From Spirulina sp. SIO3F2 (GTDB taxonomy: Bacteria; Cyanobacteriota; Cyanobacteriia; Cyanobacteriales; Spirulinaceae): a DNA stretch of 64,000 nucleotides. The stretch spans positions 62,001 to 126,000 of the forward strand of contig JAAHHN010000004.1 in NCBI GenBank assembly GCA_010672165.1, in the 5' to 3' direction. The notes below the pieces were generated by a model. That model did no database searches. It was given only the letters and a program-made list of their open reading frames with translations, and had not been told where the DNA came from. Below are positions 1 to 64,000 of the stretch, one piece after another (position 1 is the first letter of the stretch; the number at the start of each line of letters is the position of its first letter). The position numbers and the translations under genes are program-made.

Positions 1-2
1 CA

Positions 3-200
3 CTTTTTGGACTAATTTGGTGTTTGATTATTTTGAATGATTACCGGGATGAAGTGTGGGAACGGCGAATGCTAGCCGATGATTCGCAGAAACTCAATAG
101 AGTAGAAGTTTTGACCTCAAAGCTGAGACAGTCCAAGCGTCTGCTCGGTCATTTACGTTCGGATTATGCAACATTCATCTCCAACTATGTCTGTTCCTAG
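3..200 (+). CDS. C-terminal end of an unidentified membrane-associated protein (cut by the left edge)
   Basis: An open frame runs from the left edge to a TAG at 198-200 and gives about 65 residues. It begins with a hydrophobic stretch (LFGLIWCLIIL) followed by a charged, helix-prone tail rich in Arg, Glu and Lys. That pattern fits the last transmembrane segment and cytoplasmic tail of a membrane protein. The frame overlaps the start of the downstream transketolase gene by up to 35 bases, as in a tightly packed operon. The family cannot be named. A flippase or chain-length protein would suit the glycan context, but that is only a guess. The open frame could also be chance. Confidence 0.4.
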   Translation, partial: LFGLIWCLIILNDYRDEVWERRMLADDSQKLNRVEVLTSKLRQSKRLLGHLRSDYATFISNYVCS

Positions 201-1002
201 CTTAGATAGTAGATCACGATATCTTCGTCGATTGGTTATTAAGATGATTGAAGTTGGAGGGCGGGGTCATATTGGCCCAGCCCTTTCCTTGATCGAAATT
301 TTGCGTGTACTGTATGACTCGGTCTTAAGGTATCGTCCCAGTGAATCTGAATGGCCAGAACGCGATCGCTTCATCTTGAGTAAAGGACATGGGTGCTTAG
401 CGCTCTATGCCGTATTGGCAGATAAGGGATTCTTACCTTTAGAAGAGTTAGAAACCTACGGCAAGTCCACATCTCGATTGGGAGGACATCCTGAGCGTCA
501 TAAAATTCCCGGAATTGAGGCATCTACTGGTGCATTGGGTCATGGATTACCCATCGGTGTTGGTATGGCTATAGCTGCAAAAATTCGCAAACAGTCTCAG
601 CGCATTTTTGTTGTCACAGGGGATGGTGAAATTAATGAAGGTTCGGTTTGGGAAGCTGCAATGTCAGCCTCAAAACACCAGTTGTCTAATTTGACAGTAT
701 TGGTTGATTACAACAAACTCCAATCCTATGGCCCAACCAAGGAAGTATTGAATCTAGAACCCCTAGTAGAGAAATGGCAAAGCTTTGGGTTTGCAGTTAA
801 AGAAGTAGATGGTCATAATGTCTCTGAGTTAGAACAGCTATTCAAAAAATTACCCCTGAACTCTCAAAAACCAACAGCAGTTATTTGCCATACGATAAAA
901 GGGAAAGGCTTACCTTTTGCAGAAGGGCAACCCGAATGGCATCATAAATCTCGCTTAAGTGAAACACAAATTTCTGAAATGTATGCATGTTTGGAGGAGT
1001 AG
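166..1002 (+). CDS. Transketolase, N-terminal subunit
   Basis: This is the thiamine-diphosphate-binding half of a split transketolase, which moves two-carbon ketol units between sugar phosphates in the cytosol. The TPP motif is clear: GDGEINEG at about residues 152-159 with the closing Asn near 183. The GHG at 74-76 and GHGLPIG near 125 are typical of the family. At 278 residues it matches stand-alone N-terminal subunits. The C-terminal subunit follows after 6 bases. ATG 166 overlaps the upstream open frame; ATG 187 (MSVPS) is an alternative start, and neither has a strong Shine-Dalgarno. Its place at the head of a carbohydrate cluster suggests a dedicated role in making an unusual ketose (for example sedoheptulose 7-phosphate) rather than Calvin-cycle flux; that is inference. 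Confidence 0.9.
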   Translation: MQHSSPTMSVPSLDSRSRYLRRLVIKMIEVGGRGHIGPALSLIEILRVLYDSVLRYRPSESEWPERDRFILSKGHGCLALYAVLADKGFLPLEELETYGKSTSRLGGHPERHKIPGIEASTGALGHGLPIGVGMAIAAKIRKQSQRIFVVTGDGEINEGSVWEAAMSASKHQLSNLTVLVDYNKLQSYGPTKEVLNLEPLVEKWQSFGFAVKEVDGHNVSELEQLFKKLPLNSQKPTAVICHTIKGKGLPFAEGQPEWHHKSRLSETQISEMYACLEE

Positions 1003-1008
1003 CTTGCC

Positions 1009-1935
1009 ATGCGAAGAACAGCATTGAACAGCGTTTATGAATTAGCACAAACCGATGATCGAATAGTCTTTATTGGTTCTGATCTTGGACCGGGTGTGCT
1101 AGCGGAGATGAAGCAAGCTATGCCAGAGCGCTTTTTTATGGAAGGCGTGAGTGAACAGCATATCGTTGGTATGGCTGCAGGTCTAGCAATGGAAGGATTT
1201 ATTCCTTATGTGAACACTATTGCTACGTTTTTAACGCGGCGCTGTTATGAGCAGGTTGCGCTTGATCTCTGCCTACAAGATTTACCAGTGCGATTGATTG
1301 CTAATGGTGGTGGCGTTGTATATGCTCCCCTTGGTCCAACCCATTTAGCAGTTGAGGATATTTCTCTCTTCCGTTCTTTGCCGAATATGACAATCCTTTC
1401 CCCTTGTGATGCTCAAGAAATGGGTCATCTCATGCAGCAGACTGTAGATTGGTCTCACCCAATCTACATTCGTTTGGCAAAAGGTGGTGATAAAATTGTG
1501 AGCCGAGCTGATTCAAAGCCCGAGATTGGGAAAGCAGAACTGCTACGAGAGCCCGGTAACGGTTTATTTGTGACCACTGGAGTTATGGCTCAGCTAGCGC
1601 TTGAGGCGGCTGAACAGTTAGAGAAAGATGGTATTGGTTGTGGTGTTTTGCATCTTCATACGGTCAAGCCTTTAGATGGTGAGAGTTTGTCGCAATGGTT
1701 ACCTCAAGCTCGCCACATCATTACTGTTGAAGAGCATACTTTGATTGGCGGCTTAGGTAGTGCATTACTTGAGTTTTGTAGCGATCATTTGCCAGCCCAA
1801 ACATCTAAAATACGGCGAGTCGGCATCCCTGACCATTTTGCAGATCGGTATGGTAGTCAGACTTCCTTATGGATGCATTGGGGAATTACGGTGGAGACCC
1901 TCTACCAACAGATGCATCGAGCAATTACAGGCTAA
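1009..1935 (+). CDS. Transketolase, C-terminal subunit
   Basis: This is the second half of the split transketolase, carrying the pyrimidine-binding and C-terminal regulatory-fold domains. The family signature is visible in SEQHIVGMAAGLAMEG near residues 48-63, including the catalytic-type Glu, then in the YIRLAKGG stretch and in a C-terminal Rossmann-like domain that includes VEEHTLIGGLG. At 308 residues it has the usual length of this subunit. It starts 6 bases after the N-terminal subunit and ends 3 bases before the next gene, so the operon is tight. The two chains should form an alpha2-beta2 type enzyme. The gene is intact. Confidence 0.9.
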   Translation: MRRTALNSVYELAQTDDRIVFIGSDLGPGVLAEMKQAMPERFFMEGVSEQHIVGMAAGLAMEGFIPYVNTIATFLTRRCYEQVALDLCLQDLPVRLIANGGGVVYAPLGPTHLAVEDISLFRSLPNMTILSPCDAQEMGHLMQQTVDWSHPIYIRLAKGGDKIVSRADSKPEIGKAELLREPGNGLFVTTGVMAQLALEAAEQLEKDGIGCGVLHLHTVKPLDGESLSQWLPQARHIITVEEHTLIGGLGSALLEFCSDHLPAQTSKIRRVGIPDHFADRYGSQTSLWMHWGITVETLYQQMHRAITG

Positions 1936-1938
1936 ATC

Positions 1939-2733
1939 ATGTTCTTGTCAGAAGCAGAGCAAGAGCTTTCGGCAGCGTATTTAAAGCAAGGGTATGTTAT
2001 TCAACCTGTGGCTGATGTGGAAGCATTGACCTGGATTAGAACGCAGATCATTAATCTAATTGTTGCAAACCTAGAGATAAATTCTCAACAATATCCGGAT
2101 GAACTGCTCCTGAATTCAATTCATGAACATGTATCTGTTGCTCAGTTGAATGATTTCCGGCTGAGTATTATTCGCGAAATGAACACTCAACCTTTATTTC
2201 GTCTGATGTATTTTAGGGTTGCCAAGCCCTATTTGGAGACTTTGGTTGGGAATGAGCTATCCATGCAGCTCCGAGTTAACTTCAGTATCCAATATCCAGG
2301 GGATAATAGCTCCCTTTTGCCTGTACATGCAGATACCTGGTCAGGCGATTCTCCGTTTGAGGTGGTAGTCTGGCTGCCATTGGTTGATTGCTATGGAACA
2401 AAAGCCATGTACATTCTCCCTCCACCTGCATCAGTTAGTCTCAATTCAGAGTTTAAGGCAAGAGCGGGGTCTAGTAGTGAAGATTTATATCACGCGATCG
2501 CCTTAGATATTCGGTGGCTGTCTGTAAAATATGGTGAGGTCTTACTCTTCAATCAAGGTTTACCTCACGGTAATCGCATCAATCAAGAATCAGAAACTCG
2601 ATGGTCAATGAACTGTCGGTTTAAAGGGGTTTTTACGCCCTATGGCGACAAGAAGATCGGTGAGTTTTTTGAACCGATTACTTTACGAGCAGCTTCTCAG
2701 GCGGGAATGAAATATAATTTGCCCCAATTATAA
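1939..2733 (+). CDS. Sporadic carbohydrate cluster 2OG-Fe(II) oxygenase
   Basis: This is a non-haem iron, 2-oxoglutarate-dependent oxygenase, probably hydroxylating or oxidising a sugar intermediate in the cytosol. The iron triad can be placed as His130-x-Asp132 (PVHADTW) and His210 (GLPHGN), with Arg221 or Arg227 as the 2-oxoglutarate ligand. The sequence resembles the oxygenase family defined in 'sporadic carbohydrate clusters', in which the next gene's family (LIC12192) also occurs. Its TAA overlaps the next ATG by one base (TAATG), which implies translational coupling. It is full length at 264 residues. The substrate is unknown. Confidence 0.8.
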   Translation: MFLSEAEQELSAAYLKQGYVIQPVADVEALTWIRTQIINLIVANLEINSQQYPDELLLNSIHEHVSVAQLNDFRLSIIREMNTQPLFRLMYFRVAKPYLETLVGNELSMQLRVNFSIQYPGDNSSLLPVHADTWSGDSPFEVVVWLPLVDCYGTKAMYILPPPASVSLNSEFKARAGSSSEDLYHAIALDIRWLSVKYGEVLLFNQGLPHGNRINQESETRWSMNCRFKGVFTPYGDKKIGEFFEPITLRAASQAGMKYNLPQL

Positions 2734-3137
2734 TGTCAAAAGTGCGGGGATACATTTTTAGTCGTCCCTTCATGGGAGAACGTGTGCCGCAGCATGTTCA
2801 AAATTTAGTCATTCGAGACTATTGCAAACGCAATAATCTTCAATATCTACTCAGTGCAGCAGAATACGCAATGTCGGATTGTCATTTGATCCTTGATCAG
2901 GTTTTAGAGGAACTTAATCACATTGATGGCATTGTTACATATAGCTTGTTTCAGCTCCCTGAAGATTATGCCAGACGCCAAAATATCTACAATATGATTT
3001 TAGAGTCTGGTCGAACATTACATTGTGCTGTTGAGGGTGTATCAATGCAAAGCCACGAAGAACGCGATCGCCTTGAAACAATGTGGCGAGTCCGGCAAAC
3101 ATTACCCCAATGTCTTGACTGTAACTGGTTGAATTAG
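2733..3137 (+). CDS. LIC12192-family sporadic carbohydrate cluster protein
   Basis: This is a 134-residue protein of the small LIC12192 family found sporadically in lipopolysaccharide and surface-carbohydrate loci of distantly related bacteria. No biochemical function is established that I know of. The N-terminus (KVRGYIFSRPFMGERVPQ) and the internal IDGIVTYSLFQLP stretch are the parts I recognise as typical. The fold looks alpha/beta and vaguely resolvase-like in its middle, but no catalytic residues can be assigned. Its start overlaps the oxygenase stop by one base, and a methyltransferase gene follows 10 bases downstream, so it should be co-expressed with both. Confidence 0.75.
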   Translation: MSKVRGYIFSRPFMGERVPQHVQNLVIRDYCKRNNLQYLLSAAEYAMSDCHLILDQVLEELNHIDGIVTYSLFQLPEDYARRQNIYNMILESGRTLHCAVEGVSMQSHEERDRLETMWRVRQTLPQCLDCNWLN

Positions 3138-3140
3138 GAG
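3136..3140 (+). promoter_or_regulatory. Ribosome binding site that fixes a TTG start
   Basis: AGGAG lies 7 bases before the TTG at 3148. It overlaps the end of the LIC12192-family gene and supports TTG as the methyltransferase start. Confidence 0.6.
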
Positions 3141-3147
3141 TATAGCC

Positions 3148-3813
3148 TTGGGACAACTACGCAATTTTGTCACACCACTTCACCAAGCAACGCAACGCGA
3201 CTATTTAGCTCGTATGCTTGATGAAAAGGTGCACTGCATGCAAGTCGCTAAACAGTATGATGCAGAATATTGGGATGGCGATCGTCGTTATGGTTATGGA
3301 GGGTATCGCTACATCTCAGGCTGGTGGAAACCAGTTGCACAGAAAATCATTCAAACTTATCGCTTGAAGCCAGGCTCAAAAATCTTGGATGTGGGGTGTG
3401 GAAAAGGTTTTTTACTTCATGAGCTGCTTTTGTTAGAACCGCAATTGGAGATTAAGGGATTTGATCTCTCTCCCCATGCAATTAATTGTGCAACTGAGAA
3501 CGTTAAACCTCATTTATTTCTACATGCTGCACAACACATTTATCCTTTCAGTGACGATGAGTTTGATTTAGTTACTTCTTTAGGAGCCTTACACAACTTA
3601 CAGGTTTTTGATCTCAAAAATGCTTTAACTGAAATTGAGAGAGTAGGGGAAAAAAGCTATTTCATGGTAGAAAGCTATCGCAACAATACAGAACTCTTCA
3701 ATTTGCAATGTTGGGCCCTGACATGTGAATCGTTTTTTAACAACAAAGAATGGATATGGCTATGCGAGAACTTCGGTTATACTGGAGACTATGAATTTAT
3801 CTATTTTGAGTAG
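3148..3813 (+). CDS. Class I SAM-dependent methyltransferase
   Basis: This is a 221-residue class I methyltransferase, probably acting on a sugar nucleotide or glycan precursor. SAM motif I is ILDVGCGKGFLL at about residues 79-90, the acidic motif II residue lies in IKGFDLSP, and motif IV/V is DDEFDLVTSLGALHNL. The chosen start is TTG at 3148, because AGGAG at 3136-3140 sits at ideal spacing upstream and the frame begins there. It closes the five-gene sporadic-carbohydrate operon; 227 bases without a clear gene follow. The acceptor is unknown. Confidence 0.8.
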   Translation: MGQLRNFVTPLHQATQRDYLARMLDEKVHCMQVAKQYDAEYWDGDRRYGYGGYRYISGWWKPVAQKIIQTYRLKPGSKILDVGCGKGFLLHELLLLEPQLEIKGFDLSPHAINCATENVKPHLFLHAAQHIYPFSDDEFDLVTSLGALHNLQVFDLKNALTEIERVGEKSYFMVESYRNNTELFNLQCWALTCESFFNNKEWIWLCENFGYTGDYEFIYFE

Positions 3814-3980
3814 ATTGGTTTGCTTCTTGAATTGAGTCAATACATAAAACAAGACTAGATTGAAATTGTAGATTGGACTAGCAGATTAGAGCAAAACAAC
3901 ACTGTTCCACCGTTTGGCTTTGGGCTCACTCCAATAATCTAGGTTCTAATTTAACGTGGTTTATGAGTTAAGTTCTTAGA

Positions 3981-3996
3981 ACATGAATTTTCATGT
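3981..3996. repeat. Short palindrome in the gap before the WbuC-fusion gene
   Basis: ACATGAA and TTCATGT are separated by two T, giving a 7-base-pair inverted repeat about 45 bases before the GTG of the next gene. It is the right size for an operator dimer site, but it is A+T rich and may be chance. The rest of the 3814-4040 gap shows nothing recognisable. Confidence 0.25.
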
Positions 3997-4040
3997 CTAT
4001 CCATGCACCTTGAAATACGCCTTGTCAAATACTAGCAATT

Positions 4041-4982
4041 GTGAAACAGCACAGCGTTAGATTAATTTTGCTTGAGAAGTCAAGCGTTATCTTGAAAAGG
4101 AAAAATAATGAATTGAGTTGGTCTTTTCCGAGTAAACTCATTGAGGCATCAGATAGTAGTCAACAAACAATCCAGAAAATTGTAATTGAACTGTTCGGGT
4201 CTGTTTCCTGTTTTCCAAGCGAGAATCTTCATGAAGAATGTTTTTCCCTGCAATCAGGGGATTCCGTGGAACATTTTTTCTGCTTACCTTGTATCGAGCG
4301 CTATGATCTGACAAGAGTTATTCAGAAAGAATTTATTTTAAAATGGTTTGAAATTGAAGAGATTCTAGATATCGATTTGTCATCTACTGTGTATAGGAAC
4401 TTTTCCGCATTGGTAAGATTAGTATGGAATGGAACAGCAAATGACTTCCACATGTTAGACCAAATTGAAAGTCGTTTGCTGGATATTAATCGGCTTTCAA
4501 AAAAGAACGAGAGAGTTTTCTATACCACAGACAAGTTCATAGGAATATCCAATCAACAAATCTTTCTCATGAAGGAATTTGTGAGATTACGAGACCTCCC
4601 TGTGTTTCGAATATGTTTTCATACCAGTGACAAAGCTTGTATCCAAGAAATGTTGATCATTCATACGAGACCTACTGTGATCAAACCTCACAAGCAGGAG
4701 AAAGAGTCTGTATCTTACCATGTTGTCGAAGGTCATATCTCAGTCGAGATACATGATGATCAAGGAAACGTTTTTGAAAAATATGAAATTTGCAACCACC
4801 TTTCAAGTCTAGCAATTTCAGCGAATAATAAACAAATCTTTTTGAGAATTCCAGCCAATCAATTTCGAACTCTTCAAAGTCTCTCTTCATTTGCTATTTT
4901 CTTTGAGATTTCTATTGGTCCATTCCAAGATAGTGATACAGTATGGATGAAAGATTTAAGTCAAGGTATTGCTTTGGCATGA
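4041..4982 (+). CDS. Nudix-like domain fused to a WbuC-type cupin
   Basis: The 313-residue product has two parts. Residues about 5-130 look like a Nudix fold (VRLILLEKSSVILKRK at the start, then SWSFPSKLIE where the Nudix box should begin), but the expected RE...EE catalytic glutamates are not present, so it is probably a degenerate or non-catalytic Nudix domain. Residues about 150-305 match the WbuC cupin family seen in O-antigen loci: the CFHTSDKACIQEMLI stretch, then ESVSYHVVEGHISVEIHDD. WbuC function is not firmly known; a metal-dependent sugar modification is usually assumed. Start is GTG at 4041. The next gene follows 38 bases downstream. The cupin assignment is fairly sure; the Nudix assignment is weaker. 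Confidence 0.7.
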   Translation: MKQHSVRLILLEKSSVILKRKNNELSWSFPSKLIEASDSSQQTIQKIVIELFGSVSCFPSENLHEECFSLQSGDSVEHFFCLPCIERYDLTRVIQKEFILKWFEIEEILDIDLSSTVYRNFSALVRLVWNGTANDFHMLDQIESRLLDINRLSKKNERVFYTTDKFIGISNQQIFLMKEFVRLRDLPVFRICFHTSDKACIQEMLIIHTRPTVIKPHKQEKESVSYHVVEGHISVEIHDDQGNVFEKYEICNHLSSLAISANNKQIFLRIPANQFRTLQSLSSFAIFFEISIGPFQDSDTVWMKDLSQGIALA

Positions 4983-5020
4983 AGAATATACAGAATCCAA
5001 ACCTTTAACATCTTTAGCGT

Positions 5021-6292
5021 TTGACTATTAGAAAACTTATGACTAACACTCTGGTAAGACATGATTCTTCATGTCGTATTTGTAACAGTGCTAATGTTCA
5101 AACAGTTTTCACACTTAGCAGCACTCCACCAGCAGATGATTTTGTTGCAAAAGAATTTAGAAACAGCGTACAAGACGTTTATCCATTAGAATTAGCCATC
5201 TGCAAGGATTGCGGTTATGTTTATTTGCCCTATGTAGTCAATCCAGAAAAGATCTATCCAGAATTTACTTATGTTAGTGCAGTTACTGCTGGATTGAGAA
5301 GGCATTATAGTGAATATGCGCAAGAAATATCTGCTACTTTCAACATTCCTTCTCAATCATTAGTTGTAGATTTAGGCAGTAATGATGGATCGATGTTGTC
5401 CTGTTGGGCAAACTTAGGAATGAGAGTTGTAGGGGTTGAGCCAGCCCAAGCGATCGCTCAAAAAGCCAACCAAAAAGGGCTGACAACAATTAATGATTTT
5501 TTTGGCGAACAGGTTGTCGAAAAAATTCTTCGAGACTATGGTTCAGCCACTGTCATTATTGCCAACTACACATACGCAAACATTGATAATGTTATTGGCT
5601 TTACCAAAGCTGTTGCTAAATTACTTTCGCCTGAAGGAATCTTTATCGTCCAGACTGGATATCATCCAGAGCAGATGAAGATAAAGATGTTTGATTATAT
5701 CTATCATGAACATCTTTCATACTTCACTGTTGACACCTTGAGTAATCTTTTCCACCAATGTGAAATGGAAATAATTCAAGCTGTTAAAACCCAGCCTAAA
5801 GGTGGTTCTATACGAGTAGTAGGTCAATTAAAATCTGGCTCTCATAACGTTGACCCTTCTGTTAACACCTTAATGCAGGAAGAAGTTTTGGCGAAGATGA
5901 GAGAGCCAGAAACATATATTCGGTTCGCCTCAGAGATAGACAATGCAAAGCAAAAAGTTGTTGATTTACTTCGTACGTTAAAAAGCGCTAATAAGAGGAT
6001 TGTTGGTTTTGGTGCCTCTCACAGCACTACGACTCTGATTTATCATTTTGGGATTGCATCCTTCCTGGAATACTTAGTTGACGATAATCCTATCAAACAT
6101 AGTCTTTATTCTCCTGGTTATCATATTCCTGTTTACTCCAGCGAGAAGATGCATTGTGACTGCCCAGATTATGTAATTATTCTTGCCTGGCAGCATGGAG
6201 AAACAATTATTCAAAAGCACTCTGCATATTTAGAGTCAGGAGGACACTTCATTCTTCCTTTACCTGAGTTAGAGATACGAGTACAACAGTAA
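5021..6292 (+). CDS. Sugar C-methyltransferase-like protein (zinc-binding N-terminus, SAM domain, C-terminal domain)
   Basis: This resembles NDP-hexose 3-C-methyltransferases such as the TylCIII type. Four Cys in two pairs (CRICNS near residue 18 and CKDCGY near 66) form the N-terminal zinc-binding domain. A SAM motif I, VVDLGSNDGSML, lies near 124, and the C-terminal domain includes IVGFGASHSTTTLI and VIILAWQHGETI, as in that family. The length of 423 is normal. TTG 5021 is the longest start, but ATG 5039, six codons in, is more likely. It would add a branched methyl group to a nucleotide-activated keto sugar. It overlaps the next gene by one base. Confidence 0.8.
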   Translation: MTIRKLMTNTLVRHDSSCRICNSANVQTVFTLSSTPPADDFVAKEFRNSVQDVYPLELAICKDCGYVYLPYVVNPEKIYPEFTYVSAVTAGLRRHYSEYAQEISATFNIPSQSLVVDLGSNDGSMLSCWANLGMRVVGVEPAQAIAQKANQKGLTTINDFFGEQVVEKILRDYGSATVIIANYTYANIDNVIGFTKAVAKLLSPEGIFIVQTGYHPEQMKIKMFDYIYHEHLSYFTVDTLSNLFHQCEMEIIQAVKTQPKGGSIRVVGQLKSGSHNVDPSVNTLMQEEVLAKMREPETYIRFASEIDNAKQKVVDLLRTLKSANKRIVGFGASHSTTTLIYHFGIASFLEYLVDDNPIKHSLYSPGYHIPVYSSEKMHCDCPDYVIILAWQHGETIIQKHSAYLESGGHFILPLPELEIRVQQ

Positions 6293-7023
6293 TGTCAGTA
6301 AGTTTGGTTATTGGGGGCACTCGAGGAATTGGGAAAACGATTGTTCAGCAACTTAGGCAAAGGGGTGATCAAGTTTACACAGCTTCAAGACGGCAGCTTA
6401 AGGATGAAGATCATATACAGTTTGACATTGCATCAGATGCTTTACAGACTCTAATTAGTAAGATTGATCATTCTTTAAATTACTTAGTTTTTACACAGCG
6501 ATATCGAGGTGAAAGTTGGGATAAAGAATTTCATATCTCCCTTAAGGGAGTCGATCGTTTAGTAAATGCTCTTAAAACGCACTTTGCACAAGAAGCTTCA
6601 GTTGTTATTCTTGGCTCTAATGCCAGTCAGTTTATTGTTCGGGAACAGACTGCTGCTTATCATGCTTCCAGAGCTGCCTTAGAAAGCTTGACGAAATATT
6701 ATGCTGTTCTTTGTGGTAGAGATAAAGTCCGTTTTAATTGTGTCCTCCCTTGCACACTTATTAAGCCTGAAAACGTGAATTTCTTTACAGAAGATAATAA
6801 AGCTCGGAATATGATTGAAGAGATTACACCACTAGGAAGAATGGGAACGTCTCAAGATGTTGCTAATTTGGTTTGCTTCCTTTGTAGTGAAAAGTCTTCG
6901 TTTATCACTGGACAATCTCTTATGCTCGATGGAGGTCTTTCCTTACGAAGTCAGGAAAGCATTGCTAGAGAGCTTCTAAATTTGCATTCATCCACATGTG
7001 AGGTGAAACCTAATGGAACGTAA
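6292..7023 (+). CDS. Short-chain dehydrogenase/reductase with YxxxR instead of YxxxK
   Basis: This is a 243-residue Rossmann-fold SDR. The nucleotide motif GGTRGIG is at residues 8-14, and the C-terminal pattern around residue 210 (ITGQSLMLDGG) is classical. The catalytic Tyr123 is followed four residues later by Arg127 (YHASR) rather than the usual Lys, which may lower or alter activity. It is translationally coupled to the methyltransferase upstream (TAATG) and overlaps the gene downstream by 11 bases. A role as a keto-sugar reductase acting after C-methylation is plausible but inferred. Confidence 0.8.
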   Translation: MSVSLVIGGTRGIGKTIVQQLRQRGDQVYTASRRQLKDEDHIQFDIASDALQTLISKIDHSLNYLVFTQRYRGESWDKEFHISLKGVDRLVNALKTHFAQEASVVILGSNASQFIVREQTAAYHASRAALESLTKYYAVLCGRDKVRFNCVLPCTLIKPENVNFFTEDNKARNMIEEITPLGRMGTSQDVANLVCFLCSEKSSFITGQSLMLDGGLSLRSQESIARELLNLHSSTCEVKPNGT

Positions 7024-8152
7024 GAGCCACGCTTTTGTGACTTTTTACTCAGATAATAATGTCTCTCCTGTATCGCAGGACATTACTGATTTATCACAGC
7101 ATTTCCAAAGAAGGGAATCATTATTTAGAAGCTTAGGTATTCTACCTATTTCTGTTCATAATGCTAGTGTTCTTGAGTTTGGTCCTGGCTCCGGTCATAA
7201 TGCTGTTTATACTGCTTCTCTGGAGCCCTCCAGATACAGCCTGGTAGATGGAAACCCGTTAGGTCTTGAGCGAACTCAGAGGATTCTTGAAAATTTCAAA
7301 TACAAGAATTTTCGAGTTATAGATTCTTTATTTGAAGATTATGTTTCGTCAGATAAGTTTGATATCGTTTGGGCTGAAGCCTGTATTCCTCAACAATCAA
7401 ATCCGATTTTAGTGCTTAAACACTTGTCAAAATTCACAAGGTTATCTGGCATATTTGTTTGTACCGCAATCAATTCAATATCTTACCTATCTGAAACTAT
7501 AAGGCGATTGATATTTAGCATATTGCTACCTGATGGCTCTGATTCTATACATTACACATTAGATCTACTCCGACCACGTCTTTCTCCTCATTTACTCAAT
7601 TTAAAGGGGATGAGTCGTCCTATAGATGATTGGATAATAGATAATATTATCCAGCCTTTGCAAGATAGACAGCTACTTAGCTTTCCAGAAATAATCGAGG
7701 CTCTATCAGACAGTTTTGACTTCTACTCATCATCTCCTAAGTTTATTACTGACTGGCGATGGTATAAAGAAATCTTAGGTCAAGATAGAGGATTTAATGA
7801 TAATGCTCTTGCTTGCTACTACAGGAATAATCTTAATCTGATTGACTATCGTTATGTTTTTGATGCTCATTCCACAGCTTTTGGCAAAGATCTGGAAGCT
7901 ATCTGCTCTGATAGTTGGGAGTTAATGACTCAAATTCAGCAGGGGAATAGTAGCAAATGGCAGGCTATATTTGATCTTCTTGCAGAAATTGCTTCAGTAG
8001 TTGAGCCAGTTACTCCAAACACTGCTTTAGCAATTCGTGAAGCTTCTGAATGGCTCCAGGATGGTGTTTCTGTAGAACGAGAGCTACAATATTTTCCTAG
8101 GTGGTGGGGACGTGGACAACAGTATGTTAGCCTGATTTGTAAATCTGCGTGA
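7013..8152 (+). CDS. Class I methyltransferase-like protein
   Basis: The 379-residue protein carries a SAM-binding motif (VLEFGPGSGHN near residues 50-60) and an acidic residue after the second strand (YSLVDGNP), followed by FDIVWAEACIP. The long C-terminal half has no motif I recognise. It is probably a sugar or glycan methyltransferase with an extra acceptor domain. It overlaps the SDR gene by 11 bases and ends the second operon; 169 bases of A+T-rich sequence follow with no clear terminator. Confidence 0.65.
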   Translation: MERKSHAFVTFYSDNNVSPVSQDITDLSQHFQRRESLFRSLGILPISVHNASVLEFGPGSGHNAVYTASLEPSRYSLVDGNPLGLERTQRILENFKYKNFRVIDSLFEDYVSSDKFDIVWAEACIPQQSNPILVLKHLSKFTRLSGIFVCTAINSISYLSETIRRLIFSILLPDGSDSIHYTLDLLRPRLSPHLLNLKGMSRPIDDWIIDNIIQPLQDRQLLSFPEIIEALSDSFDFYSSSPKFITDWRWYKEILGQDRGFNDNALACYYRNNLNLIDYRYVFDAHSTAFGKDLEAICSDSWELMTQIQQGNSSKWQAIFDLLAEIASVVEPVTPNTALAIREASEWLQDGVSVERELQYFPRWWGRGQQYVSLICKSA

Positions 8153-8324
8153 ATAACTCAACACTCCGAACAGTTTGTAATACTCAGCTCAGATTACAAT
8201 TGTGATAATCATTTGATGTTACATTGCTTTATTGGGAATTATCTCAATTATTAATTCAATGTTTTCTATTTGTTTGGCGAAAACAAAAATCATAGTTTTC
8301 CTAGATGTAAATTAGTGGTTATTG

Positions 8325-9779
8325 ATGCCTCAAAAGCCTAAACTTCCATCACATACTGTTTTTGTGTCAGGAAGTTTTAATATACTTCATCCTGGTCATT
8401 TGAGACTATTTCGCTTTGCCAAAGAGTGTGGAGATTGGCTTATTGTTGGCGTTTACTCTGATCGAATTGCTGCTAACGCAGCTCATATACCTGAACACTT
8501 GAGATTGGAAGGAGTCAGAAGCAATAGCTGGGTAGATGAAGCATTCCTGTTAGATGAACCTATAACTGACGTTGTTTCCAGACTGAAGCCTGATGTAGTT
8601 GTCAAGGGTAAAGAACACGAAGTGCTTTCAAATCCGGAGCAAACAGTTTTGGCAGAATATGGTGGAAAATTGTTGTTTAGCTCGGGTGAAGCTACGTTCT
8701 CATCTCTAGATCTACTTAAGAAAGAATTTTACGAATCAAGATTAAGCTCAATATCCTTACCTTATGAATATTTAGAGAGGCATAGAATTCGAATACAAGA
8801 TCTTAAAACTACACTACAGAGCTTTAGTAATTTAAGAGTTTGTGTTCTCGGTGATCTAATTATTGACGAATATATTACCTGTGATCCCTTGGGCTTATCT
8901 CGTGAAGATCCCACAGTTGTTGTAACACCCATTGACTCAACTCAATTTGTTGGCGGAGCTGGTATTGTTGCAGCTCATGCATCAGGATTAGGCGCTACAG
9001 TTAAGTTTTGCTCTGTTGCAGGCCAAGACTCAACAAGAGATTTCGCTGAGAAGCAATTAGTGGGTTATGGTGTTCAGTCCGTTATTCTAACGGATCAAAG
9101 TCGCCCTACCACGCTCAAACAACGTTTTCGTTGCAAGGGAAAGACTCTACTGAGAGTTAGCCATTTACATCAAGATGGGATCGACGTTAAACTTCAAGAC
9201 CAATTGTTTTGTGAGATTAATCAAATCATCCAAAATATAGATTTGTTAATATTTTCTGATTTTAATTATGGATGTTTACCACAAAAAATGATTGAGCGAA
9301 TCATCTCTACTGCTAAAAAGCAAGGCATTATGATAGTCGCTGACAGCCAATCCTCTTCACAAATCGGTAATATAAGCCGCTTCAAAGGTATGCATCTATT
9401 AACTCCAACTGAACACGAAGCTCGGCTTGCAACAGTAGATACTTCATCTGGATTAGTTGTTTTAGCAGAGCAGCTCAGACAACAATCCAAGGCTCGCAAT
9501 ATTTTGCTGAAATTGGGAGAAGAAGGTTTACTGGTTCATGCAGAAACCGAGAGTAAAAATGATTGGTTGACTGATCGGATTAGCGCCCTGAACTCTTCAC
9601 CAAAAGATGTTGCAGGTGCAGGTGATTCCCTACTTATCGCTAGCTCACTAACCCTCGCCAGTGGTGGGAGAATTTGGGAGGCTGCTTGCATGGGATCATT
9701 GGCAGCTGCCATTCAAGTTAGCCGTTTGGGGAATGTACCTATACAAGCAGAAGAAGTTTTTCAGGAGTTAGCTCATTAG
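8325..9779 (+). CDS. Bifunctional sugar nucleotidyltransferase/PfkB kinase, HldE-like with reversed domain order
   Basis: Residues 10-140 form a cytidylyltransferase-fold domain with the motif SGSFNILHPGH (HxGH), followed by VVKGKEHE as in HldE domain II. Residues about 165-484 form a ribokinase/PfkB domain that closely resembles HldE domain I: GDLIIDEYI, then FVGGAGIVAAHASGLGA, and the catalytic GAGD near 431-434. In Escherichia coli HldE the kinase comes first and the nucleotidyltransferase second; here the order is inverted. The expected chemistry is phosphorylation of a sugar phosphate at C1 followed by nucleotide transfer. Start ATG 8325 is preferred over TTG 8322. Whether the substrate is a heptose is not shown by sequence alone. 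Confidence 0.8.
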   Translation: MPQKPKLPSHTVFVSGSFNILHPGHLRLFRFAKECGDWLIVGVYSDRIAANAAHIPEHLRLEGVRSNSWVDEAFLLDEPITDVVSRLKPDVVVKGKEHEVLSNPEQTVLAEYGGKLLFSSGEATFSSLDLLKKEFYESRLSSISLPYEYLERHRIRIQDLKTTLQSFSNLRVCVLGDLIIDEYITCDPLGLSREDPTVVVTPIDSTQFVGGAGIVAAHASGLGATVKFCSVAGQDSTRDFAEKQLVGYGVQSVILTDQSRPTTLKQRFRCKGKTLLRVSHLHQDGIDVKLQDQLFCEINQIIQNIDLLIFSDFNYGCLPQKMIERIISTAKKQGIMIVADSQSSSQIGNISRFKGMHLLTPTEHEARLATVDTSSGLVVLAEQLRQQSKARNILLKLGEEGLLVHAETESKNDWLTDRISALNSSPKDVAGAGDSLLIASSLTLASGGRIWEAACMGSLAAAIQVSRLGNVPIQAEEVFQELAH

Positions 9780-9904
9780 TTTAGCTGCCAACATTCCTGT
9801 ATATTACATAATTTTAGGTAAAACATCGAGCAGGTTCAAAGTATTCTATACTTTCAGTTTTATACGCATATTCATATAGATTTAAAGTGGGTTTAACGTA
9901 ACTA

Positions 9905-11539
9905 ATGAATATTTTAGGCATCCATGCGGCCTACACTAGTAGATCTCACGATCCATCTGCTTGCTTAATCCAAAATGGAAAGGTAATTGCAGCAATTGAA
10001 GAAGAAAGATTGAATAGGATTAAGACATCTACTTCTCTTTTCCCAGAGAGAGCTATCCGTGCTTGTATTGCTATGGCTAATATCAGTATTCATGAAATTG
10101 ATGTTGTTGTAGCTGATGGTTCAACCTATCCACCACTTAAGGATAAGATTAATCGTTCATTAGTAGATTCTTTTGGTTACTCTCCTCCCATTGAGCTTAC
10201 TCACCATGCTTATGCTCATTGTGCTGGATCGTTTGTCTCCTCTGGCTTTGATGAAGCTTTAGTGGTATCTGTAGATGGAGTTGGTGATCAAGTTGCAACC
10301 TTGATTTGCACAGCTAAGAAGTTGGGTTCTTCAGTAGAATACAAAGAACTATACCGTGGAGATATTACAACGTCATTAGGTGTTTACTATAGTGTATTTA
10401 CTAACTATCTTGGATTCAGAAGTATAGAAGGTGAGTATAAAGTCATGGGAATGGCTGCCTACGGTAGTTCTAAGCATGACTTATCTAATCTATTGGAGTT
10501 TAATCCAGCTACTGGTGAATTAGTGTGTAAAAACAACCAGTTTATAGATTTAGAAAATTATACTTCAGTTTTTGAACCTTCCTATAAGGAAAAATTTATT
10601 GAGAGTTTAACTGGTGTTAGACGGCCAGTATATTTTTCTAATGGTTTTCAACAGGAGCACTTTGATCTAGCTGCAAGTGTCCAATTTCAATTCCAGAAAA
10701 CGTATTTAGATCTTATTAGCTATTTTTTGAAAAAAACTGGACTAAAGAAGCTTTGTCTATCTGGTGGATGTTCTTTAAATTGCCTAGCCAACAAAGAGTT
10801 GTTAGGAAAGCCTATAGATGTTTATGTTATGCCAGCAGCATCTGATCGTGGTCTATCAATGGGAGCTGCGATGTATATGGCTAGTCAAACGAGCCAAAGC
10901 GTTTCTCCCGTCCAAAACATGTATCTTGGTCGCTCATTTGAGCCAGCAGAGATTAAGAAAAGTTTGGACATTTGTGGTGTTTCGTATACAGAGTTAAGTG
11001 ATCCAACCATTGGTTGTGCATCTGCAATTGCTGAAGGTAAAGTTGTTGGTTGGTTTCAAGGGCGATCAGAATTTGGACCAAGAGCGTTAGGACATCGGAG
11101 TATTCTTGCTAATCCTCAGGCAGCAGAGATGAAAGATATTTTGAATGCCAAGATCAAGTTTCGTGAAAGCTATCGACCATTCGCTCCAGCGATTCTTGAA
11201 TCAGAACTAAATGATAGTGGTCTAGACAATACTCATCTGCCTTACATGACATTTACTGTCGATGTACCTTCAGACTTGGCGAGAAAAATTCCTGGAGCTG
11301 TCCATTTTGATGGCACTGCGCGAGTTCAGTCGGTTTCTCACGATAATAGCCCACTTTTCGCAGGTCTTTTAGATCAAGTGCAACATCAAAATGGATTTGG
11401 TGCTGTTATTAACACTAGTTTTAATCTGGCTGGTGAACCCATTGTTGACTCTCCACACGACGCAATCCGAACGTTCTATAGCTCTGGTATTGACACATTA
11501 TATTTAGGAAACTTTAAGTTGGAAAAATCGTGTTCTTGA
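9905..11539 (+). CDS. Carbamoyltransferase, NodU/CmcH family
   Basis: This is a full-length (544-residue) O-carbamoyltransferase that uses carbamoyl phosphate and ATP to carbamoylate a sugar hydroxyl. The N-terminal Kae1-like domain starts MNILGIHAAY and contains HHAYAHCAG and VVSVDGVGD; the C-terminal YrdC-like part contains SEFGPRALGHRSILANP and INTSFNLAGEPIV, all typical. It stands between the kinase-nucleotidyltransferase and a second nucleotidyltransferase, with gaps of 125 and 58 bases. Carbamoylated sugars are known in Nod factors and in some O-antigens. Confidence 0.9.
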   Translation: MNILGIHAAYTSRSHDPSACLIQNGKVIAAIEEERLNRIKTSTSLFPERAIRACIAMANISIHEIDVVVADGSTYPPLKDKINRSLVDSFGYSPPIELTHHAYAHCAGSFVSSGFDEALVVSVDGVGDQVATLICTAKKLGSSVEYKELYRGDITTSLGVYYSVFTNYLGFRSIEGEYKVMGMAAYGSSKHDLSNLLEFNPATGELVCKNNQFIDLENYTSVFEPSYKEKFIESLTGVRRPVYFSNGFQQEHFDLAASVQFQFQKTYLDLISYFLKKTGLKKLCLSGGCSLNCLANKELLGKPIDVYVMPAASDRGLSMGAAMYMASQTSQSVSPVQNMYLGRSFEPAEIKKSLDICGVSYTELSDPTIGCASAIAEGKVVGWFQGRSEFGPRALGHRSILANPQAAEMKDILNAKIKFRESYRPFAPAILESELNDSGLDNTHLPYMTFTVDVPSDLARKIPGAVHFDGTARVQSVSHDNSPLFAGLLDQVQHQNGFGAVINTSFNLAGEPIVDSPHDAIRTFYSSGIDTLYLGNFKLEKSCS

Positions 11540-11597
11540 TTTTGTCATTTAATCATGATGATTGGTCTTTCTTAATCTCTAATTCTTTAGATTTTAT

Positions 11598-12290
11598 ATG
11601 AGAGCTATTTTACTTGCTGCTGGATATGGTACAAGGCTTAGGCCTTTGACTGACTCTATCCCCAAATGTTTGGTTCCTATAAATGGGAAGCCTCTATTAG
11701 AAATATGGCTTGATAGATTAAGTTCAGCAGGCTTTGACTCCTTCTTGATTAATACCCATTATCTTTCTGAGCAGGTAGAAGATTTTGTAAATCATTGTCC
11801 TTACAAGGAACAGATCGAAACCGTCTTCGAATCGATCCTTTTAGGAACAGGTGGAACATTAATTAGAAATCTTGGTTTTTTTCAAAATCATGATGGACTC
11901 TTGGTTCATGCAGACAATTATTGTCTGGCAAACATTAATAATTTTGTGAATGCTCATTTTGAGCGTCCTGCATCGTGCTTAATGACAATGATGAGCTTTC
12001 GCACTGAAACTCCATCGAGTTGTGGCATCCTAGAACTTGATGAGAATTCAGTTGTCATGGAATTTCATGAGAAGGTTAAGTCTCCTCCAGGCAACCTTGC
12101 TAACGGTGCTATTTACATGCTGTCTCCTGAGCTGTTAAGCCTAATTGGAAACGAAATGAGTCTTGCAAAAGATTTTAGCACCGACATTGTTCCTAGATTG
12201 ATGGGTCGTATATTTTCATATGAAACGTCAGATCTATTTCTCGATATTGGCACGCCTGAGTCATACGAAGCAGCAGTAAAGTTGACTTGA
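11598..12290 (+). CDS. Sugar-1-phosphate nucleotidyltransferase (HddC/RmlA-like)
   Basis: This is a 230-residue single-domain NTP transferase. It begins with the signature LLAAGYGTRLRPLTDSIPK, the metal-binding Asp is in LVHADNY, and the chain ends in the LDIGTPESYEAA pattern shared by mannose-, heptose- and glucosamine-1-phosphate guanylyl- or uridylyltransferases. It lacks the C-terminal left-handed beta helix, like HddC. It would activate a sugar of the island; GDP-heptose is one candidate given the GmhA-like and HldE-like proteins nearby. The sequence does not fix the base or the sugar. Confidence 0.8.
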   Translation: MRAILLAAGYGTRLRPLTDSIPKCLVPINGKPLLEIWLDRLSSAGFDSFLINTHYLSEQVEDFVNHCPYKEQIETVFESILLGTGGTLIRNLGFFQNHDGLLVHADNYCLANINNFVNAHFERPASCLMTMMSFRTETPSSCGILELDENSVVMEFHEKVKSPPGNLANGAIYMLSPELLSLIGNEMSLAKDFSTDIVPRLMGRIFSYETSDLFLDIGTPESYEAAVKLT

Positions 12291-12298
12291 TATTCACA

Positions 12299-13525
12299 AT
12301 GTCTCCATTCTACAAGTTGCTTAAGCTAGTGCTCAAATACCTTTACCAATTTGTCTGGGGTTACTTTTTTCTATATGCTATTATTCTGATTAAGCCGATT
12401 CTTTTAGTCAGGATTGGGGAGTTAGAGAGTAGAGCAATCGGCCATTTCTCGTTGTCTGTAGAAATTTATTTGAGTGAGCTGGATCGAGGAATATATGATT
12501 GTAAGAGTCGCCATATAGACTTATTCTTTATTAATAGAAAAAAATGCAATGATGTTCTTGTAAAGAAGTGGAAATCTTTCTTTAGATTTTTGCCTGCGTT
12601 GCTGTTAAAACCTACATTTCTGCTCCTTCTTGAATTTGATTCTCATCGTGAGCACTTAGTCCCTTTCAGACATTGGAAGATTTATAGCCTCGCGAGTGGA
12701 TACTGGCAAAACTGTGATATTCATGATGTTCTTCCCAAAACTCGACCTCATCTTAAATTTACAGAGCAAGAGCATTATGCTGCTTCGCAGCAAGCTTTTT
12801 CTATGGGGATTAGTCCAGGCGATAAATTGATCTGTTTTCATGCTCGTGATCCAAGCTATCGGTCTGGATCAGATGCTCCATTTAGCTTTCGTGATTCCTC
12901 GATAAATTTGCAAGTTCAGGCTATGTTGGAACTTGCAGAGCTTGGATATAAGGTAGTAAGGGTAGGTAAGCGTGTTCTTGAACATTTAGACTGTAACCAC
13001 CCTAATGTTATTGATTACGCTAATACTAATATTCGTTCAGACTTGATGGATCTATACCTTATTTCTCGCTGTTCTTTCATGGTTGGGACTGGTTCGGGTA
13101 TAGATGCTGTTGCATCCGTTTTTCGTATACCTGTAATTTACGTTAATCTTGCAGATTGGGGCTACTTAGATCAGTATTCCGAGTGGCTATGGCCGCTATT
13201 TATCCCGAAAAAATTGTGCTGGAAATCTAGTGGAGCACTCTTGACTTTTAACGAAATATATAAACTTGATTTGCATTGTGCAACTCACGACTCTCTATAT
13301 TCGGAGGCGGGAGTTGACTATTTAAGTAACTCTCCTGTAGAAATAGCAGACTTGGTTTTGGAAGCAGAAGCAAGGTTGTCTGGTGTCTGGTTAGATACAC
13401 AGGAGGACATCATCTTACAAGAAAGATTTAAGCGATCGCTCAAGCCTCGATTTCCTGGAGCTAGAGTTTTATCGTCCCGTATTGGGGCTAAATTCTTGAG
13501 GCAGCATGCATATCTACTTGATTAG
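12299..13525 (+). CDS. Putative glycosyltransferase, TIGR04372 type
   Basis: The roughly 408-residue protein has an N-terminal hydrophobic segment (VWGYFFLYAIILI) that may anchor it to the membrane. The motifs I associate with the TIGR04372 glycosyltransferase-like family are ICFHARDPSYR, then AELGYKVVRVGK and FMVGTGSGIDAVASVF. The fold is probably GT-B-like. A TTG at 12287 overlapping the upstream gene is the longest start; ATG 12299 is preferred. The last 100 bases include a HIP1 site. The donor and acceptor are unknown. Confidence 0.65.
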   Translation: MSPFYKLLKLVLKYLYQFVWGYFFLYAIILIKPILLVRIGELESRAIGHFSLSVEIYLSELDRGIYDCKSRHIDLFFINRKKCNDVLVKKWKSFFRFLPALLLKPTFLLLLEFDSHREHLVPFRHWKIYSLASGYWQNCDIHDVLPKTRPHLKFTEQEHYAASQQAFSMGISPGDKLICFHARDPSYRSGSDAPFSFRDSSINLQVQAMLELAELGYKVVRVGKRVLEHLDCNHPNVIDYANTNIRSDLMDLYLISRCSFMVGTGSGIDAVASVFRIPVIYVNLADWGYLDQYSEWLWPLFIPKKLCWKSSGALLTFNEIYKLDLHCATHDSLYSEAGVDYLSNSPVEIADLVLEAEARLSGVWLDTQEDIILQERFKRSLKPRFPGARVLSSRIGAKFLRQHAYLLD

Positions 13526-13629
13526 TGGCTTTTACCTGCCTGTTGCCTATCCACCACACTCAAAATCTGCAATATTGTGTCTTGTTATGTAGATTGAATT
13601 AATACCTTTGGACGCTTACGTTTAACTTG

Positions 13630-14649
13630 ATGCAATTAGAAAAAAGTTCAAGAGTATTACTGACTGGCGGTACAGGTTCCTTTGGAAAAGAGTTTGTTCG
13701 CAATCTTCTAAGTCGCCATCCTGACATCAGTCGTCTTGTTATCTTTAGCCGAGATGAGCTAAAGCAATTTGAGATGGCTCAGGAGTTTTCCACCCAAGAT
13801 TATCCTGGGTTGCGTTATTTTATTGGTGATATCCGCGATCGCGATCGCCTTCGCCGTGCCTTAAGTCAAATTGATGTGGTAATTCATGCTGCCGCCCTCA
13901 AGCAAGTCCCCGCAGCCGAATATAATCCCATTGAATTTATCCGCACTAATGTCCTCGGTGCTGAGAATCTGATTCAGGCCTGTTTAGATACCCAAGTCAA
14001 GCAAGTTGTTGCGCTCTCAACCGATAAAGCGGCTGCCCCTGTAAACCTTTATGGTGCAACCAAATTATGTAGCGACAAACTTTTTATTGCCGCCAACAAC
14101 ATTGCAGGACGAGACTTAACTTTTAGTGTTGTTCGCTATGGCAATGTGATGGGCTCACGCGGCTCGGTGATTCCGTTCTTTCTCAAAAAACGGCATGAAG
14201 GTGTGCTCCCAATTACTGAACCCCATATGACTCGCTTCAATATCACCCTCCAAGAAGGAGTTGAAATGGTACTTTGGGCACTTAAAAATAGCCTAGGTGG
14301 TGAGATTTTCGTGCCGCATATTCCATCCTATCGGATTACAGATGTCGCTCAGGCCATTGGCCCCGACTGTCAACATCCAATTGTGGGAATTCGGCCGGGA
14401 GAGAAAATTCATGAGGAAATGATCACAGAGTCTGATTCTTACACAACTGTTGATCTTGGCCAATACTTTGCGATTCTACCCACTCAGGGGCGTTACACCA
14501 TTGAGAGCTATTGTGAACAAACGGGGGCTAAGCTTGTACGCCCAGGGTTTAGCTACAACTCAGGTACAAACCCCACGTTTCTCTCCGTGTCAGAGTTGAG
14601 AACGCTGATTCATGAACATGTCGATTCTGATTTTGCAATCAGCTCCTAG
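13630..14649 (+). CDS. pseB: UDP-N-acetylglucosamine 4,6-dehydratase (inverting), PseB
   Basis: This is the first enzyme of CMP-pseudaminic acid synthesis; it converts UDP-GlcNAc to UDP-2-acetamido-2,6-dideoxy-beta-L-arabino-hex-4-ulose. The Rossmann motif TGGTGSFG is near residues 12-19, the catalytic region includes ALSTDKAAAPVNLYGATK (Lys in TDK in place of Tyr, plus YxxxK), and FSRDELKQFEM is characteristic of PseB/FlaA1. The length of 339 is normal. ATG 13630 is preferred over TTG 13627. It opens the compact pse operon; pseC follows after 6 bases. Base composition is clearly richer in G+C than the genes just upstream, with two overlapping HIP1 sites near 13,840. Confidence 0.95.
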   Translation: MQLEKSSRVLLTGGTGSFGKEFVRNLLSRHPDISRLVIFSRDELKQFEMAQEFSTQDYPGLRYFIGDIRDRDRLRRALSQIDVVIHAAALKQVPAAEYNPIEFIRTNVLGAENLIQACLDTQVKQVVALSTDKAAAPVNLYGATKLCSDKLFIAANNIAGRDLTFSVVRYGNVMGSRGSVIPFFLKKRHEGVLPITEPHMTRFNITLQEGVEMVLWALKNSLGGEIFVPHIPSYRITDVAQAIGPDCQHPIVGIRPGEKIHEEMITESDSYTTVDLGQYFAILPTQGRYTIESYCEQTGAKLVRPGFSYNSGTNPTFLSVSELRTLIHEHVDSDFAISS

Positions 14650-14655
14650 AAGCTT

Positions 14656-15822
14656 ATGTCTTTTATTCCCTACGGTCGGCAACAGATTAGCCAAACGGAT
14701 ATTGATGCGGTTGTAGAGATTCTCAAATCAGATTGGCTAACTCAAGGGCCAACGATTAGTCGCTTTGAGCAAGCGATCGCTAACTATTGTGGTGCGCACT
14801 ATGCTGTGGCGGTGAGCAGTGCAACGGCTGCATTGCATATCGCCTGCCTGGCAGCGGGTTTGGGCTCGGGAGATTGGCTGTGGACATCACCCATTACTTT
14901 TGTGGCATCCGCGAACTGTGGCCGCTATTGTGATGCCCAGGTGAATTTTGTGGATATTGACCCACATACCTATAATCTGAGCATCACTGAGCTAGAACAG
15001 CGCCTTAAAACTGCAAAGAATCAGGGCAGTTCACCGAAAATCGTTATTCCAGTTCATTTGGCTGGCCAGTCTTGTGAAATGAAGCGTCTCGCCAGTCTGG
15101 CTGAACAATATGGCTTTACTCTTATTGAAGATGCCTCCCATGCCATTGGTGCCCAGTATCAGGGGCATCCTGTGGGGGGATGTCAGTTTTCAGATATGAC
15201 GGTGTTTAGTTTTCATCCCGTCAAAATTATCACAACGGGCGAGGGGGGGGTTATTACGACGAATAGCCAGGCACTCTATGAAAAGCTAATCCGTTTGCGA
15301 ACTCATGGCATCACACGTAATCCTGACCTGATGCAAGGTGAGTCCCATGGTTCTTGGTATTATCAGCAGTTGGAGTTGGGATTTAATTATCGCATGACAG
15401 ACATTCAAGCTGCTTTGGGCTTGAGTCAACTAACTCGCTTAGATACTTTTGTCCAGAAGCGTCGGCAACTAGCAAATCGATATGATGAGCTTTTAGCCGA
15501 TTTCCCCGTCCTATTACCCTGGCAACATCCAGACACCAACTCAAGTTGGCATCTCTACATCATTCGCCTGCAATTAGACTCGATTTCTCGAACCCATCGC
15601 CAAGTTTTTGAAGCCCTACGCGCATCTGGTATCGGTGTGAATTTACACTATATTCCTGTGTATCGCCAACCCTATTATCAGCGTCAATCTTCTGATGGGG
15701 CCGAGTTTCCAGAAGCTGAGCAGTACTATCAAGAAGCCATCAGTATCCCGTTGCATGCTGGCTTGACAGATGAGGAGCAAATTCGTGTGGTTCAAGCATT
15801 GCAGAATGCCCTTCATCTTTAG
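14656..15822 (+). CDS. pseC: UDP-4-amino-4,6-dideoxy-N-acetyl-beta-L-altrosamine transaminase, PseC
   Basis: This is a PLP-dependent DegT/DnrJ/EryC1-family aminotransferase that transfers an amino group to C4 of the PseB product. The Schiff-base lysine is Lys190 in FSFHPVKIITTGEGG; Asp159 (IEDASHAIGA) should contact the PLP ring nitrogen. The N-terminal FIPYGRQQISQTDI pattern is typical of PseC. It is full length at 388 residues. It lies 6 bases after pseB and 41 bases before pseF. Confidence 0.95.
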   Translation: MSFIPYGRQQISQTDIDAVVEILKSDWLTQGPTISRFEQAIANYCGAHYAVAVSSATAALHIACLAAGLGSGDWLWTSPITFVASANCGRYCDAQVNFVDIDPHTYNLSITELEQRLKTAKNQGSSPKIVIPVHLAGQSCEMKRLASLAEQYGFTLIEDASHAIGAQYQGHPVGGCQFSDMTVFSFHPVKIITTGEGGVITTNSQALYEKLIRLRTHGITRNPDLMQGESHGSWYYQQLELGFNYRMTDIQAALGLSQLTRLDTFVQKRRQLANRYDELLADFPVLLPWQHPDTNSSWHLYIIRLQLDSISRTHRQVFEALRASGIGVNLHYIPVYRQPYYQRQSSDGAEFPEAEQYYQEAISIPLHAGLTDEEQIRVVQALQNALHL

Positions 15823-15863
15823 CTTCGCAAGAGAGTATCAAGACGATTGAGTCCATCAATGGG

Positions 15864-16556
15864 ATGAAAATTGCTGTGATTCCCGCCCGGGGGGGCAGTA
15901 AACGTATCCCTCGCAAAAATATCCGCTCCTTTGCTGGTAAGCCCGCGATCGCCCATGTGATTCAAGTGGCTCTGGATTCTGGGTTATTTGATAACGTTTG
16001 GGTCTCAACCGATGATCTAGAAATTGCCGAAGTAGCCCAGCAATGGGGGGCGACCATTCCCTTTCTGCGCCCTCCAGAACTCGCCGATGATTTCGTGGGA
16101 ATCACGCCCGTCATCGCCCATGCCACTAACTGGGCCAGATCTCAAAATCTCGCCTTAGATGCGGTTTGTTGTATTTATGCAACTGCCATGTTGTGCCAAT
16201 CCCAAGATCTGGTGAAGGGTTGGCAAACTTTAAACACCGGAGATTGGCTTTATTCTTTTTCCGCAACTGAGTTCGCTGCTCCCATTTTCCGCGCATTTCA
16301 GCAGACCGAATCAGGTGGCGTCGAGATGTTTTTCCCTGAGCATTTCACGACTCGTTCTCAAGACCTTCCCATGGCCTTACATGATGCTGGCCAATTCTGT
16401 TGGGGGCGTCCCCATGCTTGGCAAGCCCAAAAACAAATCTTTGCTCCTTGGTCGATTCCGACGCTTATCCCCCGTTGGCGTGTTCAGGATATTGATACGG
16501 AAATAGATTGGCAGCAAGCCGAAAAAATTTGGCGACTCCTTCAGACCCAGTCATGA
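15864..16556 (+). CDS. pseF: Pseudaminic acid cytidylyltransferase, PseF
   Basis: This 230-residue enzyme activates pseudaminic acid with CTP to give CMP-Pse. The N-terminal motif IPARGGSKRIPRKNI (residues 6-20) is the CMP-sialate synthetase signature, and SATEFAAPIFRA together with FCWGRPHAW is PseF-like rather than NeuA-like. Its stop codon overlaps the pseG start (ATGA), so the two are translationally coupled. Confidence 0.93.
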   Translation: MKIAVIPARGGSKRIPRKNIRSFAGKPAIAHVIQVALDSGLFDNVWVSTDDLEIAEVAQQWGATIPFLRPPELADDFVGITPVIAHATNWARSQNLALDAVCCIYATAMLCQSQDLVKGWQTLNTGDWLYSFSATEFAAPIFRAFQQTESGGVEMFFPEHFTTRSQDLPMALHDAGQFCWGRPHAWQAQKQIFAPWSIPTLIPRWRVQDIDTEIDWQQAEKIWRLLQTQS

Positions 16557-17632
16557 AACTGCTGATTCGGGTTGATGGCTCCATAAAAATTGGTTCTGGC
16601 CATGTGATGCGCTGTTTAGCCATAGCTCAAGCGTGGCAAGATAGTCAGGGCAAGCCCATGTTTGTGATGGCACATCCGGCCTCTCCTCTAGAGGAACGTC
16701 TCAAGTTAGAAGACATGGCGGTTATCCACTTAGCCGCAGAGCCAGGAAGCTTAGCAGATGCTCAAGAAACGGCAGCACTCGCGGCTCAATATGAGGCGAG
16801 TTGGGTTGTGGTGGACGGCTATCAGTTTGGGAGCGACTATCAAAAAGCTATCAAGGCGTTTGGTTTACGTCTACTCTTTATAGATGACTACGGGCATGCA
16901 GACCATTATTATGCTGACATTGTCCTCAATCAAAATATTTCTGCTGATGAGCAATGGTATCAACATCGTGAAGCGAATACCCAGCTACTCCTCGGTGCTC
17001 GTTATGCCCTGTTACGGCGAGAATTTTGGCAATGGCGGGATTGGCAACGAACCGTGTCACCCATTGCGAAAAAGGTTTTAGTGACCTTAGGCGGGTCTGA
17101 CCCAGATAATGTGACGCTAAAAGTGATTCAGGCTTTGCAGCTTGTGGAGCAGGAAGAGCTAGAGATAGTCGTTGTTGTGGGAGGAAGTAACCCACATTAT
17201 GCATCTCTCGACATTGCTGCACAGGATTCTCGGTTTCCCATTTGCTTAGAACGGAATGTCACCAATATGCCAGAGTTAATGGTTTGGGCAGATGTGGCAA
17301 TTTCTGCGGGCGGCAGTACCTGCTGGGAACTTGCCTTTATGGGCCTACCCAGCCTACTCATCATCATTGCAGAGAATCAACGGACAATCGTAGAGCAATT
17401 AGCTGCACTAAAATGTGCAATGAATTTAGGCTGGCATGACCTTCTTAACGTGGATAGTTTAACAAGTTCGGTTCAATCTTTATCGCTCACACAATCAGCA
17501 CGATTTGCTATGAAAGCGCTTTTGCAGCAAGCCGTTGATGGCTTAGGGAGCGATCGAGTCGTGACTCATTTGCTAGAGTGCTCTTCGCCGTTAGCGGCTC
17601 AAACCAATCCGCCGCTCAAAGTGCAGCAATGA
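16553..17632 (+). CDS. pseG: UDP-2,4-diacetamido-2,4,6-trideoxy-altropyranose hydrolase, PseG
   Basis: This is a MurG-like GT-B-fold nucleotidase that removes UDP from the amidated 2,4,6-trideoxy-altrose intermediate. The start (KLLIRVDGSIKIGSGHVMRC) is diagnostic, with the catalytic-type His in GSGHVMRC; the C-terminal nucleotide-binding half includes GGSDPDN and SAGGSTCWELAFMG. ATG 16553 is chosen because it gives an ATGA overlap with pseF and the canonical N-terminus; a longer frame begins at 16508. It overlaps the next gene the same way. Length is 359 residues, as expected. Confidence 0.93.
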   Translation: MKLLIRVDGSIKIGSGHVMRCLAIAQAWQDSQGKPMFVMAHPASPLEERLKLEDMAVIHLAAEPGSLADAQETAALAAQYEASWVVVDGYQFGSDYQKAIKAFGLRLLFIDDYGHADHYYADIVLNQNISADEQWYQHREANTQLLLGARYALLRREFWQWRDWQRTVSPIAKKVLVTLGGSDPDNVTLKVIQALQLVEQEELEIVVVVGGSNPHYASLDIAAQDSRFPICLERNVTNMPELMVWADVAISAGGSTCWELAFMGLPSLLIIIAENQRTIVEQLAALKCAMNLGWHDLLNVDSLTSSVQSLSLTQSARFAMKALLQQAVDGLGSDRVVTHLLECSSPLAAQTNPPLKVQQ

Positions 17633-18210
17633 ATGTTCTTTTACTTGGCCCTGAGCGTCCTGAGCTGATGGTGTTCTTTAAAACCTGTGGAGACCACGTC
17701 ATCAGTACAGAGGATAAGCTGCACTCAACCAGCCCTCTCATTCAAGAGGTGGATTTTTTGGTGAGCTATGGCTATCGGCATATTCTAAAACCTGCCATCC
17801 TAGACCAGTTTCCCAAATATGCCATTAATCTTCATATATCCTTACTACCGTGGAATCGAGGTGCTGATCCCAATCTTTGGAGTTTTTTGGAGGATACCCC
17901 GAAAGGCGTCACTATTCATACCTTAGATCGAGGCATCGACACTGGTGATATTTTGGTGCAACAAGAAGTGATGCTGTCCGCCAATGAAACCCTGAAGACA
18001 AGCTATGAAAAACTATCCCTTGCAGCGCAAGGCTTGCTTCAGCGGTCATGGCTAGATATTCGTGCTCATCAAATCCCGCCACAGCCCCAAGCAGCGGGTG
18101 GGTCTTACCATTGTTTGCGCGATCGCCAGCAATATGAGCATCTACTCACCCACGGCTGGGATACACCTGTGCATAATCTGATCGGTAAAGCCAAAAATCG
18201 GGAAAAATAG
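17629..18210 (+). CDS. Formyltransferase-family protein in the pse operon (possible PseH replacement)
   Basis: The 193-residue protein belongs to the N10-formyltetrahydrofolate-dependent formyltransferase fold. The catalytic triad is visible: Asn67 and His69 (INLHISLLPWNRG) and Asp104 (LDRGIDTGDIL), with the same order and near-identical spacing as in ArnA or methionyl-tRNA formyltransferase. In a standard pse operon this step is acetylation of the 4-amino group by the GNAT enzyme PseH, and no GNAT gene is seen in the window. I infer that the 4-amino group is formylated here, giving a 7-N-formyl pseudaminic acid, a form known from Pseudomonas aeruginosa O-antigens. Start ATG 17629 overlaps the pseG stop (ATGA). 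Confidence 0.82.
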   Translation: MNVLLLGPERPELMVFFKTCGDHVISTEDKLHSTSPLIQEVDFLVSYGYRHILKPAILDQFPKYAINLHISLLPWNRGADPNLWSFLEDTPKGVTIHTLDRGIDTGDILVQQEVMLSANETLKTSYEKLSLAAQGLLQRSWLDIRAHQIPPQPQAAGGSYHCLRDRQQYEHLLTHGWDTPVHNLIGKAKNREK

Positions 18211-18212
18211 TG

Positions 18213-19274
18213 ATGATAAATACGAGCTATATCACGATTGAAAATAAAAGTATTGGGCCAGATGCACCTCCCTTTATCATTGCCGAAATGTCTGGTAATC
18301 ATAATCAATCTCTGCAACGGGCGTTGGAAATTGTTGAAGCGGCTGCCCAAGCTGGAGCCCATGGTCTTAAGCTCCAGACTTACACCGCAGATACCATGAC
18401 CCTCGATCTTAAGGAAGGAGACTTCTTCATTGACAATCCTGAGAGTCTATGGAATGGACATTCCCTATATGAACTGTATCAGCAAGCCCATACCCCATGG
18501 GAATGGCATGAAACACTACTAAAGCGGTGTCGTGAACTCGGCATCATTGGCTTTAGCACTCCCTTTGATGCCACAGCCGTTGACTTTCTTGAATCATTGG
18601 ATGTGCCATGTTACAAAATCGCCTCCTTTGAAAATACGGATTTACCTTTGATTCGAAAGGTCGCCAGCACCGGTAAACCCATGATTATTTCAACGGGAAT
18701 GGCGACTATCGCTGAGCTGGACGAAACTGTTAGAACAGCAAGAGCTTCAGGCTGCCAAGATCTGGTACTACTCAAATGCACCAGTACCTATCCGGCCAGT
18801 CCAGAAAACAGCCACTTACAAACAATTCCCCATTTGCAAGCGCTGTTTAAAACGCAAGTTGGTCTCTCTGACCACACCTTAGGCGTTGGTGTAGCTGTTG
18901 CGAGTGTTGCCTTAGGCGCAACTGTCATTGAAAAGCACTTTACCCTATCTCGTGCCGAAGGTGGGGTTGATGCGGTCTTTTCCATGGAGCCAGAAGAAAT
19001 GTACCAGCTTGTTGTTGAATCTCAGCGAGCCTGGCAAGCGTTAGGGCAAATTCAATATGGCTCTGTTAAGGCTGAACAAGCATCCCGTAAATTCCGGCGC
19101 AGTTTGTATATCGCAGAAGATCTCAAAGCAGGCGATCGTCTTACGCCAAAAAATTTAAGAGCCATACGCCCTGGTTATGGTCTACCACCTAAATATATCG
19201 ATACTTTCTTAGGGAAACTGCTCACTAAGGATGTAAAAAAAGGAACTCCTTTAAGTTGGGATATATTCTCTTGA
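18213..19274 (+). CDS. pseI: Pseudaminic acid synthase, PseI
   Basis: This condenses the 2,4-diamido-trideoxy-altrose with phosphoenolpyruvate to give pseudaminic acid. The NeuB-type TIM barrel (IIAEMSGNHNQSLQRALEI at residues 19-37; VGLSDHT; IEKHFTLSR) is followed by a C-terminal SAF/antifreeze-like domain from about residue 290 (RRSLYIAEDLKAGDRLT). The MSGNHN sequence separates PseI from NeuB, which has IGxNHN. GTG 18210 is an alternative start, overlapping the formyltransferase stop. It ends the pse operon. Confidence 0.94.
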   Translation: MINTSYITIENKSIGPDAPPFIIAEMSGNHNQSLQRALEIVEAAAQAGAHGLKLQTYTADTMTLDLKEGDFFIDNPESLWNGHSLYELYQQAHTPWEWHETLLKRCRELGIIGFSTPFDATAVDFLESLDVPCYKIASFENTDLPLIRKVASTGKPMIISTGMATIAELDETVRTARASGCQDLVLLKCTSTYPASPENSHLQTIPHLQALFKTQVGLSDHTLGVGVAVASVALGATVIEKHFTLSRAEGGVDAVFSMEPEEMYQLVVESQRAWQALGQIQYGSVKAEQASRKFRRSLYIAEDLKAGDRLTPKNLRAIRPGYGLPPKYIDTFLGKLLTKDVKKGTPLSWDIFS

Positions 19275-19366
19275 GAAATATCGATTATTATTCATCACGT
19301 TATTGACAATGAGTAACAGCAGATGATTGGTACAGCAATGCATCATCGCGGAGCGAGGCTTTTTCT

Positions 19367-20680
19367 GTGGGATTAGCTTTGGACTTGGTTGTCCATAAAA
19401 CCAAGCATTATTTAAGAAGCTACCAGAGCTCGGTTAAGTTGGCTGGCTTAAGAGCATTTTCTTTTCTTTTTGGTGAAAAAATCTCAGCAGCTTTAGCTGC
19501 CTCAACCTTAGAGCTCATTAAATCTTATCCAGATGCCCCGACTGTCCTCTGTCTATCGAGACCATTGTTCTCAAAAGACATTATTGAATTAACTCAACGC
19601 ACACACATAAACTACATTTGTATTAACCTTCATCTCTTGGGTCATATTCAATCTGCTTGGCTACCTAAACAACTGTGCCAGCAGACTCTATACCAGAAAC
19701 ATCAGACCCCAGAGTACCAGAAATACTGGTGCAGAGCAGAGCGGTTTGCCGCTTTTTTGCTCAAGAAAATTTCTAGCTTTCTAGTCTCAAATGGTTTGAG
19801 CGGTAGAATCGATGCAATTCTAACTGGGCATATCGACTATTGGCAGGGGGAATGTGTTCGATTAGCTGCTCAGCACCAGAAAATTCCTTTTTTAGTTCTC
19901 TGTCGAGAGCATGCAACTCTCCCCATTCAGCAAACTAGGCTTAGAGACTACTATCGTGAATTTAAATTTCAAGGTGATGGTGTTGCCGTGTTTGGTGAGA
20001 GCACTAAAAATATCTTCTGTGCCAGTGGGGCTTGTGAGCAACAAAATGTTTGGATCACAGGAGCGCCCAGATGGGATTGCTGGAAACAACCGCTCAGTAG
20101 CCCATGCAAGAAGTCTCTAATCACCTTACTTAGTTATCATAATCCAGCCTATGGCGCACCACATTCATTTGCAGAGGTTTTAGAAATATTTTCGAGCTTA
20201 GCTCGATCGATGGCGGATCAAGACTCAGTACAGTTTCTAGTTAAAGCTAAAGGAGTTGAAGATCAACGAGAAATCCAGCGAATGCTCAATGTTACTTCTC
20301 GCAACTTACGCGTTGCTCATCAAATGAGTTTAAAAGACATCTTCACTCACTCACGCCTGGTGATTGGTTTTAACTCGATTGCTTTGATTGAAGCCTTATT
20401 CACAGAAGCAAGAGTTGTTCTCCCTTACTGGAGTGATGCATGCAAAACAGATGATGAGCTAACTTTTGCACCAAGCCGAGATCCAGGAGTTGCTTTTGCT
20501 CAATCGCCGGAACAATTAGTTGCTTACATTAATACATTCTCCAATACAGATGAAGTTATGAGTGAGCAAGAGCATCAAGCACGTCAACTAACGTTAAATC
20601 GTTTAATACATTTTCCTTCAGGCTGTAGCAGTAGTGAAAAAGTTGAACAGTTTTTAAACCACTATATTATCAGTCGCTAA
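19367..20680 (+). CDS. Putative surface-glycan transferase, CDP-glycerol glycerophosphotransferase-like fold
   Basis: The 437-residue protein has a C-terminal half resembling GT-B transferases of the teichoic/capsule type: VWITGAPRWDCW, LLSYHNPAYG and VIGFNSIALIEALFTEARVVLPYW, where the GFNS...EAL element marks the nucleotide-sugar site. The N-terminal part mentions no known motif. Start is GTG 19367. It lies just after the pse operon in clearly more A+T-rich sequence, so it may be the transferase for the pseudaminic acid residue; that is inference from position. Confidence 0.6.
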   Translation: MGLALDLVVHKTKHYLRSYQSSVKLAGLRAFSFLFGEKISAALAASTLELIKSYPDAPTVLCLSRPLFSKDIIELTQRTHINYICINLHLLGHIQSAWLPKQLCQQTLYQKHQTPEYQKYWCRAERFAAFLLKKISSFLVSNGLSGRIDAILTGHIDYWQGECVRLAAQHQKIPFLVLCREHATLPIQQTRLRDYYREFKFQGDGVAVFGESTKNIFCASGACEQQNVWITGAPRWDCWKQPLSSPCKKSLITLLSYHNPAYGAPHSFAEVLEIFSSLARSMADQDSVQFLVKAKGVEDQREIQRMLNVTSRNLRVAHQMSLKDIFTHSRLVIGFNSIALIEALFTEARVVLPYWSDACKTDDELTFAPSRDPGVAFAQSPEQLVAYINTFSNTDEVMSEQEHQARQLTLNRLIHFPSGCSSSEKVEQFLNHYIISR

Positions 20681-20824
20681 CTGTATTGTGTGCTTATCAA
20701 TCTCAAAGATTCTATGTATTCATATAAGATCTGATTGGAGATGTATATTCATTCAACCAAAGTCATGCTTAAAAGTTGACCATTACTGTGTCTTAGAATC
20801 TTATTTGTAAACAACTGACTTCTC

Positions 20825-21784
20825 ATGCAGAATGATCTCGTTATTGCCTTAGATATCGGTGCAGCAGGTTCAATTCCTGAACATTGGCTTAAGTATAAGC
20901 ATTGGCTAGACTGCATTGCATTTGATGAAGGTGACAGAAAAGTAGAGCAGGAGAATGGAGTTGCCAAGTCGAGTTTGCCAATACTCTTGGGGAAAGATTG
21001 TAAGCATCGTAAATTTTATGTGCTAAAGAGTGAAACAGGCTCATCCTTATTACCCTTAAATCCAAAGTTTCAAGATTTTTTCCATTCCGAATATCATACT
21101 CTCAAAGAAATCAAGGAAGTTTCGACTGTCTCGTTGAACACATTGGTTACGGAGAAAAGGCTGCCTTATCCCGAGCTCATCAAGCTTGATACCCAAGGCT
21201 CTGAGTTGGAAATCTTAAATAATGCCGAGCTTGTCCTTAGTCGGTTAATTATATGTGAGTTAGAAGTTGAATTTCTAGAAATTTATCAAGGACAAGCACT
21301 ATTCTCAGATATAAACAATTTTTTTGACCGATTAGAATTTGAGCTGATCGATCTGCGTACTGCTCGTATTTCTTACTCAAGAAATGGAGTAAAAAATTAT
21401 TTTGTAAAACAACTTGGATTAAGCGCAGCCAAACTATTCTCAACAACTCAAATTTATTCAGGTGAAGCGCTCTATTGCCGTTCTGTTGAGTGGATTTTAA
21501 GCCAAGATCATTCAGATTTTGTTAAAGCTTTGAAAATACTGATTATCTATCGCTGCTTTGATAGAGCGCTCTACATTATCGACAAAGCTCAAGCTCGTAA
21601 CCTTTTCTCTTCGCAAGAAATTATAGATTTCAGAAATCTGGTTTATATGAATATTCCTTGGTTTAGAGGAACTTCTTTGTTGGTGAGAGCTTCCAGAAAG
21701 CTAATTCGTCTACTATCCTTACCAGGAACAATTTTAAGTAAAGTAAGATGTGGATGGTTATTGAGAGACTGGCCAAACTCGTAG
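20825..21784 (+). CDS. FkbM-family methyltransferase
   Basis: This is a 319-residue SAM-dependent O-methyltransferase of the FkbM family, common in surface glycan loci. Motif I is VIALDIGAAGSIPEHW near residues 6-21, an acidic residue follows in CIAFDEGD, and the family hallmark LIKLDTQGSELEIL lies near residue 120. The C-terminal 100 residues are less conserved and basic. Gaps of 144 and 34 bases separate it from its neighbours. Its acceptor is unknown. Confidence 0.8.
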   Translation: MQNDLVIALDIGAAGSIPEHWLKYKHWLDCIAFDEGDRKVEQENGVAKSSLPILLGKDCKHRKFYVLKSETGSSLLPLNPKFQDFFHSEYHTLKEIKEVSTVSLNTLVTEKRLPYPELIKLDTQGSELEILNNAELVLSRLIICELEVEFLEIYQGQALFSDINNFFDRLEFELIDLRTARISYSRNGVKNYFVKQLGLSAAKLFSTTQIYSGEALYCRSVEWILSQDHSDFVKALKILIIYRCFDRALYIIDKAQARNLFSSQEIIDFRNLVYMNIPWFRGTSLLVRASRKLIRLLSLPGTILSKVRCGWLLRDWPNS

Positions 21785-21818
21785 CTTAAATACTAAAAGC
21801 TCATCTATTTTGCGTTTT

Positions 21819-23579
21819 ATGTTGAAATCTATTCTCCCAGAAAAAATCAAGTCACTTGCCCGCTCTCATTTGCCTAAGAAGTTCAATACAGTCAATTCGC
21901 TTCATATAAGTGTTGAGCATTACAAAGAATTATTTCTGGGCTTAAAGCAAGCTCATATTTATACCGACGATGCTGAAATAATTAGCAATACAAAAAAGTT
22001 TCAAATTGAAGATTTAGTGATTCACCCACTCAAGAGCTTAAGAACCTCCTTAAGTCAAGAGTCTGATAAAACAAGAGCAGAGCAATGCTTTGTGATACCT
22101 AATGCTAACGATATAATCGAATATTACCGTACCCTACGGGATTTTATTGGCTCTGGTCAGCAAGATAATAAAGCTATTCATTGGTGTCCTATCGGAGAAT
22201 TTAGTTACATCGGTGGTTCAATCGCAGCAACAAAGAATGCTACTGCTGTGTCATATAGCTTATTCAATCACTTAAGTCTTTATTTCGGAATAAATGAGCC
22301 TGTTTGGACAATCTTAGTTAGATCGAAATTCAACCAGGAACTTGTTTCTACATCTTTCTTGATGCCTCATGAGGAGATTAATGAAGTCGTTCATGGAGAA
22401 GATGCTTCTGGTTTTAGTTGTACAGTTGTTGGTCTGATTCCCAAACTCAATAAGCAATATCATCACCGTTGGCGGTTTCAGTTTTCTGTAGAGCAGAACA
22501 AATCGTGGTCAACCAATCATGGAGTTCATCATGAAGCTTGGGGGAAGACTACTGCGACAGACTGGGATTTTTATCCATCAAATGATGGTCAAAATAGCAG
22601 TCTGGAAGTTGTAAGCTCTGAAGCCAGTCAGTTACCTTGTCCGATTCAAGATGTTAAATTTCCTTCAAAATTCACCTCGGAAATATTAATGCGATCGAAT
22701 TCAGAGTCTTATCAGGTAAACAATGCTTCGATTTTTGGCTTTGGTTTATGTGATTCGGTTTTCTATGGTAATCATTTGATCTCACGACATAAAAACGTCG
22801 CGCTGCCATCAGATAGAGTAGATTATGTGGCTGAATTACGCGATCGGCATATTATCTATAATAAATACATTTTACCAATTAGCAATTCGCGCCTACGGCA
22901 TGGTATCCGTTGGCCCTTTGAGGGAGCAGAGGGGATTACATTGAAGTATTTCGATCACCGAGGTTATCCGGTTGGGGAATGTACAGTTAACCAAGATCGC
23001 TCTCCTATTTGGATTGATGATTACTTATCCTGCACTTGCCATGACAGTAAGACTGTCTGGATATATCCAGAGACAGACCTCAAAATCTCATTTATACAAC
23101 CAGATTTAGTGGTTGGACTAACCGAAGAATCTAGTGATAGCATTATTGACTTTGATATTACTGAATTCCAGTCCTCGTGGCGCAATCAAAGGTCTCATGA
23201 TCCCAAACTTCCCCATTGGCTAGGCAAAAAAAAGGGGATTTTGCCATCGACAAAGCAGATTATTGGTATTTCTTCTGCCACTGTTACCGAAGCTTATTTG
23301 CTGCTTTCGAGTGGTACTCCAGCAGATATAGACAAACAAGGCCAGATACAAAGTAGTAAACATGTCGTTACGGTAACAGCCTATCGAAACTCGAAGCCGG
23401 TCTGGATAGAAAATTTAATGCTGGATCTCAATGATCTTAAAACCGTTCGTATCCCCAATGAGTTGAATTGTCTTGGAGTTTGGTTTGGGATCAGAGCCTA
23501 TGACGTCGATTTGGTTACATGGATTGTATTGATTCACAATAATAACAGTGTATCTTGTCAACATGCGTGGGGATATTAA
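21819..23579 (+). CDS. Large protein of unknown function in the glycan locus
   Basis: I do not recognise this 587-residue protein. It has no signal peptide or membrane segment, is soluble in composition, and is rich in aromatic residues and histidines (KQYHHRWRFQFSVEQ, GVHHEAWG) in a beta-strand-like central region. A motif-like stretch, WPFEGAEGITLKYFDHRGYP, lies at about residue 370. The extended beta character could suit a carbohydrate-binding or sugar-modifying enzyme. It sits 34 bases after the FkbM methyltransferase and 8 bases before a surface-carbohydrate protein, so it belongs to the same transcription unit. TTG 21810 is a longer alternative start. Confidence 0.75.
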   Translation: MLKSILPEKIKSLARSHLPKKFNTVNSLHISVEHYKELFLGLKQAHIYTDDAEIISNTKKFQIEDLVIHPLKSLRTSLSQESDKTRAEQCFVIPNANDIIEYYRTLRDFIGSGQQDNKAIHWCPIGEFSYIGGSIAATKNATAVSYSLFNHLSLYFGINEPVWTILVRSKFNQELVSTSFLMPHEEINEVVHGEDASGFSCTVVGLIPKLNKQYHHRWRFQFSVEQNKSWSTNHGVHHEAWGKTTATDWDFYPSNDGQNSSLEVVSSEASQLPCPIQDVKFPSKFTSEILMRSNSESYQVNNASIFGFGLCDSVFYGNHLISRHKNVALPSDRVDYVAELRDRHIIYNKYILPISNSRLRHGIRWPFEGAEGITLKYFDHRGYPVGECTVNQDRSPIWIDDYLSCTCHDSKTVWIYPETDLKISFIQPDLVVGLTEESSDSIIDFDITEFQSSWRNQRSHDPKLPHWLGKKKGILPSTKQIIGISSATVTEAYLLLSSGTPADIDKQGQIQSSKHVVTVTAYRNSKPVWIENLMLDLNDLKTVRIPNELNCLGVWFGIRAYDVDLVTWIVLIHNNNSVSCQHAWGY

Positions 23580-23587
23580 ATTGAGCT

Positions 23588-24976
23588 GTGGCTATATCTC
23601 TAATTGTAGATAATCCCAAGAGAGATCTTGATGGTATTCTGTTGATTGCTTATCACTTGCTCAGGCAAGGAGTAGTTGTATACATTACTCCGATGTATCA
23701 ACAAGGGTATGAATTACCCATGCTAGCACCTGAGGTCGTTTTAAGTAACTATGCTAGGCTCAACAATAGAGATTTGCTTGTCAATTACTCTAAAGCAGGC
23801 ATTAAAGTCGCAGTTTTAGATACTGAAGGAGGTCTACTCTCAGAGCATGGTCAAAATTCTCCTGGGAAGTGGGTTGAGCGGTTCCAATCCAACGGTTTCG
23901 ACTCAATTATTGACAAGTATTTTCTGTGGGGAGAACGACTGCTAGATGCTTTTAGAGAGTCTGATAATCATTGCTCCAAGCAGTTCGTTGTTACAGGCTG
24001 CCCTCGCTATGACATGTGTATATCTCCTTGGAGTCGTATGCTTGACTACTCTGAAGAAGGTTATGTCTTAGTCAATACGAATTTTCCAATTGTCAATCCT
24101 GCTTATAGCAAATCATCTAAACAGGAGTTTAATGCGTCTTTAGAGATAGGATATAAAGAAACATACGTTCAAGCTCTGCACAAATCTTTCGATGAGCTAT
24201 TTCTCAAATATATACAAACATTATATTTACTAGCGCAGTCTAACTCTAATATCCTTTTTGTGATCAGACCGCATCCTTTTGAAGATGCTGAATATTATCG
24301 TAAAAAGTTTAAGCTGATAGCCAATGTCAAAATCGATCCTTTTGGCAACGTTCTCAACCAAATTCATAATGCTGCTTGCATAGTGCATTTGAATTGCAGT
24401 ACGGCAATTGAGAGCAACTTGCTATCTAAGGTACCGATCTCTCTTGAATTCTTGAATAACTCAACATTCCTTGAGCATTCTGCTCTTCCTTCTAAGATTA
24501 GTTGCCCTGCACAAAGCTATCAAGATTTAAATATTTTAATTAGAGATGAGAAAATACGTGAAGTGAAGCATAACTTTGACAAGACCAAGCAATATATATA
24601 TCCCTGGTTTTACAAAGTGGATGGCCAAGCTGCCCAGCGTCTAGCAAGTAGCCTTTTGAGTTTGCTGAATGAATCATCATCCCTTCAGCCCAAACCAAAT
24701 TGGTTGGCGACAATGCAAGGAAGTCGTACAAATTTTTCATTACTTCGCTACCTACAGGGATTTTTAGCATTAACGCTAGGAACTAAAATAACGGGAGCTT
24801 TACGCTGCTTGATCACACCCAGTCGAAAAAGTAAATCTATTAGGCTAAAAGATATACAAGCGAGAATTAAAAAGTTTGCCGAAGTTCAAAATGAGCCTAT
24901 TTCCTTCCAGGCTCATTATGCAAAAAACCCAATCAGTAAGATGCCTTTAACAACGATTAAACTTGTTCCTGATTAA
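23588..24976 (+). CDS. Surface carbohydrate biosynthesis protein (GT-B-like transferase)
   Basis: This 462-residue protein resembles the 'surface carbohydrate biosynthesis' family: VDNPKRDLDGILLIAYHLL at residues 7-25, a PEVVLSNYARLNN segment, and VLDTEGGLLSEHG. These are followed by FVVTGCPRYDM and FVIRPHPFEDAEYY, typical of CDP-glycerol/capsule GT-B folds. The C-terminal 100 residues are basic. Start is GTG 23588, eight bases after the upstream stop. It probably transfers a sugar or polyol phosphate in the cytoplasm. Confidence 0.75.
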   Translation: MAISLIVDNPKRDLDGILLIAYHLLRQGVVVYITPMYQQGYELPMLAPEVVLSNYARLNNRDLLVNYSKAGIKVAVLDTEGGLLSEHGQNSPGKWVERFQSNGFDSIIDKYFLWGERLLDAFRESDNHCSKQFVVTGCPRYDMCISPWSRMLDYSEEGYVLVNTNFPIVNPAYSKSSKQEFNASLEIGYKETYVQALHKSFDELFLKYIQTLYLLAQSNSNILFVIRPHPFEDAEYYRKKFKLIANVKIDPFGNVLNQIHNAACIVHLNCSTAIESNLLSKVPISLEFLNNSTFLEHSALPSKISCPAQSYQDLNILIRDEKIREVKHNFDKTKQYIYPWFYKVDGQAAQRLASSLLSLLNESSSLQPKPNWLATMQGSRTNFSLLRYLQGFLALTLGTKITGALRCLITPSRKSKSIRLKDIQARIKKFAEVQNEPISFQAHYAKNPISKMPLTTIKLVPD

Positions 24977-25167
24977 CTCAAGAATCTCAGAATAGAAAAG
25001 TATTATTAAAGTTTGAGTAAGTAGAGTGACCTAATTAAACCGAGGTACACCATGATCAAAAGCCATACAGCACAAGCTCTTCATGCCTTACCCACCTCGA
25101 ACTTTACTGGTCAACCTACTTATCACTGAAATATTATTCAAGAGAAATCAGGAATGTATTATAAATA

Positions 25168-26289
25168 ATGCCTAAAAGTTGTTTTGTGAACTTGATAATC
25201 CCAGTTTCGAAAGTTGATCTGGTGGTTTATGACTTTGATGGTGTCATGACCAATAATTTAGTTGCTATTGCTCAAAACAATGTTGAGTCTGTTCAGTGCA
25301 ATCGTGGTGATGGCTTAGGGATCAGAATGGTCAAGGGATTTGATATCCCTCAACTCATTCTTAGCACAGAAACGAATCCAGTAGTTACAGCACGTGCGAA
25401 CAAACTTAAGTTGCCAGTCATTCAAGGTGCGGAAAATAAGCTAAGGTCTTTAACAGAATATTGTCAAGCAAATCATTACAATCTTTCCAAAACAGTTTAC
25501 ATTGGTAATGATCTCAATGACTTAGAAGTGATGCAGGCAGTCGGTTGGCCGATTTGCCCAGCAGATGCCCATCCGAAGATTCGCCAGCTATCTTGCATAA
25601 TTACACAGGCTAGAGGTGGAGAAGGCGTCGTAAGAGAGTTTGGTGAGAAGCTACTCGTTGATGATGTAGTTGAGACCAAACATATTGTTAATTCCCACTC
25701 TAAACCAAGTGTACTGACCGAAGTCAAAGCGCAACTTCAAGATTCAATTGATTTACGAGTATCGTTATTAGGGAGTCCAAACTTACTGAGCAAAATCATT
25801 GAACTGAGCGACTTGCTTATTACCTGTATTCAAGCTGGTGGCTGTATTTTTTGGGCAGGAAATGGTGGTAGCTTTGCTGATGCTCAGCATTTAGCTGCTG
25901 AACTTGTCGGCCGGTTTATGCGTGAGCGAGAACCTTGGGCATCCATATGTTTGGGAACCAACAGTTCGACCTTTAGTTCGATTAGTAATGATTATGATTT
26001 TTCTCAAGTTTTTTCCCGAGAGTTACAAGCACTGTGCAAACCAAACGATGCTCTGATACTCTTGTCAACGAGTGGAAATTCGCGTAATTTACTCAATGTT
26101 GCAAAAGTGGCTCTGGAAAATGACTTGAAGATTTTTGCCCTTTTAGGGAAGTCCGGAGGACAGCTAGCTTATTATGTCCCTAGTCAGAGCATTGTGGTTC
26201 CCTCTTACCACACTGCTCGCATTCAGGAGATACACATTATGCTGGGACACATTGTCTGCGATTTAGTTGAACAGTCTTTAGCTCGATAG
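25168..26289 (+). CDS. Fusion of KdsC-type HAD phosphatase and GmhA-type sugar isomerase
   Basis: Residues about 15-165 form a KdsC/NeuAc-9-phosphatase-like HAD domain: motif I YDFDGVMTNN (Asp22, Asp24), a conserved Lys in QGAENKL and motif IV GNDLNDLEVM. Residues about 185-373 form a SIS domain close to GmhA, sedoheptulose-7-phosphate isomerase: WAGNGGSFADAQHLAAELVG, LLSTSGNSRNL and the terminal RIQEIHIMLGHIVCDLVE, which contains the GmhA-type Gln, Glu and His residues. The two activities are normally separate genes. The NeuB-like synthase gene follows after 68 bases, which suggests the isomerase makes the aldose acceptor and the phosphatase removes phosphate from it or from the keto-acid product. 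The fusion is clear; the substrates are inferred. Confidence 0.85.
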   Translation: MPKSCFVNLIIPVSKVDLVVYDFDGVMTNNLVAIAQNNVESVQCNRGDGLGIRMVKGFDIPQLILSTETNPVVTARANKLKLPVIQGAENKLRSLTEYCQANHYNLSKTVYIGNDLNDLEVMQAVGWPICPADAHPKIRQLSCIITQARGGEGVVREFGEKLLVDDVVETKHIVNSHSKPSVLTEVKAQLQDSIDLRVSLLGSPNLLSKIIELSDLLITCIQAGGCIFWAGNGGSFADAQHLAAELVGRFMREREPWASICLGTNSSTFSSISNDYDFSQVFSRELQALCKPNDALILLSTSGNSRNLLNVAKVALENDLKIFALLGKSGGQLAYYVPSQSIVVPSYHTARIQEIHIMLGHIVCDLVEQSLAR

Positions 26290-26357
26290 AACCTGAACAG
26301 ATAGACGAATACCTCTATACCTTTGCAAAACAAATTGGTCATTTAATATAAAAAATC

Positions 26358-27203
26358 ATGTTTATCATTGCTGAAATTGGTATTAATCATAATGGAGATA
26401 TCTCAATTGCAAAGGAGTTGATCAAGGTTGCGAGTCAAGCAGGGGCAAATGCGGTTAAATTTCAAAAGCGAACATTGGATGCTGTCTACACCCAGAACTA
26501 TTTAGATTCAGCTCGTGAGAGTCCCTGGGGAAAAACGCAGCGTGAGCAGAAGGAAGGGCTAGAATTCTCTAAGGTAGATTATGAGCAAATTGATATATTT
26601 TGTCGTGAATTAGGAATTGATTGGTTTGCTTCAGCATGGGATATTGACAGCCAAAAGTTTATGCGTCAATTTGACCTGAAGTATAATAAAGTTGCTTCAG
26701 CAATGATTGTTTATCACGATTTATTGAGGGAGATTGCCTCTGAAGGGCGTCATACGTTTATTTCTACGGGGATGAGTGGCGAGGATGAAATTGATCAGGC
26801 CGTTACAATTTTTCGGGAAGCGCATTGTCCGTTTGAGTTGATGCATTGTGTTTCGACCTATCCGATGACTGATGAAGATGCGAATCTCCGGCGAATCCAA
26901 ACGCTCCGCGATCGCTATCAGTGTGATGTTGGCTATAGTGGCCATGAGGTAGGCTTGACAATTTCATTTGCCGCAGCAGCTTTAGGGATTTCATCGCTTG
27001 AGCGTCATATCACCTTGGATCGGGCCATGTATGGCTCAGATCAAGCTGCCTCAATCGAGCCAGATGGTTTCCGAAAATTAGTTCGGGGTGTCAGAACAAT
27101 TATTAATGCAATGGGAGATGGTCAAGTCCGCATTCTAGAGCAAGAAATTCCGATTGCTCAGAAACTCCGTAGCCATATCCCCTGGCAAGCCAGCCAACGC
27201 TAA
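26358..27203 (+). CDS. NeuB-family keto-acid synthase lacking the SAF domain
   Basis: This is a 281-residue TIM-barrel synthase of the NeuB/SpsE family that condenses an aldose or aldose phosphate with phosphoenolpyruvate. IIAEIGINHNGDISIAKELI at the N-terminus, AVKFQKR, VGYSGHEVG and the metal-binding His in LERHITLDRA are present. Unlike PseI at 18,213 it ends right after the barrel and has no C-terminal SAF domain. The pathway product is therefore probably not standard pseudaminic acid. The neighbouring KdsC-type phosphatase points to a phosphorylated acceptor, as in the NeuAc-9-P or Kdo-8-P routes. Confidence 0.85.
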   Translation: MFIIAEIGINHNGDISIAKELIKVASQAGANAVKFQKRTLDAVYTQNYLDSARESPWGKTQREQKEGLEFSKVDYEQIDIFCRELGIDWFASAWDIDSQKFMRQFDLKYNKVASAMIVYHDLLREIASEGRHTFISTGMSGEDEIDQAVTIFREAHCPFELMHCVSTYPMTDEDANLRRIQTLRDRYQCDVGYSGHEVGLTISFAAAALGISSLERHITLDRAMYGSDQAASIEPDGFRKLVRGVRTIINAMGDGQVRILEQEIPIAQKLRSHIPWQASQR

Positions 27204-27236
27204 AACTAATTTTTCTAACGACAGATATTTTGTACG

Positions 27237-27926
27237 ATGGGAAACGTTGTAGCCATTATTCCTGCACGTGCAGGCTCTAAAGGAATTCCTGGTAAAAATT
27301 TAATGCCCTTCTGCGGTCATCCCTTATTAACCTGGTCAATTGTTCAGTCTCAAAAAGCGAATTGTATAGACTCAGTATGGGTCAGCTCAGATGGAGATGA
27401 TATTTTAAAGATATCTCATGATTATGGTGCTTATGTGATTGAGCGTCCTATGCAGTTATCTGGAGATCGCGCTTCTTCAGAGTCTGCTTGGCTCCATGCA
27501 ATTGAATCCATTGAAGCTCAAGGTATAGCAATCGATTGGGTCATTGGGATGCAAGCAACTTCTCCCTTAAGAGAAGCAAAAGATTTAGAGCTAGCTCTAC
27601 AGCAAGTCATTTCCGAGCAATTAGATTCTCTACTGAGCGTCGTGGAAGTTGAGGATTTTTTCATATGGCGCAATCATGCGGGGAAACCTGAATCAATCAA
27701 CTATGATTTTCATAATCGTAAACCACGTCAAGCGATCGAGAAAAAGTATTTAGAAAATGGTTCATTCTATATTTTTAGCCCTGATTTATTGAGAAATACA
27801 GGGAATCGTTTAGGTGGCAAAGTTGGTATGTATATTATGGAGCGCCATAAAATGTTCCAAATTGATAATCCCACAGATGCCCGATTATGCGAAGTTGTGA
27901 TGAAAGGCTATCAGCTTGATCGATGA
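27237..27926 (+). CDS. CMP-keto-acid synthetase (NeuA-like cytidylyltransferase)
   Basis: This 229-residue cytidylyltransferase has the N-terminal signature IPARAGSKGIPGKNL (residues 8-22), and GMQATSPLREAKDLE is typical of NeuA-type enzymes. The C-terminal IDNPTDARLCEVVM carries the metal-binding Asp. It should activate the product of the upstream synthase as the CMP derivative. It is distinct from PseF at 15,864, which supports two separate CMP-nonulosonate-type pathways. Its stop overlaps the next start (ATGA). Confidence 0.88.
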   Translation: MGNVVAIIPARAGSKGIPGKNLMPFCGHPLLTWSIVQSQKANCIDSVWVSSDGDDILKISHDYGAYVIERPMQLSGDRASSESAWLHAIESIEAQGIAIDWVIGMQATSPLREAKDLELALQQVISEQLDSLLSVVEVEDFFIWRNHAGKPESINYDFHNRKPRQAIEKKYLENGSFYIFSPDLLRNTGNRLGGKVGMYIMERHKMFQIDNPTDARLCEVVMKGYQLDR

Positions 27927-28669
27927 CCGCAACATTCTTAGAGCAGTTATTTGGCTTGTCGGGGCGAGTGGCTCTAGTTACAGGAGCATCACGTGGTATT
28001 GGCCGAGCGATCGCGGAAGGCTTTGTAAACTCTGGTGCTACTGTTTTTGGCATTGGCCGTAGCCCACAGCCGTCTGCTATCAGTTTTGCTTACAACTCAG
28101 CAGACATTTGCGATCGAGAATCGATTAAACAGATTTGCAACAATATTGTCCATCAATACAAGCAGATTGATATTCTCGTTCAAGCAGCTGGAATAACTTT
28201 GCCTAGCTTGGGAAAATCTCAGTCATCGCAGATATTTCATCAAACATTAGCAGTGAATCTAGAGGCAGCTTACAATGTCGCTGATATCGTAAGTCGCAAT
28301 ATGAAAAGAGGCGGGACAATTATTTTTGTAACTAGTATTGCTGCCCATATAGGTTTCCCTAATAATCCTGGCTATGTTGCTTCCAAAGGTGGGCTGAGAA
28401 CTTTAGTTCGTGCTTTAGCCATTGACTTAGCACCTCATGGGATACGGGTTAATGCTTTAGCACCAGGATATATCCATACCGCAATGACAGATGCCAGTTA
28501 TGCAAATCCAGTTCAATACCAAGCACGCTTGAATCAAACTTTACTAAAGCGTTGGGGAGAACCAGAAGATTTAGTGGGAGCCGCTATTTTTTTGGCATCT
28601 TCCGCTTCTAACTATGTCACAGGGAGTGATATGTTAATAGACGGTGGGTGGACAGCAAAAGGACTTTAA
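27923..28669 (+). CDS. Short-chain dehydrogenase/reductase
   Basis: This is a 248-residue classical SDR: TGASRGIG near residues 18-25, catalytic Ser in FVTSIAAH and YVASK as the Tyr-Lys pair, ending in the usual YVTGSDMLIDGGW. It is coupled to the cytidylyltransferase by an ATGA overlap. It may oxidise or reduce a hydroxyl of the keto acid or of its CMP form. The substrate cannot be read from the sequence. Confidence 0.85.
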   Translation: MTATFLEQLFGLSGRVALVTGASRGIGRAIAEGFVNSGATVFGIGRSPQPSAISFAYNSADICDRESIKQICNNIVHQYKQIDILVQAAGITLPSLGKSQSSQIFHQTLAVNLEAAYNVADIVSRNMKRGGTIIFVTSIAAHIGFPNNPGYVASKGGLRTLVRALAIDLAPHGIRVNALAPGYIHTAMTDASYANPVQYQARLNQTLLKRWGEPEDLVGAAIFLASSASNYVTGSDMLIDGGWTAKGL

Positions 28670-28673
28670 ACCT

Positions 28674-29501
28674 ATGGCGATTGGATTTATGCAGGGAAGG
28701 CTGTCTCCCTTGATTGATGGCAAAATTCAATGTTTTCCTTGGCCCTATTGGCAGCAAGAGTTTTCGATTGCCCAAGAGATTGGGTTTTCGTTGATGGAAT
28801 GGACGTTAGATCAAGAGAGATGGGAAGAAAATCCCTTGTTAACTGTGTCAGGCCAAGCTGAAATCAAAGCTCTAAGCGTTTCTCATAATGTCCAAGTTGG
28901 CTCTCTTACGGGTGATTGCTTTATGCAAGTACCGTTTTATAAAACCCAAGGAATTCAACAGCAAGCTTTACTCGATCAAATCCATACTATCCTTGATGCT
29001 TGTGCTCAGCTTAGTATCAACTTTATTGTGCTCCCTCTAGTTGATAATGGCAGTCTCACCTCGGCTAAAGAGCAAGAGACACTAATTGAACATTTATTGC
29101 CATTTTCCTCCCGCTTGGTTGATGCCAATCAAAAAATAATCTTTGAATCTGACTTTTCCCCAGAGCGATTACTCCAGTTAATTCAGGAATTCCCACCCGA
29201 AAGTTTTGGCATCAACTATGATGTAGGGAATAGTGCAGCGTTAGGGTTTAATGCTAACCATGAAATTTCGAGCTACGGACATCGCATTGATAATGTCCAT
29301 ATCAAAGATCGAGTCAAAGGAGGGGGCACAGTGCCCCTTGGTCAAGGAGATGCAGACTTTCTGCTTGTTTTTGACACCTTGAAAACTGTTGGTTATCAGG
29401 GTCATTATATTCTCCAAACAGCTCGGGCATCAGAAGGAGAGCATGAAAGTGTTCTGTGTCAATATCGAGATTTTGTAAAGCACTATTGTGCCACAACGTA
29501 G
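28674..29501 (+). CDS. TIM-barrel sugar isomerase/epimerase-like protein
   Basis: This 275-residue protein belongs to the xylose-isomerase-like TIM-barrel family (AP endonuclease 2 superfamily). Metal-ligand candidates are Glu in FSLMEWTLD, Glu in IIFESDFSP, Asp in INYDVGNSAALG and His/Asp in NVHIKDRVKGGG. Such enzymes isomerise or epimerise keto or aldo sugars. ATG 28674 is chosen over GTG 28644, which would overlap the SDR gene. It is placed between two SDR genes in the second keto-acid module, so epimerisation of a pathway intermediate is plausible. Confidence 0.8.
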   Translation: MAIGFMQGRLSPLIDGKIQCFPWPYWQQEFSIAQEIGFSLMEWTLDQERWEENPLLTVSGQAEIKALSVSHNVQVGSLTGDCFMQVPFYKTQGIQQQALLDQIHTILDACAQLSINFIVLPLVDNGSLTSAKEQETLIEHLLPFSSRLVDANQKIIFESDFSPERLLQLIQEFPPESFGINYDVGNSAALGFNANHEISSYGHRIDNVHIKDRVKGGGTVPLGQGDADFLLVFDTLKTVGYQGHYILQTARASEGEHESVLCQYRDFVKHYCATT

Positions 29502-29510
29502 TCTATAGCG

Positions 29511-30260
29511 ATGGATCTTGAGCTTCAAGACAAGGTTGCAGTTGTGACTGGTGCATCTCAAGGCTTGGGCTTGGCGATCGCCACTGTCCTCAAGCAGGAA
29601 GGCAGCCATGTTGTTTTAATTGCCCGTAACCAAGACAAACTGGAGCAAGCGGCTCACTCACTTGACAGTGATGCAATTGCTGGCGATGTAACACAGCCTG
29701 AGGCTTGTCAAGCAATAGTCACGAAAGTTCTAGCACAGTATGGCAAGCTTGATATCTTAGTTTGTAATGTTGGTAGTGGTCGCTCAGCTCCACCAGGCAC
29801 AGAAACTTTAGAGGATTGGCATGAGAGTCTAGAGATCAATCTTTTCTCGACAACTCGGATGGTAACTGCGGCTCGTGCAGCTTTTTCTCCACAAGGCGGT
29901 AGTATCATTTGTATTTCTTCAATTTGCGGCTCTGCGGCTTTGGGAGCACCTGCAACCTACTCTGCGGCTAAAGCAGCTTTAAATTCTTATGTACGCAGTC
30001 TTGCGAGACCCTTAGCAAACCAGAATATTCGGATCAATGCGATCGCACCTGGTAACCTATTATTCCCAGGTTCTGTCTGGGAGAAAAAGTTACACGAAGA
30101 TGAATCTTCTGTGATAAGTATGCTTGAACGAGAGGTTGCTCAACGTCGTTTGGGTAAACCAGAAGAAGTTGCAAGATTTGTGGCTTTTTTAGCATCTTCT
30201 GCTGCTTCTTTTGCGACAGGCTCGGTATTTGTGGTAGATGGTGGTCAGCTTAGAGCATAA
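29511..30260 (+). CDS. Short-chain dehydrogenase/reductase
   Basis: This is a 249-residue classical SDR with TGASQGLG near residues 14-21, Ser in CISSICGS, YSAAK as the catalytic pair and a C-terminal GSVFVVDGG. It starts 9 bases after the isomerase stop, so it is in the same operon. It contains a HIP1 site near 29,573 and another near 30,039. The substrate is unknown; together with the SDR at 27,923 it could perform an oxidation-reduction epimerisation. Confidence 0.85.
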   Translation: MDLELQDKVAVVTGASQGLGLAIATVLKQEGSHVVLIARNQDKLEQAAHSLDSDAIAGDVTQPEACQAIVTKVLAQYGKLDILVCNVGSGRSAPPGTETLEDWHESLEINLFSTTRMVTAARAAFSPQGGSIICISSICGSAALGAPATYSAAKAALNSYVRSLARPLANQNIRINAIAPGNLLFPGSVWEKKLHEDESSVISMLEREVAQRRLGKPEEVARFVAFLASSAASFATGSVFVVDGGQLRA

Positions 30261-30436
30261 TGAGATTACCGATGTTGTATACATACAGATTCACTCCATG
30301 CTTTATCCTTTTAAATACATGAATTAGATTATGAGTTGAATGCTCATCTACTTAGAAAGTACTGCGATTTTTTAATGAGACAAGCAACATATTGAAGAAA
30401 AAAGAATAACTGAAATCATTCTAACTAGGTAAACGA

Positions 30437-31354
30437 ATGAAGTTAATAGTTTTTAGCAAAATACTCCGCCTGTTATCTGGACAGTACTCTCTAATTCAAA
30501 TACTTAAACGAGTTAATCGGAGTCCACTACGGTATCTAGTGAAAGGAATAGTCAGCGCGTTGCAATTTCGAAGGAAGCTTGAGTGTCGTCACTTACTTTC
30601 AGAAGTTCCATTAGAAGTTCAGGATCTATCCTTGCTTGAGCAACTGAAGCATAATGGTTTCACTCAAAAGTTAGAGCTCGATCTAACTTTATTGGAAGAA
30701 CTTAGGATAGAATCCCTAGCCTTGAGAGATAATCTTCTGAAGAAGGGAACCGATATTGCTGGTAAACCAATTTGGGATAGTCTTATGCTCTCCACAGCAA
30801 CGGATGGCCAGAGTATAGATGAAAATAGTGTATTTATTCGCTTTGCTCTCCAAGCAAAAATAGTTAGGTTGGTCACTCACTTTTTCGGTGAAGTTCCCTA
30901 CTTGTCTTATGTATTTTTAGCACACTCAAAGTATTCTGGACAAGAAAATCAAATCTCTCAGCTATGGCATCGTGACTATGATGATATTTCTGTTATTAAG
31001 CTGTTTGTGTATTTAACTGATGTGCTTGATGTCGAGTATGGTCCATTTACTTTGATCAATAAACCTTCTTCAAGAAGAATCTCATCGTTTCATTCCACCC
31101 ATCTTAAAGATGAGTATATCTTTTCTAAGATTTCCAGAGAATCAGTCTTTCAAATGCTTTATCCTGCTACAGGAGCATTTCTGGTCAATACATCTCACTG
31201 CTATCACATGGGGAGCCGTTTGTCCTCTGGCAAGACTCGATTGATGTACACAGCTTGTTTTATAACACACCCTACTATTTACCCAAATACCAAGAACCCT
31301 TGTCTTATTAAAGGGAAAACGAATCCGATTATACAGATGCTTCTGACACCTTAA
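30437..31354 (+). CDS. Phytanoyl-CoA dioxygenase-like 2OG-Fe(II) oxygenase
   Basis: The 305-residue protein has a PhyH-type jelly-roll core: His178-x-Asp180 (LWHRDYDD) as two iron ligands, a distal His at 254 or 257 (NTSHCYHMG) and Arg268 as the likely 2-oxoglutarate contact. The N-terminal 60 residues are basic and do not look like a signal peptide. It is unrelated in detail to the oxygenase at 1,939, so the island has two such enzymes. It lies in its own A+T-rich segment with 176 bases before it. Sugar or fatty-acyl hydroxylation is possible. Confidence 0.75.
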   Translation: MKLIVFSKILRLLSGQYSLIQILKRVNRSPLRYLVKGIVSALQFRRKLECRHLLSEVPLEVQDLSLLEQLKHNGFTQKLELDLTLLEELRIESLALRDNLLKKGTDIAGKPIWDSLMLSTATDGQSIDENSVFIRFALQAKIVRLVTHFFGEVPYLSYVFLAHSKYSGQENQISQLWHRDYDDISVIKLFVYLTDVLDVEYGPFTLINKPSSRRISSFHSTHLKDEYIFSKISRESVFQMLYPATGAFLVNTSHCYHMGSRLSSGKTRLMYTACFITHPTIYPNTKNPCLIKGKTNPIIQMLLTP

Positions 31355-31469
31355 TAAACCAGTGTTTATTTAAAAACTCAGATAATCACTTGATTGACCC
31401 TTGACATTGCAAAGTAATGCTAAACTATTCAAAGTTCACAGATAAAGTGCCTTGATGAGAGGGCGAATA

Positions 31470-32306
31470 ATGCTCAACAATCTATCACAATCTTTCAATT
31501 TAGAAAATCGCAATGCGATTGTCACAGGTGGAGGAGGATTATTGGGGATCAAGCATTGTCTTGCCCTAGCTGAGTTGGGCGCAACTGTTATTATTGCTGA
31601 TATTGATACCAAGGCTGCCTCAGATGCAGCTCAAAGAGTCAATAATATATCTCAGCAAATCTGTGCATATTCGCTGAGTTTAGACGTTACTGACTCTTCA
31701 AGTGTTGAAGCTGCTCTAGAAAAAATTCTATTAGAACATGGTGGTCTCCACATTTTGGTTAATAATGCTGCAATTAACCCTAAAGTGAGTAGTGATGGAG
31801 TTACCGAAACATCTCGTTTTGAAAACTTTTCTCTTGAACAGTGGAATCAACAAATCAATGTTGGACTAACAGGAGCTTTTTTATGTAGTAAGATATTTGG
31901 AACTTGGATGTCGGAAAATGGAGGAGGGATAATTCTCAATATTGCTTCAGATTTATCTGTACTTGCACCCGATCAACGACTTTATCGCCAGCCAGGCTTA
32001 CCTCCAGAATTACAGCCTGTTAAGCCTGTAGCCTACTCTGTAGTAAAAACTGCACTCATTGGTTTAACACGATATTTGGCAACATATTGGGCAGATAAGG
32101 AAATTCGTGTTAATGCGCTTTCACCTGGAGGAGTTTATAACAACCAACCTCAAGATTTTGTAGAGCGTTTGTCTACACTTATTCCAATGGGTAGGATGGC
32201 AAAAGAAGATGAATACAGAAGTGCAGTTCAGTTTCTTTGCTCAGATGCGTCAAGTTATATGACAGGGCAGAATATTGTTATGGATGGTGGCCGTAGTGTT
32301 TGGTGA
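31470..32306 (+). CDS. PtmA-like short-chain dehydrogenase
   Basis: This SDR resembles PtmA of flagellin glycosylation loci: the nucleotide motif is TGGGGLLG rather than TGxxxGIG, the catalytic region has a long insert before YSVVKTALIGLTRYLATYW, and the end is MTGQNIVMDGGRSVW. PtmA proteins accompany legionaminic or related nonulosonate synthesis in Campylobacter, although their exact reaction is uncertain. The presence here supports a nonulosonate role for the nearby NeuB/NeuA pair. Candidate starts are TTG 31452, ATG 31455 and ATG 31470; the last is preferred because GAGAGG lies at good spacing before it. Confidence 0.82.
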   Translation: MLNNLSQSFNLENRNAIVTGGGGLLGIKHCLALAELGATVIIADIDTKAASDAAQRVNNISQQICAYSLSLDVTDSSSVEAALEKILLEHGGLHILVNNAAINPKVSSDGVTETSRFENFSLEQWNQQINVGLTGAFLCSKIFGTWMSENGGGIILNIASDLSVLAPDQRLYRQPGLPPELQPVKPVAYSVVKTALIGLTRYLATYWADKEIRVNALSPGGVYNNQPQDFVERLSTLIPMGRMAKEDEYRSAVQFLCSDASSYMTGQNIVMDGGRSVW

Positions 32307-32335
32307 CCAGACCTTGAAACCAAAACTCTTGAGAA

Positions 32336-33703
32336 ATGGATAAAGACTGTATTCTATTTACAACTTTGGCCATGAACCAGACACTCTTTTTCGCTAAGTT
32401 AGGGACTTCACTACAGAAACATGGCTATGAGATAGCATATGTTAGCTTCCATGAAAAGAGCTTGCAATATTTAGAGCACGAAGGCTTTATGGCATTCAAT
32501 GCGTTTAATCCTAAAGCCAATTATATTGAACAAATCAATTTAGAGACTTATAGTTGGGTTAGTTTAAATTTGACTCTCAGTCATGAACGAGAAGCATTTG
32601 AGGTATCGAATTCGACAAAGTTAATTACTAAGCTTAAAAGCTACTTGGCTGTCATAGAGGAGGCTTTTGATGTTTTACTATCTAGATACAATCGAGTTTC
32701 TTTGATCCAAGAACTTGGTGGCTTTCTATCTATTGTTTCAGCCCATTATGCAGCAAGAAGGCGTTCTCTTGATAGCTATTTCCTAGAACCTTCCTTTTTC
32801 AAAGGGCGTTTCATCATTCAAAAAAACTCTTTGATGGCATCTCAGATCACTGAGGAATCTCAAGAGCCACTCCTTCCGGAAGTTTCAAAATACCTGAAAG
32901 ATGTGGAATCACAACAAAGTATTGTGATTCCAAGCAAAGATCGCAATCATTACAGGAAGCCAATTTACAAGCTCACTGATTCGAGAAACTGGCAGCGCCT
33001 TATTCAAAAATCTATCGATCGCTATGTTCTCGGTCATCAAGAAGAATTTAGTTATATTGGTGGACATGTTGGGCGACATTTAAGAATGTGGTTGAATGCC
33101 CAACGTCTTGCTACAGACTACCAACAAATTCCAGACAATTTCCCCTTTGTCTATTATCCTTTCCATGTGCCAGCAGATGTTGCCTTAACCTTACGCTCAC
33201 CTGAGTATCTTGATCAATACGCATTAATTGATTATCTCGCTCGTTCAATTCCCAACCACTGCCAACTGGTTATAAAAGAACATCCTGCACTGGTAGGGGG
33301 CATTCACTATAAACGGCTGCGAGGATTGTTAAATAAATATGATAACTTGGTGCTTCTTAACCCTGGTATCAATAACTATGAAATTTTGAAGTGTTCTGCC
33401 GCTGTAGTTACAGTTAATTCCAAGTCAGGTGCGGAGGCATTATTGCTGGGTAAACCTGTTATCGTTTTAGGAAATGCATTTTACACTGAAAGTGATTTAG
33501 TAATAAAACCCACTCAACTCTCTGACCTTCCTATCTTACTTGCTAAAGCTGTTTCTGAGCCTCCATTACTAGATTCAGACAAGATAAAGCGTTATTTTCA
33601 ATCAGTTTGGAGTGCCTCTTATTCAGGCGAAATATATAGTTTGGATTCCAAAAACATTATGGACATTGTTACAGCACTGATGAGCGAAATAAAGCTGTTA
33701 TGA
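32336..33703 (+). CDS. Capsule polysaccharide transferase-like protein (KpsC/KpsS fold)
   Basis: The 455-residue protein has a C-terminal half with the 'capsule synthesis' pattern: FPFVYYPFHVPADVAL, LVIKEHPALVGG and VTVNSKSGAEALLLGKPVIVLG. In KpsC/KpsS this fold transfers Kdo from CMP-Kdo, which would fit a locus making CMP-activated keto acids; the match is at fold level only. The N-terminal region (LFFAKLGTSLQKHGYEIAYV) is a Rossmann-like start. Its stop overlaps the next start (ATGA), so it is coupled to the polymerase-like gene. Confidence 0.72.
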   Translation: MDKDCILFTTLAMNQTLFFAKLGTSLQKHGYEIAYVSFHEKSLQYLEHEGFMAFNAFNPKANYIEQINLETYSWVSLNLTLSHEREAFEVSNSTKLITKLKSYLAVIEEAFDVLLSRYNRVSLIQELGGFLSIVSAHYAARRRSLDSYFLEPSFFKGRFIIQKNSLMASQITEESQEPLLPEVSKYLKDVESQQSIVIPSKDRNHYRKPIYKLTDSRNWQRLIQKSIDRYVLGHQEEFSYIGGHVGRHLRMWLNAQRLATDYQQIPDNFPFVYYPFHVPADVALTLRSPEYLDQYALIDYLARSIPNHCQLVIKEHPALVGGIHYKRLRGLLNKYDNLVLLNPGINNYEILKCSAAVVTVNSKSGAEALLLGKPVIVLGNAFYTESDLVIKPTQLSDLPILLAKAVSEPPLLDSDKIKRYFQSVWSASYSGEIYSLDSKNIMDIVTALMSEIKLL

Positions 33704-35166
33704 TCCGACCTGACTTAAGCGTCTTTCAATTAGTTCGTTCTAAGCGTCTACTACGGCCAGAATCTTTACTTCTCATTTCCCTCTGGTTCGTCTGGCTTGT
33801 ATCTAGTTTAATCTACCTTTTATCTCCTTTTAGTTCTGCTGTTGGTTCTAACTACAGCATTATACTGGGTTGGTTTTATGTTCTCAGCTTTACACTGGGC
33901 AGTCTGGTTTTATCAAAGCTGTTTTTGCAGCCAGCGGCAAAGCTCAATATTGCTAAGCTAAAAAGCTTTCGGAGTAGTCGATATGCTTGGCTAGCTTCAG
34001 GAGCATCATTAATTGGGATGTTCTGCCACGTATACGATAAGGCAGTTGTGCGAGGTTATGATTATTCTGGATGCCTGGCCGCTGTTCGCGAAGCGTGGGT
34101 CACTGAAGCAAGACGCTTAGGGCCTTCGTCTATTTTTAGTGCCCTAGGTCATATTGGTGCAGGTTTTGCTGTACCAGTATTGATTTACGTCATGCTAGTA
34201 ATAATCACAGATCAACGGTTTATGCCAGTTTTCCAACGCATGCTTTTAGCTGCAATAGGTTTTTTAACTTTGCTGATATATGCTGTTGTTGTGGTTAGCC
34301 GTTCTGCACTAGTGATTGCATTAGTGGTTGTTCTAGCTGCTGGTCTGCTTGCAATTGTTGAAAAATTCAGAGCTCGCACAGCAGCGGTGTTTCTGCTAAT
34401 GCTTGCACTAGTTTGTTCGTTTGCGTCCTTTACATTTGCTCAACGAATACAGTGTATTGGAGACGATGTGTATGCTGTAGAAAACTACTTTCACGATCTG
34501 GATATTGGCTATTATAACAGCTCAAGCTTAAATAAAAGCACCTTATTGATTCCTGATTCTCAGAGACAATCTTACTTTTATAAAAGTATTACCTTTCTGC
34601 AGAAAGGGCTGGGTGATATAAAAAAACATGTGCAGTTGCAATCGAATTCCGATCTGGAGCCGGATCAACAATCACGCTGGCGGGCAGTTTGGGAATCAAT
34701 TGCAGTTTACGCAAATCATGGACATTCAAATTTTGAAAATACCTTCTATAAAGCAAAATCCGAGCGGACAGGTACTGCCCTTGGCGGCGCATACTGTACG
34801 ATATCCACTCGATTAAGTTTACCCACATTGCCAGTCTGTACAGAACCCAAAAATACGGGGAAAGGCTTAATTTCTCTACCAGGAGCGGTTTGGTATAACT
34901 TTGGCTTTATTGGCTTATTGTTTTTTCCGCTATTTCATGCATGTATTACAGTATTTGCAGTGAAACTTATGTCTAGGCAAGCTGGGCTCAGTATTGCTTT
35001 GGGTATGCTTTTATTTACATTATCTGGTGCTACAGCTATTTTCTCTCCATTAGGAGTTGTGTGGGGGCCAATGTCATTCCCTTTTTTGGCATTTGCCTTT
35101 TTATGTTTGTGGATACTACCAGAGACCTTTGAGCTACTAAGGCTTCGGATAAGAAAAAATATTTAA
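33700..35166 (+). CDS. Polytopic membrane protein, probable O-antigen polymerase (Wzy-like)
   Basis: The 488-residue protein has about ten hydrophobic segments: two at the start (SLLLISLWFVWLVSSLIYLL and a second near residue 60), several between about 150 and 250, then a long hydrophilic loop at about 260-390 and three at the end. That topology, with a large periplasmic loop late in the chain, is usual for Wzy polymerases. No sequence motif is conserved in this class, so the call rests on topology and locus. It starts inside the upstream stop codon. Confidence 0.65.
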   Translation: MIRPDLSVFQLVRSKRLLRPESLLLISLWFVWLVSSLIYLLSPFSSAVGSNYSIILGWFYVLSFTLGSLVLSKLFLQPAAKLNIAKLKSFRSSRYAWLASGASLIGMFCHVYDKAVVRGYDYSGCLAAVREAWVTEARRLGPSSIFSALGHIGAGFAVPVLIYVMLVIITDQRFMPVFQRMLLAAIGFLTLLIYAVVVVSRSALVIALVVVLAAGLLAIVEKFRARTAAVFLLMLALVCSFASFTFAQRIQCIGDDVYAVENYFHDLDIGYYNSSSLNKSTLLIPDSQRQSYFYKSITFLQKGLGDIKKHVQLQSNSDLEPDQQSRWRAVWESIAVYANHGHSNFENTFYKAKSERTGTALGGAYCTISTRLSLPTLPVCTEPKNTGKGLISLPGAVWYNFGFIGLLFFPLFHACITVFAVKLMSRQAGLSIALGMLLFTLSGATAIFSPLGVVWGPMSFPFLAFAFLCLWILPETFELLRLRIRKNI

Positions 35167-35242
35167 TTTTATTGCCCAAAATTCGAAAAAATAGTTAGTC
35201 ACGTAAAGTCAGTTTTGTTTTTCTCTTTTTAATACGTTTTTT

Positions 35243-36286
35243 ATGCCAGTTGAAACTGTCACGATTGCTATACCAACTTACAATGAAGCGAAGCATATTG
35301 AAGCAGTATTAACCAATTTCTTATCTCAAGGTTATAGAGGTCTTCTAGAGATCTTTGTTGCTGATGGTGGTAGTACAGATGGAACACCAGAGATTGTGGA
35401 ACAGATTGCACGAAGAAATTCAGTCGTTAAACTGATTCATAATCCTGCAAGACGTCAGGCCAATGCTTTGAATTTAATCCTGGAAGTCGCCAAGGGTGAT
35501 ATCTTTCTGCGGGCTGATGCACATTGTATATATGCTGAGGATTATATCGAGAATTGTGTGCTAACGTTGTTAAAATCAAAAGCGTTGAATGTGGGAGGAG
35601 CGCAGCGGTTTATCGCGAATAATGCCTTTCAAGCTGGCCTGGTGCTTGCATCCATGAGCTTATTGGGGAATGGTGGGGCAAAATATCGCAACCCTGACTA
35701 TTGTGGTTTTGCAGATACTGTGTTCATTGGTTGTTTTTGGCGAGATGCCTTATTAAAGGTTTCGGGATACCGCACAGATGTGGGTCCTAATGAAGATGCA
35801 GAGCTTAACCAGAGGCTTCTGCAACAGCAAAAAAATGCGGTTTACATCAGCTCAAATATTAGAGTTTGGTACTATCCTCGATCTTCATTAAGCACACTTT
35901 GGATACAGTATTTTCGGTATGGTAGAGGTCGATATCGTTCTGCCTGTCTTCATAAGAGACGCTTACCATTCAGGACAAAACTCCCAGGACTATTCCTGAT
36001 CAGCTCTATCGTATTGAGCCTGATCTTGATTTATACAAGCGTATGGTATTTCGGAATCTTTGTGGTTCTTGTTCTGATTTCATTTGGTCTTGAGAGTATC
36101 AGATTAACCTGTCAATCTATAAAGTCTTTTAAGATTCGGTTTTGGCGTTCTTCTCAAGATGTACCGAATTTATTTTTACGATTCTTATACTGTTGGATAG
36201 CTCTGCTTGTTATGCCCATTGCATATAGTACAGGTGGATTTTATCAATTGCTAAGGAGCCGCATCTTAAAAGTTTATGGTTGGTAA
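35243..36286 (+). CDS. Family 2 glycosyltransferase (ExoA-like, membrane anchored)
   Basis: The GT-A domain at residues 1-240 has IAIPTYNEAKHIEAVL, the UDP-sugar motif VADGGSTDGT, a DxD-like FLRADAH and an acceptor motif GPNEDAELNQRLLQQ. Two or three membrane segments follow (about 250-335). This is the architecture of succinoglycan-type ExoA transferases. Length is 347. It probably adds a sugar to a lipid-linked intermediate at the inner face of the plasma membrane. Confidence 0.85.
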   Translation: MPVETVTIAIPTYNEAKHIEAVLTNFLSQGYRGLLEIFVADGGSTDGTPEIVEQIARRNSVVKLIHNPARRQANALNLILEVAKGDIFLRADAHCIYAEDYIENCVLTLLKSKALNVGGAQRFIANNAFQAGLVLASMSLLGNGGAKYRNPDYCGFADTVFIGCFWRDALLKVSGYRTDVGPNEDAELNQRLLQQQKNAVYISSNIRVWYYPRSSLSTLWIQYFRYGRGRYRSACLHKRRLPFRTKLPGLFLISSIVLSLILIYTSVWYFGIFVVLVLISFGLESIRLTCQSIKSFKIRFWRSSQDVPNLFLRFLYCWIALLVMPIAYSTGGFYQLLRSRILKVYGW

Positions 36287-36350
36287 TTAGAGATGTGTTA
36301 ATAATTTCTTGCCTTGTATGTTTAAATCTATATTCTAGAAGATAAAAGCC

Positions 36351-37076
36351 ATGTCATCAAAAGAAATATGTCCCACATTGCATGAGAAAGATCCAAAATT
36401 CACATACGAAAAATATGTTGATTCGGAATCCAGAACTAATTTTGCTAAATTTGACCGCACCAGCTTTTCGAACGAAGAAATCCGTTTCATATCATCCCAT
36501 TTTTTGTCATCAAGAAAAGTGGATAAAATCTTCAATGAAAACTTTCTAGGTTTGTGCCAAGGTGTTCGTAATGGTGCGGAAGTAAGAATATTTAGGAAGA
36601 AAATAAGCTCAAACATTATTGGAACAGATATCTCACCAAGTATACTTGCTGTAACCAATGGAGTATTGATGGACTTCCATGATTGTCCAAAACTTTGGTC
36701 TGGTAGAGTTAACTTTCTATACTCAAACTCTTGGGATCACTCCTATAATCTAGAGAAGTGCTTATTTCATTGGAATTCACTGCTTGCTGCTGATGGTTAC
36801 ATATACCTTCAGCATACACCTAATCATTATGCAGATGCAGGGTACACAGCACCAGAACTTGCCGATCTCTTAGTTGGTTGTGGTTTTGAAGTAATGGAAA
36901 TCAAATCTATATCAAAAGACTCTATTGTACATTTACCTGCGAAAATTGTTCCAAAAATCATTGGTAAACTTTTGAATATTTCATTACCCATGCTAAGTCC
37001 AATGGATGAAACATTCGTCCTTGCCGCAAGGCAAGCACAAGTGACTAAACCTGATGACCGTAACAAAGCTCAATGA
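36351..37076 (+). CDS. Methyltransferase-like protein with weak SAM motif
   Basis: The 241-residue protein has a Methyltransf_11-like layout: FLGLCQGVRNGAEVRIF where motif I would be, then IIGTDISPS with the acidic ribose-binding residue, and VNFLYSNSWDHSYN. The glycine-rich loop is atypical (GVRNGAE), so SAM binding is less sure than in the other methyltransferases here. It could instead be a sugar-modifying protein of that fold. It is followed by 407 bases without a gene. Confidence 0.6.
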   Translation: MSSKEICPTLHEKDPKFTYEKYVDSESRTNFAKFDRTSFSNEEIRFISSHFLSSRKVDKIFNENFLGLCQGVRNGAEVRIFRKKISSNIIGTDISPSILAVTNGVLMDFHDCPKLWSGRVNFLYSNSWDHSYNLEKCLFHWNSLLAADGYIYLQHTPNHYADAGYTAPELADLLVGCGFEVMEIKSISKDSIVHLPAKIVPKIIGKLLNISLPMLSPMDETFVLAARQAQVTKPDDRNKAQ

Positions 37077-37483
37077 AGTTAGTGTTATTCGTTTTGCTTC
37101 TCAAAATTGCCTAGTTGTATCACAAAAATACACATTCCCTTAATGTACTGTAGGTATTGGACTGAATTGATTATAGTCTCATGTTAAATATATGGCAGTT
37201 AGGAGCAGAGACTTTTACCTATATTACAAGAAGCAAAACCGTTATGCTTCTTTGCTAGAGAGAGGGTTTAGAATAGAGGTTATATTGAGCTCTTTTCAGA
37301 ATAACCCAATTCACATTAGCATTAGGGAACTTCGAAAAATCCAGATCCTGAGCTAGATTAGAACAAATTCTCGTTGTTTTAGATCTCGAAAATCATAAAA
37401 ATAGCAATTAATCGAGGTTCCCATTAGGTAATTTTACAAAATAGTCAATGGGTTTGACTTTTTTTCAACTAATGAGTTGAGAA
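37077..37483. other. Gene-free A+T-rich stretch with a MITE-like element
   Basis: No gene is supported here. The stretch holds a 98-base inverted-repeat element (37,325-37,422) and, upstream of it, short open fragments without ribosome binding sites. It separates the A+T-rich assembly genes from the epimerase gene, whose composition is closer to the core genome. Confidence 0.6.
37325..37422. mobile_element. MITE-like element, 98 bp, imperfect terminal repeats and ATTA duplication
   Basis: The element begins GGGAACTTCGA and ends TCGAGGTTCCC: 10 of 11 terminal bases pair as inverted repeats, and 14 of 16 do so when extended. Both ends are flanked directly by ATTA (37,321-37,324 and 37,423-37,426), which looks like a target-site duplication. 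There is no coding capacity. It could be a miniature element mobilised by a transposase elsewhere, or chance symmetry in A+T-rich DNA. Confidence 0.45.
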
Positions 37484-38461
37484 ATGATGAACGTATTAGT
37501 AACCGGAAGTAGTGGATTTATTGGCCGCTATCTAGCAGCGTACTTAATTAGATGCTCAATTTCTGTGGTGCAAGCTGTGCGGGCTCAACCAGCCAATACG
37601 CTATCTGGCAAGACCATCTATGTAGGCAATATCGATAGTCATACCTGTTGGGAGACCGCACTCGAGAATGTTGATATGGTAGTTCACTTAGCTGCTTATG
37701 CTCATGTTCTCGATTCGACTCAGTTAGATTTAGATGCCCTGTATGCCTGTAATGTTGCAGGAACACAAAACTTAGTTCAAGCTTGTCTGCGCAAGGGGGT
37801 TAAGCATTTTGTTTTTCTTAGTTCAATTGGTGCGATCGCCGACTCCAGCCAAACACCCTTGCCAACAACTGCTGTGCCAACTCCTGAGACCCCCTATGGC
37901 CACAGCAAACTCCAAGCAGAACAAGCTCTCATTGCCCTCACCACTGGTCAAGCCATGACCTGGACAATTCTTCGTCCCCCTCTTGTTTATGGTGCTGGCA
38001 ATCCTGGTAATATGGCACGTCTACAACGTTTAGTTCAATGGGGTATGCCTTTGCCATTTGCTAATGTACGTAATCAGCGCAGCTTTATCTATATTGAAAA
38101 CCTGGTTGATGCGATCGCTACTTGCTTACTGTCTCCCCAAGCGCAAAATCAAATTTTTCACGTGAGTGATGCCCAAGCTCTTTCCACAGCAAACTTGATT
38201 CGTAAGATTGCGAATCACTCGGGCTGTCCATGTCTTCTATTTCCACTTCCCCTCTCACTATTAAGGCAGATAGGGCGTTGGGGAGACTACCTGGGTCAAC
38301 GATTATTGCACCGCTCCCTGCCTTTCAACAGTCATATTGTGAATAAACTCACTGATTCCCTCCTCATTGATACGCAATATATTCAACAAACCTTGGCTTG
38401 GTCGCCACCGTTCACAGTTGATGAGGGTCTAGCGCGAACCTTTGCAGCTCAATCCCAATGA
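37484..38461 (+). CDS. NAD-dependent sugar epimerase/dehydratase-family protein
   Basis: This 325-residue extended SDR has TGSSGFIG at residues 7-14, Ser in FVFLSSIGA and the catalytic pair Tyr138-Lys142 (YGHSK). It resembles the WbpV-type enzymes that reduce a 4-keto sugar near undecaprenyl-sugar transferases, as well as UDP-glucose 4-epimerases. Composition is richer in G+C, with HIP1 sites near 37,832 and 38,112. Two ATGs (37,484 and 37,487) compete as start. It converges with the ligase gene across a 246-base gap that shows no strong terminator. Confidence 0.8.
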   Translation: MMNVLVTGSSGFIGRYLAAYLIRCSISVVQAVRAQPANTLSGKTIYVGNIDSHTCWETALENVDMVVHLAAYAHVLDSTQLDLDALYACNVAGTQNLVQACLRKGVKHFVFLSSIGAIADSSQTPLPTTAVPTPETPYGHSKLQAEQALIALTTGQAMTWTILRPPLVYGAGNPGNMARLQRLVQWGMPLPFANVRNQRSFIYIENLVDAIATCLLSPQAQNQIFHVSDAQALSTANLIRKIANHSGCPCLLFPLPLSLLRQIGRWGDYLGQRLLHRSLPFNSHIVNKLTDSLLIDTQYIQQTLAWSPPFTVDEGLARTFAAQSQ

Positions 38462-38707
38462 ACATCCAATCAATTAAATTACATTAAATTAATTGGAATG
38501 ATTGGATAAATTCCAGCTTCAGCATGTTTCTATAGTTCTCATTCTGATTCAGGTAGGAGATGCTTCCGAATACATAACAGATTTTGTAACGAATCATAAT
38601 GTGCACTGGTTGCTCTGGAATGCTTTGCTCATTAAGACCAACTATACTTAATATTCTCAGATGACAAAGTCCTACTCTAAATTTGAATACTTTTCTTTGA
38701 ATACCTT

Positions 38708-40027
38708 TCAAGTAATACACGATCTTTCCTGAACTTTAGTGATATGGCTTGCGATCGCAATCATCCAAATCATGGTAATCATCGCTGTAAAATCATGAAT
38801 AAAGAAGTCGAGCAATTGTGCAGTAAAAATAAAACTGCAAAAGAAGCCCACTCTGGGATCATTGAGGTGAGTTCTCCATAGCGCTGAAGTCAAAATCCCA
38901 AAAAACAAAAGCGTCCCTGGGATGCCAATTTCAACCAGCAAGGTTAGCATTAAGTTGTGGGCGTTACGGTGTCCCATTATGTCATTTGTAAAACCTGCTA
39001 ACCCAGTACCAATTAACGGATTTTTCCAAAATTCTTGACTTGCTACATACCAAATCCTTAACCTTTCAGGTGTTGAACTAGCATTAATTATTTCCTCATC
39101 TCCTAAGAGCATCTTTTGAATCAAGCTCCAATTATGGGGCATATCTTGAGCAGTTTCCATAACTCGAAGCTCAATTGTTGAGTTAGTACTTAATAAGATT
39201 GCTGATAGCATCACCCCGACAATCAAAATCATAATAACCTCGCGTTTATTGACAACTCGCCAGGGATAAATCCCCACTACTAGTGTCAACGTAACTGCAA
39301 TCAAAAAATTGCGACTTCCTGAAAGAATACCAATCACGCCACAGACAAAAATAGACAATGCAGTAACAATTGGTCGTCGCAGTATTTCAGCTTTTCCTAT
39401 TGTGTAAGAATTGATTACCCCGAATGCCATCATAATGCCCAATTTGTTGGGATTATCAAAAAACGAGAGAATCCGAAAACCAACATGAAAGTTCGGTTCT
39501 CGTATCCAGATCAAGAGTGGGAATTGAGGATATAGGTAATCGACAATCCCAAAACCTGCGGTAATCAAGGTCAGTATCCAAAAAAATCGATAAATCCAAT
39601 CAGACTTACGATCGCGCACAAACTTAAATGACAATGTTAATAGTGCAGGGAACACAAAAAAGTAAATACTATATTTAATAGTGTATTTGATAGCTGTGGA
39701 TGTATGTTCGCCGAAAAACGCACTAACCCATAACCAAAGGTAGAGTGCGATCGTCAGCAACAAGGTTCGTCTGTGATGCTGCCAAACGTCCCATAGGAGA
39801 TCACGGTAGAGCACAAGAATTCCTAGTGACAAGAGAGGAATCGCCAGGTTATACATTCCTAAATCTGTCGTAGGAATGTTGAAGTGAATGAGGATTGAAA
39901 AAATGTAAATCCCCGTTACCAAAACCATAGCCCAGTGATCTCGCTCAGCAGACCATCGGCGGATTTTAGTGATAGTAGGTTGAAAGTATTGGGGCAATGG
40001 ATCACTCACTGGCTCACGCAATAGCAC
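38708..40027 (-). CDS. O-antigen ligase-like membrane protein (WaaL family)
   Basis: The 439-residue protein has about ten to twelve membrane segments from residue 34 on. The diagnostic region is near residue 360: GTGLAGFTND, then GHRNAHNLMLTLLVEIGIPG, matching the HNxxLxxLxExGxxG pattern of WaaL and related ligases. It would join the finished glycan to a lipid A core, protein or other acceptor. It is the only minus-strand gene in the island. The start is GTG 40027; a later ATG at codon 34 is possible, but the charged N-terminus looks genuine. Confidence 0.8.
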   Translation of the reverse strand: MLLREPVSDPLPQYFQPTITKIRRWSAERDHWAMVLVTGIYIFSILIHFNIPTTDLGMYNLAIPLLSLGILVLYRDLLWDVWQHHRRTLLLTIALYLWLWVSAFFGEHTSTAIKYTIKYSIYFFVFPALLTLSFKFVRDRKSDWIYRFFWILTLITAGFGIVDYLYPQFPLLIWIREPNFHVGFRILSFFDNPNKLGIMMAFGVINSYTIGKAEILRRPIVTALSIFVCGVIGILSGSRNFLIAVTLTLVVGIYPWRVVNKREVIMILIVGVMLSAILLSTNSTIELRVMETAQDMPHNWSLIQKMLLGDEEIINASSTPERLRIWYVASQEFWKNPLIGTGLAGFTNDIMGHRNAHNLMLTLLVEIGIPGTLLFFGILTSALWRTHLNDPRVGFFCSFIFTAQLLDFFIHDFTAMITMIWMIAIASHITKVQERSCIT

Positions 40028-40126
40028 GAAGCTTTCAGAACAGGCTCTAACACCACAGTACTCAACAGCATGCTGAGTGTTGAGCGTATATCATACGCTG
40101 ATTCGCTCCTATTTCTTAAGAAAAAA

Positions 40127-40200
40127 TCGGGATGACTGGATTCGAACCAGCGGCCCCTTCGTCCCGAACGAAGTGCGCTACCAAGCTGCGCTACATCCCG
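40127..40200 (-). tRNA. tRNA-Pro (anticodon CGG)
   Basis: Read on the minus strand, the acceptor arm CGGGATG pairs with CATCCCG, the anticodon arm is CTTCG-TTCGGGA-CGAAG with CGG in the loop, and the T arm carries GGTTCGAATCC. The discriminator base is A. CCA is not encoded. The gene lies between the glycan island and lipA with its 3' end facing the island, the arrangement expected if an island had integrated at the tRNA 3' end. Confidence 0.95.
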
Positions 40201-40306
40201 CAAATATTGCTTATACATCCTAACATGCTTATCTCTGCTTGGTAGGATTAAAGAATTTCTACTCACTTCACCCCTAATACTCTAATAAATATTAGTCAGC
40301 CTTATT

Positions 40307-41176
40307 GTGATTGTTAAACCTGAATGGCTCCGCGTTAAGGCTCCCCAATGGGAGCGAGTTGGAAGCGTTAAAGAGATTTTGCGGGATCTGGAGCTGAATA
40401 CCGTTTGCGAAGAAGCCTCCTGTCCTAACATCGGTGAATGCTTTAACGCAGGCACTGCAACATTTTTGATTATGGGGCCCGCTTGTACCCGGGCGTGTCC
40501 CTATTGTGATATTAATTTTGAGAAAAAACCGCAAGTGCTTGACCCCACAGAGCCCAACCGTCTTGGTGAAGCCGTGCGTCGATTGAATCTTAAGCATGTA
40601 GTAATCACATCGGTTAATCGAGATGACTTACCTGATGGTGGGGCAGTTCAGTTTAGCCGTTGTATAGAAGCGGTGCGCCATGTTTCTCCCCAAACCACGA
40701 TTGAGGTATTGATTCCAGATCTATGTGGCAATTGGGACGCACTGGCAATTATTTTGGCGGCTCGACCTGAGGTGCTCAATCACAACACGGAGACTGTCCC
40801 TCGGCTATATCGTAAGACCCGACCCCAGGGTGACTACTCGCGATCGCTCGATCTACTCCAACGTACCCGTGTCCTGGCTCCCAAGGTTTATACCAAGTCG
40901 GGTTTAATGGTGGGTTTAGGTGAAACAGATGCTGAAGTTCGTACTGTGATGGCTGATTTACGTCAGGTGGATTGCGATATTTTGACGATTGGCCAATATC
41001 TTCAACCAACAGCAAAGCATTTAGGTGTTCAAACTTTTGTGGCGCCTGAGCAGTTTGCAGCCTGGCGGCAGTATGGCGAAGCTCTGGGCTTTCTCCAGGT
41101 GGTTGCATCACCACTCACACGCAGTTCCTACCATGCTGAAGCGGTGCAACAATTGATGCAAACCCATCCGCGCTGA
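40307..41176 (+). CDS. lipA: Lipoyl synthase
   Basis: This is a radical-SAM enzyme that inserts two sulfur atoms into protein-bound octanoyl groups to make the lipoyl cofactor. Both iron-sulfur clusters are visible: the auxiliary cluster Cys34, Cys39 and Cys45 ([12 protein letters not shown]) and the radical-SAM CxxxCxxC at Cys60, Cys64 and Cys67 (CTRACPYC). It ends [11 protein letters not shown], containing the conserved RSSY ligand motif. Length 289 is normal. The start is GTG 40307. It is the first core gene after the island. Confidence 0.95.
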
Positions 41177-41244
41177 TTGGACATTCTAGGGGACTTGCAC
41201 TGTGCGCGGGCACTTTTGCCCCTTACCCCCGTCATTCCAGAGAG

Positions 41245-41253
41245 TGCTATGAT
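41245..41253 (+). promoter_or_regulatory. Extended -10 promoter of the D,D-peptidase gene
   Basis: TGCTATGAT is a near-consensus extended -10 element 37 bases before the start codon. A strong ribosome binding site, GGAGG at 41,277-41,281, lies between. No -35 box at normal spacing is evident. Confidence 0.45.
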
Positions 41254-41289
41254 GACCGACAACTTTCTTTCCCTCTGGAGGCGGAGCGT

Positions 41290-42192
41290 ATGAATCATGG
41301 ATTTGGGTATAGACTGGGGCGGCGATCGCAACAGGTCATGATTGCGACAGCGTCGGGGGCAATGGTCATGCTGCTCTCGGCTATTGCTCACGCCAATCCT
41401 CTCAATCCCAAAACTGTTGCGGTGGATGCAATTCCAACGCTAGAGACAAACTCCCAAGCCGCAGTGCCCACAGCCTGCACAGTTCAGCTCAATCGCAACA
41501 TCAATGCGATTATTAACCAAGCAACCTACCGTAGTGGCAAATGGGGGGTGCATATTGAATCGCTAGATACGGGTGAAGTTCTCTACAGCCACAATGCCAA
41601 TCAGTATTTAATTCCTGCTTCGAATATCAAGCTGTTCACCACTGCTGCGGCACTACAGCTTTATGATCCGCGATCGCCCATTGACTCATCCACCCTAGGT
41701 GGTTGGGTTCAAACCATCAATCAACGTAGCCACAACGGTTATGCGGATAGTCTCCTCAAGCGCATTGGGGGTCAAGCAGCTGTTCGCCGTGCCCTCGGTG
41801 GGATTGGGATTACGGATGGTTATCGTCAGGCAGATGGTTCAGGGCTATCGCGCCAAAATGCAGTGACGCCCTATTCGGTGGTACGACTTCTTCAGGCGAT
41901 GGACTATGCCCACGGTAAAGAGGTGTTTTATTATTCTTTACCCTTAGCGGGCCAGAGTGGCACGTTGGCTCGACGTTTCCGTTCCACAACAGCTCAAGGA
42001 ATTGTGCGAGCGAAGACTGGAACCCTGCGAGGTGTACGGGCGCTTTCGGGTTATCTTGTACATCCCCGTTACGGACGGCTTATTTTCAGTATCCTGGTCA
42101 ATCAGCCTGGCCAAAATGGCCAAACCCTCCTCAATGGCATTGACCACATCGTATTGCAAATGGCGAACCTCAATAATTGTTACCCGGCTTAG
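41290..42192 (+). CDS. Compact peptidase-S13 D-alanyl-D-alanine carboxypeptidase-like protein
   Basis: This 300-residue exported protein has a signal-like segment at about 15-36. The three penicillin-binding motifs of the DacB/PBP4 family can be placed: Ser111-x-x-Lys114 (ASNIK), Ser147-x-Asn149 (RSHN) and Lys242-Thr-Gly (AKTGTL); DGSGLSRQN near 182 is also typical. In PBP4 about 240 residues separate the first two motifs because two extra domains are inserted there; here only 36 do. It is thus a minimal S13 enzyme of about 300 rather than about 450 residues. It would trim peptidoglycan stem peptides in the periplasm. Confidence 0.82.
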   Translation: MNHGFGYRLGRRSQQVMIATASGAMVMLLSAIAHANPLNPKTVAVDAIPTLETNSQAAVPTACTVQLNRNINAIINQATYRSGKWGVHIESLDTGEVLYSHNANQYLIPASNIKLFTTAAALQLYDPRSPIDSSTLGGWVQTINQRSHNGYADSLLKRIGGQAAVRRALGGIGITDGYRQADGSGLSRQNAVTPYSVVRLLQAMDYAHGKEVFYYSLPLAGQSGTLARRFRSTTAQGIVRAKTGTLRGVRALSGYLVHPRYGRLIFSILVNQPGQNGQTLLNGIDHIVLQMANLNNCYPA

Positions 42193-42516
42193 TTGCTAAT
42201 CAGAGCGGATAGGCAGATTTTGCACAACTTTACCCATTTTTCTGCGGGTTTTCTAGCCCGGAAAACATAAATTTGCCCGTTGACTGTCCATAGCATGGGC
42301 ATCTTGACCGCCACAAGCTCGACCCCAAACAGGGAATTGGTTTCAACTTTAAACCTGTGCCAATGAGAGAAAATTAATCCCTACATTGGATTGAATTGCT
42401 CAATTTATCCTTAGGAGATTTCTCACAATGAATTATCCCAACAAGCGGGTCGGGAATGGTACGTTACGCTATCGCTAACAGCACCCTACGCGGTATAACC
42501 TTTTCGAGAAATCACC
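42193..42516. other. Intergenic stretch with a decayed reading frame and a repeat hairpin
   Basis: A good ribosome binding site (AGGAG near 42,412) precedes ATG 42,428, but the frame stops after 16 codons inside a palindromic repeat at about 42,458-42,490. This looks like the remains of a gene start interrupted by a repeat, or a short leader. Nothing else is recognised between the D,D-peptidase and the Imm1-type gene. Confidence 0.4.
42458..42490. repeat. Dispersed-type palindromic repeat
   Basis: The core TTACGCTATCGCTAA is palindrome-like and lies within a longer imperfect hairpin ending GCACCCTACG. Sequences with this look (TTAGCGATAGCGTAACGCACC) are scattered through many cyanobacterial genomes. 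Only one copy is seen in the window. Confidence 0.45.
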
Positions 42517-42879
42517 TTAGCCGATTCCAAGGGCATTATCTTGCCAGCATACACAAACGGGGATTCTGTGAGTTTCGACGAATTCATGCAATGCAGCTCT
42601 GACGGTATCAATCGGATATGCCCACGCAGCCGGATACTCATCGTGCTGACCATTGTCTAAAATATATTCAATCTTCTTCTGGGGATTCTGGCAGTCGGGG
42701 TTGATAGTTGAAAATCCTGCATCGCCTTCAGCGTTGCGTAAATACATCAACCAACCCCAATCACGATTAATCAATGCCATGATGACTTGACCGTCCTCTA
42801 ATTCAACCCAAATTTCTTTGTATTGCGATTCTCCCGATAATAGGCGCTCAATATCTTCTTTCCGATGATTCTTCGTCAT
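42517..42879 (-). CDS. Imm1-family immunity protein
   Basis: The 120-residue protein resembles Imm1 immunity proteins of polymorphic toxin systems: a Trp-rich middle (DWGWLMYLRNAEGDAGFST), then the hallmark LDNGQHDEYPAAWAYPID and a C-terminal HRIPVCVCWQDN. Such proteins neutralise the toxin domain of contact-dependent or secreted effectors. No toxin gene is next to it; the nearest downstream DNA holds a decayed frame. The start codon lies directly at the end of the MlaD-like gene (stop 42,879), so the two could be co-transcribed. Confidence 0.65.
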   Translation of the reverse strand: MTKNHRKEDIERLLSGESQYKEIWVELEDGQVIMALINRDWGWLMYLRNAEGDAGFSTINPDCQNPQKKIEYILDNGQHDEYPAAWAYPIDTVRAALHEFVETHRIPVCVCWQDNALGIG

Positions 42880-44183
42880 TAGTCAGAATCATTTCCTTCA
42901 GATTCAACATCATCTGTGAACAAACGCTGTACATCCTCATAGGCTGGTTCGGTCGGTTCAACACTCTCCTCAACAACTTCAGACTCAGCCACAACTTCCG
43001 TCTGCTCTGTGTGTAAAGTAGGCAATTGCTGGGCCAAATAAATCTGCTGCTCTAAAGTCTCCGTTGAAGAAACCAGATCATTCAGCCCCTCAATTAAATC
43101 CTGGACATTACGGCGAAAACTAGGGTTCCCCGTGAGTTCATCCAGATCAGCTGTGATTTTTTGGACATTCTCAAAGGTCGCACGGGCCGCTTGGAGGGTT
43201 TGCTGCAACGTCAAAATAGTGGTGGGATCGCCAAGTGCATCGCTAGCCGTCTTCAGATTTTCCGATGCGACTGTCGCGTTGGCACTGAGGGTTTCTAGAT
43301 TCGTGAGTAATTGTCCAACCTTTTGAGCATCCAACGTTTGGTTGAAAGTCGCAACCAAGCTGCTGAGCTGTGCACTGGTGCTCCGAATGCTATCCAGAGT
43401 GCCACCAATATTTGCCTGATTCTCAAGAATCAAACCATTTAAATTCTGGGTGAGTTGATTCAGCTCTAGAGCAGTTTGACGGTACGCCTCAGCGGTACTG
43501 TTAATTTGGCGGGCAGAGGTAGCCGTAATAGCAGTGATGCTGTTGGCTGTTGTGGAAACGGATTTGACTTCACCCCGTACAGCTTTGGAGAGTAGGGTTA
43601 ATTCTTTACTGAGTTGGCCGGCTTCTTGAGCAGCGATGCTAGCATTTGCCGTGAGTTCTACAATATTGCCAAAGAATTCTTCGTCCGTAAACCGTTCGCT
43701 CAACGTAATGGTGCTACGCATGGCGTTATTGATGCTAATGCCCGTTTGACCTTCAAGGGCATCACCATCACACAGGATTATCGTCCGATCGCACTTTCGA
43801 CTCAGGGGTGATGCCAGTTGCTCTTGATTTTCCAAGGGAACTTCAGGATTGAGGTCGATCGCGGTTTCGCTAATCAAACCCGCTTGGTTCGCTTCGATGA
43901 GTAGCTTACGTGGAATTTTCAAAGTTGCTGGACTGATCGAGATCTTGGCATCAATGCCGTTACTGGTCGGGATAATTTTGGTAATGGTTCCCACCTTCAC
44001 ACCTCGGTAGCGCACTGAGCCCCCCACAACCATGCCATTACTGTTATCGAAGGTAATCGTGACGGTGTAGCTATTCCGGTTGATCCGCAGACCCTGTAAC
44101 CAAGCACCTAAAGTACCAAAGAGGGCAATTCCCACAATAATAAACAGACCGACTGATCCTTCTCGCCATGTTCGAGAGCGCAT
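42879..44183 (-). CDS. MCE/MlaD-family lipid transport protein
   Basis: The 434-residue protein has one N-terminal membrane segment (about residues 11-31) and an MCE domain (YTVTITFDNSNGMVVGGSV followed by RYRGVKVGTI). A long, Ser/Thr/Gln-rich helical region of about 250 residues and an acidic tail follow. MCE proteins form hexameric periplasmic rings or tunnels that move phospholipids between membranes. The MlaF-like ATPase gene lies directly upstream (53-base gap). The MlaE permease is not in the window. Confidence 0.88.
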   Translation of the reverse strand: MRSRTWREGSVGLFIIVGIALFGTLGAWLQGLRINRNSYTVTITFDNSNGMVVGGSVRYRGVKVGTITKIIPTSNGIDAKISISPATLKIPRKLLIEANQAGLISETAIDLNPEVPLENQEQLASPLSRKCDRTIILCDGDALEGQTGISINNAMRSTITLSERFTDEEFFGNIVELTANASIAAQEAGQLSKELTLLSKAVRGEVKSVSTTANSITAITATSARQINSTAEAYRQTALELNQLTQNLNGLILENQANIGGTLDSIRSTSAQLSSLVATFNQTLDAQKVGQLLTNLETLSANATVASENLKTASDALGDPTTILTLQQTLQAARATFENVQKITADLDELTGNPSFRRNVQDLIEGLNDLVSSTETLEQQIYLAQQLPTLHTEQTEVVAESEVVEESVEPTEPAYEDVQRLFTDDVESEGNDSD

Positions 44184-44236
44184 GAATTTCTCCTAAGTAA
44201 GATTACTCAACGATTGAGGGAACCACCTTTTGCATT

Positions 44237-45046
44237 TTAATGGACAACTCGAATGGGGCCAGTGGTGCTCGCGCTAAAAAATTGACGGACTAAGGGATTA
44301 TCGGTTGTATCAATTTCCTCCACACGGCCTTCCCACTGTACCTTGCCCCCATAGAGAAAAATAATGCGATCGGCTGTCCGCCGGATCGTACTGTCTTGAT
44401 GGGAGACCATAACATAGGTGCCACAAATCCCGTCAGCGTTTTGTAAGTCCCGCACTAAGTCTTCAATCACCGTTGAGGCGATCGGGTCAAGACCTGCTGT
44501 GGGCTCATCATACAAAATAACCTTGGGATTGCTTTGGGGATTGCTGGGGTCAGCAATAATTGCGCGGGCAAAGCTAACGCGCTTGCGCATACCGCCGGAA
44601 AGAGCTGCGGGGTAGCGATCGCCGACACCGGACAAGCCCACCATTTCTAACCGCTCGTCCACCAAGGTCTGAATGTCCTGGGGTGAGAGTGTGGAATGCT
44701 CAAACAATCGAAACCCTACATTTTCCGTTACCGTCAATGAGTCAAACAAGGCAGCTTGCTGAAAGACCATACTGATGGTGATGGGGTCAGCTTGATCCTC
44801 AATCAGGCCTTGCCGCTGTTGCCCTTGGATATAAACTGTGCCTGAATCCGGGGCTAATAAGCCTGCAATAATCCGTAGAATTGTGGATTTACCTGTACCG
44901 GAGGGGCCAATAATCACCAACGCTTCCCCCGGATAGATATCCAGATCCACCTGATCTAAAATCACATTATTGCCAAAAGCCTTACTGATCTGGCGCAGCT
45001 GGATGATCGGTTGGGCAGCGGGTTGGTGGGTAACAAATCGGCTCAT
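44237..45046 (-). CDS. MlaF-like ABC transporter ATPase
   Basis: This 269-residue ATP-binding subunit has Walker A GPSGTGKST (47-55), the ABC signature LSGGMRKRVSFARAI and Walker B VILYDEPTAGLDP, followed by an H-loop His in VMVSHQDS. The MRKRV variant of the signature is the one used by MlaF/Ttg2A-type lipid transporters. It pairs with the MlaD-like gene downstream and would energise lipid transport with a separately encoded permease. Confidence 0.9.
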   Translation of the reverse strand: MSRFVTHQPAAQPIIQLRQISKAFGNNVILDQVDLDIYPGEALVIIGPSGTGKSTILRIIAGLLAPDSGTVYIQGQQRQGLIEDQADPITISMVFQQAALFDSLTVTENVGFRLFEHSTLSPQDIQTLVDERLEMVGLSGVGDRYPAALSGGMRKRVSFARAIIADPSNPQSNPKVILYDEPTAGLDPIASTVIEDLVRDLQNADGICGTYVMVSHQDSTIRRTADRIIFLYGGKVQWEGRVEEIDTTDNPLVRQFFSASTTGPIRVVH

Positions 45047-45169
45047 AACTCCATCAGCTTATCCTGGCAAATTGGCTCCAAAGTATTGCTCCCAGTTCGA
45101 AACAGTAGACTGAATCCGCTTAAAAATCCGTAGGAGCGAGTTTTAAACCCGCCCCAATAGAAATGTGTG

Positions 45170-46261
45170 TTACTCGCTTTCAATGGGTTGTACCCCGAAA
45201 ACCTGGCCAAAGACTTGTTGGACTTTGTAGCCAGAGTCGATCGACTCTAATGGATCTTTGCGCAGACGATGACGCAGGCATAACGTTACAACCCGTTGAA
45301 TATCCTCAACAGTTACCTCATTGCGCCCTTCAAACGCGGCTAATGCTTTAGCCGCTCGATTGGTGACAATATCACCTCGCAGACCATCCACATCTAGCGC
45401 AGCACAGACTTCCGAAATTTTGACCCGGAAGTCATAGTCCAACTCCACAGTGGGCAAGCCCTGTTGCGCCTTCACGATTTGCTGCTGGAGGGATTCCTGT
45501 TCGGTTTGGTGTTGCGCGGTGAAATCCTGGGGGTTGTGATCAAAGGCCGATCGCTGTTCCACAATCTGCACCCGTAATGTGGGAGTTTTTACGGTGCGGA
45601 TCTCGGCATGCATCCCAAAGCGATCGAGCAGTTGGGGGCGCAATTCACCTTCTTCGGGGTTGCCCGAACCCACCAGAACAAAACGAGCAGGGTGGCGAAT
45701 TGAAATTCCTTCACGTTCTACGGTATTCCAACCACTGGCGGCAGAATCAAGAAGGACATCAACAAGGTGATCATCAAGCAGATTAACCTCATCAACGTAG
45801 AGAATGCCGCGGTTGGCTTTGGCGAGCAGACCCGGTTCAAACGCTTTCACGCCCTCAGAGAGGGCTTTTTCAATATCAATCGTGCCGCAGACGCGATCTT
45901 CAGTGGCCCCCAGGGGCAAATCTACCATCGGCACTTTTTGTTGGGTAATCGGCACAGTGCCCTGAGCACCGAGGCGATCGCGGGCAGCCTCGCTCATCAT
46001 TTCTGGGTTGTGGGGATCGCTGTTAAAAGGATCATCTGCCACCACATCAATTTCAGGCAGTAGATCCGCGAGCGCCCGGATCGTGGTGGATTTACCGGTG
46101 CCGCGATCGCCCATAATCATCACACCGCCAATCTTGGGGTCAATGACATTGAGCAATAATGCCAATTTCATTTCTTCTTGGCCCACAATGGCAGTGAACG
46201 GAAAAACACGACGGCGAGTCTCAACAGATGTGGGGGGGGGAGCGGCAACAGTGGCGGTCAT
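45170..46261 (-). CDS. chlI: Magnesium chelatase ATPase subunit I
   Basis: This AAA+ subunit drives insertion of Mg2+ into protoporphyrin IX, the first committed step of chlorophyll synthesis. Walker A is GDRGTGKS at residues 51-58, Walker B is [10 protein letters not shown], and [12 protein letters not shown] is the sensor region with the arginine finger nearby. Length 363 is normal for oxygenic phototrophs. It shows that the organism is chlorophyll-producing. Confidence 0.96.
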
Positions 46262-46324
46262 CTAAAGATTGATTTCAGCTTTTGGCAATGGCTTCCATTG
46301 TGACATATTGTGCCAGCCTCCTCA

Positions 46325-49300
46325 CTACCAAGGACTGCCAATCAGCGTGAACCCTGACCAATAGTAGGGATGATGCAAGGGGCGATCGCGAATACGCATC
46401 AGTGCCCCAGGTAACGGGGTTGCTCCGTTGGTACTGGTCAGTTGGCCTGCTTCAATTTGGGTTTCTTGATGCAATAGGGCAAGCTGGGCTTGGCGCAAGG
46501 CTTGGGCACGAGTGGTGGTGTTAGGAAGATGGCGATAGAGTTCGCTCATCAGGGCTAATGTCCCCACATCATGGGCATACCAGATGCTAGCGATCGCTGC
46601 CGGAACACCGGTTTGCACCGCTAGACCCGCAAAGCCAAATTCGGCTTCGGTAGAACCGAAGGCGGTACGGCAGGCACTGAGCACCAGCAACTCAACTGCT
46701 TGATCGCGCCAGGGAATTGAGCCAATCTGATCGAGACCAACTTGTTCATCCCAGAGCTGGATATAGGAATTATCCACAGGGCCAGGGCGAAATTCGGCAT
46801 GGGTGGCAATATGAACGACGTTAAAGGCTTCTTGCTGCTGTTGCTGCCAGTTGTACCAAGTAAATTGCTCATTGATCAGATCTACACCCTGCCGAATATT
46901 TTCGGTAACGGCAGCAATCTCAACCGGAACCGCCGGTAAGGGACGCTGTGCCCTAAATTCCGACGCTCCCATGGCCAGAACCCGCGCCTCCCGTAAAGGA
47001 GTCCGTTCAGTCCGGGTCAGGGCTAGGCTGGGAACCACGCTTAAACCATAGTCTTCAATCAAAAAACCTTGGCCATTGTGCAGAGCTGCTAGGGGCAAGG
47101 CTCGCAAGCCCTGATCCAAGCTGAAAATCAAGGTTTCAATGCCAAACCGCGCCAGATCAGCTTGCAGCGGGTCGATCAGCCATTGATGGAGTTGTTGGGC
47201 GGATGGTAAATAGCTGTTGGTTAGCCGCCGAACGGGGTCTGTGATTTCTTGGCGAAACTGACCGACAGTGGCTAGGAGATGGGGGGCTGCAACGGGTATT
47301 TGATAATGAATCGGCTCAGCGACTTCAGTGACCAGAATAAGTTCTAAATATTGCGATCGCACCAAAGCATAGATCATGGCGCTAGGGCTCTGAGTCGCAG
47401 CGGACTGCTCCCGTAAGATACCTTGGATTTCCGTTAAGGATGTGCCTTTGGTATTACTTTTGCCGAGATAGTCCATGATTTCAGTGCCAAACAGGGTGTC
47501 TAAGCTGATCAACGCCCCTTCGACATCTTCGCTATCAAGGAGTGTGCCAATCGCATCCCGATCCAGAATTGCTAACGCCCTGTTATTGCCATCATCATTA
47601 GGGTTCAGAATGGGGTCAAGGGGCGTTAGTGGGTTTAAATTCGGATTGGTAACTGTAGTGGGTAGCGGAGGATTGCTGGGGAGGGTGACATCCTCAATAT
47701 TAAAAACCCCAGTGGTGCCTGTGGCTTGATTAGCCGCCAGGTTGATAGTCGGTAGGGTGGTAAAGCGTGAATAATCGAGACGATCGAACCCTGCGCCACC
47801 ATCCAGAATGCCATTGAAATCAACCCCATCATTGAAAATGAACGTATCTTGACCCGTGCCGCCTGTAATCTGACTCACATTACTAAAGTTAATAGTCTGG
47901 CCAAACGTATTGAACTGGCCTTGGTTGGCGCCAGTGAGTTCCCAGGTGGTATTGGCATCAAAACCCTGCAACTCTTCTGCCCCCACAATTGCCAGGGCTG
48001 CCGATGCCAATGTGGTTTGTACAGTGGCTGTATTTTCTACTCTTACCAACCCTGTATTGTCCAGAACAATCTGGTTAAAACCGCTAAATTGAGCGAGTTG
48101 GTTGTCACCAATATCATGAATATTGGGTAAATCCCCTGTGCCACCCAAGCGAAGCCCGATGCTGGGGGAAAACGTAGTGAGGGTCAACGTCCCCATATTG
48201 GTATTGCTGGTTATGGGGATATTAAGACTCGATGCATCAGCTGCGATCGTAAAACTATCACCCGTTATCGGTTGATTGACGTTAATCGAAGGGGCTCGAA
48301 GGATCAAATGGGATGCCATCAAATTTAAGGTGGCATTGACCACGATTGAACTGGTCGCTTCTAGGATAACCGTGCCAGTTTGAGTATTCAGAGCTGTATC
48401 GGAGATCGTAAAGCTCAGACCTGGAGATTGGCTCGCAAAAATATTCGGTAGATTTGCATCATCGGCTGTGCCCGGAGACGCCACAATCGTGATACTGGTC
48501 GGATCAAGAAAGAGTGTTCCGGCTTCACCAGATGGCGCATCTAAATCGGCACGTCCATCATAGGCTAAGCTTTCTTGGGCTGAGACTTCGACAAACCCCC
48601 CATCACCTCCTTGGCTGCCGCCTTGAGCAGAGAGCGTGCCATAGAAGGCAGTAATTTCATCTGCCCACACTAAAATGTCGCCGCCATGACCTTGGGAGCC
48701 GATTGCATCCGCTTGAATCGTACTTTTGCGATCAACAAAGGTGCGTTGAGAATTTTCGCCGATTCGGATCTTGCCACCGCCATTGACTCCAGATGCATCA
48801 ATATCTGCATTCATCAGGGCAATACGATCGCCATCAATATGGATTTGGGGCTTTGTTGTCGTGAATTTATCAGTACTGGCGTCGACTTTCCCTGTAATCG
48901 TGACAGCGCCGGGAGAGGTGGGAATTGGCACAGATGAGCCAGGACTATACAGTTTGCCGTCAGCTCCAAATTCAACCCCCATTGAATCGGGTGCAAGCTG
49001 GCTACCGGTGAGCAGTTGGGGTAAATCTAAAGGATTGAACTGAGTCAATGCTCCCTCAGATTTGGATGTGGCTATTTCCAAGCTCAGAAGGTTACCTGTT
49101 TGACTAATCTTGACTCGATTGGTTCCTGGAACCCCAATAACCTGGAGATTCCCCCCTTTAGCGATGAGGTTGCCAGTATTGAGCACTGTGCCACCGATAA
49201 GGCTGAGGTTCCGACCCGGCGCAACTTGGAGATTGCCAGCATTAGCAATCGCTCCTCCTTTGCCCTGTTCAAAGGTAAAAGCTTGGGGTTTTCCCACTAG

Positions 49301-49867
49301 GGCTGCATAATTCTGAGATGAGTTAGCAGTTGAAAAAACACCCTGCTCAAACTCAATGCCAGTGGCGGTAGTCGCTGTGAAATCAGCCGGGAAGTTGAGC
49401 TGGGCATGTGCACCAAACACAACACCTGCTGGATTCATCAGATACAAGTTGGGTGAAGCACCTATGATTCCCAATCGACCATTGATGATGGAAGGATCAC
49501 CTCCTACAACCCGCGCCAAGATGTTGTGATGAGCGGGATTGGCTAAAAAGTTAGCCACCTCATGGCGCTGAAGACCAAATTGTTCAAAGCTGTGGAAAAG
49601 GTTATGGCCATCAGCTGATACACTCCCACCACTGATGGTAAAGCGATCGCCTGTTTGAGTGATCACTGTACCTGTGCCATCAGGCGCAACAACAATTGAC
49701 TGGGCAGTGGCAAGGTTAGGATAAGCAAGCAGCGCGATCGTCGCACTGAGTATCCCTTGTGTTGCTTTCAATTGACCCCATCGCTTTCTACTCAACAAAC
49801 TGACAATACAATAACGTATTGCCTTAGAGCTGAGACTTCTCGAAAGCCAATGTTCTAAAAATGCCAT
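46325..49867 (-). CDS. Filamentous-haemagglutinin-type protein with C-terminal CHAT caspase-like domain
   Basis: The 1,180-residue protein begins with a long signal region ending near LATAQS, then an FHA N-terminal (two-partner secretion) domain with NLYLMNPAGVVFGAHAQLNF. A repetitive beta-rich part follows (SAQESLAYDGRADLDAPSGE), with a short RTX-like stretch (FNGILDGGAGFDRLDYS). From about residue 860 to the end is a CHAT domain with both caspase-type catalytic residues: His1023 in VVHIATHAEF and Cys1066 in LVLSACRTAF. CHAT proteases cleave partner proteins; together with a secretion domain this suggests an exported or surface protease. It sits next to a DUF928 gene (68-base gap), which often accompanies such proteins in cyanobacteria. 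Confidence 0.88.
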   Translation of the reverse strand: MAFLEHWLSRSLSSKAIRYCIVSLLSRKRWGQLKATQGILSATIALLAYPNLATAQSIVVAPDGTGTVITQTGDRFTISGGSVSADGHNLFHSFEQFGLQRHEVANFLANPAHHNILARVVGGDPSIINGRLGIIGASPNLYLMNPAGVVFGAHAQLNFPADFTATTATGIEFEQGVFSTANSSQNYAALVGKPQAFTFEQGKGGAIANAGNLQVAPGRNLSLIGGTVLNTGNLIAKGGNLQVIGVPGTNRVKISQTGNLLSLEIATSKSEGALTQFNPLDLPQLLTGSQLAPDSMGVEFGADGKLYSPGSSVPIPTSPGAVTITGKVDASTDKFTTTKPQIHIDGDRIALMNADIDASGVNGGGKIRIGENSQRTFVDRKSTIQADAIGSQGHGGDILVWADEITAFYGTLSAQGGSQGGDGGFVEVSAQESLAYDGRADLDAPSGEAGTLFLDPTSITIVASPGTADDANLPNIFASQSPGLSFTISDTALNTQTGTVILEATSSIVVNATLNLMASHLILRAPSINVNQPITGDSFTIAADASSLNIPITSNTNMGTLTLTTFSPSIGLRLGGTGDLPNIHDIGDNQLAQFSGFNQIVLDNTGLVRVENTATVQTTLASAALAIVGAEELQGFDANTTWELTGANQGQFNTFGQTINFSNVSQITGGTGQDTFIFNDGVDFNGILDGGAGFDRLDYSRFTTLPTINLAANQATGTTGVFNIEDVTLPSNPPLPTTVTNPNLNPLTPLDPILNPNDDGNNRALAILDRDAIGTLLDSEDVEGALISLDTLFGTEIMDYLGKSNTKGTSLTEIQGILREQSAATQSPSAMIYALVRSQYLELILVTEVAEPIHYQIPVAAPHLLATVGQFRQEITDPVRRLTNSYLPSAQQLHQWLIDPLQADLARFGIETLIFSLDQGLRALPLAALHNGQGFLIEDYGLSVVPSLALTRTERTPLREARVLAMGASEFRAQRPLPAVPVEIAAVTENIRQGVDLINEQFTWYNWQQQQQEAFNVVHIATHAEFRPGPVDNSYIQLWDEQVGLDQIGSIPWRDQAVELLVLSACRTAFGSTEAEFGFAGLAVQTGVPAAIASIWYAHDVGTLALMSELYRHLPNTTTRAQALRQAQLALLHQETQIEAGQLTSTNGATPLPGALMRIRDRPLHHPYYWSGFTLIGSPW

Positions 49868-49935
49868 TTCAGGAATACAAAGTTGCTTTGGGTTACTCCC
49901 TTCACAATCCTGTGGCTGCTGCTAGCTAAAAGGTT

Positions 49936-50811
49936 TCAATTGAGTAAGGGGGCAGCAACTACATTACATAATTCCACTGATTGCAAGAAGCGACTCCAAT
50001 CATCCAGGTTATCCCCTTGCATACAACTCGCTGGTGATTGTGACGGATCAACAATGAACTGATGGGTCTGAACTTGCTGAGCCAAAGCTTCGTACCACAG
50101 ACCTGCTTGCGCATAGTCAGGTGATGGAGATTGATTCAATCCCAAAACGACAGGATCTTCAGCACTCAAGCGTTTGACCCAACTCTCTGCCACAATATTG
50201 CCGGATGCATCTTGAGGATCAAGCACAAGACTGACATACCAGTGGTAAAGCTGATTCGGTTCGAGGGCAATGCGCTGGTCATCAGGAAGCGTGAAGCGTA
50301 CTATGCCTGCTCGCTCAGGCATCGGTATTTGTACTTCATGAATAAGTTGTTCATCTACGAGTTGGTCAGCATCATGACGATAGAGCGTGAACTTCACAGC
50401 TTGAGCAGGTAGATGAGGAATATAGGCAAAAAAGGTTGGCTTTTCGCTCAGAGTTAGGGGCATTACTGTTGGGGGAACCAGCAATTGCAAGTCATCAGGG
50501 AGCTGTGAGTCACCTCTACTTCCGCCATCAGTGGTGTTGTCCGGTGCGCTTCGTTCAGTTGGCGTAAACAAAACTTCACCTCTGGTACCGCCATCAGTGG
50601 TGTTGTCCGGTGCCCCCCGATTCGTGGGGGAAAACAGAACTTCGCCTCTGGTGCCACCATCGGTAGTGTTGTCAGGAGCATCCAGGTTGGGAGGCTTAAA
50701 TGCAACGCCACCTTCTGGTTTTGGAGCCAAAGCAAAACCTTCGCTGCCTCCAATAAGGGTTGCGATCAAGATTAAACTGGTTGAAACTCCCGTAAGACGA
50801 AGGTTCAGCAT
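49936..50811 (-). CDS. DUF928-family exported protein with N-terminal repeats
   Basis: The 291-residue protein has a signal-like N-terminus (SLILIATLIGGSEGFA), then three copies of a 22-residue repeat based on APDNTTDGGTRGEVLF (residues 45 to about 103). A DUF928-like region follows: PLTLSEKPTFFAYIPHLPA, FTLYRHDADQL and VRFTLPDDQRIALEPNQLYHWYV. DUF928 has no known enzymatic role; it is a cyanobacterial family that often occurs beside CHAT or TPR genes. It is the first gene of a unit with the FHA-CHAT gene. Confidence 0.82.
   Translation of the reverse strand: MLNLRLTGVSTSLILIATLIGGSEGFALAPKPEGGVAFKPPNLDAPDNTTDGGTRGEVLFSPTNRGAPDNTTDGGTRGEVLFTPTERSAPDNTTDGGSRGDSQLPDDLQLLVPPTVMPLTLSEKPTFFAYIPHLPAQAVKFTLYRHDADQLVDEQLIHEVQIPMPERAGIVRFTLPDDQRIALEPNQLYHWYVSLVLDPQDASGNIVAESWVKRLSAEDPVVLGLNQSPSPDYAQAGLWYEALAQQVQTHQFIVDPSQSPASCMQGDNLDDWSRFLQSVELCNVVAAPLLN
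50500..50679 (-). repeat. 66-bp in-frame tandem repeat in the DUF928 gene
   Basis: The sequence around GTGGTGTTGTCCGGTGC recurs at 66-base steps (near 50,531, 50,597 and, with changes, 50,663). It encodes about 2.7 copies of a 22-residue unit. The two inner copies are nearly identical, so copy number may vary between strains. Confidence 0.8.
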
Positions 50812-51334
50812 GGTATGTGACTCCTCTAAAGTTGCAAAATGCTCAGGTTTCTATTTTCTATTAAGTAAAGCAATAATGTAATTCAGGTAGATACAGACCG
50901 CTTACCTTGGAGAGAGATTGCTCAATCCATCGTCCAAGAGATGAGTTAACAATTTATTATACCCAACATTATATTGCTGATCGAAGATGGTGAGCATCAG
51001 AGAAACTCACTATCTTGCACGTGTGGGTTCACCGGTTTATTTTTAATCAAAGCAAATTTTAGTGTCTATCGAGAACTATGCTCTTTCTCCCTCTATTCCA
51101 TACGTCATAGCACTCGTAACTAGAGATTACTGTTAGCCACTCTCTACATTCTAGAGATTCGAAACAGGTCAGGTCTAAGTCTACGCCATTTGGCTGAAAA
51201 TTTAGTGTCGTCTCCATTCACTGCTTGAGACTATAGCAAGGCGAACATCGATAAACCTAACGTCCAGCTTGAAACTCCGTTAGGATAATGAGAAGCGTCA
51301 TGGCGATCGCAGGATTATTGAGGAGAGCAAACCC
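50812..51334. other. Divergent intergenic region with candidate promoter
   Basis: This 523-base gap separates the DUF928 gene (minus) from the histidine kinase gene (plus). A plausible promoter towards the kinase is TTAACA at 50,946-50,951 and TATATT at 50,970-50,975, with an 18-base spacer, which would leave a leader of about 350 bases. A ribosome binding site GGAGAG near 51,320 precedes ATG 51,335. No RNA gene or strong terminator is recognised. Confidence 0.4.
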
Positions 51335-53686
51335 ATGCCAGCAAAGATTTTGGTGGTGGACGATGAACCAACCATGCATTTGCTGATTCAGAAGGCATTT
51401 CGCCGCAAACTCCGTCAGGGAGAGTATGAGTTTTTGTTTGCTCATCATGGCGTTGAAGCCTTAGAGCAACTGGATGCCCATCCTGATGTTGATGTCCTCT
51501 TAACCGATATCAATATGCCCCAGATGAATGGCTTGACGCTCTTGAGCAAGCTCGCCAGCCGTCAGGTCGAAACGCCCAAGGCAATTGTGATTTCAGCTTA
51601 TGGTGATCTCCGCAATATTCGCACGGCGATGAATCAAGGGGCGTTTGATTTTTTGACCAAGCCGATCAACTTTGAAGATCTCGACATTACCCTCAGCAAA
51701 ACCCTAAACTACGTCACCCAACTCAAAGAAGCCCAGATTCAAAAAGAACAAGCTCAAATTGCCCAAACAGAACTGTCCCGCCAGAAGGCTTTGCGAGAGA
51801 GTGAGCAGCGCATTGTGCAATTTTTGGATGCAGTCCCGATCGGGATTTTGGTCGTAGATGCCAATGGGCAGCCGTACTATACCAACCGGAGCGCAACAGA
51901 ACTGGCTCAAGGGATAACATTGTTGACCTCTGATGTCCCTGGTTCTCTCAATGCGTATCGGTCTAACAGTAACAAGCCTTACCCGTCCGAAACACAACCC
52001 TTAGCCCAAGCCCTGCGAGGTCAAAGCGTTACAGTAGATGATTTGGAGTTACATTCTGCTGAGCGGACAATTCCTTTAGAAATTGCCGCAACCCCGGTTT
52101 ATGATGCTACAGGTCAAGTAGTTTATGCGATCGCCACCTTAACTGATATTACGGAGCGCAAGCGGGCAGCCCAATTGTTGGCGGATTATAACCGCACTCT
52201 CGAAACTCAGGTTGCTGAGCGGACTGAAGCCCTCAGAGCCAGCGAAGCCACTAACAAGGCAATGCTCACAGCAATCCCAGACGTTTTAGTCCGATTAACC
52301 GCCGAGGGTTTATGTCAAGATGTGCGCCAAAGTTCCACGGTAGATACTGTTTTAGGGTCTCCAAGTTTCTGGTCTGTTGGTAAGCGGCTTGATGAATTAT
52401 TTCCCCCTGAAATCGCTGCTCAGCAACTCCATTACCTCCACCAAGCCTTGAATACAGATCAATTCCAGGTTTATGAGTATGCTCTGCCTGCTCACCCCAA
52501 TCAGCCATCTCGCTACGAAGAAGCACGATTAGTGAAGTTGACCGATCATGAAGTCTTAATGATGGTGCGGGATATCAGCGATCGCAAACGTGCAGAGGTT
52601 GCATTGACCACCGCCAAAGAAGCCGCTGAGCAAGCCAATCATGCTAAAAGCTCGTTTCTCGCGAGTATGAGTCATGAACTGCGGACGCCGCTCAATGCCA
52701 TCTTGGGGTTTAGTCAACTCCTTGGGGGCGATCAATCCCTAAACCTTCAGCAGCGTGATAACCTCCAAATCATCAATCGGAGCGGTGAGCATCTGCTGTG
52801 TTTGATCAATGACATCTTGACGATGTCTAAACTCGAAGCAGGTCAAGATAAACTGCACATCAGCCGTTTCAATTTTCATCAGATGTTGCTCTCGCTTTAT
52901 GAGATGCATCGGTTAATGGCGCAGAAAAAAGGCTTACAGTTGGTGCTTGAGACTGACCCATCGTTGCCCAAAATTGTGCGCTCAGATGAGAGCAAGTTGC
53001 GTCAAATTTTCTCCAACCTGATGGGCAATGCGATCAAGTTTACGTCCTCGGGAACCGTGATAGTGCGTGTGGAATTGAAATCCTCTGCATCGGTTGAAAC
53101 TGAACCAGCCTGTGTACAGGTCGAAGTCGAAGACAGCGGGCCAGGCATTGCTGCAGATGAGCTGGATTTGTTATTCGAACCCTTTGTGCAAACCAGCAGT
53201 GGTGAAAAATCGAAAGAGGGAACAGGTTTAGGACTCTCGATTAGTCGTGAATACGTGCAAATGATGCAAGGTGAAATTACCGCGCGATCGCAACTGGGTG
53301 TGGGAAGTATATTTTCATTCCAGGTTCCCTTACAAGTGGATGAAGTTGCGGCCTTAGTACTCGATGAAGCATTGACATCTCCCGCTCTATCTGAATCCGG
53401 CGTCACAGTAACCCTGCAACCTTCAAATGCGACAGACGCAGTTGGGCCACTAGAAGATATCCTGCATCCTGAAGATTTTGCTGATTTAGAGCCAGGCTGG
53501 ATTGGTCAATTACATATTGCAGCGCTCACGATTGACAATACTATGCTCCAGTCTCTTTTAGAGCAACTGCCCCCGACATCTGCGACCTTAAAGGACAAGC
53601 TCTTGAAATTGGTTGAAGAGTTTCGATTTGATTTGATTTTGGAAGCGCTGAGGGTTACTTATCCTGACCAATATTCAGAAGATTAG
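51335..53686 (+). CDS. Hybrid sensor histidine kinase: REC-PAS-PAS-HisKA-HATPase
   Basis: The 783-residue soluble kinase starts with a receiver domain (residues 4-125; phosphoacceptor Asp58 in LLTDINMP, Lys109 in FLTKP). A short coiled coil, two PAS-like domains (about 158-280 and 303-420) and HisKA with phosphorylatable His447 (SMSHELRTPLN) follow. The HATPase domain has NLMGNAIKF, DSGPGIA and GTGLGLSIS. A C-terminal tail of about 120 residues ends in LLEQLPPTSATLKDKLLKLV, a pattern often seen at the end of cyanobacterial kinases. There is no membrane segment, so the signal is cytoplasmic or comes through the receiver domain. No cognate regulator is next to it. Confidence 0.92.
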   Translation: MPAKILVVDDEPTMHLLIQKAFRRKLRQGEYEFLFAHHGVEALEQLDAHPDVDVLLTDINMPQMNGLTLLSKLASRQVETPKAIVISAYGDLRNIRTAMNQGAFDFLTKPINFEDLDITLSKTLNYVTQLKEAQIQKEQAQIAQTELSRQKALRESEQRIVQFLDAVPIGILVVDANGQPYYTNRSATELAQGITLLTSDVPGSLNAYRSNSNKPYPSETQPLAQALRGQSVTVDDLELHSAERTIPLEIAATPVYDATGQVVYAIATLTDITERKRAAQLLADYNRTLETQVAERTEALRASEATNKAMLTAIPDVLVRLTAEGLCQDVRQSSTVDTVLGSPSFWSVGKRLDELFPPEIAAQQLHYLHQALNTDQFQVYEYALPAHPNQPSRYEEARLVKLTDHEVLMMVRDISDRKRAEVALTTAKEAAEQANHAKSSFLASMSHELRTPLNAILGFSQLLGGDQSLNLQQRDNLQIINRSGEHLLCLINDILTMSKLEAGQDKLHISRFNFHQMLLSLYEMHRLMAQKKGLQLVLETDPSLPKIVRSDESKLRQIFSNLMGNAIKFTSSGTVIVRVELKSSASVETEPACVQVEVEDSGPGIAADELDLLFEPFVQTSSGEKSKEGTGLGLSISREYVQMMQGEITARSQLGVGSIFSFQVPLQVDEVAALVLDEALTSPALSESGVTVTLQPSNATDAVGPLEDILHPEDFADLEPGWIGQLHIAALTIDNTMLQSLLEQLPPTSATLKDKLLKLVEEFRFDLILEALRVTYPDQYSED

Positions 53687-54272
53687 CACTGGAAGCCAAG
53701 TGACGATCGATTTGCGCATAGAGCCAATCGCGGCTCCCCGAATTATCCAAAACCACATCGGCAGCGGCACATTTTTGCACTAGTGGAAGCTGCGCCTGTA
53801 TCCGCTGCTGAGATTGCTGGAGCGTGAGCTGATTGCGAACCATCAGCCGCTCAAGCTGTTGATTTTCATTGCAACTAACCACCCAAATTTCACTGACCAA
53901 TGCCGTTAACTGGGCCTCGAATAGCAGCGGAATTGAGAGCACGACAGTGGTGGTTACAGGCAGGTTGGCTATGGCTTGATCAAAGCGATCGCGCACATAG
54001 GGATGAATCTGAGCCTCTAGCCACACCCGTTCATCAGGGTCACTAAAAATGATCTGCCCGAGCTGCGAACGATTGAGGGTTCCGTCTACTTGGAGGAGAG
54101 TGCTGCCATACCGTTGGGTGATTGCCTCCAGAATCTCCGACCCCACCGCCACCGCCTCCCGTGCAAACACATCCGCATCCAGCACCGGGAGGTGATGGCG
54201 ATGAGCGAGGTAATCTGAGACAGTACTTTTTCCTGTGGCAATTCCACCCGTTAGACCCAAACGACGTTGCAT
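53655..54272 (-). CDS. coaE: Dephospho-CoA kinase
   Basis: This catalyses the last step of coenzyme A synthesis, phosphorylation of the ribose 3'-hydroxyl of dephospho-CoA. The P-loop is GGIATGKST near residues 9-17, the substrate-lid region begins DADVFAREAV, and LSIPLLFE is typical. ATG 54,272 gives the canonical N-terminus and 205 residues; a longer in-frame extension to 54,605 runs antisense through the YHYH gene and is rejected. The 3' end overlaps the convergent kinase gene by 32 bases. Confidence 0.93.
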   Translation of the reverse strand: MQRRLGLTGGIATGKSTVSDYLAHRHHLPVLDADVFAREAVAVGSEILEAITQRYGSTLLQVDGTLNRSQLGQIIFSDPDERVWLEAQIHPYVRDRFDQAIANLPVTTTVVLSIPLLFEAQLTALVSEIWVVSCNENQQLERLMVRNQLTLQQSQQRIQAQLPLVQKCAAADVVLDNSGSRDWLYAQIDRHLASSANLLNIGQDK

Positions 54273-54291
54273 GCAACCCACCAGTCTAAAA

Positions 54292-55419
54292 TTAACGGCG
54301 GGGGCGATCGTGGGGTGGACGGGGCCGCCCGTTGGGGGGTGGACCATCCGGGCGCCCTTGACCTTGCGGCCGACCTTGGGAGCTTTGACCACTACCGCCA
54401 CCCGATGGCCGGTTTTGGAAACTGGCGTCAGGTGTACCTCGAAAACAACGGGGAATAGACGGAAACGCCTCGGTGATAAAGTAGCCATAATTCTCAGCCG
54501 TTGCTCCCACTGGGCCACCATTACATTCATCAAGGTTGCCAGCCCCAGCAACATATTCATAATCTCGAACAAAAGTACCGTTGTAGGTGCCACCCGGGCC
54601 ATCATCCCCCGTAGGTCGGGTACCCGACTTCAGTTGATAACTCGAGCGAGCGTTGGGGCTGTAATAGATAGGGAAGCCATCGGCTGCATAGCCAATCAGA
54701 ACCGTTGAATTTCTTCCGAGGCGATTGACCAGTCCCTCTGGTAAACCGTGGTAATGGTAAGAGCCAGTAGGTTGTACATGGGCATTGTTTTGATCTAAAC
54801 CTAGCTGTCGGGCATCGGGAGTTTTGGCTAATGCCTCATATTGCCAGACATTCTCCATATCCCTTGGAGGGCGACTCGGCCTCCCTTGCGGCCGTCCACC
54901 GATTTCTTCCCCTGGTTGCCAAAATTCCGCTGCTCCTGGCTCAAAGGGGACGCCATTAAGGGCAACCCCAAATTTGCTGAGGCCCATGGGGGTGCTCGTC
55001 GTGGCAAATTGGGGATTGGTTGTCACCGTGAACTTATGGTTCTGGGCAGAGATCCGGTTAGGATTACCGGAATTCGGAAATGTCCCGGTTACATGGTCGG
55101 GAATGCCATTGGCAGTAATCTGGCGTTGATTCCCCACAACTTCAATTGAGACTGTATTCTCCCCATTTTGCGCTAACAATATAACATCCGCTGCCGTATC
55201 TAACGGATGCACTGCTTCAGCGTCATGGGTCTGCTTTGTTTCCCCCAACGTATGGTCGTGTTGGTGGGATGGTGTTGTCTCAGGAGAGCGATCGCGGGAA
55301 ACCGTCAACGCCTCCCGACTACTGAAGCCCCAAATTAATAACAGCAAAGCGGCAGGAGGCAACAGCCAACGGGACGATCGGAGTAACGTTTTGGAGTTGG
55401 GCAATAGAGTCATGAGCAT
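54292..55419 (-). CDS. YHYH-domain protein with low-complexity C-terminus
   Basis: The 375-residue protein is exported or membrane-anchored by an N-terminal hydrophobic segment (WLLPPAALLLLIWGFSS). The YHYH domain is identified by HVQPTGSYHYHGLPEG near residue 220, followed by STVLIGYAADGFPIYY and YEYVAGAGNLDECNGG, all characteristic. The function of the family is unknown; the histidines suggest metal binding. The last 50 residues are rich in Pro, Gly and Arg. It lies 19 bases upstream of coaE. Confidence 0.85.
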   Translation of the reverse strand: MLMTLLPNSKTLLRSSRWLLPPAALLLLIWGFSSREALTVSRDRSPETTPSHQHDHTLGETKQTHDAEAVHPLDTAADVILLAQNGENTVSIEVVGNQRQITANGIPDHVTGTFPNSGNPNRISAQNHKFTVTTNPQFATTSTPMGLSKFGVALNGVPFEPGAAEFWQPGEEIGGRPQGRPSRPPRDMENVWQYEALAKTPDARQLGLDQNNAHVQPTGSYHYHGLPEGLVNRLGRNSTVLIGYAADGFPIYYSPNARSSYQLKSGTRPTGDDGPGGTYNGTFVRDYEYVAGAGNLDECNGGPVGATAENYGYFITEAFPSIPRCFRGTPDASFQNRPSGGGSGQSSQGRPQGQGRPDGPPPNGRPRPPHDRPRR

Positions 55420-55489
55420 TCAAATTCGGGTGAACAATGATCAGCAGCGACTCGTCAGACAGCAGTGAAAGTTTGGGCAATAGCAAGCC

Positions 55490-56659
55490 CTAGGATGCAG
55501 AGCGTAACCCTTCAATTATACGTTCATATAACAGGGCTAAATCGGCTTCTGGTAGGGCGCGATCGGCGTTAACGGTCAGAACAACGCAGTAATGTTGCCC
55601 TGCCTGGTTTCGCAGCGTTGTGGTGAAATTGAGTACTCCCGGTTCTGAACCGCCTTTAAACGCGATGTCAGACCATTGCTGCGGGTTAGCGAGTCCTGGA
55701 TTCACCTGCATCAGAGGCACATCTTGCACCTGAGCCATCAGCGCACAGAGATCTTGGGCGCTAAAAAACCATTCCACGTCCTGGGAGACTGCATCTGCCC
55801 CAAAAAGTTCCACAGTGGGTAGGTTGCGATCGCGCAACGCCGGTAATACTGCCTCCCATTCACCTTGACGATATTGCTCCAGCAGATCCACATTTTCAGG
55901 ATTCTTCAGTTTGAAGGCTTGTTGTGTGGTTAAGAAGGGCTGATTTTGACCTGCAAATGGCTGTAATGCGGCCTGACCCACCAAATCCATCAGGGCATCG
56001 GTAGCGGTATTGTCACTCAGGGAAATCATCAACGTAGTCAGGGTTTGCACGGTTAAGGGGGAGTCATCCGGCCAACTTTGGAGCATACCACTGGGGAGGC
56101 TTTTCCAATCCGGGTTCAAAGTAACGACTTGCTCCCAAGCCAGATTTTCCTGTTCAACCTGTTGTTGCACTGCCGCCAACACAGCCAACTTGAAAGCTGA
56201 TCCGACAGCGAGACTGCGATCGCTCTGATACTCAGCAACCACTTGATCCGCTTGTTGAATCAGCAGACTCACTTCGCCAGGTAATTCCTGAACGGCCGTA
56301 ACCGCTTCTGAAGGGGATAAGCCTGAAGGGCGAAAGAGTAAGCCAGAAAACTGCCCCGTTTCATTGAGCACGACCTGGGCTTGGATCGTACCGCGCTCAA
56401 ATTCCACGCGGTAACTGCCCTCACCGACATCTTGAATTGCTTGATAAGCCCCTAAATCTTGCTGAATTTGACTTAAAATTTCGGCCACCTGAGGCGCTGG
56501 AACCGCTTGCAAAAACGTGGGGCTAAACCAATTAGCATCAAAGGGTTGAGTGAAAAGACGTTCCAGGGCTGTAGTGCCGTCAAGAGTTTGGGCGATAGCG
56601 GCTCCGGTCAGTTGCCACCATAGCAGCAGTAAAATTAGCCATTTTTTCAACATAGGCAA
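55490..56659 (-). CDS. Class A beta-lactamase-related serine hydrolase (exported)
   Basis: The 389-residue protein has a signal peptide (WLILLLLWWQLTGAAIAQ). The beta-lactamase-like fold is shown by Ser154-x-x-Lys157 (GSAFKLAV), Ser215-Asp-Asn217 (SLSDNTATD) and FKGGSEPG for the third motif. The first 130 residues form an extra N-terminal domain (DUF-like, YRVEFERG). The cyanobacterial members of this family may act on peptidoglycan or other esters; true lactamase activity cannot be assumed because the class A Glu166 motif is not evident. Confidence 0.82.
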   Translation of the reverse strand: MPMLKKWLILLLLWWQLTGAAIAQTLDGTTALERLFTQPFDANWFSPTFLQAVPAPQVAEILSQIQQDLGAYQAIQDVGEGSYRVEFERGTIQAQVVLNETGQFSGLLFRPSGLSPSEAVTAVQELPGEVSLLIQQADQVVAEYQSDRSLAVGSAFKLAVLAAVQQQVEQENLAWEQVVTLNPDWKSLPSGMLQSWPDDSPLTVQTLTTLMISLSDNTATDALMDLVGQAALQPFAGQNQPFLTTQQAFKLKNPENVDLLEQYRQGEWEAVLPALRDRNLPTVELFGADAVSQDVEWFFSAQDLCALMAQVQDVPLMQVNPGLANPQQWSDIAFKGGSEPGVLNFTTTLRNQAGQHYCVVLTVNADRALPEADLALLYERIIEGLRSAS

Positions 56660-56748
56660 TGCTCCCCATCACTCATGATCAAAAATTCGGACGGTAATTA
56701 CGATGTGGTGATCGTCAAGCCGCTCCTATGCCTAGGCTAACGCAGCGA

Positions 56749-57141
56749 TTAACTATCGCCACAATAAACAATCAGATCGATTTCGACATCACCATGACCT
56801 GCCAAACCGATAACCCCCACCGTCGTGCGACAGGGCAAATTCTGATTGCTGAAATAGGTGTGATAAATCTGGTTCACCGTATCAAAATGCCGCATATCCG
56901 TAATGAAAATCCGAGCCATCACGGCTTTATCTAAACTCGTGCCTGCTTGCTCCAGCACCAGTTGTAGATTGGCCATAACCTGTTTCACTTGTTCCTCAAT
57001 TGTCCCAAGTTCCATTGCGCCGGTTTCAGGGTCTTCTGAGAGCTGTCCGGTCACAAACAAAAAATCTCCTGCTCGGATTGCATGGGGAAAGTCGCCAAAC
57101 AGAGGAAGTTGACCATCAGGGAGTCGAATGCGCTCAAACAT
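56749..57141 (-). CDS. RidA/YjgF-family protein
   Basis: This 130-residue protein has the trimeric RidA-type fold. Family hallmarks are AGDFLFVTGQLSEDPETG, a conserved Arg in NLPCRTTVGV and the C-terminal VEIDLIVYCG. RidA enzymes hydrolyse reactive enamine and imine intermediates released by PLP enzymes. The Arg is retained, which suits a catalytic member, but the stretch after it (GVIGLAGHG) differs from classical RidA, so another subgroup is possible. Confidence 0.88.
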   Translation of the reverse strand: MFERIRLPDGQLPLFGDFPHAIRAGDFLFVTGQLSEDPETGAMELGTIEEQVKQVMANLQLVLEQAGTSLDKAVMARIFITDMRHFDTVNQIYHTYFSNQNLPCRTTVGVIGLAGHGDVEIDLIVYCGDS

Positions 57142-57207
57142 AGTGTAGATAGGAATGTGTAGGTTAAAGTTACGGCGAGGGGAATTGTCACCCCGCGTAT
57201 GCGTTAT

Positions 57208-58800
57208 TCAGGAGCGATCGCTCCATCTGTTCGGAAATCCAAGCCTCCAAAGACTTTGATCTGGCCCTCGATATTCTTTGGTTAAGGTATAACCAGCCTG
57301 AGTGAGGGTTTTGCGCCATTTTTTAGTGGGGGAGAAGACGAAGGTGTTGGCGATCGCTGCTGGTGGAGGTGGGGGCAACGGTGATTCAGATAACACTTGC
57401 AGTGGCAGATCGGGGGCAACCCGATGGCTCAGAGCCAACAATTGACCACATTGGGCACAGGGATGGGCCATATGGGTGATGAGTAGGGGAAGCTCTTGTT
57501 GATTGAGATAGCTAGCGATCGCCAGCGTATCTTGGGCATCATATTTATTCCACCAATAAACCGCTTGTTGCGCCTGCCAGCAGGAAATAATGCTCAACAT
57601 CACCACGCTCACTAAACCGATGCGCCAGCGGTTGCGTTGTGAGGGAGCAACTGCCTGGGGCGAGCGTGGCCAGAGATGCTCACTAAAGCAATAGACCACC
57701 GCCATCTGAATACAGAGATATGTGGGCATCACAAAGCGAAAAATTGCCGTGCGCCGTCCCCCTGTAACCAGATCAGCCAAAGCAAACGGGAGGGCGGTGC
57801 AGCCCATCAGTACAAAAATAAACAGCTTAATGCGAGGAGGAGCTGTACGCAGTGTCAGATATATCGCATAGGCAATGAAAAGGAGCATCCCCAAAGCAAA
57901 GTAGGTCAACGGATTTCGTAGGGTAAACTCACTGTCTACAAAACTTCGCGCCAGGTTAATCCCCCAAACTTTAAGGAGCACGAGGCGATCGAAGGGTTTA
58001 GCCGTCCATTTTGCGGCGTTAACCTCCCTAACCTGAACTAGCCACAGCAAGAACGGTAGCCCCCCCAGCAGCGCAGCATAAAACCATTGGCGCAGGGCGA
58101 TCGCCCCCCATTGAAAACGGCTCAGGCACAGCACATAAACCCCATGCGCAAAGACGATCGCCAGATTCAGAAAATAACTATACAGGCTCAGTAGCACTGC
58201 TACACCATAGAAAAGCCAGTTACGTCGATTGGGTTGGCGCAACGCCCGTAAGAGCAGCGCACTACTCGCAAAAATGCTCAAAATCCAGAGACTATATTCT
58301 CTGGCCTCCTGGCCATAGAGCACATGAAAGGGGGAAACCGCGATCAATGCCAGTCCTAACCCTGCAGCAGGGGTTGACCTAAACAGTTCTTGGAAAAACC
58401 AATAGCCCCAAAATAAGGAGAGCAGACTAATGACAGCAGCCACCTGTCGTAGAGCCACAGGTTGCCCCCCGGTGAGCTGCGACCAGAGCCGCGCCAGACT
58501 GTAGTAAATCGGGACATGTGCGGAATTGTAGGTGAGCAGATTTTGTGTGGTATCAGCGAGATTACGTTGGGGGCTGGGATGTTGGTATTTTTGCAGCGTC
58601 TGCATGGACACCGTGCGATCGCTAATCTCAGCAGCCAGTTCGACAGGAGAATAGCCGGAAATATAGAGCATGGTGAACGCTTCATCTTGCCAATAGACTT
58701 TGCGATCGAGATGTAATACCCGAAAGCCAATGCCGAGAAGCAAGAGCACCAGACAAAACCAGTAGAAGGGGCGGCGAGGGATGGGACTCGGCATGGGCAA
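57208..58800 (-). CDS. GT39/ArnT-like polytopic glycosyltransferase
   Basis: The 530-residue membrane protein has about ten to twelve hydrophobic segments. The acidic pair Asp39-Glu40 in KVYWQDEAFTML, in the first outer loop, is the catalytic motif of lipid-linked GT39 and ArnT-like mannosyl- or aminoarabinosyl-type transferases. A soluble C-terminal domain of about 100 residues follows. It would transfer a sugar from a polyprenyl-phosphate donor on the periplasmic side. It lies outside the main glycan island. Confidence 0.85.
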   Translation of the reverse strand: MPMPSPIPRRPFYWFCLVLLLLGIGFRVLHLDRKVYWQDEAFTMLYISGYSPVELAAEISDRTVSMQTLQKYQHPSPQRNLADTTQNLLTYNSAHVPIYYSLARLWSQLTGGQPVALRQVAAVISLLSLFWGYWFFQELFRSTPAAGLGLALIAVSPFHVLYGQEAREYSLWILSIFASSALLLRALRQPNRRNWLFYGVAVLLSLYSYFLNLAIVFAHGVYVLCLSRFQWGAIALRQWFYAALLGGLPFLLWLVQVREVNAAKWTAKPFDRLVLLKVWGINLARSFVDSEFTLRNPLTYFALGMLLFIAYAIYLTLRTAPPRIKLFIFVLMGCTALPFALADLVTGGRRTAIFRFVMPTYLCIQMAVVYCFSEHLWPRSPQAVAPSQRNRWRIGLVSVVMLSIISCWQAQQAVYWWNKYDAQDTLAIASYLNQQELPLLITHMAHPCAQCGQLLALSHRVAPDLPLQVLSESPLPPPPPAAIANTFVFSPTKKWRKTLTQAGYTLTKEYRGPDQSLWRLGFPNRWSDRS

Positions 58801-58888
58801 AAGACTGGGGTTGACGAACAGGGCGATCGCGGTTGTGATTCTAGGCTTGGCTACGTCAGAAACAGGTTATAGATACTAGCAACTCTAC

Positions 58889-59998
58889 TTACAGCAATCC
58901 TTTGGGACGATGGAGGACATCATAATCGAGATGTTGATATGCTGCCTCAGTTGCTACTCGTCCTCGGGGCGTGCGATTGAGAAAGCCAATTTGCAACAAA
59001 TATGGCTCATAGACATCTTCGATGGTGCGGGCGTCTTCGCCAGTGGCAGCGGCGATCGCCTCTAAACCCACTGGTCCGCCTTTAAACTGTTCAATCATGG
59101 TCTTGAGCACTAAGCGATCCGTCCAATCCAGCCCTAAAGGATCGACATGATAGAGATTCATTGCTTGGGCAGCGACGTCTTGCTCAATCACCGGATGACC
59201 TTTGACCTGGGCATAGTCGCGGACACGGCGCAACAGACGGTTAGCAATGCGGGGTGTGCCTCGGGCACGGCGAGCAATTTCCGTTGCCCCTTCGGGTGTG
59301 AGCTGAACCTGGAGGAGGCTTGCGGTGCGAGTCACGACAGCTTGGAGTTCAGCCAGCTCGTAGAACCGCAGCCGCTGAATCAGACCAAAGCGATCGCGTA
59401 AGGGAGAGGTTAGGGCCCCCATATTGGTCGTCGCACCAATCAATGTAAAGCGTGGCAGCGTTAGACTCCGGGTGCGAGCCGACTGACCCTTGCCAATCGT
59501 GATATCCAACCGAAAGTCTTCCATTGCTGGATAAAGTAACTCTTCGGTCATCCGGTTAAGGCGATGAATCTCATCAATAAAGAGAATATCGCCCGCTTTC
59601 AAGTTCACCAGTAACCCTGTGATATCTCGGGGACGCTCTAGGGCAGGTGCAGCAGTGATATGACATTTGACGCCCATTTCCTGGGCTAAAATCAGCGCCA
59701 TTGTGGTTTTCCCTAGGCCAGGCGGGCCATAGAGTAAAAGGTGCTCTAGCGATTCTTGCCGAGACTGGGCAGCCGCGATCGCAATTTCCATAACCGCCTT
59801 GAGTTCCGCCTGACCGATATAGTCTTGCAGACGCTGGGGACGAATGGCAGGGTCTGGCGTCGGAGTTGCTTCTTCTGGGGTGTGGGTAGCTTGGAGGAGG
59901 GGATTGGGTTGTGTAGCGGGAGAATTGGGAGGAGATGAAGGGGGAGAGTTAGAAGAAGATGAAGGGGGAGGATTGCCAGAAGTGCGCTGAATTGCCAT
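58889..59998 (-). CDS. ruvB: Holliday junction branch migration ATPase RuvB
   Basis: This AAA+ motor drives branch migration with RuvA. Walker A is GPPGLGKTT at 91-99, Walker [14 protein letters not shown], and sensor [18 protein letters not shown]; the C-terminal winged helix ends [12 protein letters not shown]. The first roughly 50 residues are a low-complexity Ser/Pro-rich extension before [11 protein letters not shown], absent from E. coli RuvB but common in cyanobacteria. Length is 369. Confidence 0.96.
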
Positions 59999-60147
59999 AG
60001 GTATTATGACGCCTCAGATTTGAGCTACGACGCCTTATTGCTGCGATAACTTATCATATTTGTTTGAATTCAGAGTCAATCTCGCAACACAATCATGCAT
60101 TTCTTTGCAAAAATTGATATTAATGAGACTTGATTTCTTTCCGTGCA

Positions 60148-60333
60148 ATGGGCTGTGAGCATGAAATGTTTAGGATTGAAACAGTTCAATCCAAGTCGCC
60201 TCAAATACTTGGTACGATTAATCTTGAGGATTTAAACAGTTGTGCGGAAATTAGCGGGAGCTTAAGTATGTTTATTGGGTGTCCAAGCTGCATCATGGGC
60301 AAATATCAGCCCCTGGCAGCCAAACCTCAGTAA
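60148..60333 (+). CDS. Possible small cysteine-containing protein
   Basis: A 61-residue frame starts at ATG 60,148 (a TTG at 60,130 is also possible). It has four Cys, including GCPSC near its end in LSMFIGCPSCIMGKY. The CxxC spacing could bind a metal or form a disulfide. No strong ribosome binding site is seen, and I cannot name a family. It lies between the divergent ruvB and pentapeptide genes. The evidence is weak. Confidence 0.35.
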   Translation: MGCEHEMFRIETVQSKSPQILGTINLEDLNSCAEISGSLSMFIGCPSCIMGKYQPLAAKPQ

Positions 60334-60555
60334 ACTCGCGTTCATGCCTGCACTTTAACCCCAACCCATTCCAACATTATTTGCAATTTGCGCCGAGTTG
60401 TCTTTTGTCTAGCTTCGGTGGATTCTGCTCCTTATTGATTTGGTCGTATGGGGAATGACTGGACTGAATAGACTTCCTGATAATTTTGGGTCGCAATTGG
60501 TTTAAATTCCCAAAACTTTGGTGTTTGAGGAACTCGAAATTCGGGAGGCTGAATT

Positions 60556-61083
60556 ATGCGGAATTTAAGTTTGACAGGTGGTTTAAGCTTGGTCTTAGCT
60601 CTTGCTTTGGGTGGGGTTTTACCTGCGGGGGCAGCGGATGAAAGTCAAGTACAGCAATTGATAGAGACAGGAGCCTGCCAAGGGTGTGATTTGTCTGAAG
60701 CGGATCTTTCGGGTCAACATCTGATTGGGGCTGACCTCCGTGATGCCAATTTGCAAAATGCCAACCTGATGGGGGCGAACCTCGAAGGTGCTGATCTAAC
60801 CGGAGCTGACTTAACCGGCGCTGATTTGACATTGGCGTTATTGATAGACGCTGAATTGGTTGATGTGAATTTAACTCAAGCCCACCTCTATTCCACAAAT
60901 CTCAGCAGTGCAATTTTGACGGGGGTTGATCTCACTGCGGCTAGCCTCCACGATGTCAAACTTGCAGGGGCAACACTCACGGATTTGGTGATTACCGATG
61001 CCGATATTGTCAATACTGCGATCGGTGTAGGGGGGGGATTGGATGAGTTAGATGTGGAAGAATTGCCGGATGTTCCCCAATAG
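60556..61083 (+). CDS. Exported pentapeptide-repeat protein
   Basis: The 175-residue protein has a signal peptide (residues 1-26, ending AGAA). A first CQGCDLSEADL segment leads into tandem pentapeptides of the A(D/N)LxG type to about residue 145, which should form a right-handed quadrilateral beta helix. An acidic tail closes the chain. Many cyanobacterial proteins of this kind are periplasmic or thylakoid-lumenal with unknown roles. The ribosome binding site GGGAGG at 60,543-60,548 supports the start. A terminator-like hairpin follows the gene. Confidence 0.9.
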   Translation: MRNLSLTGGLSLVLALALGGVLPAGAADESQVQQLIETGACQGCDLSEADLSGQHLIGADLRDANLQNANLMGANLEGADLTGADLTGADLTLALLIDAELVDVNLTQAHLYSTNLSSAILTGVDLTAASLHDVKLAGATLTDLVITDADIVNTAIGVGGGLDELDVEELPDVPQ

Positions 61084-61106
61084 CGATCGAATTGTAATGT
61101 GAAGAT

Positions 61107-61155
61107 ACAAAACTGAGGAGAGCGGACACCACCATCACCTCAGTTTTGTTGTTTC
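61107..61155 (+). terminator. Terminator-like hairpin after the pentapeptide-repeat gene
   Basis: ACAAAACTGAGG at 61,107-61,118 pairs perfectly with CCTCAGTTTTGT at 61,138-61,149, with a 19-base loop. The T-run after it is weak (TGTTTC), but the stem's own A/T base gives T-rich ends on both strands. Confidence 0.6.
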
Positions 61156-61219
61156 TAAACTCGGAAACTGAATCGATAAACTCTCCGTCCTCTCGTTTTG
61201 AGATCCTTTCCTGCTACCT

Positions 61220-62863
61220 ATGCTCTCCCTTCATTCCAATGTAATGCCATTGTTCCGAATTTCCCGCTGGGCGACGATCGCCCTCCTCACCGCATCGGCT
61301 ACCCTGCTACCGACGCCCACCCGTCCCCAAACAGCCCCACCGTCCCAAGCCACAAATCGCATTTTAGAAGTAGGCATTGTGCAACGCTTTGGCCAGGAGC
61401 GCAGCGATCGCTTGGTCTTAAAACCCATTAGTGGCGATCGGCTCACGGTTGAGTTTGCTAATGCTGATGGCAGTATCGCTCAACTACAAACCACCCAGCT
61501 CACCCTAGAAATTCGAGATCAGCCCCTCGCCGAACCCCAGCCCCAGGAATGGGTGGTGCTCAGTGATCATGCCACCTTTGAGACCGCTGAACATAGCGCT
61601 AAGCAATGGGCCAGCCGGGGAGTTGTGGCCGAAGTCACCCAACCGGGACGCTGGCAAGTGTGGGCCGATCGCCAGGTTTACAATACGCCGCTATTGCGTC
61701 GTAAGCTGCTCGAAAACTTGAAAGAGGCAGGTGAAACAGAGCCGTATCTCCAGAGTGAAGTTCTCAATGCTACCCCGAAGGTTTCGTTTCAAATTGGCAA
61801 CTATCGCTACAATCGCGATCGCCTCCAGATCACCAGTGGTCAACAGCGCATTCAAGTAGCGGCTGACGGCAAAACGATTCCCTACGGCGGGACATTAACG
61901 GTGCAGCCCAATGCCTATGGGGACTTTACCCTAGTCAATGAAGTGCCGATGGAGACCTATCTTCGGGGGGTTGTGCCCCATGAAATCGGCCCCCAAGCCC
62001 CCTACACAGCAGTGCAGGCTCAAACCGTGATTGCGCGGACGTATGCCTTACGAAATTTGCGCCGTTTCCGGGCGGATGAGTATGAACTCTGCGCTACGGT
62101 GCATTGTCAGGTTTACAAAGGTCTCTCGGGCACGGTTGAGCGAGCCGATCGCGCCATTCAGACCACCCAAGGTCAAGTACTCACCTACGATAATCAATTG
62201 GTGGATGCCCTCTATTCCGCGCATACCGGTGGCATCACCTCTCCCTTTGAAGATATTTGGGATGGCGAGGCACGACCCTATTTGCAAGCCCGGATTGATG
62301 CAGCCAACCCGCCGTGGGATCTCACCCAAACTCCCTTGAACAGTGAAGCGGCAATTCGTGCGTTCTTGGGCCAAGAACAAGGCTTTAATGGCACAGACTC
62401 CCCAGTGTTTCGTTGGCAACGCCAAAGCACCATCACAGAATTAACCGCAGACCTTGATCGTTATCTCACACGTACCAAGAATCCCTTGGCAGGCATACAG
62501 CGGATCGTGCGGATGGCGGTGACGGAGCGATCGCCCTCTGGCCGGATTCTGACCTTAAGCATTACCACTGATAAAGGCATTGTAGAACTTCATAAAACCG
62601 AAGCCCGCAGTGCATTGGGACCTCCCCGGAGCACATTGTTTTATCTTGAACCGCTGCTGGATGCCCAGAATAATCTCACTGGTTATCGGTTTATTGGTGG
62701 TGGTTTTGGCCATGGTGTGGGTCTTAATCAATATGGTTCCTACACTTTGGCTCGGCAAGGGTGGAACTATGCACAGATTCTTAACTTTTACTATCCTGGT
62801 ACATCGTTGCAACCCTTCCAAGAAAAATTGTTAGCTCCACCGACCGAAATTCCAGAGTCATGA
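61220..62863 (+). CDS. SpoIID/LytB-domain protein
   Basis: The 547-residue exported protein has an N-terminal hydrophobic segment (WATIALLTASATLL). The SpoIID domain occupies about residues 210-530: YLRGVVPHEIGPQAPYTAV with the catalytic-type Glu, LYSAHTGGITSPFEDIWDG, and GGGFGHGVGLNQYGSY with the conserved His/Gly set. SpoIID is a lytic transglycosylase acting on peptidoglycan stripped of stem peptides; in cyanobacteria the homologues likely act on peptidoglycan of the cell wall. ATG 61,220 is the longest start; ATG 61,244 is also possible. Confidence 0.9.
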   Translation: MLSLHSNVMPLFRISRWATIALLTASATLLPTPTRPQTAPPSQATNRILEVGIVQRFGQERSDRLVLKPISGDRLTVEFANADGSIAQLQTTQLTLEIRDQPLAEPQPQEWVVLSDHATFETAEHSAKQWASRGVVAEVTQPGRWQVWADRQVYNTPLLRRKLLENLKEAGETEPYLQSEVLNATPKVSFQIGNYRYNRDRLQITSGQQRIQVAADGKTIPYGGTLTVQPNAYGDFTLVNEVPMETYLRGVVPHEIGPQAPYTAVQAQTVIARTYALRNLRRFRADEYELCATVHCQVYKGLSGTVERADRAIQTTQGQVLTYDNQLVDALYSAHTGGITSPFEDIWDGEARPYLQARIDAANPPWDLTQTPLNSEAAIRAFLGQEQGFNGTDSPVFRWQRQSTITELTADLDRYLTRTKNPLAGIQRIVRMAVTERSPSGRILTLSITTDKGIVELHKTEARSALGPPRSTLFYLEPLLDAQNNLTGYRFIGGGFGHGVGLNQYGSYTLARQGWNYAQILNFYYPGTSLQPFQEKLLAPPTEIPES

Positions 62864-62929
62864 CTTTATTCTTGACGTTGTGACAGCCTCCCCTTAGTCT
62901 TTACGATGATGTAAGCGGGGACTGGGATA

Positions 62930-63910
62930 ATGTACGACGTTTATGGGATTGGCAATGCCATGGTAGATATGGAATTCGAGGTGAAACCTGAATTCCTGAA
63001 GGAGTTGAGCATCGACAAAGGGATAATGACCTTAGTTGATGAAGCACGTCAAACCGAAATCTTGAACACCCTCAACTGCCCAGCTAGTCAACAGAGTGGT
63101 GGTGGCTCGGCAGCCAATACCCTGGTCACACTCGGCCAGTTGGGCGGGAAAGGATTCTACTCCTGTAAAGTTGCTGATGATTCGACAGGCAACTTTTTCG
63201 TTTCTGACTTAATTGCGGCGGGATTAGACACCAACCTCCAACAGCAACCCCTGTCGCCAACGGGCACAACGGGCAAGTGTCTGGTGTTTGTCACCCCTGA
63301 TGCCGATCGCACGATGAACACGTTTTTGGGCATTACCAGTGAAATCTCACATACCGAGATTGTTCCTGAGGCACTAAAATCCTCCACCTATCTATACATG
63401 GAAGGTTATTTGGTGTCGTCGCCCACAGCTAAGGATGCTGCGATCGCAGCCCGAGATCTGGCCCAAGCAAATGGTGTCAAAACCAGTTTTTCCCTTTCCG
63501 ACCCCACAATGACCCAATTTTTCCGAGAGGGTCTGCTAGAGATTATTGGCACAGGTTTAGATTTAATCTTTGCCAATGAAACTGAGGCTCTGACCTTAAC
63601 CCAAACTACCCAGATTGATGATGCGATCCCAGCGCTCAAGCAGTATGCCCAACAGTTTGTGATCACTCGAGGTGGACAAGGGTCACTGATCTACGACGGC
63701 CAAACAGTCCTTGAAATTGCTCCCGTCCCAGTGCAGGCGGTTGATACCAATGGGGCCGGTGATACCTATGCTGGCACCTTCCTGTATGGCATCACCCATG
63801 GGATGGATTACACCCAAGCCGGAACTTTTGCATCTAAAGCAGCAGCTGAACTAGTAACCCAACTGGGTGCTCGTCTTACGCCGACTCAATTGCAACGGCT
63901 TCTAGGATGA
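62930..63910 (+). CDS. PfkB-family sugar/adenosine kinase
   Basis: The 326-residue ribokinase-fold kinase has GIGNAMVDMEFEV at its start, the SGGGSAANTLVTLGQLGG substrate-binding segment and the catalytic VDTNGAGDTYAGTFLYG near residue 270 with base Asp. The pattern fits the adenosine-kinase-like subgroup common in cyanobacteria and alphaproteobacteria. The true substrate could be adenosine, inosine or a sugar. Confidence 0.9.
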   Translation: MYDVYGIGNAMVDMEFEVKPEFLKELSIDKGIMTLVDEARQTEILNTLNCPASQQSGGGSAANTLVTLGQLGGKGFYSCKVADDSTGNFFVSDLIAAGLDTNLQQQPLSPTGTTGKCLVFVTPDADRTMNTFLGITSEISHTEIVPEALKSSTYLYMEGYLVSSPTAKDAAIAARDLAQANGVKTSFSLSDPTMTQFFREGLLEIIGTGLDLIFANETEALTLTQTTQIDDAIPALKQYAQQFVITRGGQGSLIYDGQTVLEIAPVPVQAVDTNGAGDTYAGTFLYGITHGMDYTQAGTFASKAAAELVTQLGARLTPTQLQRLLG

Positions 63911-63929
63911 TCAACACTGTAGTATATCG

Positions 63930-64000
63930 CTACTTAAGTTCGCCTGTAATCAAGGCGTTAACCTGGTGCATCAGTGGGTTGAGACCCAGGAACCGTTCCC
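63930..64000 (-). CDS. Possible C-terminal end of a minus-strand gene cut by the right edge
   Basis: On the minus strand a frame enters from the right edge and ends at TAG (63,930-63,932), giving 22 residues with a protein-like, amphipathic composition (LNPLMHQVNALITGELK). It converges with the PfkB gene. It is too short for a family call and could be chance. Confidence 0.3.
   Translation of the reverse strand, partial: ERFLGLNPLMHQVNALITGELK

Follow-up and report, generated by a model that had tools for sequence, protein, structure and literature searches.

A fused HAD phosphatase and SIS isomerase encoded beside a NeuB-type synthase in Spirulina sp. SIO3F2

Phosphatase fusions are already known in NeuB-type pathways. 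In Leptospira, a fusion of NeuB with a phosphatase has been described (PMC3438082), in which the phosphatase is joined into a NeuB-type pathway and the phosphate is taken off after the synthase. HAD-type domains are also fused to CMP-transferases in three bacterial loci compared here (L034, L035 and L051), and one forms the C-terminal domain of the murine CMP-sialic acid synthetase (3ewi). Two further groups of described enzymes are relevant, i.e., the KDN-9-phosphate (KDN-9-P) phosphatase of Bacteroides thetaiotaomicron (3e81) with KdsC/YrbI, all of which stand alone, and the GmhA sedoheptulose-7-phosphate isomerases (2x3y, 1x92 and 5i01). A Kdn route has also been described (PMC6200933). In the open-access literature we found no description of either an isomerase-phosphatase fusion in a NeuB cluster or deculosonic acids.

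The window analyzed here is a stretch of 64,000 nucleotides from a cyanobacterial genome (7.3 Mb, 96.5% complete). It encodes a HAD phosphatase fused to an isomerase of the SIS type, directly upstream of genes for a NeuB-family synthase and a CMP-sugar transferase. The family of the HAD domain and the kind of pathway are shared with the CMP-transferase fusions and the murine enzyme, whereas the fusion partner is different; in Leptospira the partner is the synthase, whereas the window protein has an isomerase as partner, whose step is expected ahead of that of the synthase. The isomerase-phosphatase pair thus adds a further form to the fusions known from sialic-acid-type pathways. The features of the locus are as follows.

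25168..26289, + strand: fused HAD phosphatase-SIS isomerase ORF, 373 aa (profile searches, PDB matches, predicted model and ORF reading)
25204..25662, + strand: HAD domain of the KdsC/KDN-9-P phosphatase type, residues 13-165, with D22, D24, K91, GNDLND 113-118, and E68 and K79
25663..25695, + strand: loose inter-domain linker, residues 166-176, pLDDT < 50, no in-frame start codon
25711..26286, + strand: SIS isomerase domain of the GmhA type, residues 182-373 (profile search, PDB matches and residue alignment)
26358..27203, + strand: short NeuB-family synthase without a SAF domain, sharing 54-72% identity with relatives from clusters of this kind
27237..27926, + strand: CMP-sugar cytidylyltransferase (CTP_transf_3), a homologue of the fusion partner of HAD in other bacteria
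27923..28669, + strand: SDR oxidoreductase a of the conserved cluster
28644..29501, + strand: AP_endonuc_2/xylose-isomerase-like TIM barrel of the conserved cluster
29511..30260, + strand: SDR oxidoreductase b of the conserved cluster
31452..32306, + strand: SDR oxidoreductase c of the conserved cluster

The ORF starts at ATG and runs for 373 codons with no internal stop. Profile searches placed the HAD domain at the N terminus and the SIS domain at the C terminus, and the best PDB matches of the whole protein were phosphoheptose isomerases and the HAD hydrolase 3mmz. The AlphaFold2 monomer model bore out the two-domain chain proposed in the first-pass annotation, with two confident folds (mean pLDDT 89.3) joined by the short loose linker; the placement of the domains relative to each other is uncertain (pTM 0.58). 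The ORF frame holds no stop between 25560 and 25800, where the two remaining frames have 6 and 8. It also has no ATG, GTG or TTG there, so the SIS half has no start of its own near the junction.

The junction was also compared with six related clusters in which the two genes are separate. Their HAD stop and SIS start lie 2 to 17 bases apart and in different frames, so that the genes abut or overlap and a small change suffices for fusion; by the same token, a sequencing indel could in principle imitate one. The HAD-first form with this cluster was, in addition, seen in one genome only. We nevertheless consider it extremely unlikely that an assembly or sequencing artefact merged two overlapping genes, because the SIS half lacks a start codon (and the frame a stop) near the junction, a linker of about 17 residues separates the domains, and the HAD and SIS pair is fused, independently, in other genomes. 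We conclude that the 373-codon ORF and its fusion are real.

The catalytic motifs are retained in both halves, as the first-pass annotation had stated (DFDG at 22, GNDLND at 113, GNGGS at 231, DAQH at 238, STSGNS at 300, RIQE at 351 and MLGH at 358). The N-terminal half matched models of the KDN-9-P phosphatase/KdsC type (E 1e-24 to 1e-28) and has the full catalytic set of this family (C0 HAD), with DxD, Ser/Thr, Lys and GxDxxD, i.e., D22 and D24, S66 or T67, K91, and GNDLND 113-118. Its fold aligns with 3mmz (VIA-align Z 27.7), the KDN-9-P phosphatase 3e81 (Z 24.6) and E. coli YrbI (Z about 24). The best-scoring named model was that of KDN-9-P phosphatase (NF058599), at 99 to 102 bits against a curated cut-off of 180, and the KdsC subfamily TIGR01670 scored 85.5 to 88.3 bits against a cut-off of 106.95. 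The domain thus shares its fold, its catalytic motifs and the Glu/Lys columns with these stand-alone enzymes but is fused to an isomerase and falls below the curated cut-offs of their families. In these columns, E68 and K79 align with Glu56 and Lys67 of the Bacteroides KDN-9-P phosphatase, which are mutated in the PDB structures 4hgq and 4hgr. As general background, canonical Kdo-8-P phosphatases have a different residue at the Glu position. In the HAD tree and the comparison of loci, the nearest relatives of the domain are fused to a CMP-transferase or adjoin one.

The C-terminal half matched GmhA models (E 2e-47 to 4e-53) and has the GmhA fold (Z about 27; 2x3y, VIA-align Z 27.5). Every GmhA catalytic and zinc residue that we checked is kept: D238, H241, E245, Q353 and H361 correspond to D61, H64, E68, Q175 and H183 of the Burkholderia pseudomallei enzyme, and the last four also to the zinc ligands H61, E65, Q175 and H183 of gonococcal GmhA (PMC5387315). 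GmhA forms a homotetramer in which adjacent chains contribute to common zinc sites. Unlike GmhA, the domain is fused and associated with NeuB, carries GGSF in place of GGSA, and scores below the curated cut-off of the gmhA equivalog (TIGR00441; 161 against 209.45 bits). GGSF was rejected as a marker of NeuB function, as relatives next to GmhB and unlinked ones carry it too. In the SIS tree, in which many deep branches are weak, the domain falls in a clade of 20 sequences (support 97), 14 of them in NeuB clusters and two beside a GmhB-like gene. In other NeuB clusters (L006, L007, L169, L036, L039 and the reversed fusions described below), the SIS genes branch elsewhere in the tree. A second SIS paralogue of the window genome lies 6 kb upstream of the window (L002 1510-2109; G000:C334:55660-56199), and the usual RIQE pattern is gone from its C-terminal motif (MQIAEDIQLIVGH).

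With NeuB and CMP-sugar transferase genes directly downstream of the fusion, the locus has the two genes expected of a NeuB-type ulosonic acid pathway, as do the clusters of relatives. The first-pass annotation had named Kdo and heptose synthesis as the standard pathways of the two enzymes. The pathway here is neither that of Kdo nor that of ADP-heptose: the constant partners are a NeuB-type synthase and a CMP-sugar transferase, and no canonical Kdo-8-P synthase KdsA was found above cut-off in the 96.5% complete genome (best match 124 bits, cut-off 314). The Kdo pathway was rejected on the basis of this KdsA result together with the KDN-type Glu/Lys pair of the HAD domain. Elsewhere in the window there is a pseudaminic-acid-type set (13627-19274), distinct from the NeuB module beside the fusion, with PseB-, PseC-, PseF- and PseG-like genes, a formyltransferase gene and PseI (497 bits, cut-off 340). 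A transketolase is encoded as two split genes within a surface-polysaccharide locus (166-1935) and could supply sedoheptulose-7-phosphate.

To compare this arrangement with other bacteria, we searched for the domain architecture and its neighbors. The KdsC-type and GmhA-type pairing that had been noted from the window alone was recovered widely, the two halves being neighbors or fused in many unrelated genomes. Genes for the short NeuB-type synthase and the CMP-sugar transferase are their constant partners, and those for SDRs and the TIM-barrel enzyme also lie alongside. In one genome (G639), the genes are separate and run SIS, HAD, NeuB (72%), CMP-transferase (60%), an unassigned ORF, SDRa, TIM, SDRb and SDRc. 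In Thiomargarita, Achromatium and one Actinomycetota genome, the CMP-transferase and HAD form a single chain followed by SIS and NeuB, and further loci outside the cyanobacteria have the same parts with TIM and SDRs. Plasmid and phage collections gave no full-length match. A 106-kb IMG/VR viral contig (L236, 811-6462) encodes an SDR, a cytidylyltransferase, a methyltransferase, NeuB (49%), a glyoxalase-like protein and a KdsC-type HAD (54%); ORFs that resemble phage coat genes follow within a few kb.

Of 386 genomes sampled without bias from the cyanobacterial phylum, five have a NeuB of at least 54% identity. All five have a GmhA-type SIS with a HAD domain alongside, fused in the window genome and in G169 and G310, and separate in G362 and G013. 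Among 398 Pseudomonadota genomes, 11 have such a NeuB, with SIS directly adjoining in two. SIS and NeuB are thus strongly linked in cyanobacteria, and less tightly in other bacteria. G310 and G362 have no GmhA homologue besides the cluster copy, and the three Firmicutes genomes have none besides the fused one. A strong GmhA homologue is missing from 7 of 27 genomes with NeuB-cluster loci (mostly draft assemblies), and a strict dependence of NeuB on GmhA is therefore unsupported.

Four groups of HAD/SIS fusions were distinguished. The first is that of the window, with the KdsC-type HAD first and SIS second. The second, turned up by an order-level genome search, has SIS followed by a KdsC-type HAD (393-399 aa) in four cyanobacteria of the same order (G1000, G953, G964 and G994); three of these have SDRa-TIM-SDRb-SDRc-NeuB downstream, and in G953 the contig ends past SDRa. 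The third group, in the picocyanobacteria G169 and G310, combines SIS with a different N-terminal HAD that is weakly EcbF/BcbF-like (E 4e-5 and 1e-4), directly after NeuB. The fourth has a KdsC-type HAD followed by SIS in gut Firmicutes (L036, L037 and L039), where the accompanying genes encode another NeuB, a DHDPS-family protein and an iron alcohol dehydrogenase. The L037 cluster (4589-9059) encodes all of these with the fusion, and no cytidylyltransferase like that of the window was detected in it. A different combination was seen in one Riflebacteria ORF of 391 aa (L152, 4198-5373), whose GmhA-type SIS is fused with a nucleotidyltransferase domain resembling that of HldE.

A single origin for all fusions is untenable, given that the Firmicutes HADs are far from the window HAD in the HAD tree (support 98), the picocyanobacterial HAD is of another type, and the reversed fusions (L237-L240) have the two domains the other way round. 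The SIS tree alone does not separate the window from the second group (AU p = 0.36), and the lineages of the window fusion and the reversed fusions may be related. There are at least three independent fusion origins, and probably four. Overlapping samples of 386 genomes from the phylum, 13 from the family and 391 from the order, together with 349 genomes of Pseudomonadota, yielded no second HAD-first fusion like that of the window, in searches that do not reliably report the reversed order.

The gene surroundings in these many bacteria point to a single sialic-acid-like surface-sugar pathway for the two halves, which may start from a seven-carbon sugar. With moderate confidence, we favor the view that the 373-aa protein carries two enzyme activities of a NeuB-type ulosonic acid pathway, with its HAD domain acting after NeuB. 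From these comparisons we infer the order of steps, the substrate, the product and the benefit of the fusion. The SIS domain, a predicted ketose/aldose isomerase and as such placed before NeuB, would turn a phosphorylated ketose into a phosphorylated aldose; a first guess from its family is sedoheptulose-7-phosphate to D-glycero-D-manno-heptose-7-phosphate. The short neighboring NeuB would condense the aldose phosphate with phosphoenolpyruvate to a 3-deoxy-ulosonate phosphate, from which the HAD domain would remove the phosphate, and the cytidylyltransferase would provide the CMP-activated sugar for a surface polysaccharide. The HAD domain is placed after NeuB because of its kinship to HADs fused to CMP-transferases and its KDN-type residues. 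The fusion would thus couple steps one and three, with co-assembly and a fixed ratio more probable than direct channelling. Against this view stand the missed NCBIfam equivalog cut-offs of both halves (161/209 bits for gmhA, 99/180 for KDN-9-P phosphatase), the few Pseudomonadota in which SIS lies directly beside NeuB (2 of the 11 with NeuB), and the genomes without a strong GmhA homologue (7/27, mostly drafts).

The first-pass annotation had read the fusion as a hint that one metabolite flows between the halves. A common pathway agrees with their being neighbors or fused in many unrelated genomes; a direct hand-off is unsupported, as the kin of the HAD are tied to CMP-transferase. Under such a hand-off, the SIS domain would make heptose-7-phosphate, the HAD domain would release free heptose, and NeuB would condense this with phosphoenolpyruvate. 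It would suit the presence of both predicted activities in one chain, in both orders, and the use of unphosphorylated sugars by many bacterial NeuB enzymes, which condense ManNAc in this form with phosphoenolpyruvate (PMC3438082, PMC6200933). However, the closest HAD kin, being fused to CMP-transferase, and the KDN-9-P phosphatase specificity pair both point to a step after NeuB. Action of the HAD domain on the isomerase product is possible but less likely, and we regard the direct route as a whole as quite unlikely.

A nucleotide-heptose pathway was also considered, in which the SIS domain is GmhA and the KdsC-type HAD replaces GmhB on heptose-1,7-bisphosphate, together with the HldE-like gene at 8322 and the nucleotidyltransferase gene at 11598. 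The HldE-like protein (8322-9779) has the nucleotidyltransferase first and the PfkB kinase second, the opposite of the domain order in canonical HldE. The presence of HldE-like and HddC-like genes in the window is in keeping with this pathway, as are the GmhB-like gene that adjoins relatives from the window's own SIS clade and the GmhA-GmhB fusions adjoining HldE in bacteria of the wider cyanobacterial phylum that have small genomes (L135 7925-8989; L136 5308-6369). The latter resemble the window protein in joining a GmhA domain to a HAD phosphatase, but their HAD is C-terminal, of the HAD-IIIA GmhB type, and belongs to the nucleotide-heptose pathway. KdsC-type and GmhB-type HADs are separate families, and the related clusters are tied to NeuB and CMP-transferase, usually without the kinase and heptosyl-nucleotide genes, which makes this pathway very unlikely here.

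Within the favored NeuB-type pathway, the choice of substrate was weighed separately. That several GmhA lineages were recruited with their catalytic residues kept suggests that the pathway calls for the ordinary GmhA reaction. Sedoheptulose-7-phosphate would then be isomerized to heptose-7-phosphate by the SIS domain, condensed with phosphoenolpyruvate by NeuB and dephosphorylated by the HAD domain, giving a ten-carbon 3-deoxy-dec-2-ulosonic acid. Heptose-7-phosphate has the same C2-C5 configuration as mannose-6-phosphate, the substrate of Kdn-9-P synthase, and a ten-carbon NeuB product is therefore chemically reasonable. To our knowledge, no such class of bacterial surface sugar has been described. 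The 7 of 27 NeuB-cluster genomes without a strong GmhA, though most are drafts, argue against this product, which we put forward tentatively, as possible rather than probable.

The conservative alternative to heptose-7-phosphate is mannose-6-phosphate. Here the SIS domain would have drifted to a fructose-6-phosphate/mannose-6-phosphate isomerase, and mannose-6-phosphate would lead by way of Kdn-9-P and Kdn to CMP-Kdn. The nearest named model to the HAD domain, KDN-9-P phosphatase, the NeuB without a SAF domain and the missing strong GmhA in some genomes with a close NeuB are consistent with this substrate. The tested GmhA active-site residues, however, are all retained, multiple GmhA lineages occur in these clusters, and a dedicated source of mannose-6-phosphate is not obviously needed; we consider Kdn an unlikely product.

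The repeated fusion, in both orders, of a GmhA-type isomerase and a phosphatase next to NeuB ties families usually assigned to Kdo and heptose synthesis to one sialic-acid-like pathway. Annotations such as 'phosphoheptose isomerase' and 'Kdo-8-P phosphatase' are probably misleading in NeuB clusters. If heptose-7-phosphate is the substrate, the clusters would predict a class of ten-carbon surface sugars, and the product would be a homologue of Kdn that is one carbon longer.
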